Notes: a model not told the origin generated them from the sequence alone. A stretch of DNA of 51,733 bases from Anaerolineales bacterium (GCA_020630175.1 JAHDBW010000009.1:1-51733); one strand, 5' to 3'; positions 1-51,733 are shown, counted from the first letter of the stretch. Numbers and translations are program-made.

Positions 1-711
1 CCACGTTTGCGACTGTTGAATTTCAGGGAAATTGATTTTTAACCCCAAAATTGACAGGATAAAGCCCAGTAGCAACGAGCCCGTATCACCCATGAATGTA
101 ATTGCGGGTTGGAAATTGTAGGTTAGGAAACCCACACAAGCACCAAGCAAAGTCGCCGATAAAATAGCAATGAGATATTGATTGTGAAGTACTGCCAAGA
201 TTAGAAACGACATTGCGGCGGTCGCGGCTAGGCCTGCTGCTAGCCCATCAATGTTGTCTTGTAAATTGAGCGCATTCACAATTGCAATAACCCAAGCAAT
301 CGTAATTGATGCGTTTAGGATCGGGAAGCTCGGAAATAAATCACCACTTACGCCACCTAGTACCAACACCAACGCGGCTAAAAATTGCCCAAATAATTTC
401 AGTCCCGGATTCAGCGTGAAACGGTCATCAATTAGGCCAACGCCAGCGATGAGCGTGCCGCCGCCAATAATGGCTGCCAACTCATTTGAGGCTTCACCAC
501 GGCCAAAGATCAATAATCCCAATACAAACGCCACCCACATTGCAACGCCGCCCATTAGCGGGGTGCTGGTTTTGTGGAGTTTATGCGACTGCGGTGCGTC
601 AATAACTCGGAATTTCCGAGCCAACAGCATCGACAGTGGCGTAAAGAGAAAAGAAACCAAACTAGTGACAATCGCAGTCACTACAGTTTGGGTAATTAGG
701 TCAGTTGGCAT
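1..711 (-). CDS. WecA/TagO-like undecaprenyl-phosphate sugar-1-phosphate transferase (partial, 3' end cut)
   Basis: This gene reads from ATG at 711 and runs off the window, so 237 codons are visible and the C-terminus is missing. The protein is a chain of hydrophobic helices with the hallmarks of the MraY/WecA/TagO/TarO family. DAPQSHKLHKTSTPLMGG follows the first helix, the Asp pair GLIDDRF lies near residue 97, NALNLQDNIDGLAAG matches the family's N-x-x-N-x-x-D-x-x-D-G-L loop, and FMGDTGSLLLG follows. Family members move GlcNAc-1-P or a related sugar-1-P from a UDP-sugar to undecaprenyl phosphate at the cytoplasmic membrane face. It lies 4 bases after the stop of the upstream GT4 gene. It probably initiates the glycan made by this locus; the sugar specificity cannot be read. 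Confidence 0.88.
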   Translation of the reverse strand, partial: MPTDLITQTVVTAIVTSLVSFLFTPLSMLLARKFRVIDAPQSHKLHKTSTPLMGGVAMWVAFVLGLLIFGRGEASNELAAIIGGGTLIAGVGLIDDRFTLNPGLKLFGQFLAALVLVLGGVSGDLFPSFPILNASITIAWVIAIVNALNLQDNIDGLAAGLAATAAMSFLILAVLHNQYLIAILSATLLGACVGFLTYNFQPAITFMGDTGSLLLGFILSILGLKINFPEIQQSQTW

Positions 712-715
712 TCAG

Positions 716-1900
716 CTAGCGTAATAAAGAGTCGTAAAGTGTTTCTACACTGTCATAAAGACGTTGCAAGTTATGGCGCTCTAAAACAAAATCCTGCGCA
801 TTCGGTGTATAGGTTGTTCCATCTTGCAGTGCGGTAAGCATTGCATTCGCAAGGGCAACCGGGTCTTGGCTTGGCACAAGGTAACCGGTCTGTCCATTTT
901 GAACCAGATCGCCTACACCACCGACATCGGTAGCGACAACCGGAACGCGGGCTGCCATGGCTTCAATAATTGAAACCGGCGTGCCCTCGTTGTTTGATGA
1001 CAGCACGAGCACGTCTAAATCCGCATAGATGCGGGGTAGGTCTTGCCGCCAGCCCATAAAGATGAGTTGGTCTGCGATGCCTAGTTGCTGTGCATAGGCG
1101 TTGAGTGTCTCTTCTAATTCTCCGCCGCCTACAATTAGAAATTTGCCATCAAAGCCAGCAGCGACGGCATTCTTTGCGGCGTCTAGAAAGAGATGATGGT
1201 TCTTAATTGGCACGAGCCGGCCAACAATACCAATCAGTGAACAGTCTGCCGCGACGCCTAATTCTTGCCGCAATTCACCTTTGAATTGGGCATTGGCTTT
1301 GAAGCGTTCAAGGTCTAAGCCTAATGGTAAGACTGAAATTTTACTTGGCGCTGCGATTTTGTAATGTAGTAAGTCAGTTTTGACTTTTTCACTAACAGTT
1401 AGGATCGCCGTGCTCAGCCTGCTAAGAATTTGCTCAACAACAACAATACCTTTGGAGATGAGCGCACCCCAATACCCATGAAATACATGACCATGAAAGG
1501 TATGCACCACAACCGGCACGCCAGCTAGTTTCGCCGCAACGCGCCCAACAGCACCGGCCTTGAACGTGTGCGTATGCACCACGGTTGGCTTATGCTGACG
1601 CATTAGCTTATACAAATGCAGCACGCTCTTAATATCAGATAAAACTGAAATCTCGCGTTGCATCGTTGGAATGATAATCGGTTCTACCCCTGCATCGCGG
1701 GCCATATAGCTCATATCGCCTTCATTCGGACTGATGACGCCGGTAACTAGTATGGTTTCGTATTTATCGGCGGGCAATCCGCTGCTTAGTTTGGAAACAT
1801 GGATAGACGGTCCACCTACGTTTAGCCGGGCAATAATCCGCATAACCCGCACTGGGGCGGCGTTATGTGACGGTGATTTTTTTTCGTTAGCTGCGGCCAT
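716..1900 (-). CDS. GT4-family glycosyltransferase
   Basis: A 394-residue GT-B fold glycosyltransferase. The N-terminal acceptor domain shows NVGGPSIHV near residue 27 and a HTHTFKAG segment. The C-terminal donor domain carries GRLVPIKN, GGGELE and the retaining E-x7-E motif (Glu305 and Glu313) in NEGTPVSIIEAMA, followed by GGVGDLVQNGQTGYLV. Such enzymes transfer a nucleotide-activated sugar to a growing lipid-linked glycan in the cytoplasm. I chose ATG at 1900: an in-frame TTG at 1930 would place the start inside the hairpin at 1923-1954 and adds nothing conserved. It is followed closely by the WecA-like gene and preceded by the epimerase. The donor and acceptor are unknown. Confidence 0.9.
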   Translation of the reverse strand: MAAANEKKSPSHNAAPVRVMRIIARLNVGGPSIHVSKLSSGLPADKYETILVTGVISPNEGDMSYMARDAGVEPIIIPTMQREISVLSDIKSVLHLYKLMRQHKPTVVHTHTFKAGAVGRVAAKLAGVPVVVHTFHGHVFHGYWGALISKGIVVVEQILSRLSTAILTVSEKVKTDLLHYKIAAPSKISVLPLGLDLERFKANAQFKGELRQELGVAADCSLIGIVGRLVPIKNHHLFLDAAKNAVAAGFDGKFLIVGGGELEETLNAYAQQLGIADQLIFMGWRQDLPRIYADLDVLVLSSNNEGTPVSIIEAMAARVPVVATDVGGVGDLVQNGQTGYLVPSQDPVALANAMLTALQDGTTYTPNAQDFVLERHNLQRLYDSVETLYDSLLR

Positions 1901-1922
1901 AAGGCGGTGTATGTAGGGCGAA

Positions 1923-1954
1923 AGAGGCAATCACGGTTGGCCCGGATTGCCTCT
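1923..1954 (-). terminator. Hairpin between epimerase and GT4 genes (possible weak terminator or attenuator)
   Basis: A perfect 10-bp inverted repeat (AGAGGCAATC paired with GATTGCCTCT) flanks a 12-base loop. It lies between the stop of the epimerase gene and the ATG at 1900 of the next gene. In the minus-strand transcript it is followed only by a short TTT run, so it would be a leaky terminator or an RNA-processing hairpin, not a strong stop. Confidence 0.5.
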
Positions 1955-2012
1955 CTATAAATTGACAGCGTGTGTCTAAGCTGGGTCTAAGGCGTGTTGT
2001 AATGTTAGCGTC

Positions 2013-2963
2013 TTAGATTGCGTAGGCTAGGGCAGTTTTAGCAAGGCCTTCAAGCAAATCAATTTTGGATTTGAAGCCGATCATATCTTCTGCCTTTGAA
2101 ACAGCCGCGTAGGAATGGCGAATGTCTCCGGCGCGCGGATCTGCGTAGATTGGCTTGATATTTGTGCCTAGAATTTCGTTCAACATATCAATCAGCTGAT
2201 TGAGCGATGTTTGCGTGCCCATAGAGGCATTGAACACTTGCCCAGGGGCATTTGGGTGTTCTAGCGCGGTGAGGTTTGCATCGATAACGTTGGCAATGTA
2301 GGTAAAGTCGCGGGTTTGCTCACCGTCACCAAAAATAGTGGGTTGTTCCCCAGCTTGCATCTTTGTAATGAATTTAGGAATAACCGCTGCATAGTCTGAC
2401 TTTGGATCTTGCCGAGCGCCAAAGACGTTGAAATAGCGCAGTGCGACTGCTTCAAAGCCATACACTTGGTAAAAGGCCATGCAGTATTGTTCGGCAGCAA
2501 GCTTACTAACGCCATAGGGTGACATTGGCTGTGGCAGCATGTCTTCTTTTTTAGCAATGACTGCATTTGTGGTTTCGTCATGCACTGCTTCCCCGTAAAC
2601 CGAAGATGAGGACGCAAACGTCATGCGTTTGACGCCAGCGTCTTTTGCGGCAACGAGCAGATTTAGCGTTGCATTGACGCCAGCATCGTTGTTGCTGAGC
2701 GGATCTGCAACCGAGCGCGGGACGCTAGGAATAGCGGCTTGGTGCATCACATAGTCTACGTCTTGCACGGCGTAACGGGCAAAATCGAGTTGGGACAAGT
2801 CCCCTTCTACTAACTCGATTTGATCCATTGCGTTGGCAAGGTTTTCACGTTTGCCCGTTGCAAAGTTGTCTGCAACACGTACGGTTTTACCCTGCCGCAA
2901 CAGTTCATCAACAATATTTGAGCCAATAAAACCAGCGCCGCCGGTTACCAGATAACGAGTCAT
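2013..2963 (-). CDS. NAD-dependent UDP-hexose 4-epimerase (extended SDR, GalE/WbpP-like)
   Basis: A full-length 316-residue extended short-chain dehydrogenase. The NAD-binding TGGAGFIGS sits at residues 7-15, FASSSSVYG carries the catalytic Ser/Thr region, and SPYGVSK supplies the catalytic Tyr-x3-Lys. Residues such as RYFNVFGARQDP and DFTYIANVIDA are typical of UDP-GlcNAc/UDP-Glc 4-epimerases of the WbpP/GalE type. The likely job is interconversion of UDP-Glc(NAc) and UDP-Gal(NAc) as precursors for the adjacent glycosyltransferases. ATG at 2963 has GGAG ten bases upstream. The gap to the upstream AsnB-like gene is 134 bases, so it may have its own promoter. Some homologues are UDP-glucuronate epimerases or decarboxylases, so exact chemistry is uncertain. 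Confidence 0.88.
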   Translation of the reverse strand: MTRYLVTGGAGFIGSNIVDELLRQGKTVRVADNFATGKRENLANAMDQIELVEGDLSQLDFARYAVQDVDYVMHQAAIPSVPRSVADPLSNNDAGVNATLNLLVAAKDAGVKRMTFASSSSVYGEAVHDETTNAVIAKKEDMLPQPMSPYGVSKLAAEQYCMAFYQVYGFEAVALRYFNVFGARQDPKSDYAAVIPKFITKMQAGEQPTIFGDGEQTRDFTYIANVIDANLTALEHPNAPGQVFNASMGTQTSLNQLIDMLNEILGTNIKPIYADPRAGDIRHSYAAVSKAEDMIGFKSKIDLLEGLAKTALAYAI

Positions 2964-2990
2964 GTAGAAAAAGCTCCAGAAAGGATTTGT

Positions 2991-3041
2991 GTAAAAGCCA
3001 AAAATTTTCGGAAATAAAATTGCGCCTTACTAGGCTTTTAC
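2991..3041 (-). promoter_or_regulatory. Long-loop inverted repeat in the epimerase leader
   Basis: GTAAAAGCC at 2991-2999 and its complement GGCTTTTAC at 3033-3041 form a 9-bp inverted repeat around a 33-base A/T-rich loop, about 30 bases before the epimerase ATG. It could fold in the leader RNA or be an operator. There is no T-run, so it is not a normal terminator. The rest of the 134-base gap shows no gene. Confidence 0.3.
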
Positions 3042-3097
3042 TGAAGGGTTCACAACAATGATGCAGCGTGATTTCTAGCTGATTTGTTGCGAAACAC

Positions 3098-4981
3098 TTA
3101 TATATTGAATTTACGTAGCCAAATTTCAAAACTCAACAGGGTCCATAACAGGTGCCCATGGTCTTGTTTTTCGGCTAAATGATCTTTCACAAGTTGCTGC
3201 ACCATTGCATGGTTTAGGTATTGTGAATTGTAATTGCCAGCGCTGATGAGATGGTCTTGTAAGTAATCTTTTAGATTACCCCTGAACCATTTACCAACTG
3301 GAACACCAAACCCATGTTTTGGGCGATCGATGATGTGGGCTGGCACATAACGCTTTGCTAAAGTGCGTAATATGTATTTACTTTGCTTGCCTTTGAGCTT
3401 ATAACACATCGGCAATTGCGCCGCAAATTCTACCAGATTGTAGTCTAGGAAAGGCGATCGTGCTTCTAATGAAGCTGCCATGCTCATCCGATCTGTTTTT
3501 ATAAGCAAATCATCAGGCAAATAGCTCTTGAGATTAACATCTAACAATGGCGGAATAGGGTCGGTGCCAATTGCCCCAAAGTAGTTGGCATAGTGTTGCC
3601 GAATGGCTGCCGCCGACTGGCTATTGTTAGTCAGAGCGCTGGCAAATTCTGGTGCGCTAATGCCTACCCAACCCAAATAGCGGTCTGATAAGGGTAAGCG
3701 AGCGGTCGCTGTAAATTCGCCCGCCCGGCGCACGATATTGCGATAGCCATTGCCCACCGGCAGTAGACCAATCCCGCGCTGTATCAGGGCGTGAATTGGC
3801 GTCGGAACTTTTTTGTATAGATCCGCAATGCGCGCCGCTCGGAAACGGTCATAGCCTGCAAACAATTCATCACCCCCGTCACCGGTTAGGGCAACCGTGA
3901 CATGCTGGCGCGTGTGCTTAGAGACTAAATACGTTGGAATTGCTGAAGAATCACCAAAGGGTTGATCTAAGTGCCATGCCAGCTTATCAATCAGGTCAAC
4001 CGCTTTGGCTGGCACGATAAACGTTTGATGCTCTGTGCCTAAATGGTCGGCAACCGTTTGCGCATATGGCGTTTCATCAAAGGATTGGCTGTCTTCAAAG
4101 CCAATCGCAAATGTTTTGACGGTTTCGCTAGTGTATTCCCGCATCAGCGCCACAATCAGGCTCGAATCAATCCCGCCAGACAAAAATGCACCGACTGGCA
4201 CGTCGCTCAACATCCGGGCCTTGACGGCCTTTTTTAGCTGTTCAGATAAGGCCGCTTCTTGTGTTGCGTAATCTGCTGCGCTGGGAATATACGCGGCGGT
4301 TGAATTTGTTGGGGCGGTCCACCATTGACGCATTTCAATCCCAGACTGATCAATGCGTAACAATGCCCCAGGCGGCAACATGTGAATGTTGCGGAATAAC
4401 GTATCTGGTGCTGGCACGTAGCCATAGGTGAAGTAATGGCCCAGCAGGCTTTGATTGAACCCAGTGTCTACGTCTGGGTGTGCCAAAATACATTTTATTT
4501 CAGAGCCAAAAATGAGCTTATTGGCATCACGATAGTAATACAGCGGTTTCTGGCCAAGCCGATCACGGGCGAGCAACAGCGTTTGGGTCGCTACATCCCA
4601 AAGAGAGAGCGCAAACATGCCGTTGAGGTGCGTTAGAAACTCAACTCCCCAACGCTTATAGGCGTACAGTAGCGTCTCTGTATCAGCGCCAGATTGCCAC
4701 GGAATCGCGGCCCCTGCGAGGTCTTGCCGAATATCTAAGTGGTTATAGACTTCACCATTGTAGGCAATCCAAGTGGACTGGGTCGCGTCTGCCATTGGCT
4801 GATGCCCAGCGGCGCTAATATCTAAAATGGCGAGGCGTGCATTGGCGATCCCAATGTGCTGTTCTACCCACGTTCCATGGTCATCCGGCCCCCGATGCTC
4901 AATTTGGTGCACCATCTTCGCCAAGACCGTGGCATTGGCGGCCGTGCCATCAAAGTGATAAATTCCGCAAATTCCACACAT
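3098..4981 (-). CDS. AsnB-like glutamine-dependent amidotransferase of a glycan locus
   Basis: A 627-residue protein with the complete two-domain layout of glutamine-hydrolysing asparagine synthetase. The N-terminal class II glutaminase has its nucleophile Cys2 directly after Met1 (MCGICGIY), then HRGPDDHG and AYNGEVYNH. The C-terminal ATP-pyrophosphatase domain has SGGIDSS at residues 268-274 and LTGDGGDELFAGYDRF. Classical enzymes amidate aspartate. Paralogues inside polysaccharide loci are thought to amidate other carboxylates, such as uronic acids, but no substrate can be assigned here. It is 2 bases downstream of a GT4 gene, and the pair is echoed at 13118-16214. ATG at 4981 fixes the start because Cys2 must follow the initiator Met. 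Confidence 0.9.
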   Translation of the reverse strand: MCGICGIYHFDGTAANATVLAKMVHQIEHRGPDDHGTWVEQHIGIANARLAILDISAAGHQPMADATQSTWIAYNGEVYNHLDIRQDLAGAAIPWQSGADTETLLYAYKRWGVEFLTHLNGMFALSLWDVATQTLLLARDRLGQKPLYYYRDANKLIFGSEIKCILAHPDVDTGFNQSLLGHYFTYGYVPAPDTLFRNIHMLPPGALLRIDQSGIEMRQWWTAPTNSTAAYIPSAADYATQEAALSEQLKKAVKARMLSDVPVGAFLSGGIDSSLIVALMREYTSETVKTFAIGFEDSQSFDETPYAQTVADHLGTEHQTFIVPAKAVDLIDKLAWHLDQPFGDSSAIPTYLVSKHTRQHVTVALTGDGGDELFAGYDRFRAARIADLYKKVPTPIHALIQRGIGLLPVGNGYRNIVRRAGEFTATARLPLSDRYLGWVGISAPEFASALTNNSQSAAAIRQHYANYFGAIGTDPIPPLLDVNLKSYLPDDLLIKTDRMSMAASLEARSPFLDYNLVEFAAQLPMCYKLKGKQSKYILRTLAKRYVPAHIIDRPKHGFGVPVGKWFRGNLKDYLQDHLISAGNYNSQYLNHAMVQQLVKDHLAEKQDHGHLLWTLLSFEIWLRKFNI

Positions 4982-4983
4982 GG

Positions 4984-6066
4984 TTAGCGCTTTACATCCG
5001 TATAAACAGCCGCAGTGGCTTGGGCCATTTTTGCCACGCTAAACGCGGCAGTGAGCCGAGCATAGCCAGCGTTGCCTAGCTGTTGGCGTTTTTGTGGTGC
5101 GGTGGCGAGCGTTTCTAACGCTGCTGCGAGCTGTGTAACATTTCCTGGCTCGATCAAGTATCCTGTTTGACCGTCAACAATAATTTCTGGCAACGCGCTG
5201 ACGCGGCTAGCAATCACGGGCTTGCGTGCGGCCATTGCTTCTAGGGCAACCAAGCCAAAGCCCTCCCAGCGTGAAGGAACCACCACAATATCCATTGCGC
5301 GCATTTGGGCGGCTGCGTTGGCCTGCCAGCCTAGAAATTGAACGCGGTCTGTTAGGGCTAGACTGGCACTTAATGCTTCTAGCGCAGCACGCCGGTTGCC
5401 ATCGCCCACAATCATTACTTGAAAGGCAAGCGTGTCTTTTAGCGTTGCTAACGCTTGCAATAGATACTCAACGCCTTTTTGCTCGATCAGGCGCCCGACA
5501 AATCCAATGGTTAGGCCGTTGGCGTCTGGTGCTAACGGGGCGTTTGGCGGTGTGGGATCTAGGCCGTAGTGGATGGTGGTGACTTTGTTCGCGGGAATGC
5601 GTTCTACCTCTGTCACAAATCGATTGAGGTAGTGAGAGATCGCAATTACGGCGCTAGCATACCCGCCAAGCCACGTGTTTAGCTGGTTGATGGGAAATTT
5701 GCGCCGAAACGGATCGTCATTGTGCCGTGATTGTACGAGCGGGATGCCTGTGCGCTTGGCGGCTAGCGTGCCGTGCAGGTCTGCGTGCAGGCCGTGTGTG
5801 TGGACAAGCGTAGGTTGGCTCTGACGTAGTAGCGCAACAAGCGCTTTGACGACTGCTAATGAGAAGTGTTGCGCAATCGGAAGCTGATGAACCGTGATTT
5901 GTTGTTGTTGAAACTGCGCTGCAAAGTCTGTCAGCGGCGTTTGCGGTGGATGTAGCAAGGCTAGCTCAATGGTGTAGCCCAGCGTCTGTAATGCAGGCAG
6001 TAAGTCGCGTAGATGGTTTTCATATCCCGCAACGCCACTTGCTTTGACAATGTGCAAAATATGCAT
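4984..6066 (-). CDS. GT4-family glycosyltransferase
   Basis: A 360-residue GT-B glycosyltransferase. HILHIVKASGVAGYENHL opens the acceptor domain, LVHTHGLHADLHG lies near residue 88, and the donor domain has GFVGRLIEQKG and the E-x7-E motif (Glu268/Glu276) in WEGFGLVALEAMAARKPV. I place the start at ATG 6066, where it overlaps the upstream TGA (TGATG), a standard translational-coupling geometry; the TTG one codon earlier is less likely. It forms a pair with the AsnB-like gene that follows 2 bases after its stop. It should act in the cytoplasm on a lipid-linked acceptor; sugar unknown. Confidence 0.9.
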   Translation of the reverse strand: MHILHIVKASGVAGYENHLRDLLPALQTLGYTIELALLHPPQTPLTDFAAQFQQQQITVHQLPIAQHFSLAVVKALVALLRQSQPTLVHTHGLHADLHGTLAAKRTGIPLVQSRHNDDPFRRKFPINQLNTWLGGYASAVIAISHYLNRFVTEVERIPANKVTTIHYGLDPTPPNAPLAPDANGLTIGFVGRLIEQKGVEYLLQALATLKDTLAFQVMIVGDGNRRAALEALSASLALTDRVQFLGWQANAAAQMRAMDIVVVPSRWEGFGLVALEAMAARKPVIASRVSALPEIIVDGQTGYLIEPGNVTQLAAALETLATAPQKRQQLGNAGYARLTAAFSVAKMAQATAAVYTDVKR

Positions 6067-7649
6067 CAAGTGGACGCTTCAGTGTGCGGTAAGGATGTGG
6101 CTGGCACTGCAACAGATTTTTTGCGTTTTGACCACGATACGATTCTTGCAATGGCAACTGCGGTTGGAATATGCAGTAACAATAAAGGCGGGAATACGTA
6201 GCGCGGAATAATAAATAACAGGCCGTAAATGGCAACAAAGTAGAGCGCAACGAACAGGTAAACGTTCCAACTTGGGCGCTTACGACGTTCCGTAAACACA
6301 AGCAAAGACCCGCAAACCAAGCTGCCAAAATGCAGCAAGTACATGCTTAGCTTTGGTAGAAAATCGGGTTGGCTTAGGATGTGTCCTAAACTTGCCTGCC
6401 CGCTTAGCAACTCTGAAAAGGTCTGTTTGAAGCCAATTCCGCCCAACACTGCGCCAATTGTTACTGTGCCATGGGGCTGTAAAAAGGCATCAACGGTTTC
6501 ATTTACGCGGCGCATAATGATGTTTGGCAAATTGGTGCGCAGCGCTTCCATAATGGCTGGCCGGAAGTTGTAGAGCACATTGCCATTTTCATCGGTATAG
6601 CGATACATATGCAAGATATTCTCACGCCCGTATTTTGGATCGCCGTGCTCTTGTAACGCTTCCCAGTCCCATTCTGTGAGGGCCATAAACAGGTGCATAT
6701 CCAGCCCTTCTCCCAATAGTGGAATCTGGAAGCTGCGAATGTTGTATGCAGCAACCCCAAAGACAACCACCGCCGCAATGCTGAGGTGTAATTTGTATTT
6801 ATTGAGCAAGCCCTGCAACCGCGGTGAATATATAAACACCAAAAGTAACAGCAGCAGAATATGGGGGGCAAATGCGCTAAACGATTGGATGCCACTCACT
6901 TTCCACTCCATGCGGATAATGTTGCGAATGGTCCAAGGTAGGGTGATGAGTTGTGCGCCAATTAGCAACCAAATGGAGTGCAGCGCTTTCTCACGCCATG
7001 TTTTGTCACGGCTAAGAATAAGGCAAGCACAAAACGCCAGTGGTAAGAACTGCGCTACTGGGCGCACTAATGCGGTGAGCCCGACCACAGCCCCGCTAAT
7101 AAATAACCAGCGGTTGGTTGGGGTTGCTAACGCAACTGCAAATATCCACACGCTTAGAAACAAGGTCAGGATGAAAACAGATTCGGTGTAGAGTTCGCCT
7201 GCTTCAATGACGTAGCGTAAATCGATCGCAATTAGCAGCGCGGCGATGAGGCCAACCTTTGCGTTACGCCAGCGTAATCCTAAAAAGAAGGTAATCAGGC
7301 AAGTCAGCAGACCAACTAGCGCCTGCCCCACGCGGATGGAATTGACGAGATTCCGATCACCGGCAACTTTCTGAATAAAGGCAATGAAATAAGGGTAAAT
7401 TGGCCCCACAACAGAGGTCGCACGGTAGTCTGGCCAATAGAGGGAGACGCCTAATCCACGCCCAACGTGGCGGCCAACGTCAAGGTAGAACTGTCCATCG
7501 CCGTTTTGTAAGTTTGGCTCTGGGTAGAGCAGCAAAATCCAAATGAGCCGTAAGGCTAAGGCAAGCAATCCGATGCCCAGAAGTTGCCATTTATGTGCTT
7601 TTATTGCGTTCAGCTCGGGCTGAAAGATGTGGCCAGCGGGGTTACTCAT
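6066..7649 (-). CDS. GT-C membrane glycosyltransferase (GT39/PMT-2-like)
   Basis: An integral membrane protein of 527 residues with about ten hydrophobic helices. The first extracytoplasmic loop after TM1 holds the acidic NGDGQFYLDVGRHVGRG segment, the position of the catalytic Asp in GT-C enzymes (ArnT, PMT, GT39). VVGPIYPYFIAFIQ and ELYTESVFILTLFLSVW are also typical. Such enzymes use polyprenyl-phosphate sugars on the outer membrane face. The two genes upstream supply the matching parts: DUF2304 and a DPM1-like GT2 that would make the polyprenyl-P-sugar. ATG at 7649 overlaps the upstream TAA by 8 bases, the geometry seen at several junctions in this locus; ATG 7661 is an alternative. Confidence 0.82.
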   Translation of the reverse strand: MSNPAGHIFQPELNAIKAHKWQLLGIGLLALALRLIWILLLYPEPNLQNGDGQFYLDVGRHVGRGLGVSLYWPDYRATSVVGPIYPYFIAFIQKVAGDRNLVNSIRVGQALVGLLTCLITFFLGLRWRNAKVGLIAALLIAIDLRYVIEAGELYTESVFILTLFLSVWIFAVALATPTNRWLFISGAVVGLTALVRPVAQFLPLAFCACLILSRDKTWREKALHSIWLLIGAQLITLPWTIRNIIRMEWKVSGIQSFSAFAPHILLLLLLVFIYSPRLQGLLNKYKLHLSIAAVVVFGVAAYNIRSFQIPLLGEGLDMHLFMALTEWDWEALQEHGDPKYGRENILHMYRYTDENGNVLYNFRPAIMEALRTNLPNIIMRRVNETVDAFLQPHGTVTIGAVLGGIGFKQTFSELLSGQASLGHILSQPDFLPKLSMYLLHFGSLVCGSLLVFTERRKRPSWNVYLFVALYFVAIYGLLFIIPRYVFPPLLLLHIPTAVAIARIVSWSKRKKSVAVPATSLPHTEAST

Positions 7650-8019
7650 TTTTGGTGACATCAAGCGAAGATTTCAATTCTTCTAACTGATGTTCTAGAA
7701 GCCCAATGCGCTGTGCGGCTGTGCGGTTTTGGCGTGAAAGTAAGGTAATGACATGGGTCATATATAGCATGATCACAATCAGGCCCACAAAGCCAGCGCT
7801 AAATAATGCAGATGGCGGGTATGTAATGCCAAGCTGCATGAAAATGATGTTGTCTAGAACGGTGCGCCCTAATGCCAGCACAAGCACCCCGCCAGAGACG
7901 AGTAACCACAGTAGTGAATAGCGTTCTGCTAGGGCGCGGCGGCGTACCATCTCCAGCACAAGAAAAAACAGGGCCAGTGCGGTAATTACTACCAGTAGGG
8001 TTAGCCGGTCAATAGTCAT
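7642..8019 (-). CDS. DUF2304 family small membrane protein
   Basis: A 125-residue protein with three hydrophobic helices (about residues 8-23, 36-53 and 70-92). The RRRALAERYSLLWLL segment between TM1 and TM2 is characteristic of DUF2304. The C-terminus is a charged, probably coiled-coil tail (IGLLEHQLEELKSSLD). DUF2304 genes usually sit next to DPM1-like GT2 genes and are thought to assist them at the membrane, but their biochemical role is not settled. Here it lies 21 bases downstream of such a GT2 and overlaps the GT-C gene, so the three probably act together. Confidence 0.85.
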   Translation of the reverse strand: MTIDRLTLLVVITALALFFLVLEMVRRRALAERYSLLWLLVSGGVLVLALGRTVLDNIIFMQLGITYPPSALFSAGFVGLIVIMLYMTHVITLLSRQNRTAAQRIGLLEHQLEELKSSLDVTKNE

Positions 8020-8040
8020 GAAAAGTATTTTAGAAAATGG

Positions 8041-8778
8041 TTAGACAAATGCTTCGGGGCGTTTGCGTATCGTCAGGATAGCGATTGCTAGCATGACCTT
8101 AACCATGTAATAAGCGGATCGCAACGGCGTAATTGAGCTTTGCCCACCGTAACGTGGATTCATGGTGACGGGTATTTCTTTGACGCGAATGTTTGCTTTA
8201 TGGAACAGCATCAATGCTTCGGGTTCAGGATAGTCAGATGGGTAGATGTTAGAGCATAGTGCAATAACTTTGCGGCTGCTAGCGCGGAACCCAGATGTGG
8301 GGTCGGTATATTTTTTGCGCGTTAGCAATGAGACAAACTGCGCCAGAATAATAATACCCATACGGCGTGGCGCAGGCGTAATATAGCCGCGGTCTTCAAT
8401 GTAGCGGGACCCAATCACCACGTCGGCTTGATCTGCAACTAAGAACGGAATCAATTCTTTGATTTCGTTAGGATTGTGCTGCCCATCCCCATCGACCTGC
8501 ACCATGAAATCAAAATTGTTTTCATAGGCGTAGATAAAGCCTGTTTGCATCGCCGCCCCAATCCCTAAGTTATAGGGAAGCGTAACCACATTTGCCCCAG
8601 CGGCTTTTGCAACGGCTGCGGTTTTGTCTGTTGAGCCGTCATTAATGACCAGCACAGTGGCCTGCGGGACGGCAGCATTAACATTGCCAATCACGCGCGT
8701 TAGGCTTTCTTCTTCGTTTAGGGCTGGGATGACAACCAAAAGACGCTTATCTTCTGGCAGTAAATAAGGTTGCGGCAA
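8041..8778 (-). CDS. DPM1-like GT2 polyprenyl-phosphate sugar synthase
   Basis: A 245-residue GT-A family 2 glycosyltransferase. VVIPALNEEES (residues 15-25), VINDGSTDKT (44-53) and the metal-binding VQVDGDGQHNP near 93-103 are the standard motifs; GSRYIEDRG and DPTSGFRASS follow. It has one amphipathic hydrophobic segment near the C-terminus but no full two-helix GtrB tail, which fits the DPM1 type. It probably transfers mannose or another hexose from a nucleotide sugar to polyprenyl phosphate, feeding the GT-C enzyme two genes downstream. The start is TTG at 8778, supported by GGAG ten bases upstream; there is no in-frame ATG nearby. Confidence 0.87.
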   Translation of the reverse strand: MPQPYLLPEDKRLLVVIPALNEEESLTRVIGNVNAAVPQATVLVINDGSTDKTAAVAKAAGANVVTLPYNLGIGAAMQTGFIYAYENNFDFMVQVDGDGQHNPNEIKELIPFLVADQADVVIGSRYIEDRGYITPAPRRMGIIILAQFVSLLTRKKYTDPTSGFRASSRKVIALCSNIYPSDYPEPEALMLFHKANIRVKEIPVTMNPRYGGQSSITPLRSAYYMVKVMLAIAILTIRKRPEAFV

Positions 8779-8788
8779 GCGGAAAATG

Positions 8789-8829
8789 CTCCGAATAAAA
8801 AGATATTTTCAAGTTTAGATGATGTTCAA
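8789..8829 (-). promoter_or_regulatory. Ribosome binding site and weak candidate promoter for the GT2/DUF2304/GT-C module
   Basis: On the minus strand GGAG (8792-8789) lies ten bases before TTG 8778 and decides that start. Upstream, TTGAAC (8829-8824) and TATCTT (8805-8800) are 18 bases apart and resemble a sigma-70-like promoter. The 174-base gap 8779-8952 contains no gene. The RBS is convincing; the promoter is only a candidate. Confidence 0.35.
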
Positions 8830-8952
8830 ACGCGCAAAATTTTACCATTTGCAAAGGCTTACTGGGAGTAGCGGGTATATCGCGCGTGTGAACGACGGTC
8901 AGCCTAGTTTATCGCGGGTCTATCTTTAGCCTTAGCGACCGCATCACAACCC

Positions 8953-11091
8953 TTAGTGCTGGATCAGTACACGCTGCCCAGTCTGGGCTGATTCTAAGGC
9001 TGCGACTGCTGTGGCCGTGGCCAACAGGCCGTCTTTGGCGGTAACTAGCAGCGGGGCGTTGCCTTGAATCGCGTCGACAAAGTTCTCTAAGAGCGCGGCG
9101 TGCCCTTTATCTTGCTTGCGGAGCGACTGCGATTTTCCAGATAGGCCACTGAGCGTGACGGACTTGAAATCATCCAGTACGCCAATTCCACCGCCGCCAA
9201 TCACTTCGATATATTCTTTCGGGTAGCTTGAACTGCCGTGGCCGGTGTAGATCATGGTGCCCGTTGAGCCATCGGCATACGTAACGGTTGCTGTTAGCTC
9301 GTCTAGGTCATTATTTAGCGCTGTTGCGCTCACCGAAACGGGGTCACTATCTACAAACCACATCATCAGGTCAAAGAAGTGGCACCCTTCGCCCACAATG
9401 CGCCCACCGCCAACTGCGGGGTCACGCAGCCAATGGGTGGCTGGCAGCGCACCGGCATTCACGCGACAGAGCACTTGTTTTGGCCCGTTTAGCTTACTAA
9501 CGCTGTTTTTGAGTGTCATTGCAACCGGGCTAAAGCGTCGATTGAAGCCAATGGTGCAAAGCACCTGATTCTTCTCAACAGCGGCTAAGACGTCTTGACA
9601 TTCGGCTAAGGTTAGCCCGAGTGGTTTTTCGACAAAAATATGTTTACCAGCGTTAGCTGCTTGAATGCATTGCTCTGCATGCAAATGATGCCGCGTACTG
9701 ATCAGCACGGCCTGCGTGGCTGCATCTTGCAACGCACCGGTAAAATCGGTAGTGGCATTTGGCGCATTTAGGGCTTCTGCCGCTTGCCGCGCGCTCCCGC
9801 CAGAGCCAGTGATTACATTGGTGGCGTTTACTTTATCGGCCAGCTTATTAAGGTTGGGGATGTGCATCAATTTAGCAAAGTTGCCCGCGCCAACAAGGGC
9901 AATGCCAACCTTGCCTTGATGATTACCTTTTGTGGTAACGCTGGGGTGCCAAACGGTATCTGGTAAGTTTTGCTTAGCGGCATTTGGGTATTGCAGCACG
10001 ACGCCAATCTCATCAGTTTGCGCAACGGCTTTGTAGGCCTCAGGCGCGGTATCAATTGGCTGGCGATGGGTAATGAGCGGCGCAATGTGCAGCTTATCAT
10101 CGGCAATCAATTGCATAAAAGACAGCATATTGCGATTTTCTGTCCAGCGTACATAGCCGGGTGGGAGGTCATAGCCTTTTTCTTCATACAATGGATTGTG
10201 TCGACCTGGCCCATAGGAGCGCGACATCCGCACATCAATCTCTTTGACATAGAAATCACCGCGTTCAAGTTCCATTCCAACTGCACCCACAATGACAATG
10301 CGGCCACGTTCGCGGCACATTTTGAAGGCTTGGTTCATTGGGGCAGAAGACGCAGTTCCGGCGGTGAGAATGACTCCGTCAGCGCCAGCACCATTTGTAA
10401 TTGCCTGCACGGCCTTGACCGCATCAGTATCGCCCGCGTTGATGATGTGCTTCACGCCTAACTCACGTGCTTTGTCTAAGCGGACAGGCGCTAGATCAGT
10501 ACAGATGACTTGGCAGCCGTTTGCCAACAAAATTTGCGCGGTAAGCAGGCCAATTAGGCCGGTTCCGATGACGACGATCGTTTCCCCTAAGGTTGGCTCG
10601 CAGCGCCGCACGCCTTGCATTGCAATGGCCCCAATAGTGGTGAATGCAGCACTTTGATAGTCAACCTCTGCTGGCATGACCGCGACTAAGTTTTGCGGGA
10701 CGGCAATAAACTCTGCGTGGTTGGCAAATCCAAATCCAGCACAGGCCACGCGGTCGCCAACTTTTAGGCCCAGTACATCTGGGGCTACTTCAATAACTTC
10801 ACCCGCTGCGCTATAGCCGGTGGTGAGCCAACTGTCGGCGACATCTTTTACCGCGCCAACCGTTGCACCAACGCCTTGTTGCATCGCAAATTTGACAGTG
10901 TTCAGCACCAAGTGTGGCTCTTTGATGGCACGCCGAATCAGGCTGCCGCCACCTTTGAGCGCGGTGGTTTCTGTTCCGCCAGAAATTACTGAATTATGGA
11001 CGCGTACCAAGACTTGCCCGGCTTTACAGGCGGGAGCTGGAACGTCTTTTACAAGCAGGCTGCCTTTTCCGTCAACGAAAATTTGTTTCAT
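8953..11091 (-). CDS. Bi-domain oxidoreductase: MDR-type dehydrogenase fused to Gfo/Idh/MocA dehydrogenase
   Basis: A 712-residue natural fusion. Residues 1-370 form a medium-chain dehydrogenase with VIGTGLIG (176-181) as the dinucleotide site. The usual zinc-ligand motifs (GHE and the structural Cys cluster) are absent, so this half is probably zinc-independent. Residues 395-712 form a Gfo/Idh/MocA domain with VGAGNFAK (400-407) and the catalytic-region EKP at 488-490. Such fusions occur in polysaccharide loci next to heparinase-like genes, as here, and are presumed to oxidise, reduce or epimerise a sugar nucleotide or glycan residue. ATG at 11091 fits the conserved N-terminus. It has no signal peptide, so it is cytoplasmic. 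The substrate is unknown. Confidence 0.88.
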   Translation of the reverse strand: MKQIFVDGKGSLLVKDVPAPACKAGQVLVRVHNSVISGGTETTALKGGGSLIRRAIKEPHLVLNTVKFAMQQGVGATVGAVKDVADSWLTTGYSAAGEVIEVAPDVLGLKVGDRVACAGFGFANHAEFIAVPQNLVAVMPAEVDYQSAAFTTIGAIAMQGVRRCEPTLGETIVVIGTGLIGLLTAQILLANGCQVICTDLAPVRLDKARELGVKHIINAGDTDAVKAVQAITNGAGADGVILTAGTASSAPMNQAFKMCRERGRIVIVGAVGMELERGDFYVKEIDVRMSRSYGPGRHNPLYEEKGYDLPPGYVRWTENRNMLSFMQLIADDKLHIAPLITHRQPIDTAPEAYKAVAQTDEIGVVLQYPNAAKQNLPDTVWHPSVTTKGNHQGKVGIALVGAGNFAKLMHIPNLNKLADKVNATNVITGSGGSARQAAEALNAPNATTDFTGALQDAATQAVLISTRHHLHAEQCIQAANAGKHIFVEKPLGLTLAECQDVLAAVEKNQVLCTIGFNRRFSPVAMTLKNSVSKLNGPKQVLCRVNAGALPATHWLRDPAVGGGRIVGEGCHFFDLMMWFVDSDPVSVSATALNNDLDELTATVTYADGSTGTMIYTGHGSSSYPKEYIEVIGGGGIGVLDDFKSVTLSGLSGKSQSLRKQDKGHAALLENFVDAIQGNAPLLVTAKDGLLATATAVAALESAQTGQRVLIQH

Positions 11092-11210
11092 AGAGATGTT
11101 GTGAATACAGGTTGATGCATTGCGTGCGATGCAATGTTGTTTTCAATAAGTATAAGGGCTTTGAATTTTACCCACTTCTACCTATGCAGTGTAGTGCAGG
11201 TGTACCAAAT

Positions 11211-13121
11211 TTAGGAGGTGTTGCGCGCCGGTTGCAGAACATGTTGCAACCGCACCTGATCTTGAGCTGCATATTGAAAGGTGGCGCGGATGTTTGGCGT
11301 TCCTACATCATATGCGGGGGTATGCAGCGTGTCTGTCAATGCAATGCCTTTTGTGACGGGTTGCAGCGCTTGAATTTGCAAGTTGGGATAGCCAGCACGC
11401 GCGGAATAGACGCCATCTGTGGTGGGGTTCACAGGGCCGGGCGCAAAATGGAAGTGAACGTTGATTGTATCTGCTTGAAATGCCGCTGTTTTTTTGAGGG
11501 TATCTGTAATACAGAGCGTGCTGTCTGCCTGTAACTGCCAGTGCCGGGTATGTTGCCAATAGTCAGTTTGGATGCTGACCGTTGCGGCGTGAGCGCTGGT
11601 TTCAAATTGCGTAATTTTTAGATCAGCGTGTAGCCGAAAGAGCTGGGCTGGCAGTCGGTTGAGTTCATATGCATCAAATTGAACGGTGTTGTGTGCGGCA
11701 GTTTTTCGCTGCTGATTACGCAAGCTGGGATCACCGGTGTAATTTCCCGTGCCACTATCGACTAACAGGCGCGTTTGCCCAATGCAAAGCGTAAAGCTAA
11801 GCGCATCATTGTGGCCGTGGCCGCCCCAACCAGCGGTGCCAGTGTTACCAGCCGTTAGGGCCACTGTCAGTAACGGCGTTTCAGGCCGGGTTAGAATGGC
11901 CCATTTGGCATCTGGTAGCGCAGCAGATTGGCCGGCTGCTGCTGCGGGTTGCACTGTGTGACCAAAAAGCCAAACGGCGGCTTGCTGGCGGGCAAGTGGC
12001 ATTGGTGGTGCGGCAAGTTCTAGCAGCGCCTGCCCTTGTGCTAAGACTCCTAGAGGGTCTTGCCGCGTAGGTAGCATTTCACGGTCTGCTTCCAAGGCTA
12101 ACCAGCGGCCCGAATCGCTATCCCCAAAGACTGGCAATTGGCCGTCTGGCAGCAAGAGTTGACGACAGGCGTGCAACATTTTTTTTGCTGTGTCTACAAG
12201 GGTGCTTGGGAGTGTGAGCGAATACTGCTGCATCACCCACAGCGTTTGAATCAGCATTTCACTATCAAGGACATGGTAGCTAGTGCTGCCTTCATAGGCG
12301 CAGCCATCCGGCAGGATTTGCTTTGCTAAATCGCCCGCTAAGACGTGAAGGCCACGCGTTAGCCATGCGTTTGCAGCGGGTAATGGCGCAAAGTAGGCAC
12401 CGAGCCAAATCAGCCCGCAGGCATCGGCGAGTAAGTGATTGGTGCGGGGCCAAGCAAGCTCTAAATGTTGATAAATAAAATTAGCATGGGCAACTAGGGT
12501 TCGGCTGGCCTGTCGCTGCAAGTCTGTGGGGAGCGTGCGCAGGCCACCAAACAGGCTAAGCGCCACAATCCAATTGGCGCTGCGGATGGCGGCTTCCATT
12601 GGGTTTTTCCAATGAATGCCAGTCGCAACTGGATTTTCTGTGAGCCAGTGCTGTAGTTGGGTTTCAAACGCAGTTTTGTAACGTGGGTCTTGCGTGAGTG
12701 CATAGCCTTGGCCTAAGGTGACCCAATGATGACAGCGTGCCAATTCCCACGGGCGTTTGATGTCACTGCCAGCGGTGGCGGGCTTGTTTGTTGCCCAATC
12801 GAAGCCGGTTTTGTAATCTGTGGTCCAGCTGAACGGCGTTGGTAACGGTAAGCTGCTATGCCCCAAAATATCTAGCTTGTTATTGAGGATCGCAGCACAT
12901 TTTTGTAATAGTGCTGGTGTGAGGTCTGGGAAATGCTGTTGAAAGACAGCTGCGTGTGCGGCAATTGGCAGCGGCTGGGACGTTTCCAGCCAGCCGTTTA
13001 GCGCGGTATCACTAACAATTTGCGGCTTAGGCTTGAGCCCAAACCGATACTGTAGCTGATGTTGCCCAATCCCAGCCCAAGCCCAAAGCGGGGGCAACTC
13101 TCGTAGCCAAGCGGGCGTCAT
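11211..13121 (-). CDS. Heparinase II/III-like (alginate lyase family) protein
   Basis: A 636-residue protein of the heparinase II/III family. Residues about 60-380 are a helical toroid with WKNPMEAAIRSANW, RTNHLLAD (226-233) and YEGSTSYH (277-284). The C-terminal beta-sandwich has GGHGHNDALSF (433-443) and DSGTGNYTGDPSLRN followed by TAAHNTVQFD. Known members cleave acidic polysaccharides by beta-elimination. There is no signal peptide, so the protein appears cytoplasmic, which is odd for a lyase. In synthesis loci it may be a modifying enzyme such as a uronyl epimerase or quality-control lyase. Its ATG overlaps the upstream GT4 stop (ATGA), showing coupling. The 119 bases between its stop and the bi-domain gene hold no gene. 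Confidence 0.87.
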   Translation of the reverse strand: MTPAWLRELPPLWAWAGIGQHQLQYRFGLKPKPQIVSDTALNGWLETSQPLPIAAHAAVFQQHFPDLTPALLQKCAAILNNKLDILGHSSLPLPTPFSWTTDYKTGFDWATNKPATAGSDIKRPWELARCHHWVTLGQGYALTQDPRYKTAFETQLQHWLTENPVATGIHWKNPMEAAIRSANWIVALSLFGGLRTLPTDLQRQASRTLVAHANFIYQHLELAWPRTNHLLADACGLIWLGAYFAPLPAANAWLTRGLHVLAGDLAKQILPDGCAYEGSTSYHVLDSEMLIQTLWVMQQYSLTLPSTLVDTAKKMLHACRQLLLPDGQLPVFGDSDSGRWLALEADREMLPTRQDPLGVLAQGQALLELAAPPMPLARQQAAVWLFGHTVQPAAAAGQSAALPDAKWAILTRPETPLLTVALTAGNTGTAGWGGHGHNDALSFTLCIGQTRLLVDSGTGNYTGDPSLRNQQRKTAAHNTVQFDAYELNRLPAQLFRLHADLKITQFETSAHAATVSIQTDYWQHTRHWQLQADSTLCITDTLKKTAAFQADTINVHFHFAPGPVNPTTDGVYSARAGYPNLQIQALQPVTKGIALTDTLHTPAYDVGTPNIRATFQYAAQDQVRLQHVLQPARNTS

Positions 13122-14353
13122 GACGTTGCTGGGTTGAATATTTCGTCGTAAACGGCGAAGGTCCGGGCTGCGTTTTTATGCGCTTCGAATTTTTCACGTG
13201 CGAAGGTGTAGGCGTTGGCGCCCATTTCTTCTGTCAAATCTGGTGATTTGAGGATGGCAATGATCTTTTCTGCCAAGTCTTGTGGGTCGTTGGGGTTAGC
13301 AAGGTAGCCGGTTTTACCGTCGATGACAAGCTCTTGCGGCCCACCTAAGTTGGATGCAACCACGGGTTTACCCATTGCGGCGGCTTCAATAACCGGCCTG
13401 GCAAAGTGCGGCACAACCGATGGAAAGACGAGCAGGTCAGAGGCGGCTAAGACGTTTGGCACATCAGAGCGCACGCCAATAAAGCGCACATAGCCGTTGG
13501 CAATTGCTTCGGTTGCGGCCTGCATGACTTTGCGGTCGTATTGATCAATGCGGCCGAGTTTGCGTAACCACGCTTCAAAGGGCTGTGAGGCACCAATTCG
13601 TGGCTTAGGACCGGCAATCAGAATGCGGGTGTTTGGCAGCGCTTTTTTGATCGTGCTCAAGGCTTGAATCAGGGGCAACGTGCCTTTTGGGCTAGACGAT
13701 CCGCCTAACATCAAGATGACGTTTTGCGATGGCGTAAGTCCGAGCTTTTTACGCGCGGCTAGTTGATCTAACTTATGGTCAAATTTTTCAAAATCAACAA
13801 AGTTGTGAATGACGCGAATATTGTCATTGGGATGCTGTTGATTGGCATCATTTTGTGAAATGGCGACTACGCGTGTGGCTTTGTCTCGGACTTGATTTTG
13901 CAGCCAGCGGCGCCGGATGCCAAAGTAGCCGTGTGCGAGCGGTTCGCGAATATGCCAAACCACGGGCACGCCTTCAGCATGGGCGGCATAAGCGCCGGTG
14001 ACCAAGGTTGAGGCGTTTAGATGTACTAAGTCTGGTTTGTACTGCTGAATGTAACGTCGCATTGCGCGGACAGAAGGCCAGAATTTCAAGACCTTTTCTG
14101 GCAGTTGCCAAGCAAGCGCGTTGCCATACCAAACCAATTCTGTGTGACTGAAGTCTGAGATATCTGGCGTTACAACGGCTTCGACGCCAGCGGCCTTGTA
14201 TAAATCTACAACCGGGCCGGGACGCGTGACAAGCACAATTGGTTCATACTTTTGCCGATCTAATTCTTCTAGTAGAAATAGCAAGCTGAGCGGTGCGCCG
14301 CCAATAGCGCCGCCATGATGTAAATATAGGATGCGTTTACGCGCGTTAGCCAT
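13118..14353 (-). CDS. GT4-family glycosyltransferase
   Basis: A 411-residue GT-B enzyme. ILYLHHGGAIGGAPLSLLF opens the acceptor domain, LVHLNAS and VWHIREPLAHGYFG follow, and the donor domain has LMLGGSSSPKGTLPL and VVASNLGGPQELVIDGKTGYL. In the donor motif PHFARPVIEAAAMGKP the second Glu of E-x7-E is present but the first is replaced, as in a subset of GT4 proteins. ATG at 14353 overlaps the upstream AsnB-like stop by 8 bases; the TTG one codon earlier is disfavoured. Overlaps on both sides place it firmly between the AsnB-like and heparinase-like genes. Donor sugar unknown. Confidence 0.88.
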   Translation of the reverse strand: MANARKRILYLHHGGAIGGAPLSLLFLLEELDRQKYEPIVLVTRPGPVVDLYKAAGVEAVVTPDISDFSHTELVWYGNALAWQLPEKVLKFWPSVRAMRRYIQQYKPDLVHLNASTLVTGAYAAHAEGVPVVWHIREPLAHGYFGIRRRWLQNQVRDKATRVVAISQNDANQQHPNDNIRVIHNFVDFEKFDHKLDQLAARKKLGLTPSQNVILMLGGSSSPKGTLPLIQALSTIKKALPNTRILIAGPKPRIGASQPFEAWLRKLGRIDQYDRKVMQAATEAIANGYVRFIGVRSDVPNVLAASDLLVFPSVVPHFARPVIEAAAMGKPVVASNLGGPQELVIDGKTGYLANPNDPQDLAEKIIAILKSPDLTEEMGANAYTFAREKFEAHKNAARTFAVYDEIFNPATS

Positions 14354-16214
14354 CAATAAAGTCTCGTTGCCAGAGTTCTAGCATGACAAATGCCCAAACG
14401 TGCATGTATACACCTTGGCCGTTGTAGAAATTATCTTTGATATTTGAAATTGCGCTCGCGTCAAATAACCCGCGTCGGTTGACACTGGTTGTTGATAGGG
14501 TGTCTTCAACGACATCGCGCAGTTCGTTTTTGAGCCAGTTGGTAATTGGCATCTCAAAGCCTTGCTTTTTACGGTGCACAATTTCAGCTGGAATTAGGCC
14601 GTCTAGCGCCTCAACGAGTAATGCCTTAGGACTGTTGCCAGAGAGTTTATAGTCGCCGGGCAGGCCAACCACATACTCAACGAGTTCATGGTCGATTAGC
14701 GGCACGCGCAGTTCTAAGGAGTGTGCCATGCTCATTGCATCGCTGTCGCGGAGTAACGTGCGGGACATATATCCTTGTAACTCGAGGCGCGAAATCTGAT
14801 TGACAAGATCGGCATCTTGCGCCCAGAAAGGGTGCAGACTGGCTAATGGATCTAACGCTGGAGGTGTTTGCAGCAGTTGTGCGCGCTGCGTGGCATCAAA
14901 TAGGGTGCGCGTTTGTGCGTAGCGGGTAAGCGTGCTGCCGCTTAGATAGCTCGGCAATTTGCGCAGACCGGCGCGTCCTGTGAGCTGGCCCGCCTGCCCA
15001 AGCATTGCGGCAAGCGGAGACTGGATTGCAGTTGGCAAGCCTTGCCATCGAGCGGCGTATTGTGCGTGCTGGGGCAGCGTTCTAAATTGTGGATAGCCCG
15101 CAAATAATTCGTCACCACCTAGGCCAGATAAGGCCACCTTGACATGCTGCGCCGTTGCTTGTGAGACAAGAAACGTGTTGAGACCATCGCCCGAAGGCTG
15201 GTCAATGCCATGCACAATGGCACTGAGGTTGTCTCTAACATCAGCTCCAGACACAATCACTTCCGTATGATCTGTATCAAAGCGTTGGGCCGTTTGGCGT
15301 GCAAAGCTAAGCTCGTCTAAACCGGCTCCTTCGCGTGTAAATCCAATGGAAAATGTCTTGAGCTGCTGCCCGCTGAGCTTGCTCATTAGGGCCACAATCG
15401 CAGATGAATCAATCCCGCCAGATAGAAATGCGCCAACGGGCACATCAGCAATCATCCGCAGGCGGATGGCATCGTGTAATAGTGTCCGAATGTGCGTCAC
15501 CGCTTCTGCTCGGCTGTGCCCGTGCGGGTTTATTGCAGTTGGCAACTGCCAATAGCGTTGGATGGCTAGGGTGCCGTCTTTGAGCGTTAGGCTATGACCG
15601 GGCGGTAAGGCTTCAATGCCGGCAATTGCCGTGTGCGGCGCCGGAATAGAATAAAAGGCGAGATATAAATTTAGCGCCTGCGGGTTGAGCTGACGCTTGA
15701 CTAGTCCGGTGCTAAGTATGCTTTTGAGCTCTGAGCCAAAGACAATGCCTTGGCCAACTTTGGCGTAATAGAGCGGTTTGATGCCGAGCCGATCACGCGC
15801 GGCAAAGAGCGTGTTTTTCTTACGGTCCCAGATTGCCAATGAGAACATGCCCCGCAAGCGCTCTAGGCAGCGTTCGCCCCATGTTACATAAGACTGCAAA
15901 ATCACTTCTGTGTCTGAATCAGACCGGAAGGTTACGCCTAGTGCTGCTAAGTCTGCGCGGATTTCTGCGAAATTGTAGACTTCGCCATTGTAAGCAATGA
16001 TGTAGTCACCGTGCTCGGTTTGCATGGGCATGTGCCCGGCTGGTGACAGGTCAATAATTGCTAGACGGGCACTAATCAGCGTGACCGGCGTTGGGTCGAT
16101 TTGCGACCAATTGCCGTTGTCATCCGGACCACGGTGATGCAGCGCTTTCACGCCAGCCGCAGTGACCGCGGCTGCGTTGTGCGGCACATTAGCGATGCCT
16201 AGAAATCCACACAT
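14346..16214 (-). CDS. AsnB-like glutamine-dependent amidotransferase (second paralogue)
   Basis: A 622-residue two-domain asparagine-synthetase-like protein. Cys2 (MCGFLGIANV) is the glutaminase nucleophile, HRGPDDNG and AYNGEVYNF bind glutamine, and the synthetase domain has SGGIDSS at 266-272 and LSGLGGDELFAGYPQF. It is clearly diverged from the paralogue at 3098-4981, so this is not a recent duplication. Start ATG 16214 shares a base with the upstream stop (TAATG). It precedes a GT4 with which it overlaps by 8 bases; the 4-6 kb region has the same gene types in the opposite order. It probably amidates a sugar carboxylate or another glycan precursor; asparagine synthesis itself cannot be excluded. 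Confidence 0.9.
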   Translation of the reverse strand: MCGFLGIANVPHNAAAVTAAGVKALHHRGPDDNGNWSQIDPTPVTLISARLAIIDLSPAGHMPMQTEHGDYIIAYNGEVYNFAEIRADLAALGVTFRSDSDTEVILQSYVTWGERCLERLRGMFSLAIWDRKKNTLFAARDRLGIKPLYYAKVGQGIVFGSELKSILSTGLVKRQLNPQALNLYLAFYSIPAPHTAIAGIEALPPGHSLTLKDGTLAIQRYWQLPTAINPHGHSRAEAVTHIRTLLHDAIRLRMIADVPVGAFLSGGIDSSAIVALMSKLSGQQLKTFSIGFTREGAGLDELSFARQTAQRFDTDHTEVIVSGADVRDNLSAIVHGIDQPSGDGLNTFLVSQATAQHVKVALSGLGGDELFAGYPQFRTLPQHAQYAARWQGLPTAIQSPLAAMLGQAGQLTGRAGLRKLPSYLSGSTLTRYAQTRTLFDATQRAQLLQTPPALDPLASLHPFWAQDADLVNQISRLELQGYMSRTLLRDSDAMSMAHSLELRVPLIDHELVEYVVGLPGDYKLSGNSPKALLVEALDGLIPAEIVHRKKQGFEMPITNWLKNELRDVVEDTLSTTSVNRRGLFDASAISNIKDNFYNGQGVYMHVWAFVMLELWQRDFIDG

Positions 16215-17428
16215 TATGAAGACATCCTTTTTGCCAAAAAAGGTCGTTTGGCTATAAATTGCAACCCCTCACTAAAAACCCACAGCCCCAACATAATTAG
16301 AAATGGTGCACTTGGAATGCTGTATCGCACTGTATTGTGCTCAAACACAGAAGAGGCAGCGACAAGAATTACCATTGCAATTCCAGAAAAAAGAATCAAT
16401 AAGGCATTGGGTAAGCTTAGGCGTTGTACAAAATAGCGCAAAATGAAAAAGCCTATGACTAGTCCTATTATGATTGCTACTAAGTAGAGTGGTTGTAACA
16501 GGGTGCCTAACTTTTCGATTGAGATCGGATTGTTCGCTTCTACAAATTTGATTTGTTTTTCTTCAGAATTTTCCCAAATCGTGATGTATCCGAAATAGAA
16601 GTTAGTGGGTATCCACGTTAGGAAGTGTGAAAACTGTAAGGCAACAGTTTTGTAAATTGACACATATAGAATCTGCGCGTAATAAATCGCGAAGAATGTG
16701 CACAGCCAAACAATGAGTGCTCTAAATCGCCATGTCATAAAGACGGCAGCGAAGATTACAAAAATTACTGGGACTTGCTGAATTCTAAATAAAGCAATCA
16801 GGGCGCAGCTAATAGCGCAGCCAATTAGCGCAAGTGTGGAATTTGTGTTCGCAAACCTAGCAGCAAAATATACGCCCGTGATGCCACAAAATGTTGTGAT
16901 TCCGTCTGGCAAAATAACGAGCCAAGCGACCAAAGGGACATTGACCATTCTTAGGATTGCTGCGTTTGGGTGAACAACTAATATCCCCCAAAAGATAATC
17001 GGCAGCACTGCCCAGATAGCGGCTGATGCTAAGGCAACTAAATTATTTTTCGTGACTTCCCGTGCCATAACATATAGCGCGATGACAGATAGGCTACCTA
17101 GCCCAGCGCCAAGCGTTGGTACAGTGATCGACAGAATAGTCTCATAACTGGAGGCCATTCCTAACTTAATCGCCATCGCTAACAGGGCTGGGAATCCGAC
17201 TTGAATTGAGAACAGTTCAGAGAAATCACCTGTGGCAATGTTTTCTGCGAATTGATAATAGTAATTCTGGTCACCACCATGGTGAAAATAGTAGCCAATA
17301 TGCGAATCTAAAGCGGGTATGCCTAAGACTAATAGAATAACAATTAGCAATCGGGTTAGCGTAAAGCCTAGGGCAAATGCAGTGGCGTGGTTGGATAGAT
17401 AATGGATTATGGTGTTGAGTTTAGACAT
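16214..17428 (-). CDS. Multi-TM membrane protein, candidate GT-C glycosyltransferase
   Basis: A 404-residue protein with about ten predicted membrane helices and little else. After TM1 the loop GYYFHHGGDQNYYYQFAENI contains an acidic residue where GT-C glycosyltransferases carry their catalytic Asp, and FSIQVGFPALLAMAI resembles the GT39-type continuation. I do not recognise the family with certainty. Polymerase (Wzy) is an alternative, because the locus otherwise lacks one, but no Wzy signature is evident. Its start overlaps the acyltransferase stop by 8 bases and its stop overlaps the AsnB-like start, so it is co-translated with glycan genes. The base composition is more A/T-rich than the genes beside it. 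Confidence 0.65.
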   Translation of the reverse strand: MSKLNTIIHYLSNHATAFALGFTLTRLLIVILLVLGIPALDSHIGYYFHHGGDQNYYYQFAENIATGDFSELFSIQVGFPALLAMAIKLGMASSYETILSITVPTLGAGLGSLSVIALYVMAREVTKNNLVALASAAIWAVLPIIFWGILVVHPNAAILRMVNVPLVAWLVILPDGITTFCGITGVYFAARFANTNSTLALIGCAISCALIALFRIQQVPVIFVIFAAVFMTWRFRALIVWLCTFFAIYYAQILYVSIYKTVALQFSHFLTWIPTNFYFGYITIWENSEEKQIKFVEANNPISIEKLGTLLQPLYLVAIIIGLVIGFFILRYFVQRLSLPNALLILFSGIAMVILVAASSVFEHNTVRYSIPSAPFLIMLGLWVFSEGLQFIAKRPFLAKRMSS

Positions 17429-17990
17429 ACCAAGGCCCCTTGGTTACCACTGCATTGATGGTCTTGGTGCCGCGTTCGCGTAGAACTCTAGCAGGCTGAC
17501 CGGCGACAATCATGCCGTCTGGGACGTCTTTGGTGACAATTGACCCAGCGGCAACAACGGCGGCGCGGCCAATCGTTACGCCGGGCAGGATCATGGCGCG
17601 GGAGCCAATCCAAGCGTGTTTTTTGATATGAATAGGGGCGTTGCGGCGCGTAAAGTCTGGATCGTCTGGATCATGATCTGACGTGTATAGCTCTACGCGA
17701 TGGCCGAAGACAACATGGTCTTCTATCGTAATAGCGTCGCCAACGACCCAGAATGAATCGTAAGGAATAGAGACATGATTACCAATGCTGATTTCGTGGA
17801 ACTTATCGCCTGTGAACTTAGCACCGCGCCAGATGTTGGTGTCCGTGCCGATTTGCATCTTTTGAAAGCGGCGGTAATAGAAATAACGCAGTGGGGCAAT
17901 CGGTAAACGGCTGATCACGTCATTTAAGACCCAGTCGCGCAATAGCCCGACAATTGGAATGGCAAGGTAAATATTTAACCAGCGGCGCAT
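17421..17990 (-). CDS. Left-handed beta-helix (hexapeptide repeat) acyltransferase
   Basis: A 189-residue protein of the WbbJ/LacA-like O-acetyltransferase group. Hexapeptide-type turns run from about residue 60 to 165, for example ISIGNHVSIP, ITIEDHVVFG, AWIGSRAMILPGVTIGRAAVVAAGSIVT. The SDHDPDDPDFTRRNAPIHI segment with its histidine is the usual catalytic extension. It probably O- or N-acetylates a sugar from acetyl-CoA. It lies 6 bases after the flippase gene and overlaps the next membrane protein by 8 bases. ATG at 17990 is the only good start. Confidence 0.87.
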   Translation of the reverse strand: MRRWLNIYLAIPIVGLLRDWVLNDVISRLPIAPLRYFYYRRFQKMQIGTDTNIWRGAKFTGDKFHEISIGNHVSIPYDSFWVVGDAITIEDHVVFGHRVELYTSDHDPDDPDFTRRNAPIHIKKHAWIGSRAMILPGVTIGRAAVVAAGSIVTKDVPDGMIVAGQPARVLRERGTKTINAVVTKGPWYV

Positions 17991-17996
17991 AGAGGT

Positions 17997-19475
17997 TTAG
18001 CGTTGCATGCCCTCACGGATGTAAGCATAGACATCAAGCGCTTGTTGGCGTTGGAATGCAAAAATTGCGGTTGCAAATACGGCAACACAGAACAGGCCTT
18101 TGATGGTGGCACTAAGCAAGATATTCGCAGGTAAGAACGGATTGATGAGCCATGTGCCAATTGCAACCAGCGCGCTAACAATCAGTGGAATTACATACAT
18201 TGGCCAATACCGTTGTTCTAGCTGTTGGGTTACCATTTGCTCGGCTAAGATCACCCCAATAATTGTCATAATACTAATGGTTATGGCGGCTCCACCGGCG
18301 CCATAAAAATAGACTGCCACTGGGCAAGCCACTAAAAGAAATATTGCTTGAATAAAGGTCGTGTAGCGGGCTTCTTTTTCTTTTTTTATTGCCAGCAACA
18401 ACTGAATCGCATTCTGATACATCGGACGCCCAACAATAAACAACACCATTAGGCGAAAAATAGGCACCGTTGGTCCCCAATTATCACCAAGTAAGATCAG
18501 TAAAACCTCTTCAGTTGCGATCAGTGCGTAAGTGCTTGAAAGCGCGATCATGTAAGTTAAAAGCCACGTTACACGTCGGTACACAGATTGTAATGTTGGC
18601 AACCCCTCAGCTGCACCACTGGAGTATAGCGGTAGGGCAATCGCCCCAATCATCCCGGCAAAAATATCCATTGGCATTTTGCCAGCTGAATAGGAACGAT
18701 AGTAAAAGGCGGCCGGTTGCTTCCCCGCAGATAACCAAACGGTTGATCCCGTGCGCCGGAAGCTGCCGACAAGCCAGTCATCAAACTGAAACACAATTTT
18801 GCCAAGCAGGCCGTTCGTCCACATTGTGAAGCCTGAGTCTAGCAGCAGGCGGGCTTCTTCTTTGCCCCAGCGCAACTTTGGCAGCCACGGTTGCACAATC
18901 AAAATACCAATCCCAGTGACTAAGTTTGGAATGGCAAATTCAAAGAAGACGGCCGTTAGAAAGTACCCTTGCCATGCAAATAACACTGGCACAATGAACC
19001 ACAAAACGCCTGCAATAATCTGTAAACGCCCCAGAACATCGTGCCGCATGCGCTTTTCTAGCAAATAGCGTGAGGTGGAATAGACCGACTCAAATTGGAC
19101 GAGTGCGATCAAGGCAATGATCATGGCCCAAACGTTATTATCGAGGGCGTACTGGGCTGGTAATAATAAATAAACCAAGCCCGCAACTGGAAATGCCAGC
19201 AAGGCGAATGCATTTTCAAGCCAGAACTGCGTATGCGACAAGACGTCGCTTTCTTCGCTGTTGATGACTGCGGGGCGGAAGTCAAAACGAAAGAAGGTGA
19301 TGTAGGTGACCCAAGGCACAGCAACCGCCAGTGCCCCGTAATATTCTGGCGCAATAATGCGCGAAAGGATGGCGACACGCCCTAATCCAACTGCAAATAA
19401 CCAGTATTGTGAGATTGCGGTCCACAAACCGCCGCGCACAGCTTTTTGTGTAAGGTTGCTTTCTGGCTCGCTCAC
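17997..19475 (-). CDS. Wzx-type oligosaccharide flippase (MOP superfamily)
   Basis: A 492-residue protein with 12-14 hydrophobic helices. KAVRGGLWTAISQYWLFAVG and RIIAPEYYGALAVAVPWVTY at the N-terminus match the polysaccharide-biosynthesis (PST/Wzx) branch of the MOP superfamily. It should flip undecaprenyl-PP-linked oligosaccharide from the inner to the outer face of the cytoplasmic membrane. The start is GTG at 19475, overlapping the upstream stop (GTGA), so translation is coupled. A second, shorter flippase lies at 37312-38520, suggesting two separate glycans are exported. Confidence 0.88.
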   Translation of the reverse strand: MSEPESNLTQKAVRGGLWTAISQYWLFAVGLGRVAILSRIIAPEYYGALAVAVPWVTYITFFRFDFRPAVINSEESDVLSHTQFWLENAFALLAFPVAGLVYLLLPAQYALDNNVWAMIIALIALVQFESVYSTSRYLLEKRMRHDVLGRLQIIAGVLWFIVPVLFAWQGYFLTAVFFEFAIPNLVTGIGILIVQPWLPKLRWGKEEARLLLDSGFTMWTNGLLGKIVFQFDDWLVGSFRRTGSTVWLSAGKQPAAFYYRSYSAGKMPMDIFAGMIGAIALPLYSSGAAEGLPTLQSVYRRVTWLLTYMIALSSTYALIATEEVLLILLGDNWGPTVPIFRLMVLFIVGRPMYQNAIQLLLAIKKEKEARYTTFIQAIFLLVACPVAVYFYGAGGAAITISIMTIIGVILAEQMVTQQLEQRYWPMYVIPLIVSALVAIGTWLINPFLPANILLSATIKGLFCVAVFATAIFAFQRQQALDVYAYIREGMQR

Positions 19476-20599
19476 GAAATCAACGTCTCAAAGAAGGCCA
19501 CAGTTTGGTTTGCAATTTGGGCATGCGTGTAGCGGTCTAACACGCGTTGCCGTCCGGCTAGCGCGATTGTTTTGCGCTGGGCGGGATCGGTGGCTAATGT
19601 AGTCAGTGCGCTTGTTAAGGCGGCAACATCGCCTTCGGGGAAGACAATACCGGCATCGCCGATGACATTAGGGATTTCGGCAGAGCTTGATCCAATCACT
19701 GGCACTTCACAAGCCATTGCTTCAATAAGCACGTGCCCAAATTGTTCGAGCCAAAATGAGGTGCTAAGTGAAGGCAGCACAAATACATCCATTGCGGTCA
19801 TCAATCGCGCTACTTCGGTGTGCGGTACAGATGGATGGATATGCAGCGTTTGACCAGCCGGGAGTTGGGCGCCCCAGCGTTTTAGATCTTCAAGTAAGGG
19901 GCCAGCACCTAAAATGAACAGGTCAAAGTTGAATGTTGCGGCGCTGAGGGCGTCCATCAAGGTCTGGATGCCTTTTTCTGGGACAAGCCGCCCCGCATAG
20001 CCAATGACAAAATGTTGGAGCTTGAGCTCTGCTTTGACAGCGGCTGGGTCGCCTGGGCTAAACACAACTTCATCAACGCCAAGCTGCGGCAAGACTAACA
20101 TTGGCCCGTGATAGTGATGATCACGCAAAATGTCGGCAGCGTCTTGGTTCCCTGCAATTGCGCCATCTGATTGCCGTAAATTCCATTGTTCTAATGCTGC
20201 TAACGGTTGGCGGGCCTGATACGGTAAATTCCACCAGGTGAAAAATACAGCTTTGCTCGCTGGCGAGAACTTATTGCGCGCACGTAAGAATTGCGTGTAA
20301 CTAAATGCGCCGGGCCCGTTTTCAATCACGATCAGGTCAGGCTGGAGGTCTTTTAGTAGTAGATCACGCGAGTAATACATGAAGCGCATTTCATTACCAG
20401 CAAGCGCAATGTTGATGGGCGTCACGGTGTAGTTCGCGGCCTCAGGCAAATATGGATAGACCTCACCTAAGACGGGCTCTTTCCATAGATGTGGCACCAC
20501 GCAATGCAGCGATTCAACCTTTGGGTGGGCGGCAATCGCGGCAAGCTTTTTCTGATTTTCGTTCACCAGATAGGTGTGGCTAGCGTAAAGTAGGCGCAT
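19472..20599 (-). CDS. GT4-family glycosyltransferase
   Basis: A 375-residue GT-B enzyme. LLYASHTYLVNENQKKLAAI opens it, the donor domain has GYAGRLVPEKGIQTLMDAL, GAGPLLEDL, and a full E-x7-E motif in LEQFGHVLIEAMACEVPVIG. The N-terminal pattern (short strand, then a -NENQ- loop) is common in exopolysaccharide GT4 proteins. It is 4 bases downstream of a GT2 gene and overlaps the flippase start. It probably extends the lipid-linked repeat unit before flipping. Specificity unknown. Confidence 0.88.
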   Translation of the reverse strand: MRLLYASHTYLVNENQKKLAAIAAHPKVESLHCVVPHLWKEPVLGEVYPYLPEAANYTVTPINIALAGNEMRFMYYSRDLLLKDLQPDLIVIENGPGAFSYTQFLRARNKFSPASKAVFFTWWNLPYQARQPLAALEQWNLRQSDGAIAGNQDAADILRDHHYHGPMLVLPQLGVDEVVFSPGDPAAVKAELKLQHFVIGYAGRLVPEKGIQTLMDALSAATFNFDLFILGAGPLLEDLKRWGAQLPAGQTLHIHPSVPHTEVARLMTAMDVFVLPSLSTSFWLEQFGHVLIEAMACEVPVIGSSSAEIPNVIGDAGIVFPEGDVAALTSALTTLATDPAQRKTIALAGRQRVLDRYTHAQIANQTVAFFETLIS

Positions 20600-20603
20600 T
20601 AGG

Positions 20604-21521
20604 TTACTTTACGCTGCTACGTAATACCTCTCGATATCCGCGAATAATGCCATACATGTTTGCAAGGCTTTCTGCCATGCGGACAACAGTAAATGGGATG
20701 AAGTCTTTCAACCAACCATAGGGCGATTTTTGAGATATTTTTATCGCATTCCAAAGAGATGGCAGAATGAGGACAACACCGAGTAAGCCTATTGTTAGGT
20801 GCCAAGCAATTAATCCAAATAAGCGCAATCCATGATAACCATCATAATTCGCCCAGACTTGACTGCTGCCATGACCGCGGCCTGCACGCTGTTGTAAAAA
20901 TGTTCGCCAGTCCTCAGGCATAATATGGGTGACTTTTATGTCTCTTGCAAATACCTTTGTGAAGTCCATGTCACGTAATCGTTCACCAAACCAGCCATCT
21001 TCGCCAGCAAGAATGGGGGCGTTTTTACCTTCTGGAAATAGACCCGCAGCTATGGCGGCTGATCTTCGACACGAGAAACCTTCTGTCCAGTTCATATCAA
21101 TGTTTCTAGACGGTGGATAAAAATAACGGTGACCGGCTTCGATGTAGCGAGGCAGCAAGTGGTCAATATTTTCAACTTCACTTTCTACTAATACGTAATC
21201 TGCACCGGCAATGTAGTGTGGTAACAGGTCTGTTAAAAGCGTTTTAGGTAAATGTACATCAGCGTTGAGGATTAGAACAATTTCACCATTTGCCTCAGTA
21301 ATGCCTTGATTTCGCGCTGCTGAGCGCCCCGTTCCATGGCTTTGACGCCTATATTGGACGCGTTCATCATCAAACGATTGAATGATGGCTGGTGTTTGAT
21401 CTGATGATTCATCAACGATGATGATTTCGTAATCTGGATATTCTAAAGCCAACAAGGCCGTAATTGTCTCGGCAATGTCAGCTTCTTCGTTGTAGGTAGG
21501 AATGACAATTGAAAAACGCAT
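20604..21521 (-). CDS. GT2-family glycosyltransferase with C-terminal membrane segment
   Basis: A 305-residue GT-A enzyme: FSIVIPTYNEEADIAETI, IIIVDESSDQTP, GTGRSAARNQGI and the metal-binding VLILNADVHLP (an N-A-D version of the D-x-D motif). A hydrophobic helix near residues 230-252 probably anchors the C-terminal part. It likely adds a sugar to the membrane-bound intermediate. It sits 7 bases after the upstream GT4 stop. The first Asp of D-x-D is replaced by Asn, which is seen in some GT2 enzymes, so activity is still plausible. Confidence 0.85.
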   Translation of the reverse strand: MRFSIVIPTYNEEADIAETITALLALEYPDYEIIIVDESSDQTPAIIQSFDDERVQYRRQSHGTGRSAARNQGITEANGEIVLILNADVHLPKTLLTDLLPHYIAGADYVLVESEVENIDHLLPRYIEAGHRYFYPPSRNIDMNWTEGFSCRRSAAIAAGLFPEGKNAPILAGEDGWFGERLRDMDFTKVFARDIKVTHIMPEDWRTFLQQRAGRGHGSSQVWANYDGYHGLRLFGLIAWHLTIGLLGVVLILPSLWNAIKISQKSPYGWLKDFIPFTVVRMAESLANMYGIIRGYREVLRSSVK

Positions 21522-21528
21522 TGCAGGC

Positions 21529-22731
21529 TTAGAAGAGAGCTGGGTAAACAGATTTTAATGCGTCGACGATCTTGTGTTCCACGGCGGTTAGGCTGAAGTT
21601 ATCAAGCGCATATTGACGGCTTTTTTCTGACAGACTTTTTGCGAGTATAGGTGAGTCTAAAATTTGGCTTACATACGCTGCCATTTGCTTCGCATCACCA
21701 ACATCTACCAAAAAGCCAGTTTCATTATGCATAATAACGCTTTCTGGCCCGCCGCATTTTGTAGAAACAATCGGCAACCCGCTAGCCATTGCTTCAAGCA
21801 TAACAATGCCCAAGCCTTCTTGATTTGAGGAGAGGACAAAAACGGACGCATCTTGATAAAGTTGCGCTAGATCTTCTGTAGAGAGGTAGCCTAGAAAATC
21901 GACATAGTCGCCCTGACCGGATTTTTCAAGAACATCTAGGATCCAAGCCACTGGGGCTTCGCCTGTTAGTTTCAGGCGCATGTTGGGGTACGTTTGCCGA
22001 ACCAGACGTAACGTTTCAAATAAGGTGTAAACGTCTTTGCGCTCATCGTTGATCCGCGCGGTAAACAACAGAAAAGGTTTTCTTTCTTTTGCCGGGGGGG
22101 CAAATATATCTGTGTCAACCGGGTAGATTGCGACTTGTGTCTTCGCTGCAAAATCGGGGTATTCTGCTGCAATGCGTTGCGCAGTATGCCCACCATTGGT
22201 CAGAATTACAGATGCATTTTTGAAAATTTCGTATTCTTGCTTATCTAATTCTTGCCGATTGCGGCCGATTTGCATTTGCTTTGCCCACTCGCTTCCCCGT
22301 TCAGCGCGTCCGGCCAACTCATCTTGGTATAGCGTTCCGATCCAAATAATATAGGGTTTGTCTTGCGTTGTGGCTGGCCACCCAACATGGTTACTGCCTG
22401 AGATTACAAAATGAATATCGGCATTGGCAAAGCCTTTACGCGCAATATATGCCGGTAATTTGTTTGTCCGCCAAATTGATAATGGATAATGCGGAACGGC
22501 ATACCCATCAAACTGGCTTGCGGTGACGTTACTTGTTTTGTATGGGAACGGCCGGCGAATAAAATGCCACAATTTTGCAATTAACGAAGTTGTAGGAACT
22601 TGATGGGCGGCCGTATATAAGATAGATGTGCTATGCCCAAACCGATCCAGTATGTTTTTTGCGACGCGAACTTTCGCGATTACACCACCGTGATCAATGG
22701 GTTCAATAGAATAGATGCAAGCTTTTGCCAT
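21529..22731 (-). CDS. GT4-family glycosyltransferase
   Basis: A 400-residue GT-B enzyme beginning MAKACIYSIEPIDHGGVIAK. The linker region has VAIYPVDTDIFAPP, the donor domain has LLFTARINDERKDVYTLFE, a GYLSTEDLAQLYQDASVFVLSS strand, and E-x7-E in QEGLGIVMLEAMASGLPIV. Family members act in the cytoplasm on lipid-linked glycans. The gene starts one base after the stop of the preceding GT1-like gene. No unusual features beyond the many glycosyltransferases around it. Confidence 0.88.
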   Translation of the reverse strand: MAKACIYSIEPIDHGGVIAKVRVAKNILDRFGHSTSILYTAAHQVPTTSLIAKLWHFIRRPFPYKTSNVTASQFDGYAVPHYPLSIWRTNKLPAYIARKGFANADIHFVISGSNHVGWPATTQDKPYIIWIGTLYQDELAGRAERGSEWAKQMQIGRNRQELDKQEYEIFKNASVILTNGGHTAQRIAAEYPDFAAKTQVAIYPVDTDIFAPPAKERKPFLLFTARINDERKDVYTLFETLRLVRQTYPNMRLKLTGEAPVAWILDVLEKSGQGDYVDFLGYLSTEDLAQLYQDASVFVLSSNQEGLGIVMLEAMASGLPIVSTKCGGPESVIMHNETGFLVDVGDAKQMAAYVSQILDSPILAKSLSEKSRQYALDNFSLTAVEHKIVDALKSVYPALF

Positions 22732-22732
22732 A

Positions 22733-23734
22733 TTATTCGTTGTCTAGATATTGCAAGATGGTTTGCATCCGATCTTGGTATGTGTTGTTGCCGCCGGTAA
22801 TGAACGCATGCGCATTAGCACTAATGGTTTTACATAAATCTGGGCGTTGCAAATAATAATCTAGTTTTTCTAATAATTCTGCTTGTGAGGTGAAGAAGTC
22901 TGCTGTTTCACCTGCAACGAATAATGAACGGTGCTCTTCGGTATCTGTTCCGAGCATGAATGCTCCACAGGCGGGTGCTTCATAGGTGCGCATATTATGC
23001 GCTGGTCCATTTTGTGCGCGGGTGAAATTCAAAGTAATCTGCGCATTGGACAGGATTGGCGCTAACTTATCACCTTCTGCAACGCCGCGTACACAGGGGC
23101 GAAGTGGGCTATCTGATGCTAACCGATGCCAATGGTTTCCCCAAAGCTCAAGTTGACTGGCGTCAATGCCTTGTAACATCGTTTCTCTTGGCTTGTCCCA
23201 CGTTCCAGCAAAGACGACTGCCGCATTTGTATTATTTGCCACAGGCTTGTGCAAGATAGGATCGTATGCAAATGGTAAATAGTGGATTTGCTGCGCACCA
23301 GCTTGCTGAAAGCGTTCAATTAAGAACTTTCCCCAAGTAAAGTGTGCATCGTAAATTGGAATTGACTCTAATAAGTCAGCACTACTATTGTGCTGTTCCC
23401 ACGGACTATCTGGGTTCCAATTCACAAGCTTTGCATCGGTTTGAGCTTTGATCTTAGTCAGTGTGTTGACTGTGAACTGGCGGCCGCCAAGAATCAGCAC
23501 AATATCTGGCTTGAAGCGTTTGATTTTCCTTGGTAGGAATGCATTGACCCATTTGCGCTCGATCCAATGCGAGATATCGGGTAAGACGGGGATAGAGGAG
23601 GCGCGCCAGCTAGCAAACGGATACCCAGCCATATCAAAGGTGGCAACAGCTACATTTAGGCCTTGTAGTCCTCTTAGACAAAATGCCCCTAGCTGTCCGG
23701 GCGTCATTTCACCGACTAATAGTATTCGTTTCAA
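22733..23734 (-). CDS. CgeB-like glycosyltransferase
   Basis: A 333-residue protein with a CgeB/GT1-type C-terminal domain: FTRAQNGPAHNMRTYEAPAC, then GAFMLGTDTEEHRSLFVAGETADFF split by a short loop. This is the arrangement of the spore-maturation CgeB-like group, assumed to be GT-B transferases. I place the start at TTG 23734, giving KRILLVGEMTPGQLGAF at the N-terminus with GAG a few bases upstream. A TTG at 23776 would add 14 residues inside the upstream aminotransferase and is not needed. The start lies 1 base after the aminotransferase stop. Substrates unknown. Confidence 0.8.
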   Translation of the reverse strand: MKRILLVGEMTPGQLGAFCLRGLQGLNVAVATFDMAGYPFASWRASSIPVLPDISHWIERKWVNAFLPRKIKRFKPDIVLILGGRQFTVNTLTKIKAQTDAKLVNWNPDSPWEQHNSSADLLESIPIYDAHFTWGKFLIERFQQAGAQQIHYLPFAYDPILHKPVANNTNAAVVFAGTWDKPRETMLQGIDASQLELWGNHWHRLASDSPLRPCVRGVAEGDKLAPILSNAQITLNFTRAQNGPAHNMRTYEAPACGAFMLGTDTEEHRSLFVAGETADFFTSQAELLEKLDYYLQRPDLCKTISANAHAFITGGNNTYQDRMQTILQYLDNE

Positions 23735-23735
23735 T

Positions 23736-24881
23736 TTATCTCGAAGATTTGTGGATTGTATCCAATACAACTTCAATGTCTGTTGTTGTCATGCCAACCC
23801 ATAGTGGTAACCGTACTAACCGCTCGCTCAAATTTGTAGTCAGCGCAAGGTCACCGTGACTACGGCCATATTTCATTCCGGCTGGTGAGCTATGGAGCGG
23901 TACATAATGAAATACGCTAAGAATGCCCGCAGCGCGTAATGTTTCTATAAATTGGGTGCGTTGCGCTAGTGACGGTAGCAATATTTGATACATATGGGCA
24001 TTATGCTGGCAGTCTGCGGGCACAATTGGGCGGCGTAAAACTTCTCTGTTTTCTAAATCGGCAAGCCCATCATGATAAAGCTGCCAATGGTGTAGTCTGC
24101 GATCTGTAATCTCTTGGGCATGTTCAAGCTGGGCCCATAGAAAAGCGGCAATAATTTCGCTTGGTAAGAAGGATGACCCTAAAGAGACCCAAGTGTATTT
24201 ATCGACTTGATTACGAAAAAATTTGCTACGGTTGGTGCCTTTCTCACGAATAATTTCGGCGTCTTCAATCCAGGTCTTGTCATTGATTAACAAGGCGCCG
24301 CCTTCACCAGAAATTACATTTTTTGTTTCGTGAAAGCTAACCGTGCCAAGATCTCCAATACTGCCTAGGGGTTGCCCTTTATAACTGGCCATCATGCCTT
24401 GAGCTGCATCTTCAATCAAAAAGAGGTGATGTTTTTTAGCGATTGCTTTGATGGTATCCATCTCGCAGCTTACACCGGCATAGTGGACGGCCACAATTGC
24501 TTTTGTCTTTGGTGTAATGGCTGCTTCAATTAGCGTTTCGTCAATGTTGAGCGTGTCTGCTCTGATGTCAACGAAAACTGGAACGGCTCCACGTAATACA
24601 AATGCATTTGCTGTTGATACAAACGTGTATGATGGCATTATGACCTCATCACCCGGTTGAATATCGATCAACAGTGCAGACATTTCTAGCGCCGCAGTAC
24701 AGGAGTGAGTCAACAATGCCTTTTGCGAGGTGGTTTGTTGCTCCAACCAGGCATGGCATTTTTTTGTGAATGTACCATCGCCGGATAAATGCTCCGCATC
24801 TATCGCGTTTTGTATATATTCAAATTCCTTACCGGTTGCGTAGGGTCGGTTGAATGGGAAGGGGCTTTTGGGTGTGGTCAC
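23736..24881 (-). CDS. rffA: RffA/WecE-type dTDP-4-keto-6-deoxyhexose aminotransferase
   Basis: A 381-residue PLP enzyme of the DegT/DnrJ/EryC1 family that follows the enterobacterial WecE/RffA pattern closely through most of its length (PFNRPYATGKEFEYIQ, SGDGTFTKKCHAWLEQ, IQPGDEVIMPSYTFVSTANA, IREKGTNRS, VDKYTWVSLGSS). The PLP Schiff-base Lys is K187 in SFHETKN, and EDAAQG (157-162) contacts the cofactor. RffA makes dTDP-4-amino-4,6-dideoxy-D-galactose (Fuc4N). The start is GTG at 24881. No rmlA/rmlB or RffC-like N-acetyltransferase is in the window, so precursor and acylation steps are elsewhere or different. Identification is strong; the exact amino sugar is slightly less certain. Confidence 0.88.
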   Translation of the reverse strand: MTTPKSPFPFNRPYATGKEFEYIQNAIDAEHLSGDGTFTKKCHAWLEQQTTSQKALLTHSCTAALEMSALLIDIQPGDEVIMPSYTFVSTANAFVLRGAVPVFVDIRADTLNIDETLIEAAITPKTKAIVAVHYAGVSCEMDTIKAIAKKHHLFLIEDAAQGMMASYKGQPLGSIGDLGTVSFHETKNVISGEGGALLINDKTWIEDAEIIREKGTNRSKFFRNQVDKYTWVSLGSSFLPSEIIAAFLWAQLEHAQEITDRRLHHWQLYHDGLADLENREVLRRPIVPADCQHNAHMYQILLPSLAQRTQFIETLRAAGILSVFHYVPLHSSPAGMKYGRSHGDLALTTNLSERLVRLPLWVGMTTTDIEVVLDTIHKSSR

Positions 24882-24901
24882 TATTTTGAATTGGATTGTG
24901 C

Positions 24902-26422
24902 TTATTCACTACAAGTATAAACACTTGATTGTGAGCTCCATGGAATATAAGGTGTTTCAATTATCCCTTCGAGCTTACAGTGTTGTTCAGCATAGTCTTC
25001 TAGTGCTTCTATCACAGGCTCTCGATTGGTGCTGCAATGTAATCGTCCGTCTAAAACGAGAGTGCCGATATTTTGGCGCGCCAGAATTGTGGGTATTTCG
25101 GCTGCAGCTTGCGCTTGTGATGCGTAAACTCTGGAATACCAGAACAGTTGAAAGTCTGATACTAACGCTAGGTCAGATAAGCCATACCACCAGCTTGCTT
25201 CCATTAAGATTGTTCGATCTGGATCTACAAGTGCCCGGATTTGGGTGATTTCTGCATTGTAATCATAGGTGCGGTGTGAATAAACTAACCAACTGCTGCC
25301 TAAAAAGAAGATAAAAACTGTGCCTGCTAAGACGCTGTTTAGCAGGATTATTCCGTTTTGGCTGTTCGTTTGCTCAAAGGTTTGTGATAGCCAAGCAACC
25401 GCGCCACCGACTAAAATTGCGATTAGTGGTAACCAAGGTGTTGCATGGTACCAAGCTTTGGAACTTTGTGGGGTGAATAGCAACATTGATATGCCAAACA
25501 CTGCAACTAACGCAATATCTAATGTTGTGCGGCGTTTGACGGCGATGGCTACACCAATAAACAGCCCAATTGCTTCAATGACTGCAAGATAGCGATTTGC
25601 CACAATAAAGTTTGCCCACATCCAATTCAATTGATCGAGCAGCATTTCTCCAAAGCCACGTGGCACGCCAAACGAATTGATACCACCAAAAAATTGTTGA
25701 TAAGCGATTTGTGGATCTGGGTAAGCATGAATTGGAATAAAGTAAGCGATGCCTGCTAAAAATCCAGCTGTAAACCAGCCTAAAACGCGCCAACTCCGTT
25801 CTTTTACCAGATATGTGCCTAGTATCAATAGCCCAATGCCGGTTCCAAAGAAAATTGCGTTTAGATGTGCATCAATGGCAACAATCAGTAGTAAGCCTAA
25901 TAAAAACGCCCACTGCGGCTTTTCAGTTTTACGAAGTTTTAGGTAGACCCAAATTTGGGTAAGGACAAGAATTGCAAGTAATGCTTCTGGGCGGGCAAAG
26001 CGCGTGCGTAACAGCATCGAAGGTGAAACTGCCATAAATATAGTGGCCCAGAGTGCTGGTTTTTTGCCATATACGCTGTGCGTGATGGCATACACTAAAA
26101 ACGCAATTATTAGCCAATTGAAGTATCCCAACAGCCGTGCAGACCACATACTAACGCCCAATACTTTAAAGGTCAGCGCTAATAGTGCCGTGTATAAACG
26201 GCCCATCCCAACATAGTTAGTGGCAAATCCCTCTAGATCGCCTAGTAATTGGGTTCCGAAATAGCCTGTGTTTAGAAATGTTAGCGCGGTATCGCCATAA
26301 TATCCTTCATCACATTGCGCATATGGGTATTTTTCGAGGGTGAGAAGATTGATTGCGGCCCAAATTGCAAATAATAAACTGCTGAATCTAGTCGCAATTT
26401 TTGAAACCAATGATGAAGACAT
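24902..26422 (-). CDS. GT39/ArnT-like membrane glycosyltransferase
   Basis: A 506-residue protein with about ten or more membrane helices. The first external loop has YPYAQCDEGYYGDTALTF, with the Asp-Glu pair typical of PMT/ArnT/GT39 catalytic loops, and FARPEALLAILVLTQIWVY follows. It probably transfers a sugar from a polyprenyl phosphate donor on the extracytoplasmic face. The GtrB-like GT2 at 27251-28180 could make that donor. It lies 52 bases downstream of the second Fe/2OG oxygenase gene and 20 bases upstream of the aminotransferase. Confidence 0.82.
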   Translation of the reverse strand: MSSSLVSKIATRFSSLLFAIWAAINLLTLEKYPYAQCDEGYYGDTALTFLNTGYFGTQLLGDLEGFATNYVGMGRLYTALLALTFKVLGVSMWSARLLGYFNWLIIAFLVYAITHSVYGKKPALWATIFMAVSPSMLLRTRFARPEALLAILVLTQIWVYLKLRKTEKPQWAFLLGLLLIVAIDAHLNAIFFGTGIGLLILGTYLVKERSWRVLGWFTAGFLAGIAYFIPIHAYPDPQIAYQQFFGGINSFGVPRGFGEMLLDQLNWMWANFIVANRYLAVIEAIGLFIGVAIAVKRRTTLDIALVAVFGISMLLFTPQSSKAWYHATPWLPLIAILVGGAVAWLSQTFEQTNSQNGIILLNSVLAGTVFIFFLGSSWLVYSHRTYDYNAEITQIRALVDPDRTILMEASWWYGLSDLALVSDFQLFWYSRVYASQAQAAAEIPTILARQNIGTLVLDGRLHCSTNREPVIEALEDYAEQHCKLEGIIETPYIPWSSQSSVYTCSE

Positions 26423-26474
26423 AAATTTATATAACGACTACCGAATTTGAGAGGAGTCAATTAAAAGTGACTGA

Positions 26475-27242
26475 CTATTGTTGATCAGATAGTTGTTTGG
26501 GTTTTGTATTTACATCCATGTTGTAGTCTGAGCGTAATATCAACGGGAGAATGATCCAGCGTCCATCGCGGCTATTCCAGTCGATTGATTGCTCGGCATC
26601 TACAGGGCTTACGCCATGTGCAACTCCAGGAGAAAGCACCATCAAGTCCCCCATTTCTGCTAATGGATCAATCATTACTGGGGGCGCTGCTTCATCAGGC
26701 CGTATGTATAATCCGCCAGTTTTATAGTCTTCGCCATAATCTGACATTTGGATCAAAGTTTGAATAAGTGCAAATTTTGAGTTGGGATCAGCATGTTCTG
26801 CTAAGTAGCCGCCACCACGCGGATATTGCACAACCAATACGCGTGAAATCAATCCATCGGAGGGTTGGTTGGTAATGTGGGCAGTTTTGGGTTCACCCGC
26901 TAGATAATTCTTGATCTCAAAAATGTCTCTAAAATCATCAACAATAGCAGTGTTGTTAAAGTGATGAAAATAGTAGGTGTGGGTACGCGCTTTTACCCAA
27001 GATTTTGGGTATTCATCATTGATACGATGGTAATCAGGCACACCATCTAAGCAGGGATGCCATGAAGGGTCTGAATGCGCGTTGATTTCCAGTACCTGTT
27101 CACGCAACGCGATGCATTTCTCACGCGGATAATAATTTTTTACAATGTAACCTTCATTAGCTTCAATGGCGGCCATGAAAGCTGCTGTGTTGTTATAGAC
27201 TAAGTCGTGAAATTCAGTCCGTGAGATCGTATGAATTGCCAT
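26475..27242 (-). CDS. Fe(II)/2-oxoglutarate-dependent oxygenase (paralogue A)
   Basis: A 255-residue protein that I assign to the Fe(II)/2OG oxygenases from its motifs. LAEHADPNSKF gives the H-x-D pair (His150, Asp152), VAHGVSP the distal His209, and DGRWIIL the 2OG-binding Arg228. The GGLYI strand between them is also typical. With Asp rather than Gly in H-x-D it looks like a hydroxylase, not a halogenase. It shares its N-terminal plan (YIVKNYYPREK, then DYHRIN) with the oxygenase at 30168, so the two are paralogues. It follows the GT2 gene after 8 bases. The substrate may be a free small molecule, an acyl group or a sugar; nothing in the sequence decides. Confidence 0.8.
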   Translation of the reverse strand: MAIHTISRTEFHDLVYNNTAAFMAAIEANEGYIVKNYYPREKCIALREQVLEINAHSDPSWHPCLDGVPDYHRINDEYPKSWVKARTHTYYFHHFNNTAIVDDFRDIFEIKNYLAGEPKTAHITNQPSDGLISRVLVVQYPRGGGYLAEHADPNSKFALIQTLIQMSDYGEDYKTGGLYIRPDEAAPPVMIDPLAEMGDLMVLSPGVAHGVSPVDAEQSIDWNSRDGRWIILPLILRSDYNMDVNTKPKQLSDQQ

Positions 27243-27250
27243 TCCTAAGT

Positions 27251-28180
27251 TTAATCGTGATCGTTCGCTTTGTAAATGTGACGGATGATGGTGTAGGGCC
27301 TTTGTTTTGTCTCAGTAAAAATTACTGATAAGTATATAGCGATGACGCCTAAGCAAAAGGTGATAATGCCACCTACGAACCAGATTGAGACAATGAGTGA
27401 ACTGAACCCCTCTGGCGGATTGCCTTGAATCCAATTCCAGATCATGGTTATGGTATACAGTCCAGAAATACCCAACATTGCAAATCCTAAATATGCAATA
27501 TAAATAAGCGGCCGATTGCTAAATGCAGTAACAGCTTTTGGAATCTGCGCTAGCTTCTTACTTAAGGTGTAGGTTGTTTCTGAATCGTCAGTTTTCTTGA
27601 TGTAAACAGGGATTTGCTCAAAGCCTGCAATTTCATACATGCCTCCCATAATAAATTCATGCTCTTTGTGTGCTGCCAGCGCCTGCGAATACCGTTGTGA
27701 CATTAGGCGGGCGGTGACATGATCATGCGGAACATCGAATTCAGTAAATAAGTTAAAAAAGTAATACCAAGCGCTGCCGGAGATGCGTTCAAACCAACTG
27801 CCTTTACGTCTATCTTGTACGCCAAATGCAACATCTGCAGTTGGGTTGTTTTGAAGAGTTTCATGGAACTTGTGTAGCACTAGCGGATCTTCTTCTAAGT
27901 CAGAATCAATTTGCAGTACATAATCTCCAGTGGCGTATTGATGCCCCGTCATGAGTGCTTTGAAGTGCCCAAAATTACGCGAGAAATCAATTACCGTTAC
28001 GCGTGGGTCTTGATGATGCAATGCAACAGCAAGGTCTAAAGCATTATCAGGCGAACCATCATTCACGATAATGAATTCATAATCATCTGTAATCGCTAAT
28101 GCGGCAGCCTTGGCTCGGTTATAGAACTCATTGAGGTGGGGTGCCGAATAATACAGCGTTGTGATAATGGATAATTTCAT
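27251..28180 (-). CDS. GtrB/ArnC-like polyprenyl-phosphate GT2 glycosyltransferase
   Basis: A 309-residue GT2 enzyme with two C-terminal membrane helices (about 224-247 and 259-286). SIITTLYYSAPHLNEFYNRA, FIIVNDGSPDNAL, DFSRNFGHFKALMTG and the metal site LQIDSDLEEDP are present, and YLSVIFTETKQRPYTIIRHIY ends it as in GtrB. Such proteins load a sugar onto polyprenyl phosphate for use by GT-C enzymes outside the membrane, here perhaps the one at 24902. Its ATG overlaps the amidohydrolase stop (ATGA). It is the only glycosyltransferase inside the oxygenase/ATP-grasp module, which ties that module to glycan synthesis. Confidence 0.86.
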   Translation of the reverse strand: MKLSIITTLYYSAPHLNEFYNRAKAAALAITDDYEFIIVNDGSPDNALDLAVALHHQDPRVTVIDFSRNFGHFKALMTGHQYATGDYVLQIDSDLEEDPLVLHKFHETLQNNPTADVAFGVQDRRKGSWFERISGSAWYYFFNLFTEFDVPHDHVTARLMSQRYSQALAAHKEHEFIMGGMYEIAGFEQIPVYIKKTDDSETTYTLSKKLAQIPKAVTAFSNRPLIYIAYLGFAMLGISGLYTITMIWNWIQGNPPEGFSSLIVSIWFVGGIITFCLGVIAIYLSVIFTETKQRPYTIIRHIYKANDHD

Positions 28181-28956
28181 GCTGATGCTAAAAAAGTCGC
28201 AAGATTTTTGTGTGCGATATTGTGTTTTTTCTCTTCAGGTATTCCTTCCGCAAAGATTTCAAAGCGCTTTCGTAATGCCTGTGCTGAATATTCGGGATGA
28301 TCTGTGCCGATACAAATACGCCGGTCAAAACGTTGAAATAGAAATCTTATATCAGCATCTATTGAACTACCTTCATATTTGAAGAGCGTCAGTGATAAAT
28401 CTAATAACAGATTGTGATTGAAGCGAACGAGTTCCGCATAGCGTAAAAGCTGAACATCACCACCGTGCACTAAGATTACTTTTGCAGTAGGCGCTTGTTT
28501 TAGGTTTGCGATAAGGGCATACAAAGGGTCTTGCACCGGATAATGCTCGATGGCCGTGTGCATATACGTGCAGTAGAACACAACTAGCTTATGCTGTGCT
28601 GCAAGTTGAAAGACCGTACCAATTGAATCGTCTGTGGCTTGTGCACCACTAAAACGGGCGTGAACTTTGACGCCTACGTAGCCTAGCTGTTTTATGGTTT
28701 CTATTTCTTTTTCAAGTTCAGGATGATTTGGATTGAGGCCAGCGACTGGAATAAGCTCCGGATACTGGCTGCAAGCTTCCATAAACGCCGTGTGCGCATA
28801 CCCTTCTGTTTGATCCATGCCGATTGCGCAGGCTTTTACAATATTTGCCTGTTGCATTTGTGCTAACAAGTCCGTGAAGGTTGCAGACTGTTGATGTCCT
28901 AGCCATTTTCCAGTAAGCGTAGGGTGGGCTAAGGAATCAAAAATTGGAATACTCAT
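28177..28956 (-). CDS. Amidohydrolase-superfamily protein
   Basis: A 259-residue TIM-barrel type protein of the amidohydrolase_2/TatD-like group. FDSLAHPTLTGKW (Asp7, His11) stands where the usual H-x-H metal motif is found, but in altered form. VGVKVHAR (His99), VILVHGG (His164) and ICIGTDHPEY (Asp219) provide the later metal or catalytic residues. Such enzymes hydrolyse or decarboxylate small carboxylic substrates. The altered first metal motif means the metal content may differ from classical members. It is coupled by ATGA overlaps to both the ATP-grasp gene upstream and the GT2 gene downstream, so it almost certainly belongs to the same pathway. Substrate unknown. Confidence 0.78.
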   Translation of the reverse strand: MSIPIFDSLAHPTLTGKWLGHQQSATFTDLLAQMQQANIVKACAIGMDQTEGYAHTAFMEACSQYPELIPVAGLNPNHPELEKEIETIKQLGYVGVKVHARFSGAQATDDSIGTVFQLAAQHKLVVFYCTYMHTAIEHYPVQDPLYALIANLKQAPTAKVILVHGGDVQLLRYAELVRFNHNLLLDLSLTLFKYEGSSIDADIRFLFQRFDRRICIGTDHPEYSAQALRKRFEIFAEGIPEEKKHNIAHKNLATFLASA

Positions 28957-30155
28957 TTTAAGTGGATTGTTGTTAGTTGATAGGCATCAACTAGCATTTG
29001 ACGCATTGTTTCCGGGGAGTTAAAGCGCATTACTAAGTTGCCAATCGCAAAGTTTCCAGAATGAAATGGTTGTACGGTAGCGCCTTTGGCTATGTAAGGC
29101 GTGTAATGTTCTATGTGCTGCTTAATTTCAGGTGAAAGTGTAACGCCTTCATATATACCTGCTTGTTGTGAATGTAACATGTAACAAGCGATTGGCGGTG
29201 TTGTTGAAGAACTAGCGTTTGGTAACTGATAGGCTGAGTCTATTGCAGACTCAACTGCGGCTGCGATTAAGTCTACGCCAGTATGTAATTTGATAGCAGT
29301 TGGGATGAAATTGCCCCCACTGCGTGGGCCAATTTCTATTACAAAGGGCGTGTTGTCTTTTGTAACAATTACATCGAGATTGAACACGCCGCGTTGATAC
29401 CCAGCCGCACATAGAATCTCTTCTAGTTTGTGGGAGACTGCTTCTAAAACAGCAGGGCTGTGTGTACTAGGAAAGGTCTCTCCATAAGGCGCCGCAAAGC
29501 GTGCTCCCGAATAGAAGTAGCCATCTCCAAAGCATACAAACCGCAGCTTGCCATCTTCCATATAGCCATCACCACAGATTTGAAATCCTTGTTTTTCAAT
29601 AAACGTTTCAACAATAATCCTTTTGGATATTGAATAGCTGAAGGCATTCTCAATGTGATCTGTGATGTTTTCAAGGGTATTTATTACATAAACACCTTTG
29701 CTACCGGCTGAGTCTACAGGCTTGATAATGTAAGGCAGCGTTACAGAACGAAGCCAATCAATAGCGGCGTCAACCTCTTCAAGTGTGAAGCTGCGTGTGT
29801 CTAACGTTTGTAAATTTGTTTCATTCAGAAACTGGCGAAACTGATGCTTCTGCGTTAGTCGCTCAATTGTGTCAATCGGTGCGCCGGGTAATCCTAGCGC
29901 CTTGGCAACAATAGCAGCGGTTGGTGCGCCTACGTCAGAGCCAAACGATAGGATTCCTGCGATGTTTTCTTGTGACGCAATTTCTAGAATTGCATCACTA
30001 TCAATTGTGCTGACGTTATAACTAGCATCGGCTATAGCATGGCCCGGATTGCCTGGTCTGTTATCACAAGTAATAACGCGGTACCCAGCCTGTTTAGCAT
30101 ATAGGATTGGCGGCATTTGAAATGCCGCTGCGCCAAGAAACAGAATTGATTTCAA
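28953..30155 (-). CDS. ATP-grasp family ligase
   Basis: A 400-residue ATP-grasp protein. The N-terminal Rossmann-like domain begins KSILFLGAAAFQMP. The central domain has YIIKPVDSAGSKGV (Lys145, Gly-rich loop 149-155), and the metal-binding region has FNLDVIV then FVIEIGPRSGGNFIP (Glu274, Asn282). This is the carbamoyl-phosphate-synthase/PurK/BacD-like architecture, which joins a carboxylate to an amine or similar nucleophile through an acyl phosphate. In this setting it could form an amide on an amino sugar or make a dipeptide-like building block. The start is TTG at 30155, twelve bases after the upstream oxygenase stop; the sequence from there fits the family N-terminus. Its stop overlaps the amidohydrolase ATG. 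Confidence 0.84.
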   Translation of the reverse strand: MKSILFLGAAAFQMPPILYAKQAGYRVITCDNRPGNPGHAIADASYNVSTIDSDAILEIASQENIAGILSFGSDVGAPTAAIVAKALGLPGAPIDTIERLTQKHQFRQFLNETNLQTLDTRSFTLEEVDAAIDWLRSVTLPYIIKPVDSAGSKGVYVINTLENITDHIENAFSYSISKRIIVETFIEKQGFQICGDGYMEDGKLRFVCFGDGYFYSGARFAAPYGETFPSTHSPAVLEAVSHKLEEILCAAGYQRGVFNLDVIVTKDNTPFVIEIGPRSGGNFIPTAIKLHTGVDLIAAAVESAIDSAYQLPNASSSTTPPIACYMLHSQQAGIYEGVTLSPEIKQHIEHYTPYIAKGATVQPFHSGNFAIGNLVMRFNSPETMRQMLVDAYQLTTIHLK

Positions 30156-30167
30156 GAAATAGTGTCT

Positions 30168-30944
30168 CTAACTCTGTTTTTCTAAGTCAATCGCGTCACC
30201 GATATTGGCATTTCCAAACAAGCGATTGACAGCAAAGAGTAACATCCAGCGGCCCTGAAAATCGTGCCAATCTACAGTCTTGTGAGGGTCAATTGGTAAA
30301 ACGCCATGCGGGACGCGAGCATTGAAGTAAACAATATCACCCCAGCCTGAAACATCATCAACAATAATCTTTTCGCCGTTTTCACGGGTTACGTATAATC
30401 CGCCTTCGTCGAAGTCAGTTCCTTTTTCTGAAAGCTGCATGATTGGTACAGTAAGTTGATGATAATCTACAGGATCAGAGTGCATATTCAGCCGGCCATG
30501 CCCCTGTGGATAAAACTGAAATGCAATACGTGCGGTACAACCGTCTTCAGGTTCAATACCCAGATAAGAGTCGGCACGTAAATTACTAAGCAAATTCTTC
30601 ATGAAATAGACTTCTTTGAAGATGGTAAACATATCAAATAAGTCCTGATTCCATGGGAAGAATACAAATTGATGAAAGCAGCCTTGTACATGTGCCCGTG
30701 GATCAATACGATTCATGCGATGAAAGTTAGGGGCGTGCTGTTCAATCCGATGATAATTTGGTAATGAGCTTTGCCCGACCATCACCAAGTAATTACGGAT
30801 CTTTTCTAATAAAGGGCGTGGATACACATTCCTTGCAATATAGGTGTCTCCGGCCGCAATATTTGCGCGCACCTCTTCTATTGCAGCATGATCTTTTAGT
30901 AATGCTTTGTGGTTGTCAATATATTTAATATCTCTAGCGTACAT
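30168..30944 (-). CDS. Fe(II)/2-oxoglutarate-dependent oxygenase (paralogue B), first gene of the cluster
   Basis: A 258-residue protein with the full facial triad. LNMHSDPVDYH supplies His155 and Asp157, VPHGVLPID supplies His213, and QGRWMLLF carries the 2OG-binding Arg232. The paralogue at 26475 shares the same spacing and the motif order (YIARNVYPRP, NYHRI, GGLYV), but the sequences have diverged widely, so they probably act on different substrates or positions. This is the first gene of the minus-strand cluster, with ATG 30944 and GGAG five bases upstream. It is divergent from the LuxR/Kelch-like regulator at 31176. Confidence 0.8.
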   Translation of the reverse strand: MYARDIKYIDNHKALLKDHAAIEEVRANIAAGDTYIARNVYPRPLLEKIRNYLVMVGQSSLPNYHRIEQHAPNFHRMNRIDPRAHVQGCFHQFVFFPWNQDLFDMFTIFKEVYFMKNLLSNLRADSYLGIEPEDGCTARIAFQFYPQGHGRLNMHSDPVDYHQLTVPIMQLSEKGTDFDEGGLYVTRENGEKIIVDDVSGWGDIVYFNARVPHGVLPIDPHKTVDWHDFQGRWMLLFAVNRLFGNANIGDAIDLEKQS

Positions 30945-31175
30945 AAATTCTCCAATGATTTGTCCTATTTTAGCGGTCTTTTGCTATCAACGGGAATTTG
31001 TATTTTTGTGCAACGCAGAATGGATAAATTGTGTAACGCATCAAGACTAAAGATAGTTGAATGTTGTATATTTAGAATGCTAGTTATCAACACAATTTAA
31101 GTGAACGCCTAAAGTTCTCAGTGATACGTGCAGCGATGCTGCAAATTAGACTGGTGCACTTTTTGCGAAACACCT
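30945..31175. promoter_or_regulatory. Divergent intergenic region: cluster promoter and regulator promoter
   Basis: This A/T-rich 231-base gap separates the first cluster gene (minus) from the regulator (plus). On the minus strand a GGAG ribosome site (30953-30950) lies five bases before ATG 30944, and TAAAAT (30972-30967) is a candidate -10 with no good -35. On the plus strand TTGAAT (31057-31062) and TAGTTA (31081-31086) are 18 bases apart. The arrangement suits control of the polysaccharide cluster by the divergent regulator, but no operator palindrome stands out. Confidence 0.4.
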
Positions 31176-32429
31176 ATGCCTGAAGAACGTCCAGACACAC
31201 CAACACTTAGCGAACGAGAACTAGAGCTTTTGCGCTTGCTAGCCACTGGGGCCAGCAATAAAGAATTAGCAGACGCGCTGGTCATTAGTCCAAATACGGT
31301 TAAGGTTCACCTCCGCAATATTTACACAAAATTGGGGGTGTCTTCGCGTACCGAGGCGACATTATATGCAATTCGCACAGGATTAGTACGTGTCAAACGG
31401 AATTTTCAAACGGGTGAATTGTCGGCAGAGGTTGTGGCTGAGCCTGTAGCCCCGCCTAGCGACCCTGCGCCTGAGCCGGATGCTGCCCCAGATGTTGTTG
31501 AAGCGGCGCCTGCACCGACTGTTACAACGTCAGTTTCTAAAAAATGGTGGTTACCAGTCGGCATTGGGATTGTGGCTGCGGTCGCAGTGAGCGCATTTGC
31601 ATTTTGGCAGCGTAGTAACCAGCCCGATCCGGTTAACCTTGCGTTAGATGATCGCTGGACAACGCTTGCCCCAGTTGAGACGTCTGATTCGGCTGCTTTA
31701 CGCACCTATTTGGATGGGGTCTACTTGGTTGATGCTGATCACATTCAGCACTACGAGCCGTCCACGCAAGTCTGGTCTGACCTGCCCGCCGCCCCAACGG
31801 ATATCTCTACGGCAACCCCTTTTGGCTTTGATGGCGATCTGATTTTCCTAACGGATACGGTTACCCAGCTTGATCTAGCCAGCGCGGCTTGGCAAACAAC
31901 GGGTGACCTGCCAACGGCGCTAACCGAGTATGATGTGGTGGTGACAGAAGGCCAAGGCTTAGTGTTTGACCCACAAGGTGTTTTCAGCTATCAGCCTGTA
32001 ACCGCAGCTTGGAATGCCGTTGCACCGCTCCCCCGCGCAACGGATGCAGTTTCTGCTGCCAGCACACTCGCTAATGCATACGTTTTACTCAATACTGCGC
32101 AAAGTGCCACAACTGCCCTAGATGTGTTTGCGCTGGGTACTAAGCAGTTTGTGTCTGAACTCACACTGCCAATGCCAATTGAAAACGGCTCCGTTGTGAG
32201 CATTATCGATAACCTCTACGTTGTTGGGCAGGTTGCTGATGGCAGCGTGCGCTTATGGCAATACCAAGAAGGCACAGCGGCTTGGGCTGAAATTGCAACG
32301 CCCGGATTTTCTACGCTACCGTTGATCACCGCATCCGGCTCCCGCCTATACTTGCTAGATCCGACAACTGCGAATTTCTACACGTACGATGCTGTTTTTA
32401 CCGTAATGGTGCCAATTATTGGCAGCTAA
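31176..32429 (+). CDS. Membrane-tethered LuxR-type regulator with extracytoplasmic Kelch-like propeller
   Basis: A 417-residue protein. Residues 11-68 are a LuxR-type HTH ([20 protein letters not shown], then [18 protein letters not shown]). An acidic Pro/Ala linker follows, then one membrane helix at about 125-144 ([19 protein letters not shown]). The C-terminal 270 residues contain repeated short strands such as [36 protein letters not shown] and SRLYLLD, resembling Kelch beta-propeller blades. There is no receiver or ATPase domain. The topology implies a cytoplasmic DNA-binding head with an outside sensor. ATG 31176 is preferred to GTG 31128, which would add a Cys-rich stretch outside the family. 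It is divergent from the glycan cluster, a likely target. Confidence 0.82.
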
Positions 32430-32430
32430 T

Positions 32431-32462
32431 CCAAAAGTATTAGTGGTAATCCTTTGGTTTTT
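32431..32462 (+). terminator. Intrinsic terminator after the LuxR/Kelch-like gene
   Basis: CCAAA (32431-32435) pairs with TTTGG (32453-32457), with an inner ATTA/TAAT stem around a GTGG loop, followed by TTTTT at 32458-32462. It begins one base after the stop codon. It separates the regulator from the secreted protein gene. Confidence 0.65.
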
Positions 32463-32650
32463 GTACGGTTAGAAAACAATTAACCCCTATTGATTATTGA
32501 ATCAGCCCTCAAAATTTCATACTGTATAAACGTGCAACGACTGCACAACCTAATTAAAGGTAATTATTTTACGAGTGATGTCTCAAATATAAACGTAGGT
32601 AGCGTTGCGGCATCAAAACATATCTTTCCAAATTCAAAGGAAATCTAACG
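32463..32650 (+). promoter_or_regulatory. Leader and promoter region of the secreted repeat protein
   Basis: This 188-base A/T-rich stretch holds no gene. Two -10-like sites occur (TATAAA at 32525-32530 and at 32588-32593) without convincing -35 partners. The start of the next gene is set by AAAGGAA (32636-32642), about nine bases before ATG 32651. Confidence 0.3.
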
Positions 32651-34033
32651 ATGAAAAAAGTGGTAGTTTCAATATTCACAGTGCTAGTGGCGCTCTTTGC
32701 GTTTACTGGGTCTAGCAATGTCCAAGCGCAGTCTGCAACGAACGCAACGTGGACCTCTGCAATCATTTATCAAAATACTTCAAATAGCTCAGGTAATCTC
32801 AGCGTTACCTTTTATGATGGCTCTGGCACTGAATACAGCGTTGCTTCATTACCAGTCACGGCCTTCAAAAGTGGCACCATCCAAGTCGGGACAGTTGCAA
32901 CGAGCCCAGGATTGCCAGCGGGCTTCCAAGGGAGTGCAGTTGTGTCTTCAGATGTAAACGTGGCTGTCACTTACTTACAATTTGATAGCAGCGCTGCATA
33001 CGGCCGCATGATCTATAACGGCTTTACCGCAGATCAAGGCTCATTGAATTTCTCTCTACCAACTATTTTGAAGCAAAAATTTGGCACCACCTCACGCGTT
33101 GGTGTGCAAAACATTGGTAACACCAGCACCAGCGTGCAATTACGCTTCTTTAGCTCTGGTTCTGCCACGCCTACCTTTACAGATAACAAAACAATCCCAG
33201 CTAAAGCGTCTTACATCTTCTCTTTGAATGATTACGCAAATGGCGATATCCCAGTTGGGTTTACTGGCTCACTTGAAATTGTTTCAGACAGCCAACCAGT
33301 TGTTGCAGCTTCACAAGAAACCAGCGACTCAGGTCGTGCAGCATACGCGTTTGAAGGTGTTGCCGTTGGGGAACAAAAAGTCTTTGTACCAACCATGATC
33401 TGTAAGAAATGGGACGCAACGTCTTACTACGCTGTTCAAGCTGTAGGCGGCGACGCAACCTTTGACATCGATCACTTTGATACCGATGGCACCCGCCAAG
33501 GCGGCCAAACCAACGTCACATTGACCTCCGGCGCAAAGCTTAGTGTCAATCCATGTGCCGACGGTGTAGCAGCAGACTTGAACGGTTCATCTGTTATCAC
33601 AACGTCATCTGGTCGCATTCAAGTTGTCGTCAAGGTTGTTTCTGATGCTGGCTTCTCAACCGGTTTCATTGCGCGTGGTACTGGCGCAACCCGCCAAGCG
33701 TTGCCATACGTCCGCTGGAGCAGCGACGCAGCATCTGGCTACCGCTCATACATCGCGGTCATGAACGTATCAGACTCAACTGCTAGCACGGTAACTGCAA
33801 AATACTATGATGATGCCGGTAACCTCGTTGGCACCCACAATCTAGGCCCATTGTTGCCAGCTCAAAAAACCAACACAAGTGTTGCAATGGCAGTTGGCGC
33901 AGTCGATTGGAATGGCTCAGTTGTGATTGAAAGTGATCAACCGGTGCTAGTGACCAACCGCTCACAAATCAACGTGTCTTTGGGTGATACCTCACAAATC
34001 GCTGAAGATTACACCGGTATCGAAATCCCGTAG
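32651..34033 (+). CDS. Secreted protein with four Ig-like repeats, candidate surface/S-layer component
   Basis: A 460-residue protein with a clear Sec signal peptide (KK, hydrophobic core to residue 20, cleavage near NVQA-Q at 26-27). The mature part consists of four related units at about 33-112, 147-222, 258-330 and 367-441. Each starts with a strand like YIAVMNVSDS or GVQNIGNTS, has a Y/F-D-x-x-G turn, and ends with a G-S-x-V-I-x-S-D-x-P-V-x-V type motif. No enzymatic motif is visible. Codons such as AAC, GAC, TTC and CGC are much more frequent than in the neighbours, suggesting high expression. It has its own strong terminator. I do not recognise a named family; a cell-surface or sheath protein is an inference. 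Confidence 0.75.
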   Translation: MKKVVVSIFTVLVALFAFTGSSNVQAQSATNATWTSAIIYQNTSNSSGNLSVTFYDGSGTEYSVASLPVTAFKSGTIQVGTVATSPGLPAGFQGSAVVSSDVNVAVTYLQFDSSAAYGRMIYNGFTADQGSLNFSLPTILKQKFGTTSRVGVQNIGNTSTSVQLRFFSSGSATPTFTDNKTIPAKASYIFSLNDYANGDIPVGFTGSLEIVSDSQPVVAASQETSDSGRAAYAFEGVAVGEQKVFVPTMICKKWDATSYYAVQAVGGDATFDIDHFDTDGTRQGGQTNVTLTSGAKLSVNPCADGVAADLNGSSVITTSSGRIQVVVKVVSDAGFSTGFIARGTGATRQALPYVRWSSDAASGYRSYIAVMNVSDSTASTVTAKYYDDAGNLVGTHNLGPLLPAQKTNTSVAMAVGAVDWNGSVVIESDQPVLVTNRSQINVSLGDTSQIAEDYTGIEIP

Positions 34034-34061
34034 ATCGATCAACCGTCCGCTTAGACCCAAT

Positions 34062-34092
34062 AAAAGAGCAGCATCATCGATGCTGCTCTTTT
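34062..34092 (+). terminator. Strong intrinsic terminator of the secreted protein gene
   Basis: A perfect 13-bp stem (AAAAGAGCAGCAT with ATGCTGCTCTTTT) closes a 5-base loop. The right arm ends in TTTT, and the left arm begins with AAAA, so it could work on both strands. It lies 28 bases after the stop codon. Confidence 0.9.
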
Positions 34093-34112
34093 GCTAACAA
34101 CACACTTTACTT

Positions 34113-34577
34113 ATGCTCAACTCTCGACGTTTTTATTTTTTCCTTATCCTTGCACTGACTTCTGTAGTTGCACTTTCGGCTTGCCAAGCGCGTAACGAAG
34201 CGCCAGTGACTGCTGAAGTAGAGCCAGTGGCAGAGCAACCAGCCCTGCCGCAAGGCGACTCAGTTCTGCTAGGGCGCGTCACCAATCCGGCGGAAATTTG
34301 GCCGAATGATTCTACGCTGTACGCCTATGCGGCACCGTTCTTTCCAGCGCCAGAAGGCGGTGGAATGTTCATTCTTGAACAAGCAATCCACAATCGGATT
34401 GAATTAGATGCTGATGGCGCATTTGCAATTCAAGGCTTAGTTGCTGGCGAATATGTTGTGGTTGTCGGGCCAGATTCAGAACGCGGCCGCGACCTGCGTA
34501 TTGACGGGGAAACTGTCATTATTGATCTGGGCGAAAAGGAACAGTTTGATATCGGCGCAGTCACGATTACGCCATAG
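34113..34577 (+). CDS. Small lipoprotein with carboxypeptidase-regulatory-like beta domain
   Basis: A 154-residue protein with a lipoprotein signal: RR near the start, a hydrophobic core and the lipobox ALSAC with Cys24 as the lipidated residue. After an acidic linker, residues 45-154 form a beta-rich unit (SVLLGRVTNP, DADGAFAIQGLVAGEYVVVV, GETVIIDLG) that resembles carboxypeptidase regulatory-like/SdrD B-like domains. It is probably anchored outside the membrane and structural. ATG 34113 follows the terminator by about 20 bases, so it must have a promoter within or before that hairpin, or depend on read-through. It converges with the methyltransferase gene 4 bases away. Function unknown. Confidence 0.72.
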   Translation: MLNSRRFYFFLILALTSVVALSACQARNEAPVTAEVEPVAEQPALPQGDSVLLGRVTNPAEIWPNDSTLYAYAAPFFPAPEGGGMFILEQAIHNRIELDADGAFAIQGLVAGEYVVVVGPDSERGRDLRIDGETVIIDLGEKEQFDIGAVTITP

Positions 34578-34581
34578 CAGT

Positions 34582-35325
34582 CTATTTTCGTTTGATTAGC
34601 ACCAAGTGCCCCGCAGTGCCATCTACCGTGTAGGTGTCGCTAGGGTGTTGTGCTAAAAAGGCATCGACGGCTTTTTTACAGCCGGGCCAATCATAATAAT
34701 CATCAATAATTAGCGCTCCGTTTAAGCATAAACGGGGCGCGATTTGGTTAAGGCACAGCGCAACTGCGTCGTACCAATCCACATCAATGTGTGCTAAGGC
34801 AACGGGTTCATTCCCGCGCAGCGTAGCATCGAGTAAGCCTTCAACTAACGTGACGCAGTGTTGCTGGGGCGCAAAGCCATGGGTCGCAAAATTTGCGGCA
34901 ACCTGCGCTTTCAATTGCGGTTGATAGCCGTAGTAGGTGTCACCAGCAATACCTTGCGCCTGACCAGCCGAAATTACATCAAAACGCGTGTTGGCTACCG
35001 TCCCATCTTTTGCTGTTGGCGCGGGAATAGTGCCAAATAAATCATAAACTTCTAACGGGCGCGTCGGTTGTTTTGCAGCGCACATCACAATAGCAGAGCC
35101 GCCCAAGGCGCAGCCTGTTTCAATGAGTATGCCGGTTAGCGCTTCCGCTTCCACGCGTAACGTTTGCGTAATAAGCGAATTTAGCCGCGCATGACTTAGA
35201 TACGTCAACCGTTGACTTTTGACAGCGCGCCACGTCTTAGTCACGTGCGGCGGCAGGTGCTTAGGGTAACGCTTTAACCAGCGGTGCTTAATGGAATGCC
35301 ATTGTGTTTTGATAAGAGAAACCAT
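34582..35325 (-). CDS. TylF/MycF-type class I O-methyltransferase
   Basis: A 247-residue SAM-dependent methyltransferase of the TylF family. The SAM-binding loop is ETGCALGGS (69-77), HIDVDWYDA (179-187) binds the divalent metal, and LIIDDYYDWPGCKKAVDAF supplies further metal and catalytic residues. TylF and MycF methylate hydroxyls of deoxysugars on macrolides, and homologues in polysaccharide loci methylate glycan sugars. It stands alone between the LysM lipoprotein terminator and a convergent lipoprotein gene. It could add an O-methyl group to one of the glycans made nearby. ATG at 35325. Confidence 0.86.
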   Translation of the reverse strand: MVSLIKTQWHSIKHRWLKRYPKHLPPHVTKTWRAVKSQRLTYLSHARLNSLITQTLRVEAEALTGILIETGCALGGSAIVMCAAKQPTRPLEVYDLFGTIPAPTAKDGTVANTRFDVISAGQAQGIAGDTYYGYQPQLKAQVAANFATHGFAPQQHCVTLVEGLLDATLRGNEPVALAHIDVDWYDAVALCLNQIAPRLCLNGALIIDDYYDWPGCKKAVDAFLAQHPSDTYTVDGTAGHLVLIKRK

Positions 35326-35339
35326 GCTTAGCTGAAATA

Positions 35340-35374
35340 AAAAACGCCTGCCTCTAACAGAGACAGGCGTTTTT
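35340..35374 (-). terminator. Intrinsic terminator after the LysM lipoprotein gene
   Basis: AAAAACGCCTG (35340-35350) pairs with CAGGCGTTTTT (35364-35374), with a shorter CTCT/AGAG inner stem. Read on the minus strand the hairpin is followed by six T residues. It lies 22 bases after the LysM gene stop and isolates the methyltransferase gene. Confidence 0.88.
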
Positions 35375-35396
35375 CAATAACGGTAATGTTGTTGCC

Positions 35397-37109
35397 TTAC
35401 GGTGCTGATGTTGGCGTTGGGCCACCTGCGGTTGGTGGGGTTGCCAATGTTGCCGTACTGGTTGGCGTGTTGGTGCGGGTTGGTGTGTTTGTCGCCGCAG
35501 CGGTAGTGCTGGTTGGCGTATTTGTATTGGTTGCCGCCGTTGTGTTCGTTGGCGTTGGTGTGCGCGTGTTAGTTGCCGTTGCCGTGTTGGTTGGTGTATT
35601 GGTGACGGCAGGCGTATTGGTCACCGTCGGCGTAATTGGCGTGTTGGTGGCAGTTGCCCCAGATGATGCCGAATTTGGCGTCGGTGTTAGCGTTGGCGTG
35701 TTGGTCACAGCGGGTGTTGGCGTATCTGTGCTTGATGCGGCTGTTGGCGTGCTTGTTACCGCAGGCGTTGGCGTGTCTGTACCTGCTGCGGCTGTTGTTG
35801 CGGTTGCCCCAATGGTTGGCACAGCGGCCGTTGGCGTATTCGTTGCTGTTGAACTGCTAGCACCAGAGGCAGTTGCCGTAATAATCGGCCCTGATGTGCT
35901 GCTGCCCGGTACGGTCAATACTTGGCCAATAAAAATAATATTTTCATCGCTAACGCCCGGATTTTCAGCGACCCAGTTTGCCAATGGAATGTCATACGCA
36001 GCCGACAGGATAGAGAGCGTTTCACCCGGTTGAACAACGTGCAGGCCATTGGTTGAAATTTCAACGTCTTCGGCATCTACCGTGCCTGTATTGGTCGCGG
36101 GGGCTTCCGTGCTTGTGGCGGCAGCCGTTGGCGTTGCCGTAATAATAGAGACTGACTGCGTTGCAGTAGCCGTTGGATTGTTGGCTGGGGCTGGCGTTGC
36201 GGTTGGTGCCGGATTGCTAACAATGCCATTCGCTGGAATTTGTAATCGATCACCAGCTTTGATGTTGTTAGGATCAATGCCCGGATTCGCAGCGACGAGA
36301 ATGTCCCACGTCATGTTGTATTTCAAACCGATTCGGAATAAGTTCTCGCCAAGTTGCACAACGTGGGTAACATCGCCACCGTTGCCGCCTAGTTCTGGCG
36401 CCGCAGCTGGTGCTGAATTACACCCCGGATTTGGTAGCAAGATGACTTGCCCCGCTTGAATGCTATCTCCGGAAGAGAGGGCATTGTAAAGCTGCAACAC
36501 ATCCCACGGGATGTTATAGGCAAGCCCAATTCGGAATAGGTTTTGGCCTTTTTCTACAACGTGTTCACAGGCATCGGCAGATGCAGGGACCACGTTTTGG
36601 ACGCCACTTTCGTTCCCTGCTGTTGCGTCGGTTTCGTCACCGCCAATGTCTTTGCTGTCATCGCTTTCATCTTCGGCAATGATGGCTTCAGCCGTTGCGG
36701 TAGATGGCTCTGGCGTTTGGTCGTCTTCGTCTTCAGGCGCAGTGGTTGGCACCATCACGGTTGGGAGCGCAGTTGGCTCTTCTTCATCCGCCATCGCGCC
36801 GTCTTCGGCCATTTCGGAATCGTCTTTATCTGCTTGCGCGTCCATCACCTCTTCGTCGTCATCAGCCATTGCCGCGTCATCTTCTGCCATCGCAGAGTCT
36901 TCTTCGAGCATGGCAACATCAGTTGGTGCGGCTTCGGTTTGCGGCTTGAGGTCTGTGGCGTCGAAGTCACTGTCAAACACGCTAGTTTCTTCGGCTGTAT
37001 CAGTTTGACGGGCGAATGGGTTAGCAAAGCAACCGCTTAGAATGATGCTTAGGGCTACAACAGCGCCCATCAACATTAAACTTCGCGTTGAGGATGCATT
37101 CTTTTTCAT
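35397..37109 (-). CDS. Triple-LysM lipoprotein with acidic and Thr/Pro-rich regions
   Basis: A 570-residue lipoprotein: Lys-rich start, hydrophobic core and lipobox ILSGC (Cys27). Residues about 60-160 are very acidic with repeated AEDDAAMADDDEE-like units. LysM1 (181-228, HVVEKGQNLFRIGLAYNI...), LysM2 (248-296, HVVQLGENLFRIGLKYNM...) and LysM3 (356-402, HVVQPGETLSILSAAYDI...) follow. The last 165 residues are Thr/Pro/Ala repeats. LysM domains bind GlcNAc-containing polymers such as peptidoglycan. The protein is therefore probably a membrane-anchored wall- or glycan-binding factor with extended spacers. It has its own terminator and an inverted repeat upstream, so it is a single-gene unit. 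Confidence 0.88.
   Translation of the reverse strand: MKKNASSTRSLMLMGAVVALSIILSGCFANPFARQTDTAEETSVFDSDFDATDLKPQTEAAPTDVAMLEEDSAMAEDDAAMADDDEEVMDAQADKDDSEMAEDGAMADEEEPTALPTVMVPTTAPEDEDDQTPEPSTATAEAIIAEDESDDSKDIGGDETDATAGNESGVQNVVPASADACEHVVEKGQNLFRIGLAYNIPWDVLQLYNALSSGDSIQAGQVILLPNPGCNSAPAAAPELGGNGGDVTHVVQLGENLFRIGLKYNMTWDILVAANPGIDPNNIKAGDRLQIPANGIVSNPAPTATPAPANNPTATATQSVSIITATPTAAATSTEAPATNTGTVDAEDVEISTNGLHVVQPGETLSILSAAYDIPLANWVAENPGVSDENIIFIGQVLTVPGSSTSGPIITATASGASSSTATNTPTAAVPTIGATATTAAAGTDTPTPAVTSTPTAASSTDTPTPAVTNTPTLTPTPNSASSGATATNTPITPTVTNTPAVTNTPTNTATATNTRTPTPTNTTAATNTNTPTSTTAAATNTPTRTNTPTSTATLATPPTAGGPTPTSAP
35400..35897 (-). repeat. Low-complexity Thr/Pro-coding repeat (C-terminal tail of the LysM lipoprotein)
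   Basis: Short imperfect units coding T-N-T-P-T, T-D-T-P-T-P-A and similar residues repeat over about 500 bases. The DNA shows recurring GTTGGCGTG-like words on the plus strand. It is coding sequence and prone to length change. The reverse strand has long open frames here that are artefacts. Confidence 0.75.
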
Positions 37110-37135
37110 ATTAAATCTAAAAACAAGGCTGAAAC

Positions 37136-37158
37136 TGTACAGTCAATCGTGCTGTACA
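37136..37158. promoter_or_regulatory. Inverted repeat TGTACAG-N9-CTGTACA, probable operator of the LysM gene
   Basis: TGTACAG (37136-37142) and CTGTACA (37152-37158) are exact inverted copies with a 9-base spacer, 27 bases before the ATG at 37109. CTGTAC also recurs as a direct repeat with a 17-base period. The spacing suits a dimeric regulator, and on the minus strand it overlaps TTGACT, a candidate -35. The remaining intergenic sequence 37159-37311 shows no gene. Confidence 0.5.
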
Positions 37159-37311
37159 TTGGATAACAATCATTTCTCTTAACGTCCAAAACCATTAGAT
37201 TTCGGTGCAATGCTAGGACTCTGTGCAAGCTTCATACCGCACGGAATTATGAAAGAAGCGTAGCACAAAGGGTTTAGTTTCACAAATGCCTTGAACAGTT
37301 GTATGAAAATC

Positions 37312-38520
37312 CTAACCAGCGGGCAAAGTTGAGTTTTTCCAGTGTCGATTTTCTAGTAAATAGTAACCTGTAGCTAGCCCAAACTCGCTAAGTACATACA
37401 CAATTCCAACAATAATTAGTGTGCCCGTTGTAGCGGCCCAGACCGTTGCGGCAATATTTATGCAAGCGATCACGGCTTGGACGCCCACGCGCTGTGACTG
37501 CCAACCACCGGCAACCAGTAAAGCGGCGGCCGCGAAGCTAATGCCACGGGCGACCAAAATCAAGCTTAGCCAGCCTAACAGTTGGGCAGCGACAGAATAC
37601 TTTGCTGGCACATACGGACCGCCAATCCACAGGAGGAGTAGTGTGCTGAGCGTGAGACCTAATCCGACTACGGCTTGAATGCTGTAATTGCGCCGCCGCC
37701 ATTGTCCCAGCGCTGCCTGTGATTTAGAGAGTAACGGTACGAACACTGAATAAATTGAGTGTGGCAGTAGAAACAGGGCCGTCAGCACGCGCGTGGCAAG
37801 ACCGTAATGCCCCGCAGCTTCTAGCCCACTAAGGTTGGCAACAATGGTGATATCTGCATAGGTATACGCCACCGCAAGTAGCACAGAAAGTGCATAGGGC
37901 GGACAACTGCGCACCAGCTGCGGCAATTGCTGCAAATCGATGTGCAACGGAGCGTTGCGGTTGATCCAAATGGCTAAACCCACCCCCAATCCCACTGGTA
38001 ATAGCCTGGCAATCAGAATTTGATGACTGGTCACCGTATCCAACAGGAAGAGCGCCCCAATGCCAGCAATGGTGCTGATTGCGGTCACAAGTGAAACGCG
38101 TAGCGTAGACTGATTTTGTAGCTGACTTTTGAAGAACGCCAGATACGTTTGTAGGATGCCTTCTCCCCAAATAAAGCTGGCGGCTAATAGCACTAAGCTA
38201 GGCGGATATAAATCTGACGCTAACCAGCTGGCCGCGCCATACATCAGCCCCAGCCAACTGGCACCGATACCCACCCGCAAGATAAGCACGTTGCCAAAAT
38301 GGGCTTCCGGTTGGGTCTGTTTCAACAGCCAGATTTCTAGGCCAAGATCAAATACGATTGCCGTGAGTTGCAGCAGCGCGAGCGTTGCGAGTAGCTGCCC
38401 AAACGCGGCGGTGGAGAGCAGTTGGGCGGCGAATAAAGTCGCCACCAAGCTTGCAATGCGGTGTGCAGTTGCACCCGATAACACCGCCCCAATTTGAGAA
38501 ATAAAAGCGCGCTGATTCAT
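37312..38520 (-). CDS. Wzx-like flippase (MOP superfamily), second copy
   Basis: A 402-residue protein with about 12 hydrophobic helices. The N-terminal RIASLVATLFAAQLLSTAAF and GQLLATLALLQLTAIVFDLG pattern is that of polysaccharide flippases. It is shorter than the 492-residue flippase at 17997 and not closely similar to it. It is the last gene of the 43.2-37.3 kb operon and overlaps the preceding GT4 by ATGA. It probably exports the product of that operon's glycosyltransferases. Confidence 0.84.
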   Translation of the reverse strand: MNQRAFISQIGAVLSGATAHRIASLVATLFAAQLLSTAAFGQLLATLALLQLTAIVFDLGLEIWLLKQTQPEAHFGNVLILRVGIGASWLGLMYGAASWLASDLYPPSLVLLAASFIWGEGILQTYLAFFKSQLQNQSTLRVSLVTAISTIAGIGALFLLDTVTSHQILIARLLPVGLGVGLAIWINRNAPLHIDLQQLPQLVRSCPPYALSVLLAVAYTYADITIVANLSGLEAAGHYGLATRVLTALFLLPHSIYSVFVPLLSKSQAALGQWRRRNYSIQAVVGLGLTLSTLLLLWIGGPYVPAKYSVAAQLLGWLSLILVARGISFAAAALLVAGGWQSQRVGVQAVIACINIAATVWAATTGTLIIVGIVYVLSEFGLATGYYLLENRHWKNSTLPAG

Positions 38521-39677
38521 TTCAGTGCTGCTAAATAGAGCGCTTCATGCTGCTTGGCAACATTGGCAATGCTGAAGGTGGCTGCGGTGGCTAAGGCGCG
38601 GTTTGCGCTGTCGGCAAGGTGGTCTGGATTGGCCAGCGCTTGCAGAATTTGGGTCGCTAAACTCTCCGGCTGCCGAACCGGCACTAGCCAACCGTTCTGC
38701 CCATGCTGAATCAAGGTGTTGTTTCCCGCAATGTCTGTCGCGACGACTGGAACCTGAGCGGCCATGCTTTCTAAAATAACGGTCGGTAGGCCTTCCCAAT
38801 GAGAGCTAGAGACCACTAGCGTGGCTAGCGGTAGCAGCGTTTCAATGTCCGTTTGCGTACCAACCAATTGCACAATGCCTTGTAAGTTTGCGCTGGTAAT
38901 CTGCGCTGTTAGGCTGGCACGGTCTGGCCCTTCACCGACGATCAAAAATCGATAGGTAGGCTGGTGCTGATGAACTTGAGCGGCAGCTTGAACAAAATCG
39001 GCAAAGCCCTTTTGGGGGCTCAGGCGCCCAATGCCAAGAATAAGCGGGTTGGCTGGGCTAAGTCCCCATTCACTTAGGCGTTCTGGTGCTGGTTGCGCGG
39101 CCTGAAAACGGCTTAGATCGACAGCATTTGGTAACCATAAGACGGGGTGCTTTTGAAGAGCTGCAAGCCTGCGCGCATTGAGCGTGGCGGCGATTTCAGC
39201 TGAAACGCCAAACGCTCGTTGAAATGTCCAAAGGTAGGCAAAATTAGACAGCACTCGCCGCCGGATCGGGCGTTTTTGCCATTCCACATTGTGCGCAGTG
39301 CGCCAAGCCGGACAGGGTAAGCTGCCCGTTAGCTTTAGAAACACGAGCGCGATTTCGCCAAATTCTGAGTGGCAGTGGATCAGGTCCGGCTTGCTTGTCG
39401 CTAGGGCTGCGGGGAGCTGTCGGTACGCTGCGAAAAATGACTGATAAGGACGGGCTGGATTGAATGGCGCTAGCGTTTGCGGATTGAAGCCGGCTTCGGT
39501 CAGGCGTTGCCGACGCTGCCGTTCTCCAGCGGTGTTGCGCGCCCATAGTGCCAGCAGCGTGACCCGAAATTGCGTGCGGTCTAGCGCATACGCTAAGGCC
39601 TCTGCGAAACGCGTTAGGCCACCAGTATTTTCCGTGTCAAAATCTGGCACGAGCAGCAAAATGTGCGGCTTATGCAT
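38517..39677 (-). CDS. GT4-family glycosyltransferase
   Basis: A 386-residue GT-B enzyme opening HKPHILLLVPDFDTENTGGL. DLIHCHSEFGEIALVFL, WLPNAVDLSRF, GIGRLSPQKGFADFV, GEGPDRASL and the E-x7-E motif in WEGLPTVILESMAAQVP are all present. ATG at 39677 overlaps the upstream stop by 8 bases, as at other junctions here; ATG 39683 and GTG 39707 are possible longer starts. It is coupled to the pyruvyl transferase upstream and the flippase downstream. Specificity unknown. Confidence 0.87.
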   Translation of the reverse strand: MHKPHILLLVPDFDTENTGGLTRFAEALAYALDRTQFRVTLLALWARNTAGERQRRQRLTEAGFNPQTLAPFNPARPYQSFFAAYRQLPAALATSKPDLIHCHSEFGEIALVFLKLTGSLPCPAWRTAHNVEWQKRPIRRRVLSNFAYLWTFQRAFGVSAEIAATLNARRLAALQKHPVLWLPNAVDLSRFQAAQPAPERLSEWGLSPANPLILGIGRLSPQKGFADFVQAAAQVHQHQPTYRFLIVGEGPDRASLTAQITSANLQGIVQLVGTQTDIETLLPLATLVVSSSHWEGLPTVILESMAAQVPVVATDIAGNNTLIQHGQNGWLVPVRQPESLATQILQALANPDHLADSANRALATAATFSIANVAKQHEALYLAALK

Positions 39678-40923
39678 TGGCATTGTAGTCGGCTTTGATT
39701 TGGGCACACGCGCTATGGGCTAGGGCTTGGTATGGCCCGAGTGCTTGTGCCAACTGCGCTTGGTAAACAGTCTGATGGGTGAGTGCGTTTGTTAGCAGTG
39801 TGGTCAGTTGGGGCGCATCGCAGGCTTCAATCGGCACAACCCAGTTGGCGACGTTTAGCTGCCTGGCTAGCCCTTGGAGCTTGGGTTGGTATGCAATCCC
39901 AACAAACGGCACATGCTGGAGGCTGCTAAAGATAACGCTGTGCATGCGCGTCCCTAGCAAACAGTCCAATTGCCCATAGAGATCAAAGAGTTGTGGGGCT
40001 GGCAAGGCGTCAGTGACGGTGTGCACGGTTGTCGTTTTGGCGAGGGCCGTGCTAACGCGCTGTGCCGCTAAGCGATCATCTTGATTGGCAGTGGGCCCGG
40101 TCACTTGCGGAATAAATATCAGCGTCCCGCCAACCTGCGCTTGAACGCGACTAAGCGCATCAGCTACTGCGGCTTCATAGGTTGCTTGTTGTGAGAAGTG
40201 CTTGTTCTGCGCCCCCCAGTCGATCACGGTTACGCCAATCCACGGGCGTGGCAAATTGGGTAGCACATGCGGTTGCGCTGGTGGGGCATAGGCCAAGGCT
40301 AAGTCTGCTAATAAACTGACGTTGGGATGGTCTGGCACAAGTGCTTTGACGAGTGCAAAGCTGGTTTCTTCACGGACTTGGATGCGCGTTGTGCGTTTCA
40401 ATAAAGCTGCTACCCAGCGTTGATCCCGCGTGCGCCATAACGGGCCAATCGATTGCGGCAAGATAAAGAGCGGCGTCTTGCTTAGAACGGCTAGCCACAA
40501 TGTGTATAGCGAAATCAGCAAGGGTAGCCCAAGCTTGCCGCTGGAGTATAAAAATCCACCGGCGCAACTGATGACGATATCCGCTTGTTGATAGGCAGTG
40601 ATAAGGGTGCGCTGCCGCGTTGATATCCCCAACGGACGCCCCAGCGCTGTGGTGAGTAACAGTAATGGCACGGTTGTGATGAGATAGACAGGCAATGCTA
40701 GCGGTCGCCAGTGGATGCCCTGCTCTCGGTCTAATGTCGTGCACAGTGCGTACAGTGAGCCAACAGTTTTCGCTCGGCTGGCTTGGCTGGTTTCATCATT
40801 ACAGGCCACGGTAATCTCTGCGGCTGGAAAGTGCGTTCTAAGCCCTTGGATGGCCGTCTCTAACAACGCTTGATCGCCTGCATTTGCGGAGGAGTGAAAG
40901 TTTAGGATCAGGATGTTAGTCAT
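39670..40923 (-). CDS. Polysaccharide pyruvyl transferase family protein (CsaB/WcaK-like)
   Basis: A 417-residue protein. NFHSSANAGDQALLETAIQG at the N-terminus, VISCAGGFLYSS, FILPQSIGPL, the long C-terminal GTRMHSVIFSSLQHVPFVGI and YQPKLQGLA are signature segments of the pyruvyl transferase family. Members move pyruvate from phosphoenolpyruvate onto a sugar, forming an acidic ketal that anchors or charges surface glycans; in CsaB systems it anchors S-layer proteins. ATG 40923 is chosen since it overlaps the previous stop by 8 bases and begins the conserved TNILILNF strand; the longer frame lies inside the upstream gene. Some members are not pyruvyl transferases, so the reaction is likely, not proven. 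Confidence 0.86.
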   Translation of the reverse strand: MTNILILNFHSSANAGDQALLETAIQGLRTHFPAAEITVACNDETSQASRAKTVGSLYALCTTLDREQGIHWRPLALPVYLITTVPLLLLTTALGRPLGISTRQRTLITAYQQADIVISCAGGFLYSSGKLGLPLLISLYTLWLAVLSKTPLFILPQSIGPLWRTRDQRWVAALLKRTTRIQVREETSFALVKALVPDHPNVSLLADLALAYAPPAQPHVLPNLPRPWIGVTVIDWGAQNKHFSQQATYEAAVADALSRVQAQVGGTLIFIPQVTGPTANQDDRLAAQRVSTALAKTTTVHTVTDALPAPQLFDLYGQLDCLLGTRMHSVIFSSLQHVPFVGIAYQPKLQGLARQLNVANWVVPIEACDAPQLTTLLTNALTHQTVYQAQLAQALGPYQALAHSACAQIKADYNANA

Positions 40924-42100
40924 CAGCGAATAGATCCTTGACGAGGTGATCCCACTGATAGGCGGTAATGTTGGCCTGACCGTGTGCAATCAATCTAGTT
41001 TGGATTTCGGCATCTGCTATTACCTGCCAAATGGCTTCGGCTAGTGCGTCCACATTGCCAGCGACGGGAAACCACGCTGCGGGTAGACCTGCGTATAGCG
41101 TTTTACGTTCCCCAAGCAGGCTGGTGAGAAATGGCGTTGCGGTTGCCCACGCTTCAAATAGCTTAAGCGGTGCGCGACTTAGCGCGGCTTCATCGGCATA
41201 CAGCGGCTCGACGCAAACTGTGCAGAGGCTGTAATAGTCCTTGACATGATGCGCTGGGACCCGACCGGTAAAGTGGCACGCATCTGCAATGCCAAGCGTG
41301 CGTGCTTCGGCTTGGAGTGCAGCCCAATCTTCACCACCGCCCACAATCAACAGGGTGGCGTTTGGTGCTTTATCTATAAGCTGCGTAAAGGCCTGCAAAA
41401 GCAGCGTGACTGGATGGCTGGGACTGCTGAGGCTGCCAATAAAGCCAATGACAGGGCCATGTCGGGTTTCAAGCTGTGCGCTGTGCGTCTCCGGCGCGGC
41501 TGTTGGGGTTAGCCAGTGTGCAGTAATGCCATTTGGCAGCCGTGTAACGGTTTGCTGCGGACACCAAGCGTTGATTTTCTTGGCCATGAAGTCTGTGTTG
41601 GTCAGCACCCCAGTTGCATAGCAGCAGAGGCGCTTTTCAGCCCAGGCTAGTAGCTGCTGTTGGCGCGGGCTGCTAAATCGATTAGATCCAGCTTCGTAAT
41701 CATCAGCATCAACCCAACAGGGTACGCGTTTTAGCGTTGCCAGCAAAAAGCCACTCCCCCCCGCAATCGGCTGTGCTTTGCCAATAATGATGAGGTCTGC
41801 TGGCTGCCAAAGTCCGTGCCAAAAAAGACGCAGCATGGCATTTAGGATGATCAAGCTCAGTTGCACGGGGCCAAAATAAGATTTTGTATTCCCAACCTTT
41901 TTAACGTGCGACTGCGCCACATAGCGCGCTCTGACAGCATCAATCGTAAACCAGCCGCGTTGCGCCGCTGCGATGTTGGCATGCAACATTAATACAGTAA
42001 CCGTGTGCCCTTGGCGGGCAAGGGCGTTGGCAATTGGCAGGGCGCGTCCGTTGCCATACGGGCTTTGCGCATCTTGCGGGATGAGGTAAAGAATACGCAT
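40916..42100 (-). CDS. GT4-like glycosyltransferase
   Basis: A 394-residue GT-B protein: RILYLIPQDAQSPYGNGRAL, DLIIIGKAQPIAGGSGFLL, WVDADDYEAGSNRF, GFIGSLSSPSHPVTLLL and GGGEDWAALQ. The donor region reads LYADEAALSRAPLKLFEAWA, so the second Glu is kept while the first of the E-x7-E pair is missing, as in the APLKLFE subgroup. It starts immediately after the preceding gene's stop at 42101-42103. It probably acts in the cytoplasm on the same glycan as its neighbours. Confidence 0.85.
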   Translation of the reverse strand: MRILYLIPQDAQSPYGNGRALPIANALARQGHTVTVLMLHANIAAAQRGWFTIDAVRARYVAQSHVKKVGNTKSYFGPVQLSLIILNAMLRLFWHGLWQPADLIIIGKAQPIAGGSGFLLATLKRVPCWVDADDYEAGSNRFSSPRQQQLLAWAEKRLCCYATGVLTNTDFMAKKINAWCPQQTVTRLPNGITAHWLTPTAAPETHSAQLETRHGPVIGFIGSLSSPSHPVTLLLQAFTQLIDKAPNATLLIVGGGEDWAALQAEARTLGIADACHFTGRVPAHHVKDYYSLCTVCVEPLYADEAALSRAPLKLFEAWATATPFLTSLLGERKTLYAGLPAAWFPVAGNVDALAEAIWQVIADAEIQTRLIAHGQANITAYQWDHLVKDLFADD

Positions 42101-43180
42101 TTAGGCGTCAAGTAAGGCTGCAACGGCGTGCTGAAATCCAGACCAATCTGGCGCAGGTGGCGTGATGGTTGGCGGCATTTCTGTAAGGAAATCAGCCAGC
42201 GCAACCGCCAGCTCTGCGGGCTGCTGCGGGGGAACGTAGCGCTGCCAACCGGGATAGGTTGCCTGCACACTGTCTCTGATGGTTGTACTGGCGATGATTG
42301 CTTTGCCGTACTGTTGGGCTAGCGCTAAAACTCCGCTTTGCGTGCCGCGCCGGTATGGGGCAATTACAAGATCAGCGGTTTCAAACGCAACGTGCGCTGC
42401 CGCATCTGAGACAAATTCTGCTTGTATGGCAACGTTTTTGTCTAATCCTAGGGTGGTAATTAGCGTTTCGTACGGGGCGATGTCTGTCCAGAATTCACCA
42501 ATAATATTGAGCTGAAATTCCAGCGCCTGTGCCTGAATGATGGCTAAAGCGTGTAGCAAATCGGTTAGGCCTTTGTAATCGCGCACTAAGCCAAAGAACA
42601 AGAGCTGGGGCACAGACGTTGTTCTTTGCACAACAGTTTCTGCAAGCTTTGGATAAGGCGGATGCGCACAATGCGCAACGGCTGCATTTGGAAAAAGCGC
42701 CGTGACCCGTTGGGCTTGACTTTGGGACTGCACAATAAAGCGCTGGGTTGCGCGTAGCCCAAAGCGGGTGAGCCAGCGATCCCACGGCTTGGCTTCATGC
42801 GGTAAAACGTTGTGAATTAACCCAATGACTGGAATTTGGCTGCGTTCTAACTGGCGGCTGATTAGGCCAATCGGCAGCGCCCAGACGGTTGTCCACCATG
42901 GAATGATGACCGCACTAGGGCGTTGTTGGGTGATGTCGCGGGCGACTTGCCACCACGTGAGTGGGTTGAGTAAATCCAATTTGAATTGCTGCGCGTTGGC
43001 TGTTGGAAGCGGACCAATGCGATCTGACGTGCCGGGGTACAGCAACGCCGGGTACAAACGTTTGAATGAGATGTACTCGACCCGATAACGGTTGCTTAAC
43101 GCTTGCGCCACGCATGCGGTATGGCGCGCAATTCCACCCCGATATGGTGCAATTGGACCGATAATAATGACTGTGTCCAC
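42101..43180 (-). CDS. GT4-like glycosyltransferase, first gene of the second glycan operon
   Basis: A 359-residue GT-B protein. VIIIGPIAPYRGGIARHTAC begins the acceptor domain, IGLIHNVLPHEAKPWDRW is the middle region, and the donor domain has LFFGLVRDYKGLTDLLHAL, IIGEFW and IAPYRRGTQSGVLALAQQYG, where a Ser-Gly pair replaces the usual Glu motif. That pattern is seen in a distinct GT4-like subgroup. The start is GTG 43180; no ATG fits. It is divergent from the hydrolase gene at 43264, so a promoter must lie in the 83 bases between. Confidence 0.83.
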   Translation of the reverse strand: MDTVIIIGPIAPYRGGIARHTACVAQALSNRYRVEYISFKRLYPALLYPGTSDRIGPLPTANAQQFKLDLLNPLTWWQVARDITQQRPSAVIIPWWTTVWALPIGLISRQLERSQIPVIGLIHNVLPHEAKPWDRWLTRFGLRATQRFIVQSQSQAQRVTALFPNAAVAHCAHPPYPKLAETVVQRTTSVPQLLFFGLVRDYKGLTDLLHALAIIQAQALEFQLNIIGEFWTDIAPYETLITTLGLDKNVAIQAEFVSDAAAHVAFETADLVIAPYRRGTQSGVLALAQQYGKAIIASTTIRDSVQATYPGWQRYVPPQQPAELAVALADFLTEMPPTITPPAPDWSGFQHAVAALLDA

Positions 43181-43213
43181 AGTTAGAGAGTGCTTCTGCC
43201 GGTTTGCATTTGG

Positions 43214-43254
43214 TTGACCTTCCTTTCATGATAGGGCAAAATCGAGGCAAGGAG
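43214..43254 (+). promoter_or_regulatory. Promoter and ribosome binding site of the hydrolase operon
   Basis: TTGACC (43214-43219) and CAAAAT (43237-43242) are 17 bases apart, a fair sigma-70-like promoter. AAGGAG (43249-43254) sits nine bases before ATG 43264 and decides that start over an in-frame TTG at 43204 that would lie upstream of the promoter. Confidence 0.5.
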
Positions 43255-43263
43255 AAATATGGA

Positions 43264-44079
43264 ATGAGTGCAAACTTCAACTTATCAAATGGCGAACGGA
43301 CGCGTTATGTTTGGAACATTGCGGCGCCAAAAGGCACGGTGTTGCTGGTGCATGGCTATGCTGAGCATGCGGGGCGTTATGGCCATGTGGCGCAGGCGCT
43401 TAACGATGCGGGCTACGATGTGGTTGCCTATGACCAGATTGGCCACGGCACATTAGCCGACCGACTTGGCTATTACGACAATATTTTTGATTTAGTTGAT
43501 GACCTAGCTGAAGTGGTTAGCTTGCTGCAAGCGCAGGTGTCTACGCCGCTGTTTGTGCTGGGACATAGCATGGGCGGGCTAGTGACCTCGCTATTTGTAA
43601 CGCGTAATCAACCGCAGTTGGCTGGCGTTGTGCTTTCAAGTGCTTTGCTTGCGCCAGATGCCGATGTTTCGCCGTTACTAATTAAGTTGTCTGGTGTGAT
43701 CTCAAAGATTGCCCCTAAATTGCCAGCAGTGCAGTTGGATAGCCAGCATATTTCGCGTGATGCGGCGGTTGTGGCTGCATATGATGCTGATCCGTTAGTG
43801 CCACGTGGTGGCGTGCCAGCGCGTGTTGGTAATGAATTTCTACGTGGGATGCGCTATGTTGCGGCGCACGCTAGCAATTTCTCATTGCCAGCTTACTTGT
43901 TCCACGGGCGCGCCGATAAGCTTGCTAACCCTGACGGCTCGCAACAACTGTTTGACACCATGGCCACCACAGATAAAACCTTGAAATACTATCGTGATCT
44001 ATATCACGAAACGCTGAACGAACCAGAACAAGCCCAAGTGCTTACGGATCTTATTGCTTGGTTGGACGCACGCTGTTGA
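43264..44079 (+). CDS. Alpha/beta hydrolase (monoacylglycerol lipase/serine aminopeptidase-like)
   Basis: A 271-residue hydrolase_4 (S33) family protein. VLLVHGYAEHAGRY holds the oxyanion strand, YDQIGHG follows, and the nucleophile elbow is GHSMGG with Ser102. The acid is Asp218 in LFHGRADKL and the base is His248 in LYHETLNE, so the triad is complete. There is no signal peptide, so it is cytoplasmic. Relatives hydrolyse monoacylglycerols or lysophospholipids. The start at 43264 rests on AAGGAG upstream. Its stop overlaps the TTG start of the GH3 gene (TTGA), so the two are co-translated, although their substrates seem unrelated. Confidence 0.88.
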   Translation: MSANFNLSNGERTRYVWNIAAPKGTVLLVHGYAEHAGRYGHVAQALNDAGYDVVAYDQIGHGTLADRLGYYDNIFDLVDDLAEVVSLLQAQVSTPLFVLGHSMGGLVTSLFVTRNQPQLAGVVLSSALLAPDADVSPLLIKLSGVISKIAPKLPAVQLDSQHISRDAAVVAAYDADPLVPRGGVPARVGNEFLRGMRYVAAHASNFSLPAYLFHGRADKLANPDGSQQLFDTMATTDKTLKYYRDLYHETLNEPEQAQVLTDLIAWLDARC

Positions 44080-45434
44080 GTAAGACAATTTCGCGGCGGC
44101 AGTTTCTCAAACTTGCGAGCGCCGCAACGCTAGGCCTACCCTTGCGCCGTTTGGCTCCGCTGTCGGCGGGCATTAGCCCAGCGCAACGGATTGGCCAGCT
44201 ATTTGCGATTGATTTGTATGGCCCGCGCGTGACAGAAGATATGCAGCAACATTTAGCGTATATCCGTCCAGGCGGGTTTTCGTTATTTAAAGGCAATACG
44301 CAAATTCCACGCGCACAGGTTACAAAATTTATTCAAGACCTCAAAGCTGAAGCGGCGCAGCATTCACCGTATGACATGCTGATTATGGTAGATCAAGAAT
44401 CGTCTACCGTTGCCCGCTTGCGGGAAGGGTATACATTGCCCCCTGATTTTGAAAAGTTAGGCCGTGAGTTCGACCCGCTCTTAGCTGACTATACCGATGT
44501 AAGTGCAACGTGGGATATGGCGACACTCGAAGCTGAATACGCCCAGCTTGCGCCACGCATTGCGGGGGATAGTGCGATTCAAGCCTTTGCCGAGTCGGTT
44601 ATGACTTGGGGCGCGCAGGTTGGGCAAGAGCTCAAAGAGACCGGCGTGCAGGCCATTTACGGCCCCGTCTTAGATTTGCAAAATGAGTCTAAGGTTTTGC
44701 AGGCGCGGGCAATTTCTAAAAACCCATTTAGCGTTACACTCATTGCAGCATGGTATGCCGCAGGGATTCGCTCTGCCGGTGTGCAGTGTGTTGCTAAGCA
44801 TGCGCCCGGCTTAGGTGGGGCGGTTAGCAATAATGCAGACCCGCACATCGATGGGGTCACAATTGAGTTGCGCGATGCGGATCTATTTCCGTTCAAAATA
44901 CTCAATCAGCAAGGGCTTGTGGATGCGGTAATGGTGACGCACGTTGCGTTTTACAACCAAGTTACAGAGGGCAGCGCGTTTGTGCCGGCCACGGTTTCTT
45001 ATGGCGCGCTCCGTCTTTTTAGAGAGCGTACTAATTATTTTGGGCCACTGTTTACAGACGGGTTAGGCATGGCCGCGCTGCTAAATTTTGTAGACAATAG
45101 CACTGCAAAAGCATGTGTATTGGGGCTTTTGGCAGGCATGGATATGTTCCTGTCTGACCCAAATATTGGTGATCGCGCCCATTGGGAAGCCTTTACTGCC
45201 ATCGAGCAAGCCGTTGCGCCAGCGCTAGCAGAACGCGCTGACCTAATTCGCTATGGGACGCAATCTGTGCTGAGTAACTCGGCGCGTGGGGCGCTCTATC
45301 AAAAGTTGCTTGCCAGTACGGACCTACTCGCGGATGTGGCGCAGCTCAGTGTGCCGGAACGCAATTATCTGGCCCTCCGCACGCTCAATGCGCAGCGCAA
45401 GATCAATGTGATGCGGCGTGCCGCGCCACTATAA
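44076..45434 (+). CDS. Tat-exported GH3 enzyme, NagZ-like beta-N-acetylhexosaminidase
   Basis: A 452-residue glycoside hydrolase family 3 protein. The N-terminus has a twin-arginine signal, SRRQFLKLASAATLG. In the barrel, MVDQESSTVARLREG, the substrate-binding KHAPGLGG (about 242-249) and FTDGLGMAAL with nucleophile Asp328 are NagZ-like. The acid/base Asp-His dyad of NagZ (D-S-H) appears as D-P-H at about 255-257. The enzyme would remove GlcNAc-type residues outside the membrane, for wall turnover or glycan trimming. The start is TTG 44076, overlapping the hydrolase stop; the TTG at 44058 would lie inside the upstream gene. Confidence 0.82.
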   Translation: MSKTISRRQFLKLASAATLGLPLRRLAPLSAGISPAQRIGQLFAIDLYGPRVTEDMQQHLAYIRPGGFSLFKGNTQIPRAQVTKFIQDLKAEAAQHSPYDMLIMVDQESSTVARLREGYTLPPDFEKLGREFDPLLADYTDVSATWDMATLEAEYAQLAPRIAGDSAIQAFAESVMTWGAQVGQELKETGVQAIYGPVLDLQNESKVLQARAISKNPFSVTLIAAWYAAGIRSAGVQCVAKHAPGLGGAVSNNADPHIDGVTIELRDADLFPFKILNQQGLVDAVMVTHVAFYNQVTEGSAFVPATVSYGALRLFRERTNYFGPLFTDGLGMAALLNFVDNSTAKACVLGLLAGMDMFLSDPNIGDRAHWEAFTAIEQAVAPALAERADLIRYGTQSVLSNSARGALYQKLLASTDLLADVAQLSVPERNYLALRTLNAQRKINVMRRAAPL

Positions 45435-45482
45435 CGCCTCAAACGCGCCGCTCAGGTTGGCTTTTTAATTGCATCACTTTAT

Positions 45483-45510
45483 TTGGCTTCTTGTTGAAAA
45501 ATGATACAAT
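45483..45510 (+). promoter_or_regulatory. Promoter of the lipoprotein/ctaA genes
   Basis: TTGGCT (45483-45488) and TACAAT (45505-45510) are 16 bases apart, and TGA before TACAAT gives an extended -10. The predicted transcript would start about a dozen bases before ATG 45530, a very short leader. A similar TACAAT precedes the lipoprotein gene at 49096. Confidence 0.55.
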
Positions 45511-45529
45511 TTAAACACTTAGTGTATTT

Positions 45530-46270
45530 ATGACACATAAAAAACGATCTCCTCGCGGTGGACTGCATCGCATCATCTTTTGTACGGCGTTGCTCGCACT
45601 TTTATTAGGCGGCGCTACGGCATGCAGTAGCGGTGGTGGCACTTCAGAAATCAATGCCTTTGATACTGCCGTCGCGCTAACCAGCATCGCGCGCTCTCAA
45701 ACGACCTTTGAGATTGCGCCTACAGATGCACCTCCTGCAACAAACACGGTTGCCGCGCCACCAACTGACGTTCCAGTAACGGAAACAGTGTCTATTACGG
45801 TCAAGCCGCCAACGAGCACGCCAACGCCGCCGCAAGCTGCCACAGAAGCCGCTGTAGAAGCGGCTGAAACGGATCTTGCGGAAAGCGTAACGGCAACGTT
45901 GCCGCCGGAACTGATTGATATTCTAGATACGCAATCTGCCCGCAATGAGGTGGATGCGCTCATGTCTTGGTACGACGCTGTGCTGAAAGGCCAGCCCTTT
46001 GACTGTGAAGAACACAATGCCCGTTACGACGCACTAAAACTTTTAGACATTGTGACCGGCAACGGGTCAGGCAATCGCACTGATCGCTATGCTGGTGGGT
46101 TTGCTGACTTGAATGAAGCAATGACCCCACTGTACGACTTTTGCACCACTGCGCTAGAAGCGCAGTCTGCTGAACCTGTGCCGGGCGGCTTAGTTGCCAC
46201 CGCGTTCAAAGCCGCTGAAATCTTAAGTGGCACCCTCGTAGACATCATTAATGAATTTGCCAATCAATAA
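45530..46270 (+). CDS. Lipoprotein of unknown function with Thr/Pro linker
   Basis: A 246-residue protein with a signal sequence and lipobox (GGATAC, Cys32). Residues 60-115 are a Pro/Thr-rich linker (TDAPPATNTVAAPPTD-like). The C-terminal 120 residues are a helical domain with two Cys (FDCEEHNARYDALK and LYDFCTTALEA) that could form a disulphide outside the membrane. I do not recognise the domain. The ctaA start lies inside its last 20 bases, so the two genes are translationally linked, though a functional link is not evident. Confidence 0.72.
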   Translation: MTHKKRSPRGGLHRIIFCTALLALLLGGATACSSGGGTSEINAFDTAVALTSIARSQTTFEIAPTDAPPATNTVAAPPTDVPVTETVSITVKPPTSTPTPPQAATEAAVEAAETDLAESVTATLPPELIDILDTQSARNEVDALMSWYDAVLKGQPFDCEEHNARYDALKLLDIVTGNGSGNRTDRYAGGFADLNEAMTPLYDFCTTALEAQSAEPVPGGLVATAFKAAEILSGTLVDIINEFANQ

Positions 46271-47174
46271 ATCACAACGCCGTTTTCAATCCTATGCTTG
46301 GTTTGTTGTCGGCTATAGCATTCTTGTAATTTTGTGGGGCGCTTGGGTGCGCATTACTGGCTCTGGGGCTGGCTGTGGCAATCACTGGCCGCGCTGTAAC
46401 GGCGTCATCATCCCCAAAGACCCCACCGTCGAGACGATGATCGAATTGTCGCATCGGCTAACAAGTTCGTTTGCTGGCGTGCTGGTGATCATCTTGGTGG
46501 TTTGGGCCTTCCGGGCTTTTGATAAAGGCCACAACGTTCGGCGCTATGCGGTGCTATCGTTGATTTTCATCCTCATTGAGGGCGCAATTGGCGCGTTGCT
46601 AGTCCGCTTAGAACTGGTTGCAGACAATGCCTCAATGTGGCGGGCGGCCGCCATTGCACTGCATCAGGCCAATACGTTTATCTTGTTGGCTGTGATGGCG
46701 CTAACTGCTTACTGGGCCAATGCGCGTGAAAAAATTACGTTACGCGGGGGACGCACCCTGTTGATTATTGGTGGGATTGGCTTGTTGCTGGTTGCTGCCA
46801 CCGGTGCTGTTACTGCGTTAGGCGACACGCTATTTCCGGCCGAGTCGATTTTAGAAGGGATTCGGCAAGACTTTACGCCGGGGATGAATTTCCTTGTGCG
46901 GCTACGCATTATCCATCCAATTATTGCGATTGTTGCTGGCATGATCTTGCTTGTAATTTCTGAGCTGACCGTTTCAGAAACAGACGTTGCGCATGTCCGG
47001 AAAACGGCGCGAACAGTCACCATCATCGTTATCACGCAATGGATTGTTGGCATTATCAACGTGATTTTATTGGCACCCGGTTGGCTACAACTCATTCATC
47101 TCTTGATTGCCGACTTACTGCTGATCTTCTTTGTAATACTCGCCGCAAAAATTGAGCTAACCCAAACTGCATAG
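46251..47174 (+). CDS. ctaA: Haem A synthase CtaA/COX15
   Basis: A 307-residue membrane protein with eight predicted helices. WGAWVRITGSGAGCGNHWPRC holds the Cys42/Cys49 pair of bacterial CtaA, and four His fall in helices as in the family: His68 (IELSHRLTS), His138 (ALHQANTF), His222 (RIIHPIIA) and His283 (LIHLLIAD). It oxidises haem O to haem A for aa3-type cytochrome oxidase, implying aerobic respiration. The start ATG 46251 overlaps the lipoprotein gene by 20 bases. No ctaB or oxidase subunit gene lies in the window. Confidence 0.93.
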   Translation: MNLPINKSQRRFQSYAWFVVGYSILVILWGAWVRITGSGAGCGNHWPRCNGVIIPKDPTVETMIELSHRLTSSFAGVLVIILVVWAFRAFDKGHNVRRYAVLSLIFILIEGAIGALLVRLELVADNASMWRAAAIALHQANTFILLAVMALTAYWANAREKITLRGGRTLLIIGGIGLLLVAATGAVTALGDTLFPAESILEGIRQDFTPGMNFLVRLRIIHPIIAIVAGMILLVISELTVSETDVAHVRKTARTVTIIVITQWIVGIINVILLAPGWLQLIHLLIADLLLIFFVILAAKIELTQTA

Positions 47175-47193
47175 ACGCGTTTCTGTATCTCTT

Positions 47194-48897
47194 ATGAAAA
47201 TAACTGCTATCCAAATCAACCCTATTGTGGGCGACCTAACCAATAACGCTGCCAAAATTTTGGCGGCGGCGCAAACCCAACCAGAAACAGATCTTTATGT
47301 GACATCTGAGTTGGCGTTGTTGGGCTATCCACCGCGTGATTTGTTACTAAGCAATGCCTTTGTTGCCGAAAGCTGGCGCGTTGTGCGTCAATTGGCACAG
47401 CAGTTGGTTGGCTTGCCGCCAATGTTGATTGGGCTGGCTGAGCTGAATGAAGACTTCCCCGGCCGCCCGCTGTATAACGCCGCCGCGTTTTTACAAGATG
47501 GTGAAGTAAAGCACGTGTTCCGTAAAACGCTGCTGCCAACCTATGACATTTTTGACGAGGATCGCTATTTTCAGCCCGCTGAAGGCCTCCAAATTTTAGA
47601 CCTCAACGGCAAGCGCATTGGCGTCTCGATTTGTGAAGATGGCTGGAACGACGCTGAGTTTTGGTATCCACAGCGCTATACACAAGATCCAATTGCAGAC
47701 TTAGCCGCTGCGGGTGTGGAGGTAGTCGTCAACTTATCTGCATCGCCTTTTGAGATTGGCAAGCAGGCCTTGCGTGAGCGGATGCTTGGCTTTTCTGCTA
47801 AGAAATACAACCTGCCGATTGTGTACGTCAATCAGGCGGGCGCGAATGATGAATTAGTGTTTGATGGACGCTCTAGCGTATTCACCGCGCAGGGCGCACT
47901 GATTGCCCGTGCGGCCGGATTTGAGCCAGACGTGCTGACCGTTGACCTAGCGACGAACACAGGCACGATCGCCAACGATGATTTTTCAGTTGAGGCTGAA
48001 ATGTGGCGCGCCTTGGTGCTTGGCACGCGGGATTATGTGCATAAGTCTGGCTTCAAGAAAGCTGTTTTGGGTTTATCAGGCGGCATCGATAGTGCGCTGA
48101 CAGCCGCCATTGCTGCTGAGGCGCTTGGGCCAGAAAATGTCACCGGTTTGCTTATGCCGTCGCCATATTCAAGTGATCACAGCGTAGCAGATGCCCAAAG
48201 CCTAGCTGATAATTTGGGGATGCCGTCTTGGAAGATCCCAATCGCACCCGCGATGGATGCCTTCACAACAATGCTGGAAGCTCCATTTGAAGGACGGGAA
48301 GCCGATGTGACTGAGGAAAATATCCAAGCACGCATTCGCGGCCTAACCTTGATGGCAATGTCTAACAAAACCGGCGCGTTGCTGCTCACTACGGGCAATA
48401 AATCTGAATATGCAGTTGGCTATGCGACGTTATATGGCGATATGAATGGGGCGCTAGCTGTAATTATGGACGTGCTCAAAATGCGCGTGTATGCCTTGTG
48501 TGAGTGGTACAACGCCTATAAAGGCAGCGACATCATTCCGCGCAACACCATCACCAAACCACCGTCTGCTGAGCTACGGCCTGATCAAGTTGATCAAGAC
48601 TCGCTGCCGCCCTATGAAATTTTGGACGAAATTCTAGCTTGGCACATCGAGCGGCACGAATCGCAGGCAGAAATTGTGGCACGTGGCTTTGAAAAAGAAA
48701 CCGTTGCTAGAGTGCTGTGGTTAGTGCGTATCAACGAATTCAAACGCAAGCAAGCGGCACCGGGTATCAAAGTGACGCGCCGTGCATTTGGCACAGGCTG
48801 GCGCATGCCGCTGGTCAAGCGCAATTGGGATACTGGCGTGCAAACGGGTGAAGGCGTCCGTGAGGCCGATCAAAAAGTGTTGGTGTCTGGCGATTAG
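47194..48897 (+). CDS. nadE: Glutamine-dependent NAD(+) synthetase
   Basis: A 567-residue two-domain enzyme. The N-terminal nitrilase-type glutaminase (1-260) has the Glu39-Lys111-Cys147 triad (TSELALLGYPPRD, FRKTLLPTYDIFDE, VSICEDGWND). The C-terminal synthetase has the PPi loop SGGIDS at 295-300 and LLMPSPYSSDHS, LLTTGNKSEYAVGYATLYGD shortened by a few residues of variation, and FGTGWRMPL near the end. It converts nicotinic acid adenine dinucleotide to NAD using ATP and glutamine in the cytoplasm. ATG 47194 starts the conserved MKITAIQINP strand. It is 19 bases after ctaA and followed by a terminator. Confidence 0.95.
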   Translation: MKITAIQINPIVGDLTNNAAKILAAAQTQPETDLYVTSELALLGYPPRDLLLSNAFVAESWRVVRQLAQQLVGLPPMLIGLAELNEDFPGRPLYNAAAFLQDGEVKHVFRKTLLPTYDIFDEDRYFQPAEGLQILDLNGKRIGVSICEDGWNDAEFWYPQRYTQDPIADLAAAGVEVVVNLSASPFEIGKQALRERMLGFSAKKYNLPIVYVNQAGANDELVFDGRSSVFTAQGALIARAAGFEPDVLTVDLATNTGTIANDDFSVEAEMWRALVLGTRDYVHKSGFKKAVLGLSGGIDSALTAAIAAEALGPENVTGLLMPSPYSSDHSVADAQSLADNLGMPSWKIPIAPAMDAFTTMLEAPFEGREADVTEENIQARIRGLTLMAMSNKTGALLLTTGNKSEYAVGYATLYGDMNGALAVIMDVLKMRVYALCEWYNAYKGSDIIPRNTITKPPSAELRPDQVDQDSLPPYEILDEILAWHIERHESQAEIVARGFEKETVARVLWLVRINEFKRKQAAPGIKVTRRAFGTGWRMPLVKRNWDTGVQTGEGVREADQKVLVSGD

Positions 48898-48930
48898 TTA
48901 GCGTCCCTATTTCAATTTCATATTGAATGC

Positions 48931-48960
48931 AAAAGCGTAATCAGAATTGGTTACGCTTTT
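48931..48960 (+). terminator. Intrinsic terminator after nadE
   Basis: AAAAGCGTAA (48931-48940) pairs with TTACGCTTTT (48951-48960), followed by more T residues. The inner bases extend the stem with a few G-T pairs to a four-base loop. It lies 33 bases after the nadE stop. Confidence 0.88.
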
Positions 48961-49054
48961 TTATTTTGGATGATTTCAAAGTACGCCCCCATTATTTTCG
49001 CGCCAAGATTGCCACAACATCTCAACTCTATTCCCCAAAGCACTTAACTTGGCA

Positions 49055-49089
49055 TACAATGCAATCACACCAATAACGTTACTTTGGAG
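49055..49089 (+). promoter_or_regulatory. Candidate -10 and ribosome binding site of the large lipoprotein gene
   Basis: TACAAT at 49055-49060 is a good -10 with no clear -35. GGAG (49086-49089) lies six bases before ATG 49096 and rules out TTG at 49084 as the start. The 198 bases between nadE and this gene hold only the terminator and this region. Confidence 0.45.
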
Positions 49090-49095
49090 ATCCCC

Positions 49096-51732
49096 ATGCG
49101 AAAGATTATTGTAATGAGCCTATGTTGTCTGGCTTTATTGTTAGCGGCTTGTAGCCAAGTCCGCGAAGCTGCTGATCAGGTGTTGACACCAGTTCCAGTG
49201 GAAATGGAGAACGAAGGCGATATCCCGGCCGATATTGCAACGGCTGCTGCTGCGACCATTGCGGCGATGTCAAATGAAGAGCCGAAATCTGCTGACGTTG
49301 TCGTAACCGAAGTCGCTGGTATTGCTGACCCAACTGCCGCGCCAGATGACGCCGACTCTACATTGGATGCAGCCACACCAGAAGCTACCGCGCTTACTGA
49401 ACCTGATGCTGCGCCAGAGATGGAAATTTTCACTGAGAATGACGTAAATAAGATCAGCGCCGATGTTGTGCCGCCTGTTTCTGCTTTCACTCCCGACGCA
49501 GACTATGAATTTGCAGAAGAGGTGCAAGTGGGTGCGTTTATTTTCCGGCACTGGGTAACGAACTATGAAATTTCGCAAGGTATTGTCACGATAGACGGCC
49601 CGGGCCTTGAAGCGTTTCAAGTTGAGAATGCAACGGGGATCACGGTGTATGACGTCCCAGACCTGACTGGGAATGGCTTACCAAACGTTAGCATTGAACG
49701 GTTTACGGGTGGGGCTAGCTGCTGTTTTGGCAACGTTGTTTATGAAGTAACCGATACTGAGCTCGTCAAAATTCTGAATTTGGAACCTAATAAAACCGGG
49801 GCGCAATTTGAAGACATCAACGATGACGGCATTGCCGAAGCGCTAACGACGGATAACATTTTTGCCTACCGTTACTGCGGTGGTGCAACTTCACCTTACC
49901 CGCTAGTGGTCTTGAGCTACGATGCGGACACGCAAGCCTATACGCCCGCGTCTATTGACTATCCTGATGCCTACATTGACTCAATTGCATTTGGGCAGGC
50001 CCAAGCGTCAACAGTTGAACCGGGCGACCTTGGTGAATTAGACGATACAAATAAATGTCCGGTTTTATATTACGTGTTGCCACTGCTGTACTCGGGTCAA
50101 ACTGATTTAGCTTGGACTGCATTTGACGAGTATTACGAAGGTGATGACGCAGAAGCATTCCGTTGGGAAATTGAAGACTCATTACAAGCCAGCAAGCTTT
50201 ACGTTGGCGACTATCAGTCAATCAACCCAGATTATGAATTAGGCTCTGCGTTAGATCCCTCAGTTGCGTATGAGCTGACTGAAACGCTAGATTACGGACG
50301 CTTTGTGTTTGAATACTTCACGTATCCGGACAGCGATTTGCCAGGGGGCGATTATGTTCGCATCATGGCCGATGGCGAGCGCTTTGAAGTGATCGATTAT
50401 GTAATCGGCTTCAATGACCTAACTGATACAGATCTCACCAATGACGGAACGCCAGAAGTTGTGATTGAGCGCTTCACGGGTGGGGCGCATTGCTGTTCTG
50501 GCACGGAAGTGTACAGTGTTGGCGAGCGGCTAGAAAACGTATTGTCACGCACACCATCTGAATGTGGTGGGGCCTTCAACGATCTAGATGACGACGGAAC
50601 GTATGAATTCATCACCTGTGACGATGTGTTTGCGTATGCGTATTGCCCGTATGTGGGGTCACCATTCCCGCAAGTTGTGATGACATTTGATCCAGAAATT
50701 GGCTATACACCAGCCAGCCCAACGTTCCCTGACGTGTACGCAGAAACGATTGTGCGCAATCGCGAAGCGGCCGAGATCAGTGATCCGGGTGCTTACGGTG
50801 AGTTTGATGGTAGTAATAAATGTTCTGTATTGCCAGTGGTCTTAGACCATCTCTATGCGGGACAACAAGACCTTGCTTGGTCAGAATTTGAGCGCCTGTA
50901 CACCGCAGATGATGCGCCAAACTTCCGTGAAGAAATCCAACGCATTGTGGGCAACAGCTTACTGTATGTTGCGCCACCGCAAGACGCCGTGTTGCCCGGT
51001 GAGGCGGCAGACGCAATCTTTGCCGTAGTTGGCGTTGCCGCAGATGATGTGCTCAACATGCGTGCTGGCGCGGGCGTTGAGTATGATATCGTCGCGACTA
51101 TCGGCCCCGATGGGCAGGCCATTCGCTTATTGCCAACGCCACTTGATCCCAATGCCCCAGACTGGGTGCCGGTGGTCTATGGCACTGATGAAGGGTGGGT
51201 GAACTCGGCCTTCTTAGCAGAACAGCGCGGCTTTATTGATCGAACGATTGACGTGAAAGCTGATGCAATTATTCAGGCAATCCGTGACCGTGACATTAGC
51301 GTGATTGCGGCAGAGGCACACCCTGAAAAAAGCCTGCTTGTTTCTGCGGATGGTTTCATTGATGAAACGGACCCGCAATTCTCGATTGACTTTATTCCGG
51401 GGCTGCTGGATGACACAACCGAGTACACATGGGGGCTGGGGTTTGGAGAAGATGGCGAGATCAACTATACGTTTAGCGACTATTTGACTGAAATCGCTTA
51501 CACCGCCGACCTGGCACAGCCAGACTTGATTGGCTTCCGGGAGCGGGTTTCTAGCGGTAATACCATTGATAATGCCGCGCAGGTGTTTCCAGATGGGGTA
51601 GTCGTGGAATATTATTACGCTGGCACAGATGAGTTCGGCTATTTAGACTGGCGCAGTTTACGTTTGATCTTTGAACCAATCGACAATGATTGGAAGCTCG
51701 TTGCAATTGTTAGCGATGCTTGGACACCGTAA
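49096..51732 (+). CDS. Large lipoprotein with duplicated FTGGAxCC module, SH3-like domain and C-terminal domain
   Basis: An 878-residue lipoprotein: short basic start, hydrophobic core and lipobox LLAAC (Cys19). A linker rich in Ala/Thr/Asp follows. Two homologous modules lie at about 135-368 and 391-628; each has an N-D-G or D-D-D-G calcium-like loop (DINDDGIAEALTT, DLDDDGTYEFITC), the signature ERFTGGA(S/H)CC, and a shared Y-x-Y-C segment. Residues 641-710 form an SH3-like domain (VLNMRAGAGVEYDIV, DEGWVNSAFL). The last 160 residues are an unrecognised beta-rich domain. The gene ends with TAA at 51730. It is probably membrane-anchored, outside, and binding; no enzymatic motif is visible. Confidence 0.8.
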   Translation: MRKIIVMSLCCLALLLAACSQVREAADQVLTPVPVEMENEGDIPADIATAAAATIAAMSNEEPKSADVVVTEVAGIADPTAAPDDADSTLDAATPEATALTEPDAAPEMEIFTENDVNKISADVVPPVSAFTPDADYEFAEEVQVGAFIFRHWVTNYEISQGIVTIDGPGLEAFQVENATGITVYDVPDLTGNGLPNVSIERFTGGASCCFGNVVYEVTDTELVKILNLEPNKTGAQFEDINDDGIAEALTTDNIFAYRYCGGATSPYPLVVLSYDADTQAYTPASIDYPDAYIDSIAFGQAQASTVEPGDLGELDDTNKCPVLYYVLPLLYSGQTDLAWTAFDEYYEGDDAEAFRWEIEDSLQASKLYVGDYQSINPDYELGSALDPSVAYELTETLDYGRFVFEYFTYPDSDLPGGDYVRIMADGERFEVIDYVIGFNDLTDTDLTNDGTPEVVIERFTGGAHCCSGTEVYSVGERLENVLSRTPSECGGAFNDLDDDGTYEFITCDDVFAYAYCPYVGSPFPQVVMTFDPEIGYTPASPTFPDVYAETIVRNREAAEISDPGAYGEFDGSNKCSVLPVVLDHLYAGQQDLAWSEFERLYTADDAPNFREEIQRIVGNSLLYVAPPQDAVLPGEAADAIFAVVGVAADDVLNMRAGAGVEYDIVATIGPDGQAIRLLPTPLDPNAPDWVPVVYGTDEGWVNSAFLAEQRGFIDRTIDVKADAIIQAIRDRDISVIAAEAHPEKSLLVSADGFIDETDPQFSIDFIPGLLDDTTEYTWGLGFGEDGEINYTFSDYLTEIAYTADLAQPDLIGFRERVSSGNTIDNAAQVFPDGVVVEYYYAGTDEFGYLDWRSLRLIFEPIDNDWKLVAIVSDAWTP
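49498..50979 (+). repeat. Internal tandem duplication within the large lipoprotein gene
   Basis: The segments 49498-50199 and 50266-50979 code for two copies of a roughly 235-residue module that keep the same motif order: ERFTGGAxCC, an acidic N/D-rich loop, FAYxYC, YTPAS, NKCxVL and LAWxxF. The copies differ at many positions, so the duplication is old. Confidence 0.75.
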
Positions 51733-51733
51733 G

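Follow-up and report, generated by a model that had tools for sequence, protein, structure and literature searches.

The type B flagellin of Clostridioides difficile carries a peptidylamido-glycan, a deoxyamino sugar with amide-linked amino acids (PMC5207245). Its locus combines a sugar aminotransferase with an ATP-dependent ligase (PMC5207245). Flagellin modification in Shewanella oneidensis involves sfmABCDE, a five-gene glycan-modification operon that includes a putative carboxylate-amine ligase of the ATP-grasp_4 type (PMC3765264). Genes for a sugar aminotransferase and an ATP-grasp ligase lie, together with oxygenase and amidohydrolase genes, in the stretch of Anaerolineales DNA analyzed here, which is 51,733 nucleotides long and is called the window throughout. 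A search of the open-access literature found no description of this enzyme combination.

Five minus-strand open reading frames span positions 26475–30944 and are transcribed in the order Ox1, ATP-grasp, amidohydrolase, GtrB-like GT2, Ox2. Ox1 (30168–30944, 258 aa), an Fe(II)/2-oxoglutarate (2OG) oxygenase, is the first gene of the operon, with a divergent gene upstream. It is separated by 12 bases from the ATP-grasp carboxylate-amine ligase (28953–30155, 400 aa, TTG start), which is joined by a 4-base ATGA overlap to an enzyme of the Amidohydrolase_2 fold (28177–28956, 259 aa). A second 4-base ATGA overlap leads into the GT2 gene (27251–28180), and Ox2 (26475–27242) follows after a gap of 8 bases. 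The quintet opens a long same-strand glycan operon in which a GT-C (PMT_2) membrane transferase (24902–26422) starts 52 bases past Ox2, followed by a WecE-type dTDP-4-amino-4,6-dideoxygalactose transaminase (23736–24881) and further glycan genes, among them several glycosyltransferases, a Wzx-like flippase, an acetyltransferase and an AsnB-type protein. A first-pass annotation had placed five same-strand genes, joined by ATGA overlaps or gaps of 8–12 bases, at the head of a glycan cluster; the coordinates and junctions were verified, and the surrounding genes bear out the glycan-biosynthesis context.

Ox1 and Ox2 are homologous paralogs (29% identity, E 7e-39), and both of them, along with their relatives, keep the iron triad HxD...H and a downstream arginine for 2OG. 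In Ox1 the conserved residues are the HxD at 155–157, H213 and R232, and in Ox2 the HxD lies at 150 with the histidine and arginine downstream. A Pfam search returned no family match for Ox1, and the best score for Ox2 fell below threshold (17.4 bits against a cut-off of 27 for PF13640). The AlphaFold2 model of Ox1 has a mean pLDDT of 72 with a weak active-site loop; its best Foldseek matches are solved Fe(II)/2OG oxygenases at a moderate TMq of about 0.4–0.5, and this model, the one to which the fold assignment applies, shows the double-stranded beta-helix. A 60% identical homolog of Ox1 is encoded on a marine virus contig.

The ATP-grasp protein exceeds the Pfam cut-offs for PF13535, PF07478 and PF02786, and its ATP- and metal-binding residues K145, E274, R278 and N282 are invariant among close relatives. 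Among solved structures it is closest to 4dim and to the L-amino acid ligase 3vot. The top-scoring NCBIfam equivalog gave 89 bits where 625 are required, the rest fell far below, and we therefore excluded the housekeeping ATP-grasp roles (purine, arginine, Ddl and amino-acid). The protein is thus not the plain amino-acid or purine biosynthesis enzyme whose presence would have undone the first-pass reading. In the phylogenetic tree it falls in a six-row clade (support 100/100) that also holds the virus protein and four from Bacteroidota, and three of those four Bacteroidota genomes also encode the amidohydrolase. ATP-grasp proteins encoded near DegT genes without an amidohydrolase branch outside this clade. 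Those of Pseudoroseomonas and of another Chloroflexota-phylum genome (G246), both linked to an amidohydrolase, form a second group on long branches, so that two ATP-grasp lineages are linked to this amidohydrolase family.

The putative amidohydrolase scores 41.6 bits against PF04909 (cut-off 26.4), and its AlphaFold2 model (pLDDT 88) has a TIM-barrel fold. Structural neighbors of the model are isoorotate decarboxylase (IDCase), 2-pyrone-4,6-dicarboxylate hydrolase (a LigI-type lactonase) and ACMSD. These enzymes share the fold and the Pfam family (Amidohydrolase_2) with the window protein but are only about 12–17% identical to it, and its first metal motif is altered. The strand-1 DxHxH is absent, being DxLxH in the window, Bacteroidota, virus and G246 sequences and DxHxG in Pseudoroseomonas; the strand-5 His164 and strand-8 Asp219 are retained across the aligned set. 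Homologs in Bacteroidota are 55–60% identical, and the tree of this family branches without resolution.

The GT2 exceeds the cut-off for Glycos_transf_2 (PF00535) and matches GtrB (5eke) over its full length (E 2.4e-33, residues 2–302) and ArnC (9hwj; E 5.5e-21). By sequence it is probably a polyprenyl-phosphate sugar transferase, and the GT-C, which exceeds the cut-off for PF13231, is its probable acceptor-side partner. The aminotransferase passes the WecE models (TIGR02379, 632 bits against 435; NF008687, 622 against 375), with 6blg and 4piw as best solved matches. Homologs of WecE also lie beside Ox and ATP-grasp genes at two other loci (L011 and L012), and RmlB is encoded elsewhere in the window's genome. 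This neighboring aminotransferase, which the first-pass annotation did not mention, offers a plausible amine acceptor and is the probable source of the amine.

Recurrence in other genomes and viruses separates a core from its accessories. The exact five-gene set was found in no other genome among the loci examined, and a conserved exact quintet was dropped as an interpretation since no Ox2 turned up at the other core loci. What occurs together elsewhere is a core of ATP-grasp and amidohydrolase, and the oxygenases, GT2, aminotransferase and a GH130-like protein are variable. The earlier proposal that the genes act as a set, to be checked by co-occurrence of all five families, stands for the core, which recurs across phyla and on a virus contig, and falls for the exact five, which were detected in this genome alone. 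Because the core recurs in this way, its association goes beyond chance.

A plasmid of Pseudoroseomonas cervicalis carries within ~6 kb a wecE homolog, HMGL-like and GH130-like genes, the amidohydrolase, an Ox gene (44% identity to Ox1) and ATP-grasp, and in a second strain, where part of the locus is masked, the amidohydrolase adjoins Ox. The marine virus contig IMGVR_UViG_3300029319_009046 has a row of genes for a PhyH-like oxygenase, the Ox1 homolog, a GH130-like protein, ATP-grasp, amidohydrolase, a mini-DegT and an epimerase, with identities to the window of 60% (Ox1), 47% (ATP-grasp) and 43% (amidohydrolase). G246 encodes a class-I-like aminotransferase, ATP-grasp, amidohydrolase, a methyltransferase-like frame and GT2; the order from ATP-grasp through amidohydrolase to GT2 is that of the window, the end of ATP-grasp again meets the start of the amidohydrolase in an ATGA overlap, and no oxygenase was found near the pair. 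An Indioceanicola plasmid has ATP-grasp, Ox, a TylF methyltransferase and a WecE homolog, upstream of which are apparent flgK and flgL genes. Related ATP-grasp genes have a DegT aminotransferase gene nearby in Brachyspira, Bacteroides, two Bacteroidota genomes and a second virus contig.

Within one Bacteroidota family, ATP-grasp and the GH130-like protein occur in the identical six of 20 genomes, a coincidence for which the value of 2.6e-5 assumes independent genomes, which these are not. The amidohydrolase is present in four of those six and a PhyH-like oxygenase in three. The homologs are mostly dispersed, with no visible link to a glycan cluster; the adjacencies seen are PhyH with GT2 (two genomes), GT2 with GH130-like (one) and GH130-like with ATP-grasp (one). 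Since the amidohydrolase lies elsewhere in the genome in Bacteroidota, we dropped the idea that it is strictly bound to the module. The window's draft genome yielded no GH130-like partner. A first contig scan of genomes with Ox1 alone gave no matches, INPHARED records of isolated phages held no match for Ox2 or the virus ATP-grasp, and in PHROGs the mini-DegT alone was matched, with Ox1, Ox2, ATP-grasp and amidohydrolase unmatched.

In the window's own phylum, the Ox family was detected in one of 400 sampled genomes, namely the window's own, and the amidohydrolase in two of 370. Genes from 20604 to 30944 have a G+C content of 0.42–0.46, compared with mostly 0.48–0.55 in the remainder of the window. 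The simplest reading of the low G+C, and of the module's absence from the relatives sampled, is lateral acquisition. Vertical inheritance within the genus is unsupported, as a close ATP-grasp is missing from both congeners and one family member (drafts of 78–92% completeness).

We tentatively propose, with somewhat less than even confidence, that the module's product, exported for the surface glycan of the operon, is an amino sugar decorated with an amide-linked, hydroxylated group. RmlB and the WecE-type transaminase would supply dTDP-4-amino-4,6-dideoxygalactose. The ATP-grasp protein would convert a carboxylic acid, probably an amino or hydroxy acid, to its acyl phosphate and join it to the sugar amine. 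Ox1 and Ox2 could hydroxylate either the acyl part or the sugar, and the amidohydrolase might hydrolyze, decarboxylate or ring-open an acyl precursor. The GtrB-like GT2 would then place the sugar on polyprenyl phosphate, and the GT-C would pass it on to the glycan at the outer face. While the genes, their families, motifs and order and the cross-phylum recurrence of the core are observed, we infer the substrates, every catalytic step, the order of reactions and the final structure from family knowledge. With a sugar aminotransferase, a carboxylate-amine ligase, oxygenases and a GtrB-like GT2 as the recurrent neighbors, acylation, hydroxylation, processing of the acyl group and export make up the most economical scheme. 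The proposal draws on the single operon shared with glycan genes, the WecE and RmlB assignments and the GtrB/ArnC-like GT2 with a GT-C after it. Further afield, it is consistent with the core and sugar aminotransferase of the virus contig and Pseudoroseomonas plasmid, the Indioceanicola trio of ATP-grasp, Ox and WecE homolog, the gene order in G246, the DegT neighbors and the co-occurrence in Bacteroidota. Against it are the scattered Bacteroidota genes, the class-I-like aminotransferase of G246 with no nearby oxygenase, the altered metal motif of the amidohydrolase and the missing GH130-like gene. Given the scattered Bacteroidota loci, the product may not always be a surface glycan.

The oxygenases might instead act on the sugar or a lipid-linked form independently of ATP-grasp and amidohydrolase, so that the quintet would be two neighboring sub-pathways serving one glycan. 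Distant Ox-family genes do lie next to genes for GH130-like proteins and TylF-type methyltransferases where ATP-grasp is lacking (L050, L051 and L052), and G246 has ATP-grasp, amidohydrolase and GT2 with no Ox match, but in the virus, Pseudoroseomonas and Indioceanicola loci Ox adjoins ATP-grasp or is one gene away, and we regard such a division as unlikely. ATP-grasp chemistry is compatible with either direction of amide formation, and the enzyme could amidate a uronic acid at its carboxylate with an amino acid or amino alcohol, leaving WecE to a different sugar made by the same operon. Amidated glucuronic acid is a known precedent in the Campylobacter jejuni capsule (PMC11800379), and one gene of the virus contig reads like a UDP-sugar dehydrogenase. 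The strong WecE assignment in the window operon and the aminotransferase genes near most related ATP-grasps nevertheless make this direction rather improbable. Least probable of all is a small soluble metabolite (peptide-like or a hydroxylated acid) with an incidental position in the glycan operon, for although L-amino acid ligases are among the nearest solved ATP-grasp relatives and the loci in Bacteroidota lie dispersed away from evident glycan clusters, overlaps interlock the window genes with the GtrB-like GT2, with GT-C next, and GT2 adjoins partner genes in Bacteroidota and G246 too.

Extending the amino-sugar decoration beyond this locus is about as tentative. We hypothesize that ATP-grasp and the atypical amidohydrolase form the core of an undescribed, laterally mobile pathway that, with interchangeable Fe/2OG oxygenases, could decorate the amino sugars of Chloroflexota, Bacteroidota and Alphaproteobacteria with oxidized, amide-linked groups, and that marine viruses could carry to remodel host or virion glycans. 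If true, this would be a recurring enzyme set for such decorations that current annotation has overlooked because the oxygenases score below every Pfam cut-off and the ATP-grasp belongs to no named family. It would also tie environmental bacteria to viruses and provide a small, defined set of enzymes for direct tests of new sugar chemistry.

The WecE pathway to dTDP-Fuc4N shares with the window's genome RmlB and an aminotransferase passing the WecE models, and differs in having a WecD-type acetyltransferase beside WecE, where the window has ATP-grasp and oxygenases nearby. Systems of GtrB or ArnC plus a GT-C resemble the window, whose GT2 matches both proteins lengthwise and has a PMT_2 GT-C gene next; to our knowledge, ATP-grasp, amidohydrolase and oxygenases are not among the genes of these delivery systems. 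In sfmABCDE, unlike the window, the ATP-grasp gene is accompanied by genes for NeuB, a TPP enzyme, a reductase and a methyltransferase, and the paper mentions no amidohydrolase or oxygenase (PMC3765264). The C. difficile type B locus involves a Fuc3N sugar (FdtB-like enzyme), a putative D-Ala ligase, an alanine dehydrogenase and an acyltransferase, and the available portion of its report describes no oxygenase or amidohydrolase, unlike the window (PMC5207245). Its trio of FdtB-type aminotransferase, D-Ala ligase and alanine dehydrogenase does not recur here: the window aminotransferase is WecE-type, the ATP-grasp is non-Ddl and no alanine dehydrogenase was found among the operon genes scanned. 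By analogy, the window module may work like the C. difficile type B system while not being a member of it.

Two further virus contigs carry an aminotransferase gene immediately before an ATP-grasp gene of the module's kind. The pair in L022 (1074-2924) opens with a mini-DegT gene, whose product matches at 48% the mini-DegT of the marine virus contig L019, while that in L023 (8839-10336) opens with a class-I-like aminotransferase, the type that also precedes ATP-grasp in the Chloroflexota genome G246. In Bacteroidota, the amidohydrolase was found outside glycan clusters (L016, L017, L034 and L035), and RecQ adjoins it in two of these genomes.

The glycan region of the window also encodes two AsnB-type asparagine synthase proteins (3098-4981 and 14346-16214, both on the minus strand), accompanied by an ADH/Gfo-Idh-MocA fusion protein (8953-11091) and a heparinase-like protein (11211-13121). 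A 404-aa protein (16214-17428, minus strand; G+C 0.42), flanked by acetyltransferase/Wzx-like genes and AsnB, returned no match in a Pfam search and, judged from position only, is a candidate Wzy-type polymerase. In a second run of glycan genes (37312-43180, minus strand), glycosyltransferases are encoded alongside a polysaccharide pyruvyl transferase and a flippase of the Polysacc_synt type.

Distant members of the module's own Fe(II)/2OG oxygenase (Ox) family adjoin GH130-like genes, without ATP-grasp, in three genomes (L050, L051 and L052), two of which place TylF-type methyltransferases beside them, in one case within what reads like a nonulosonic-acid biosynthesis cluster.
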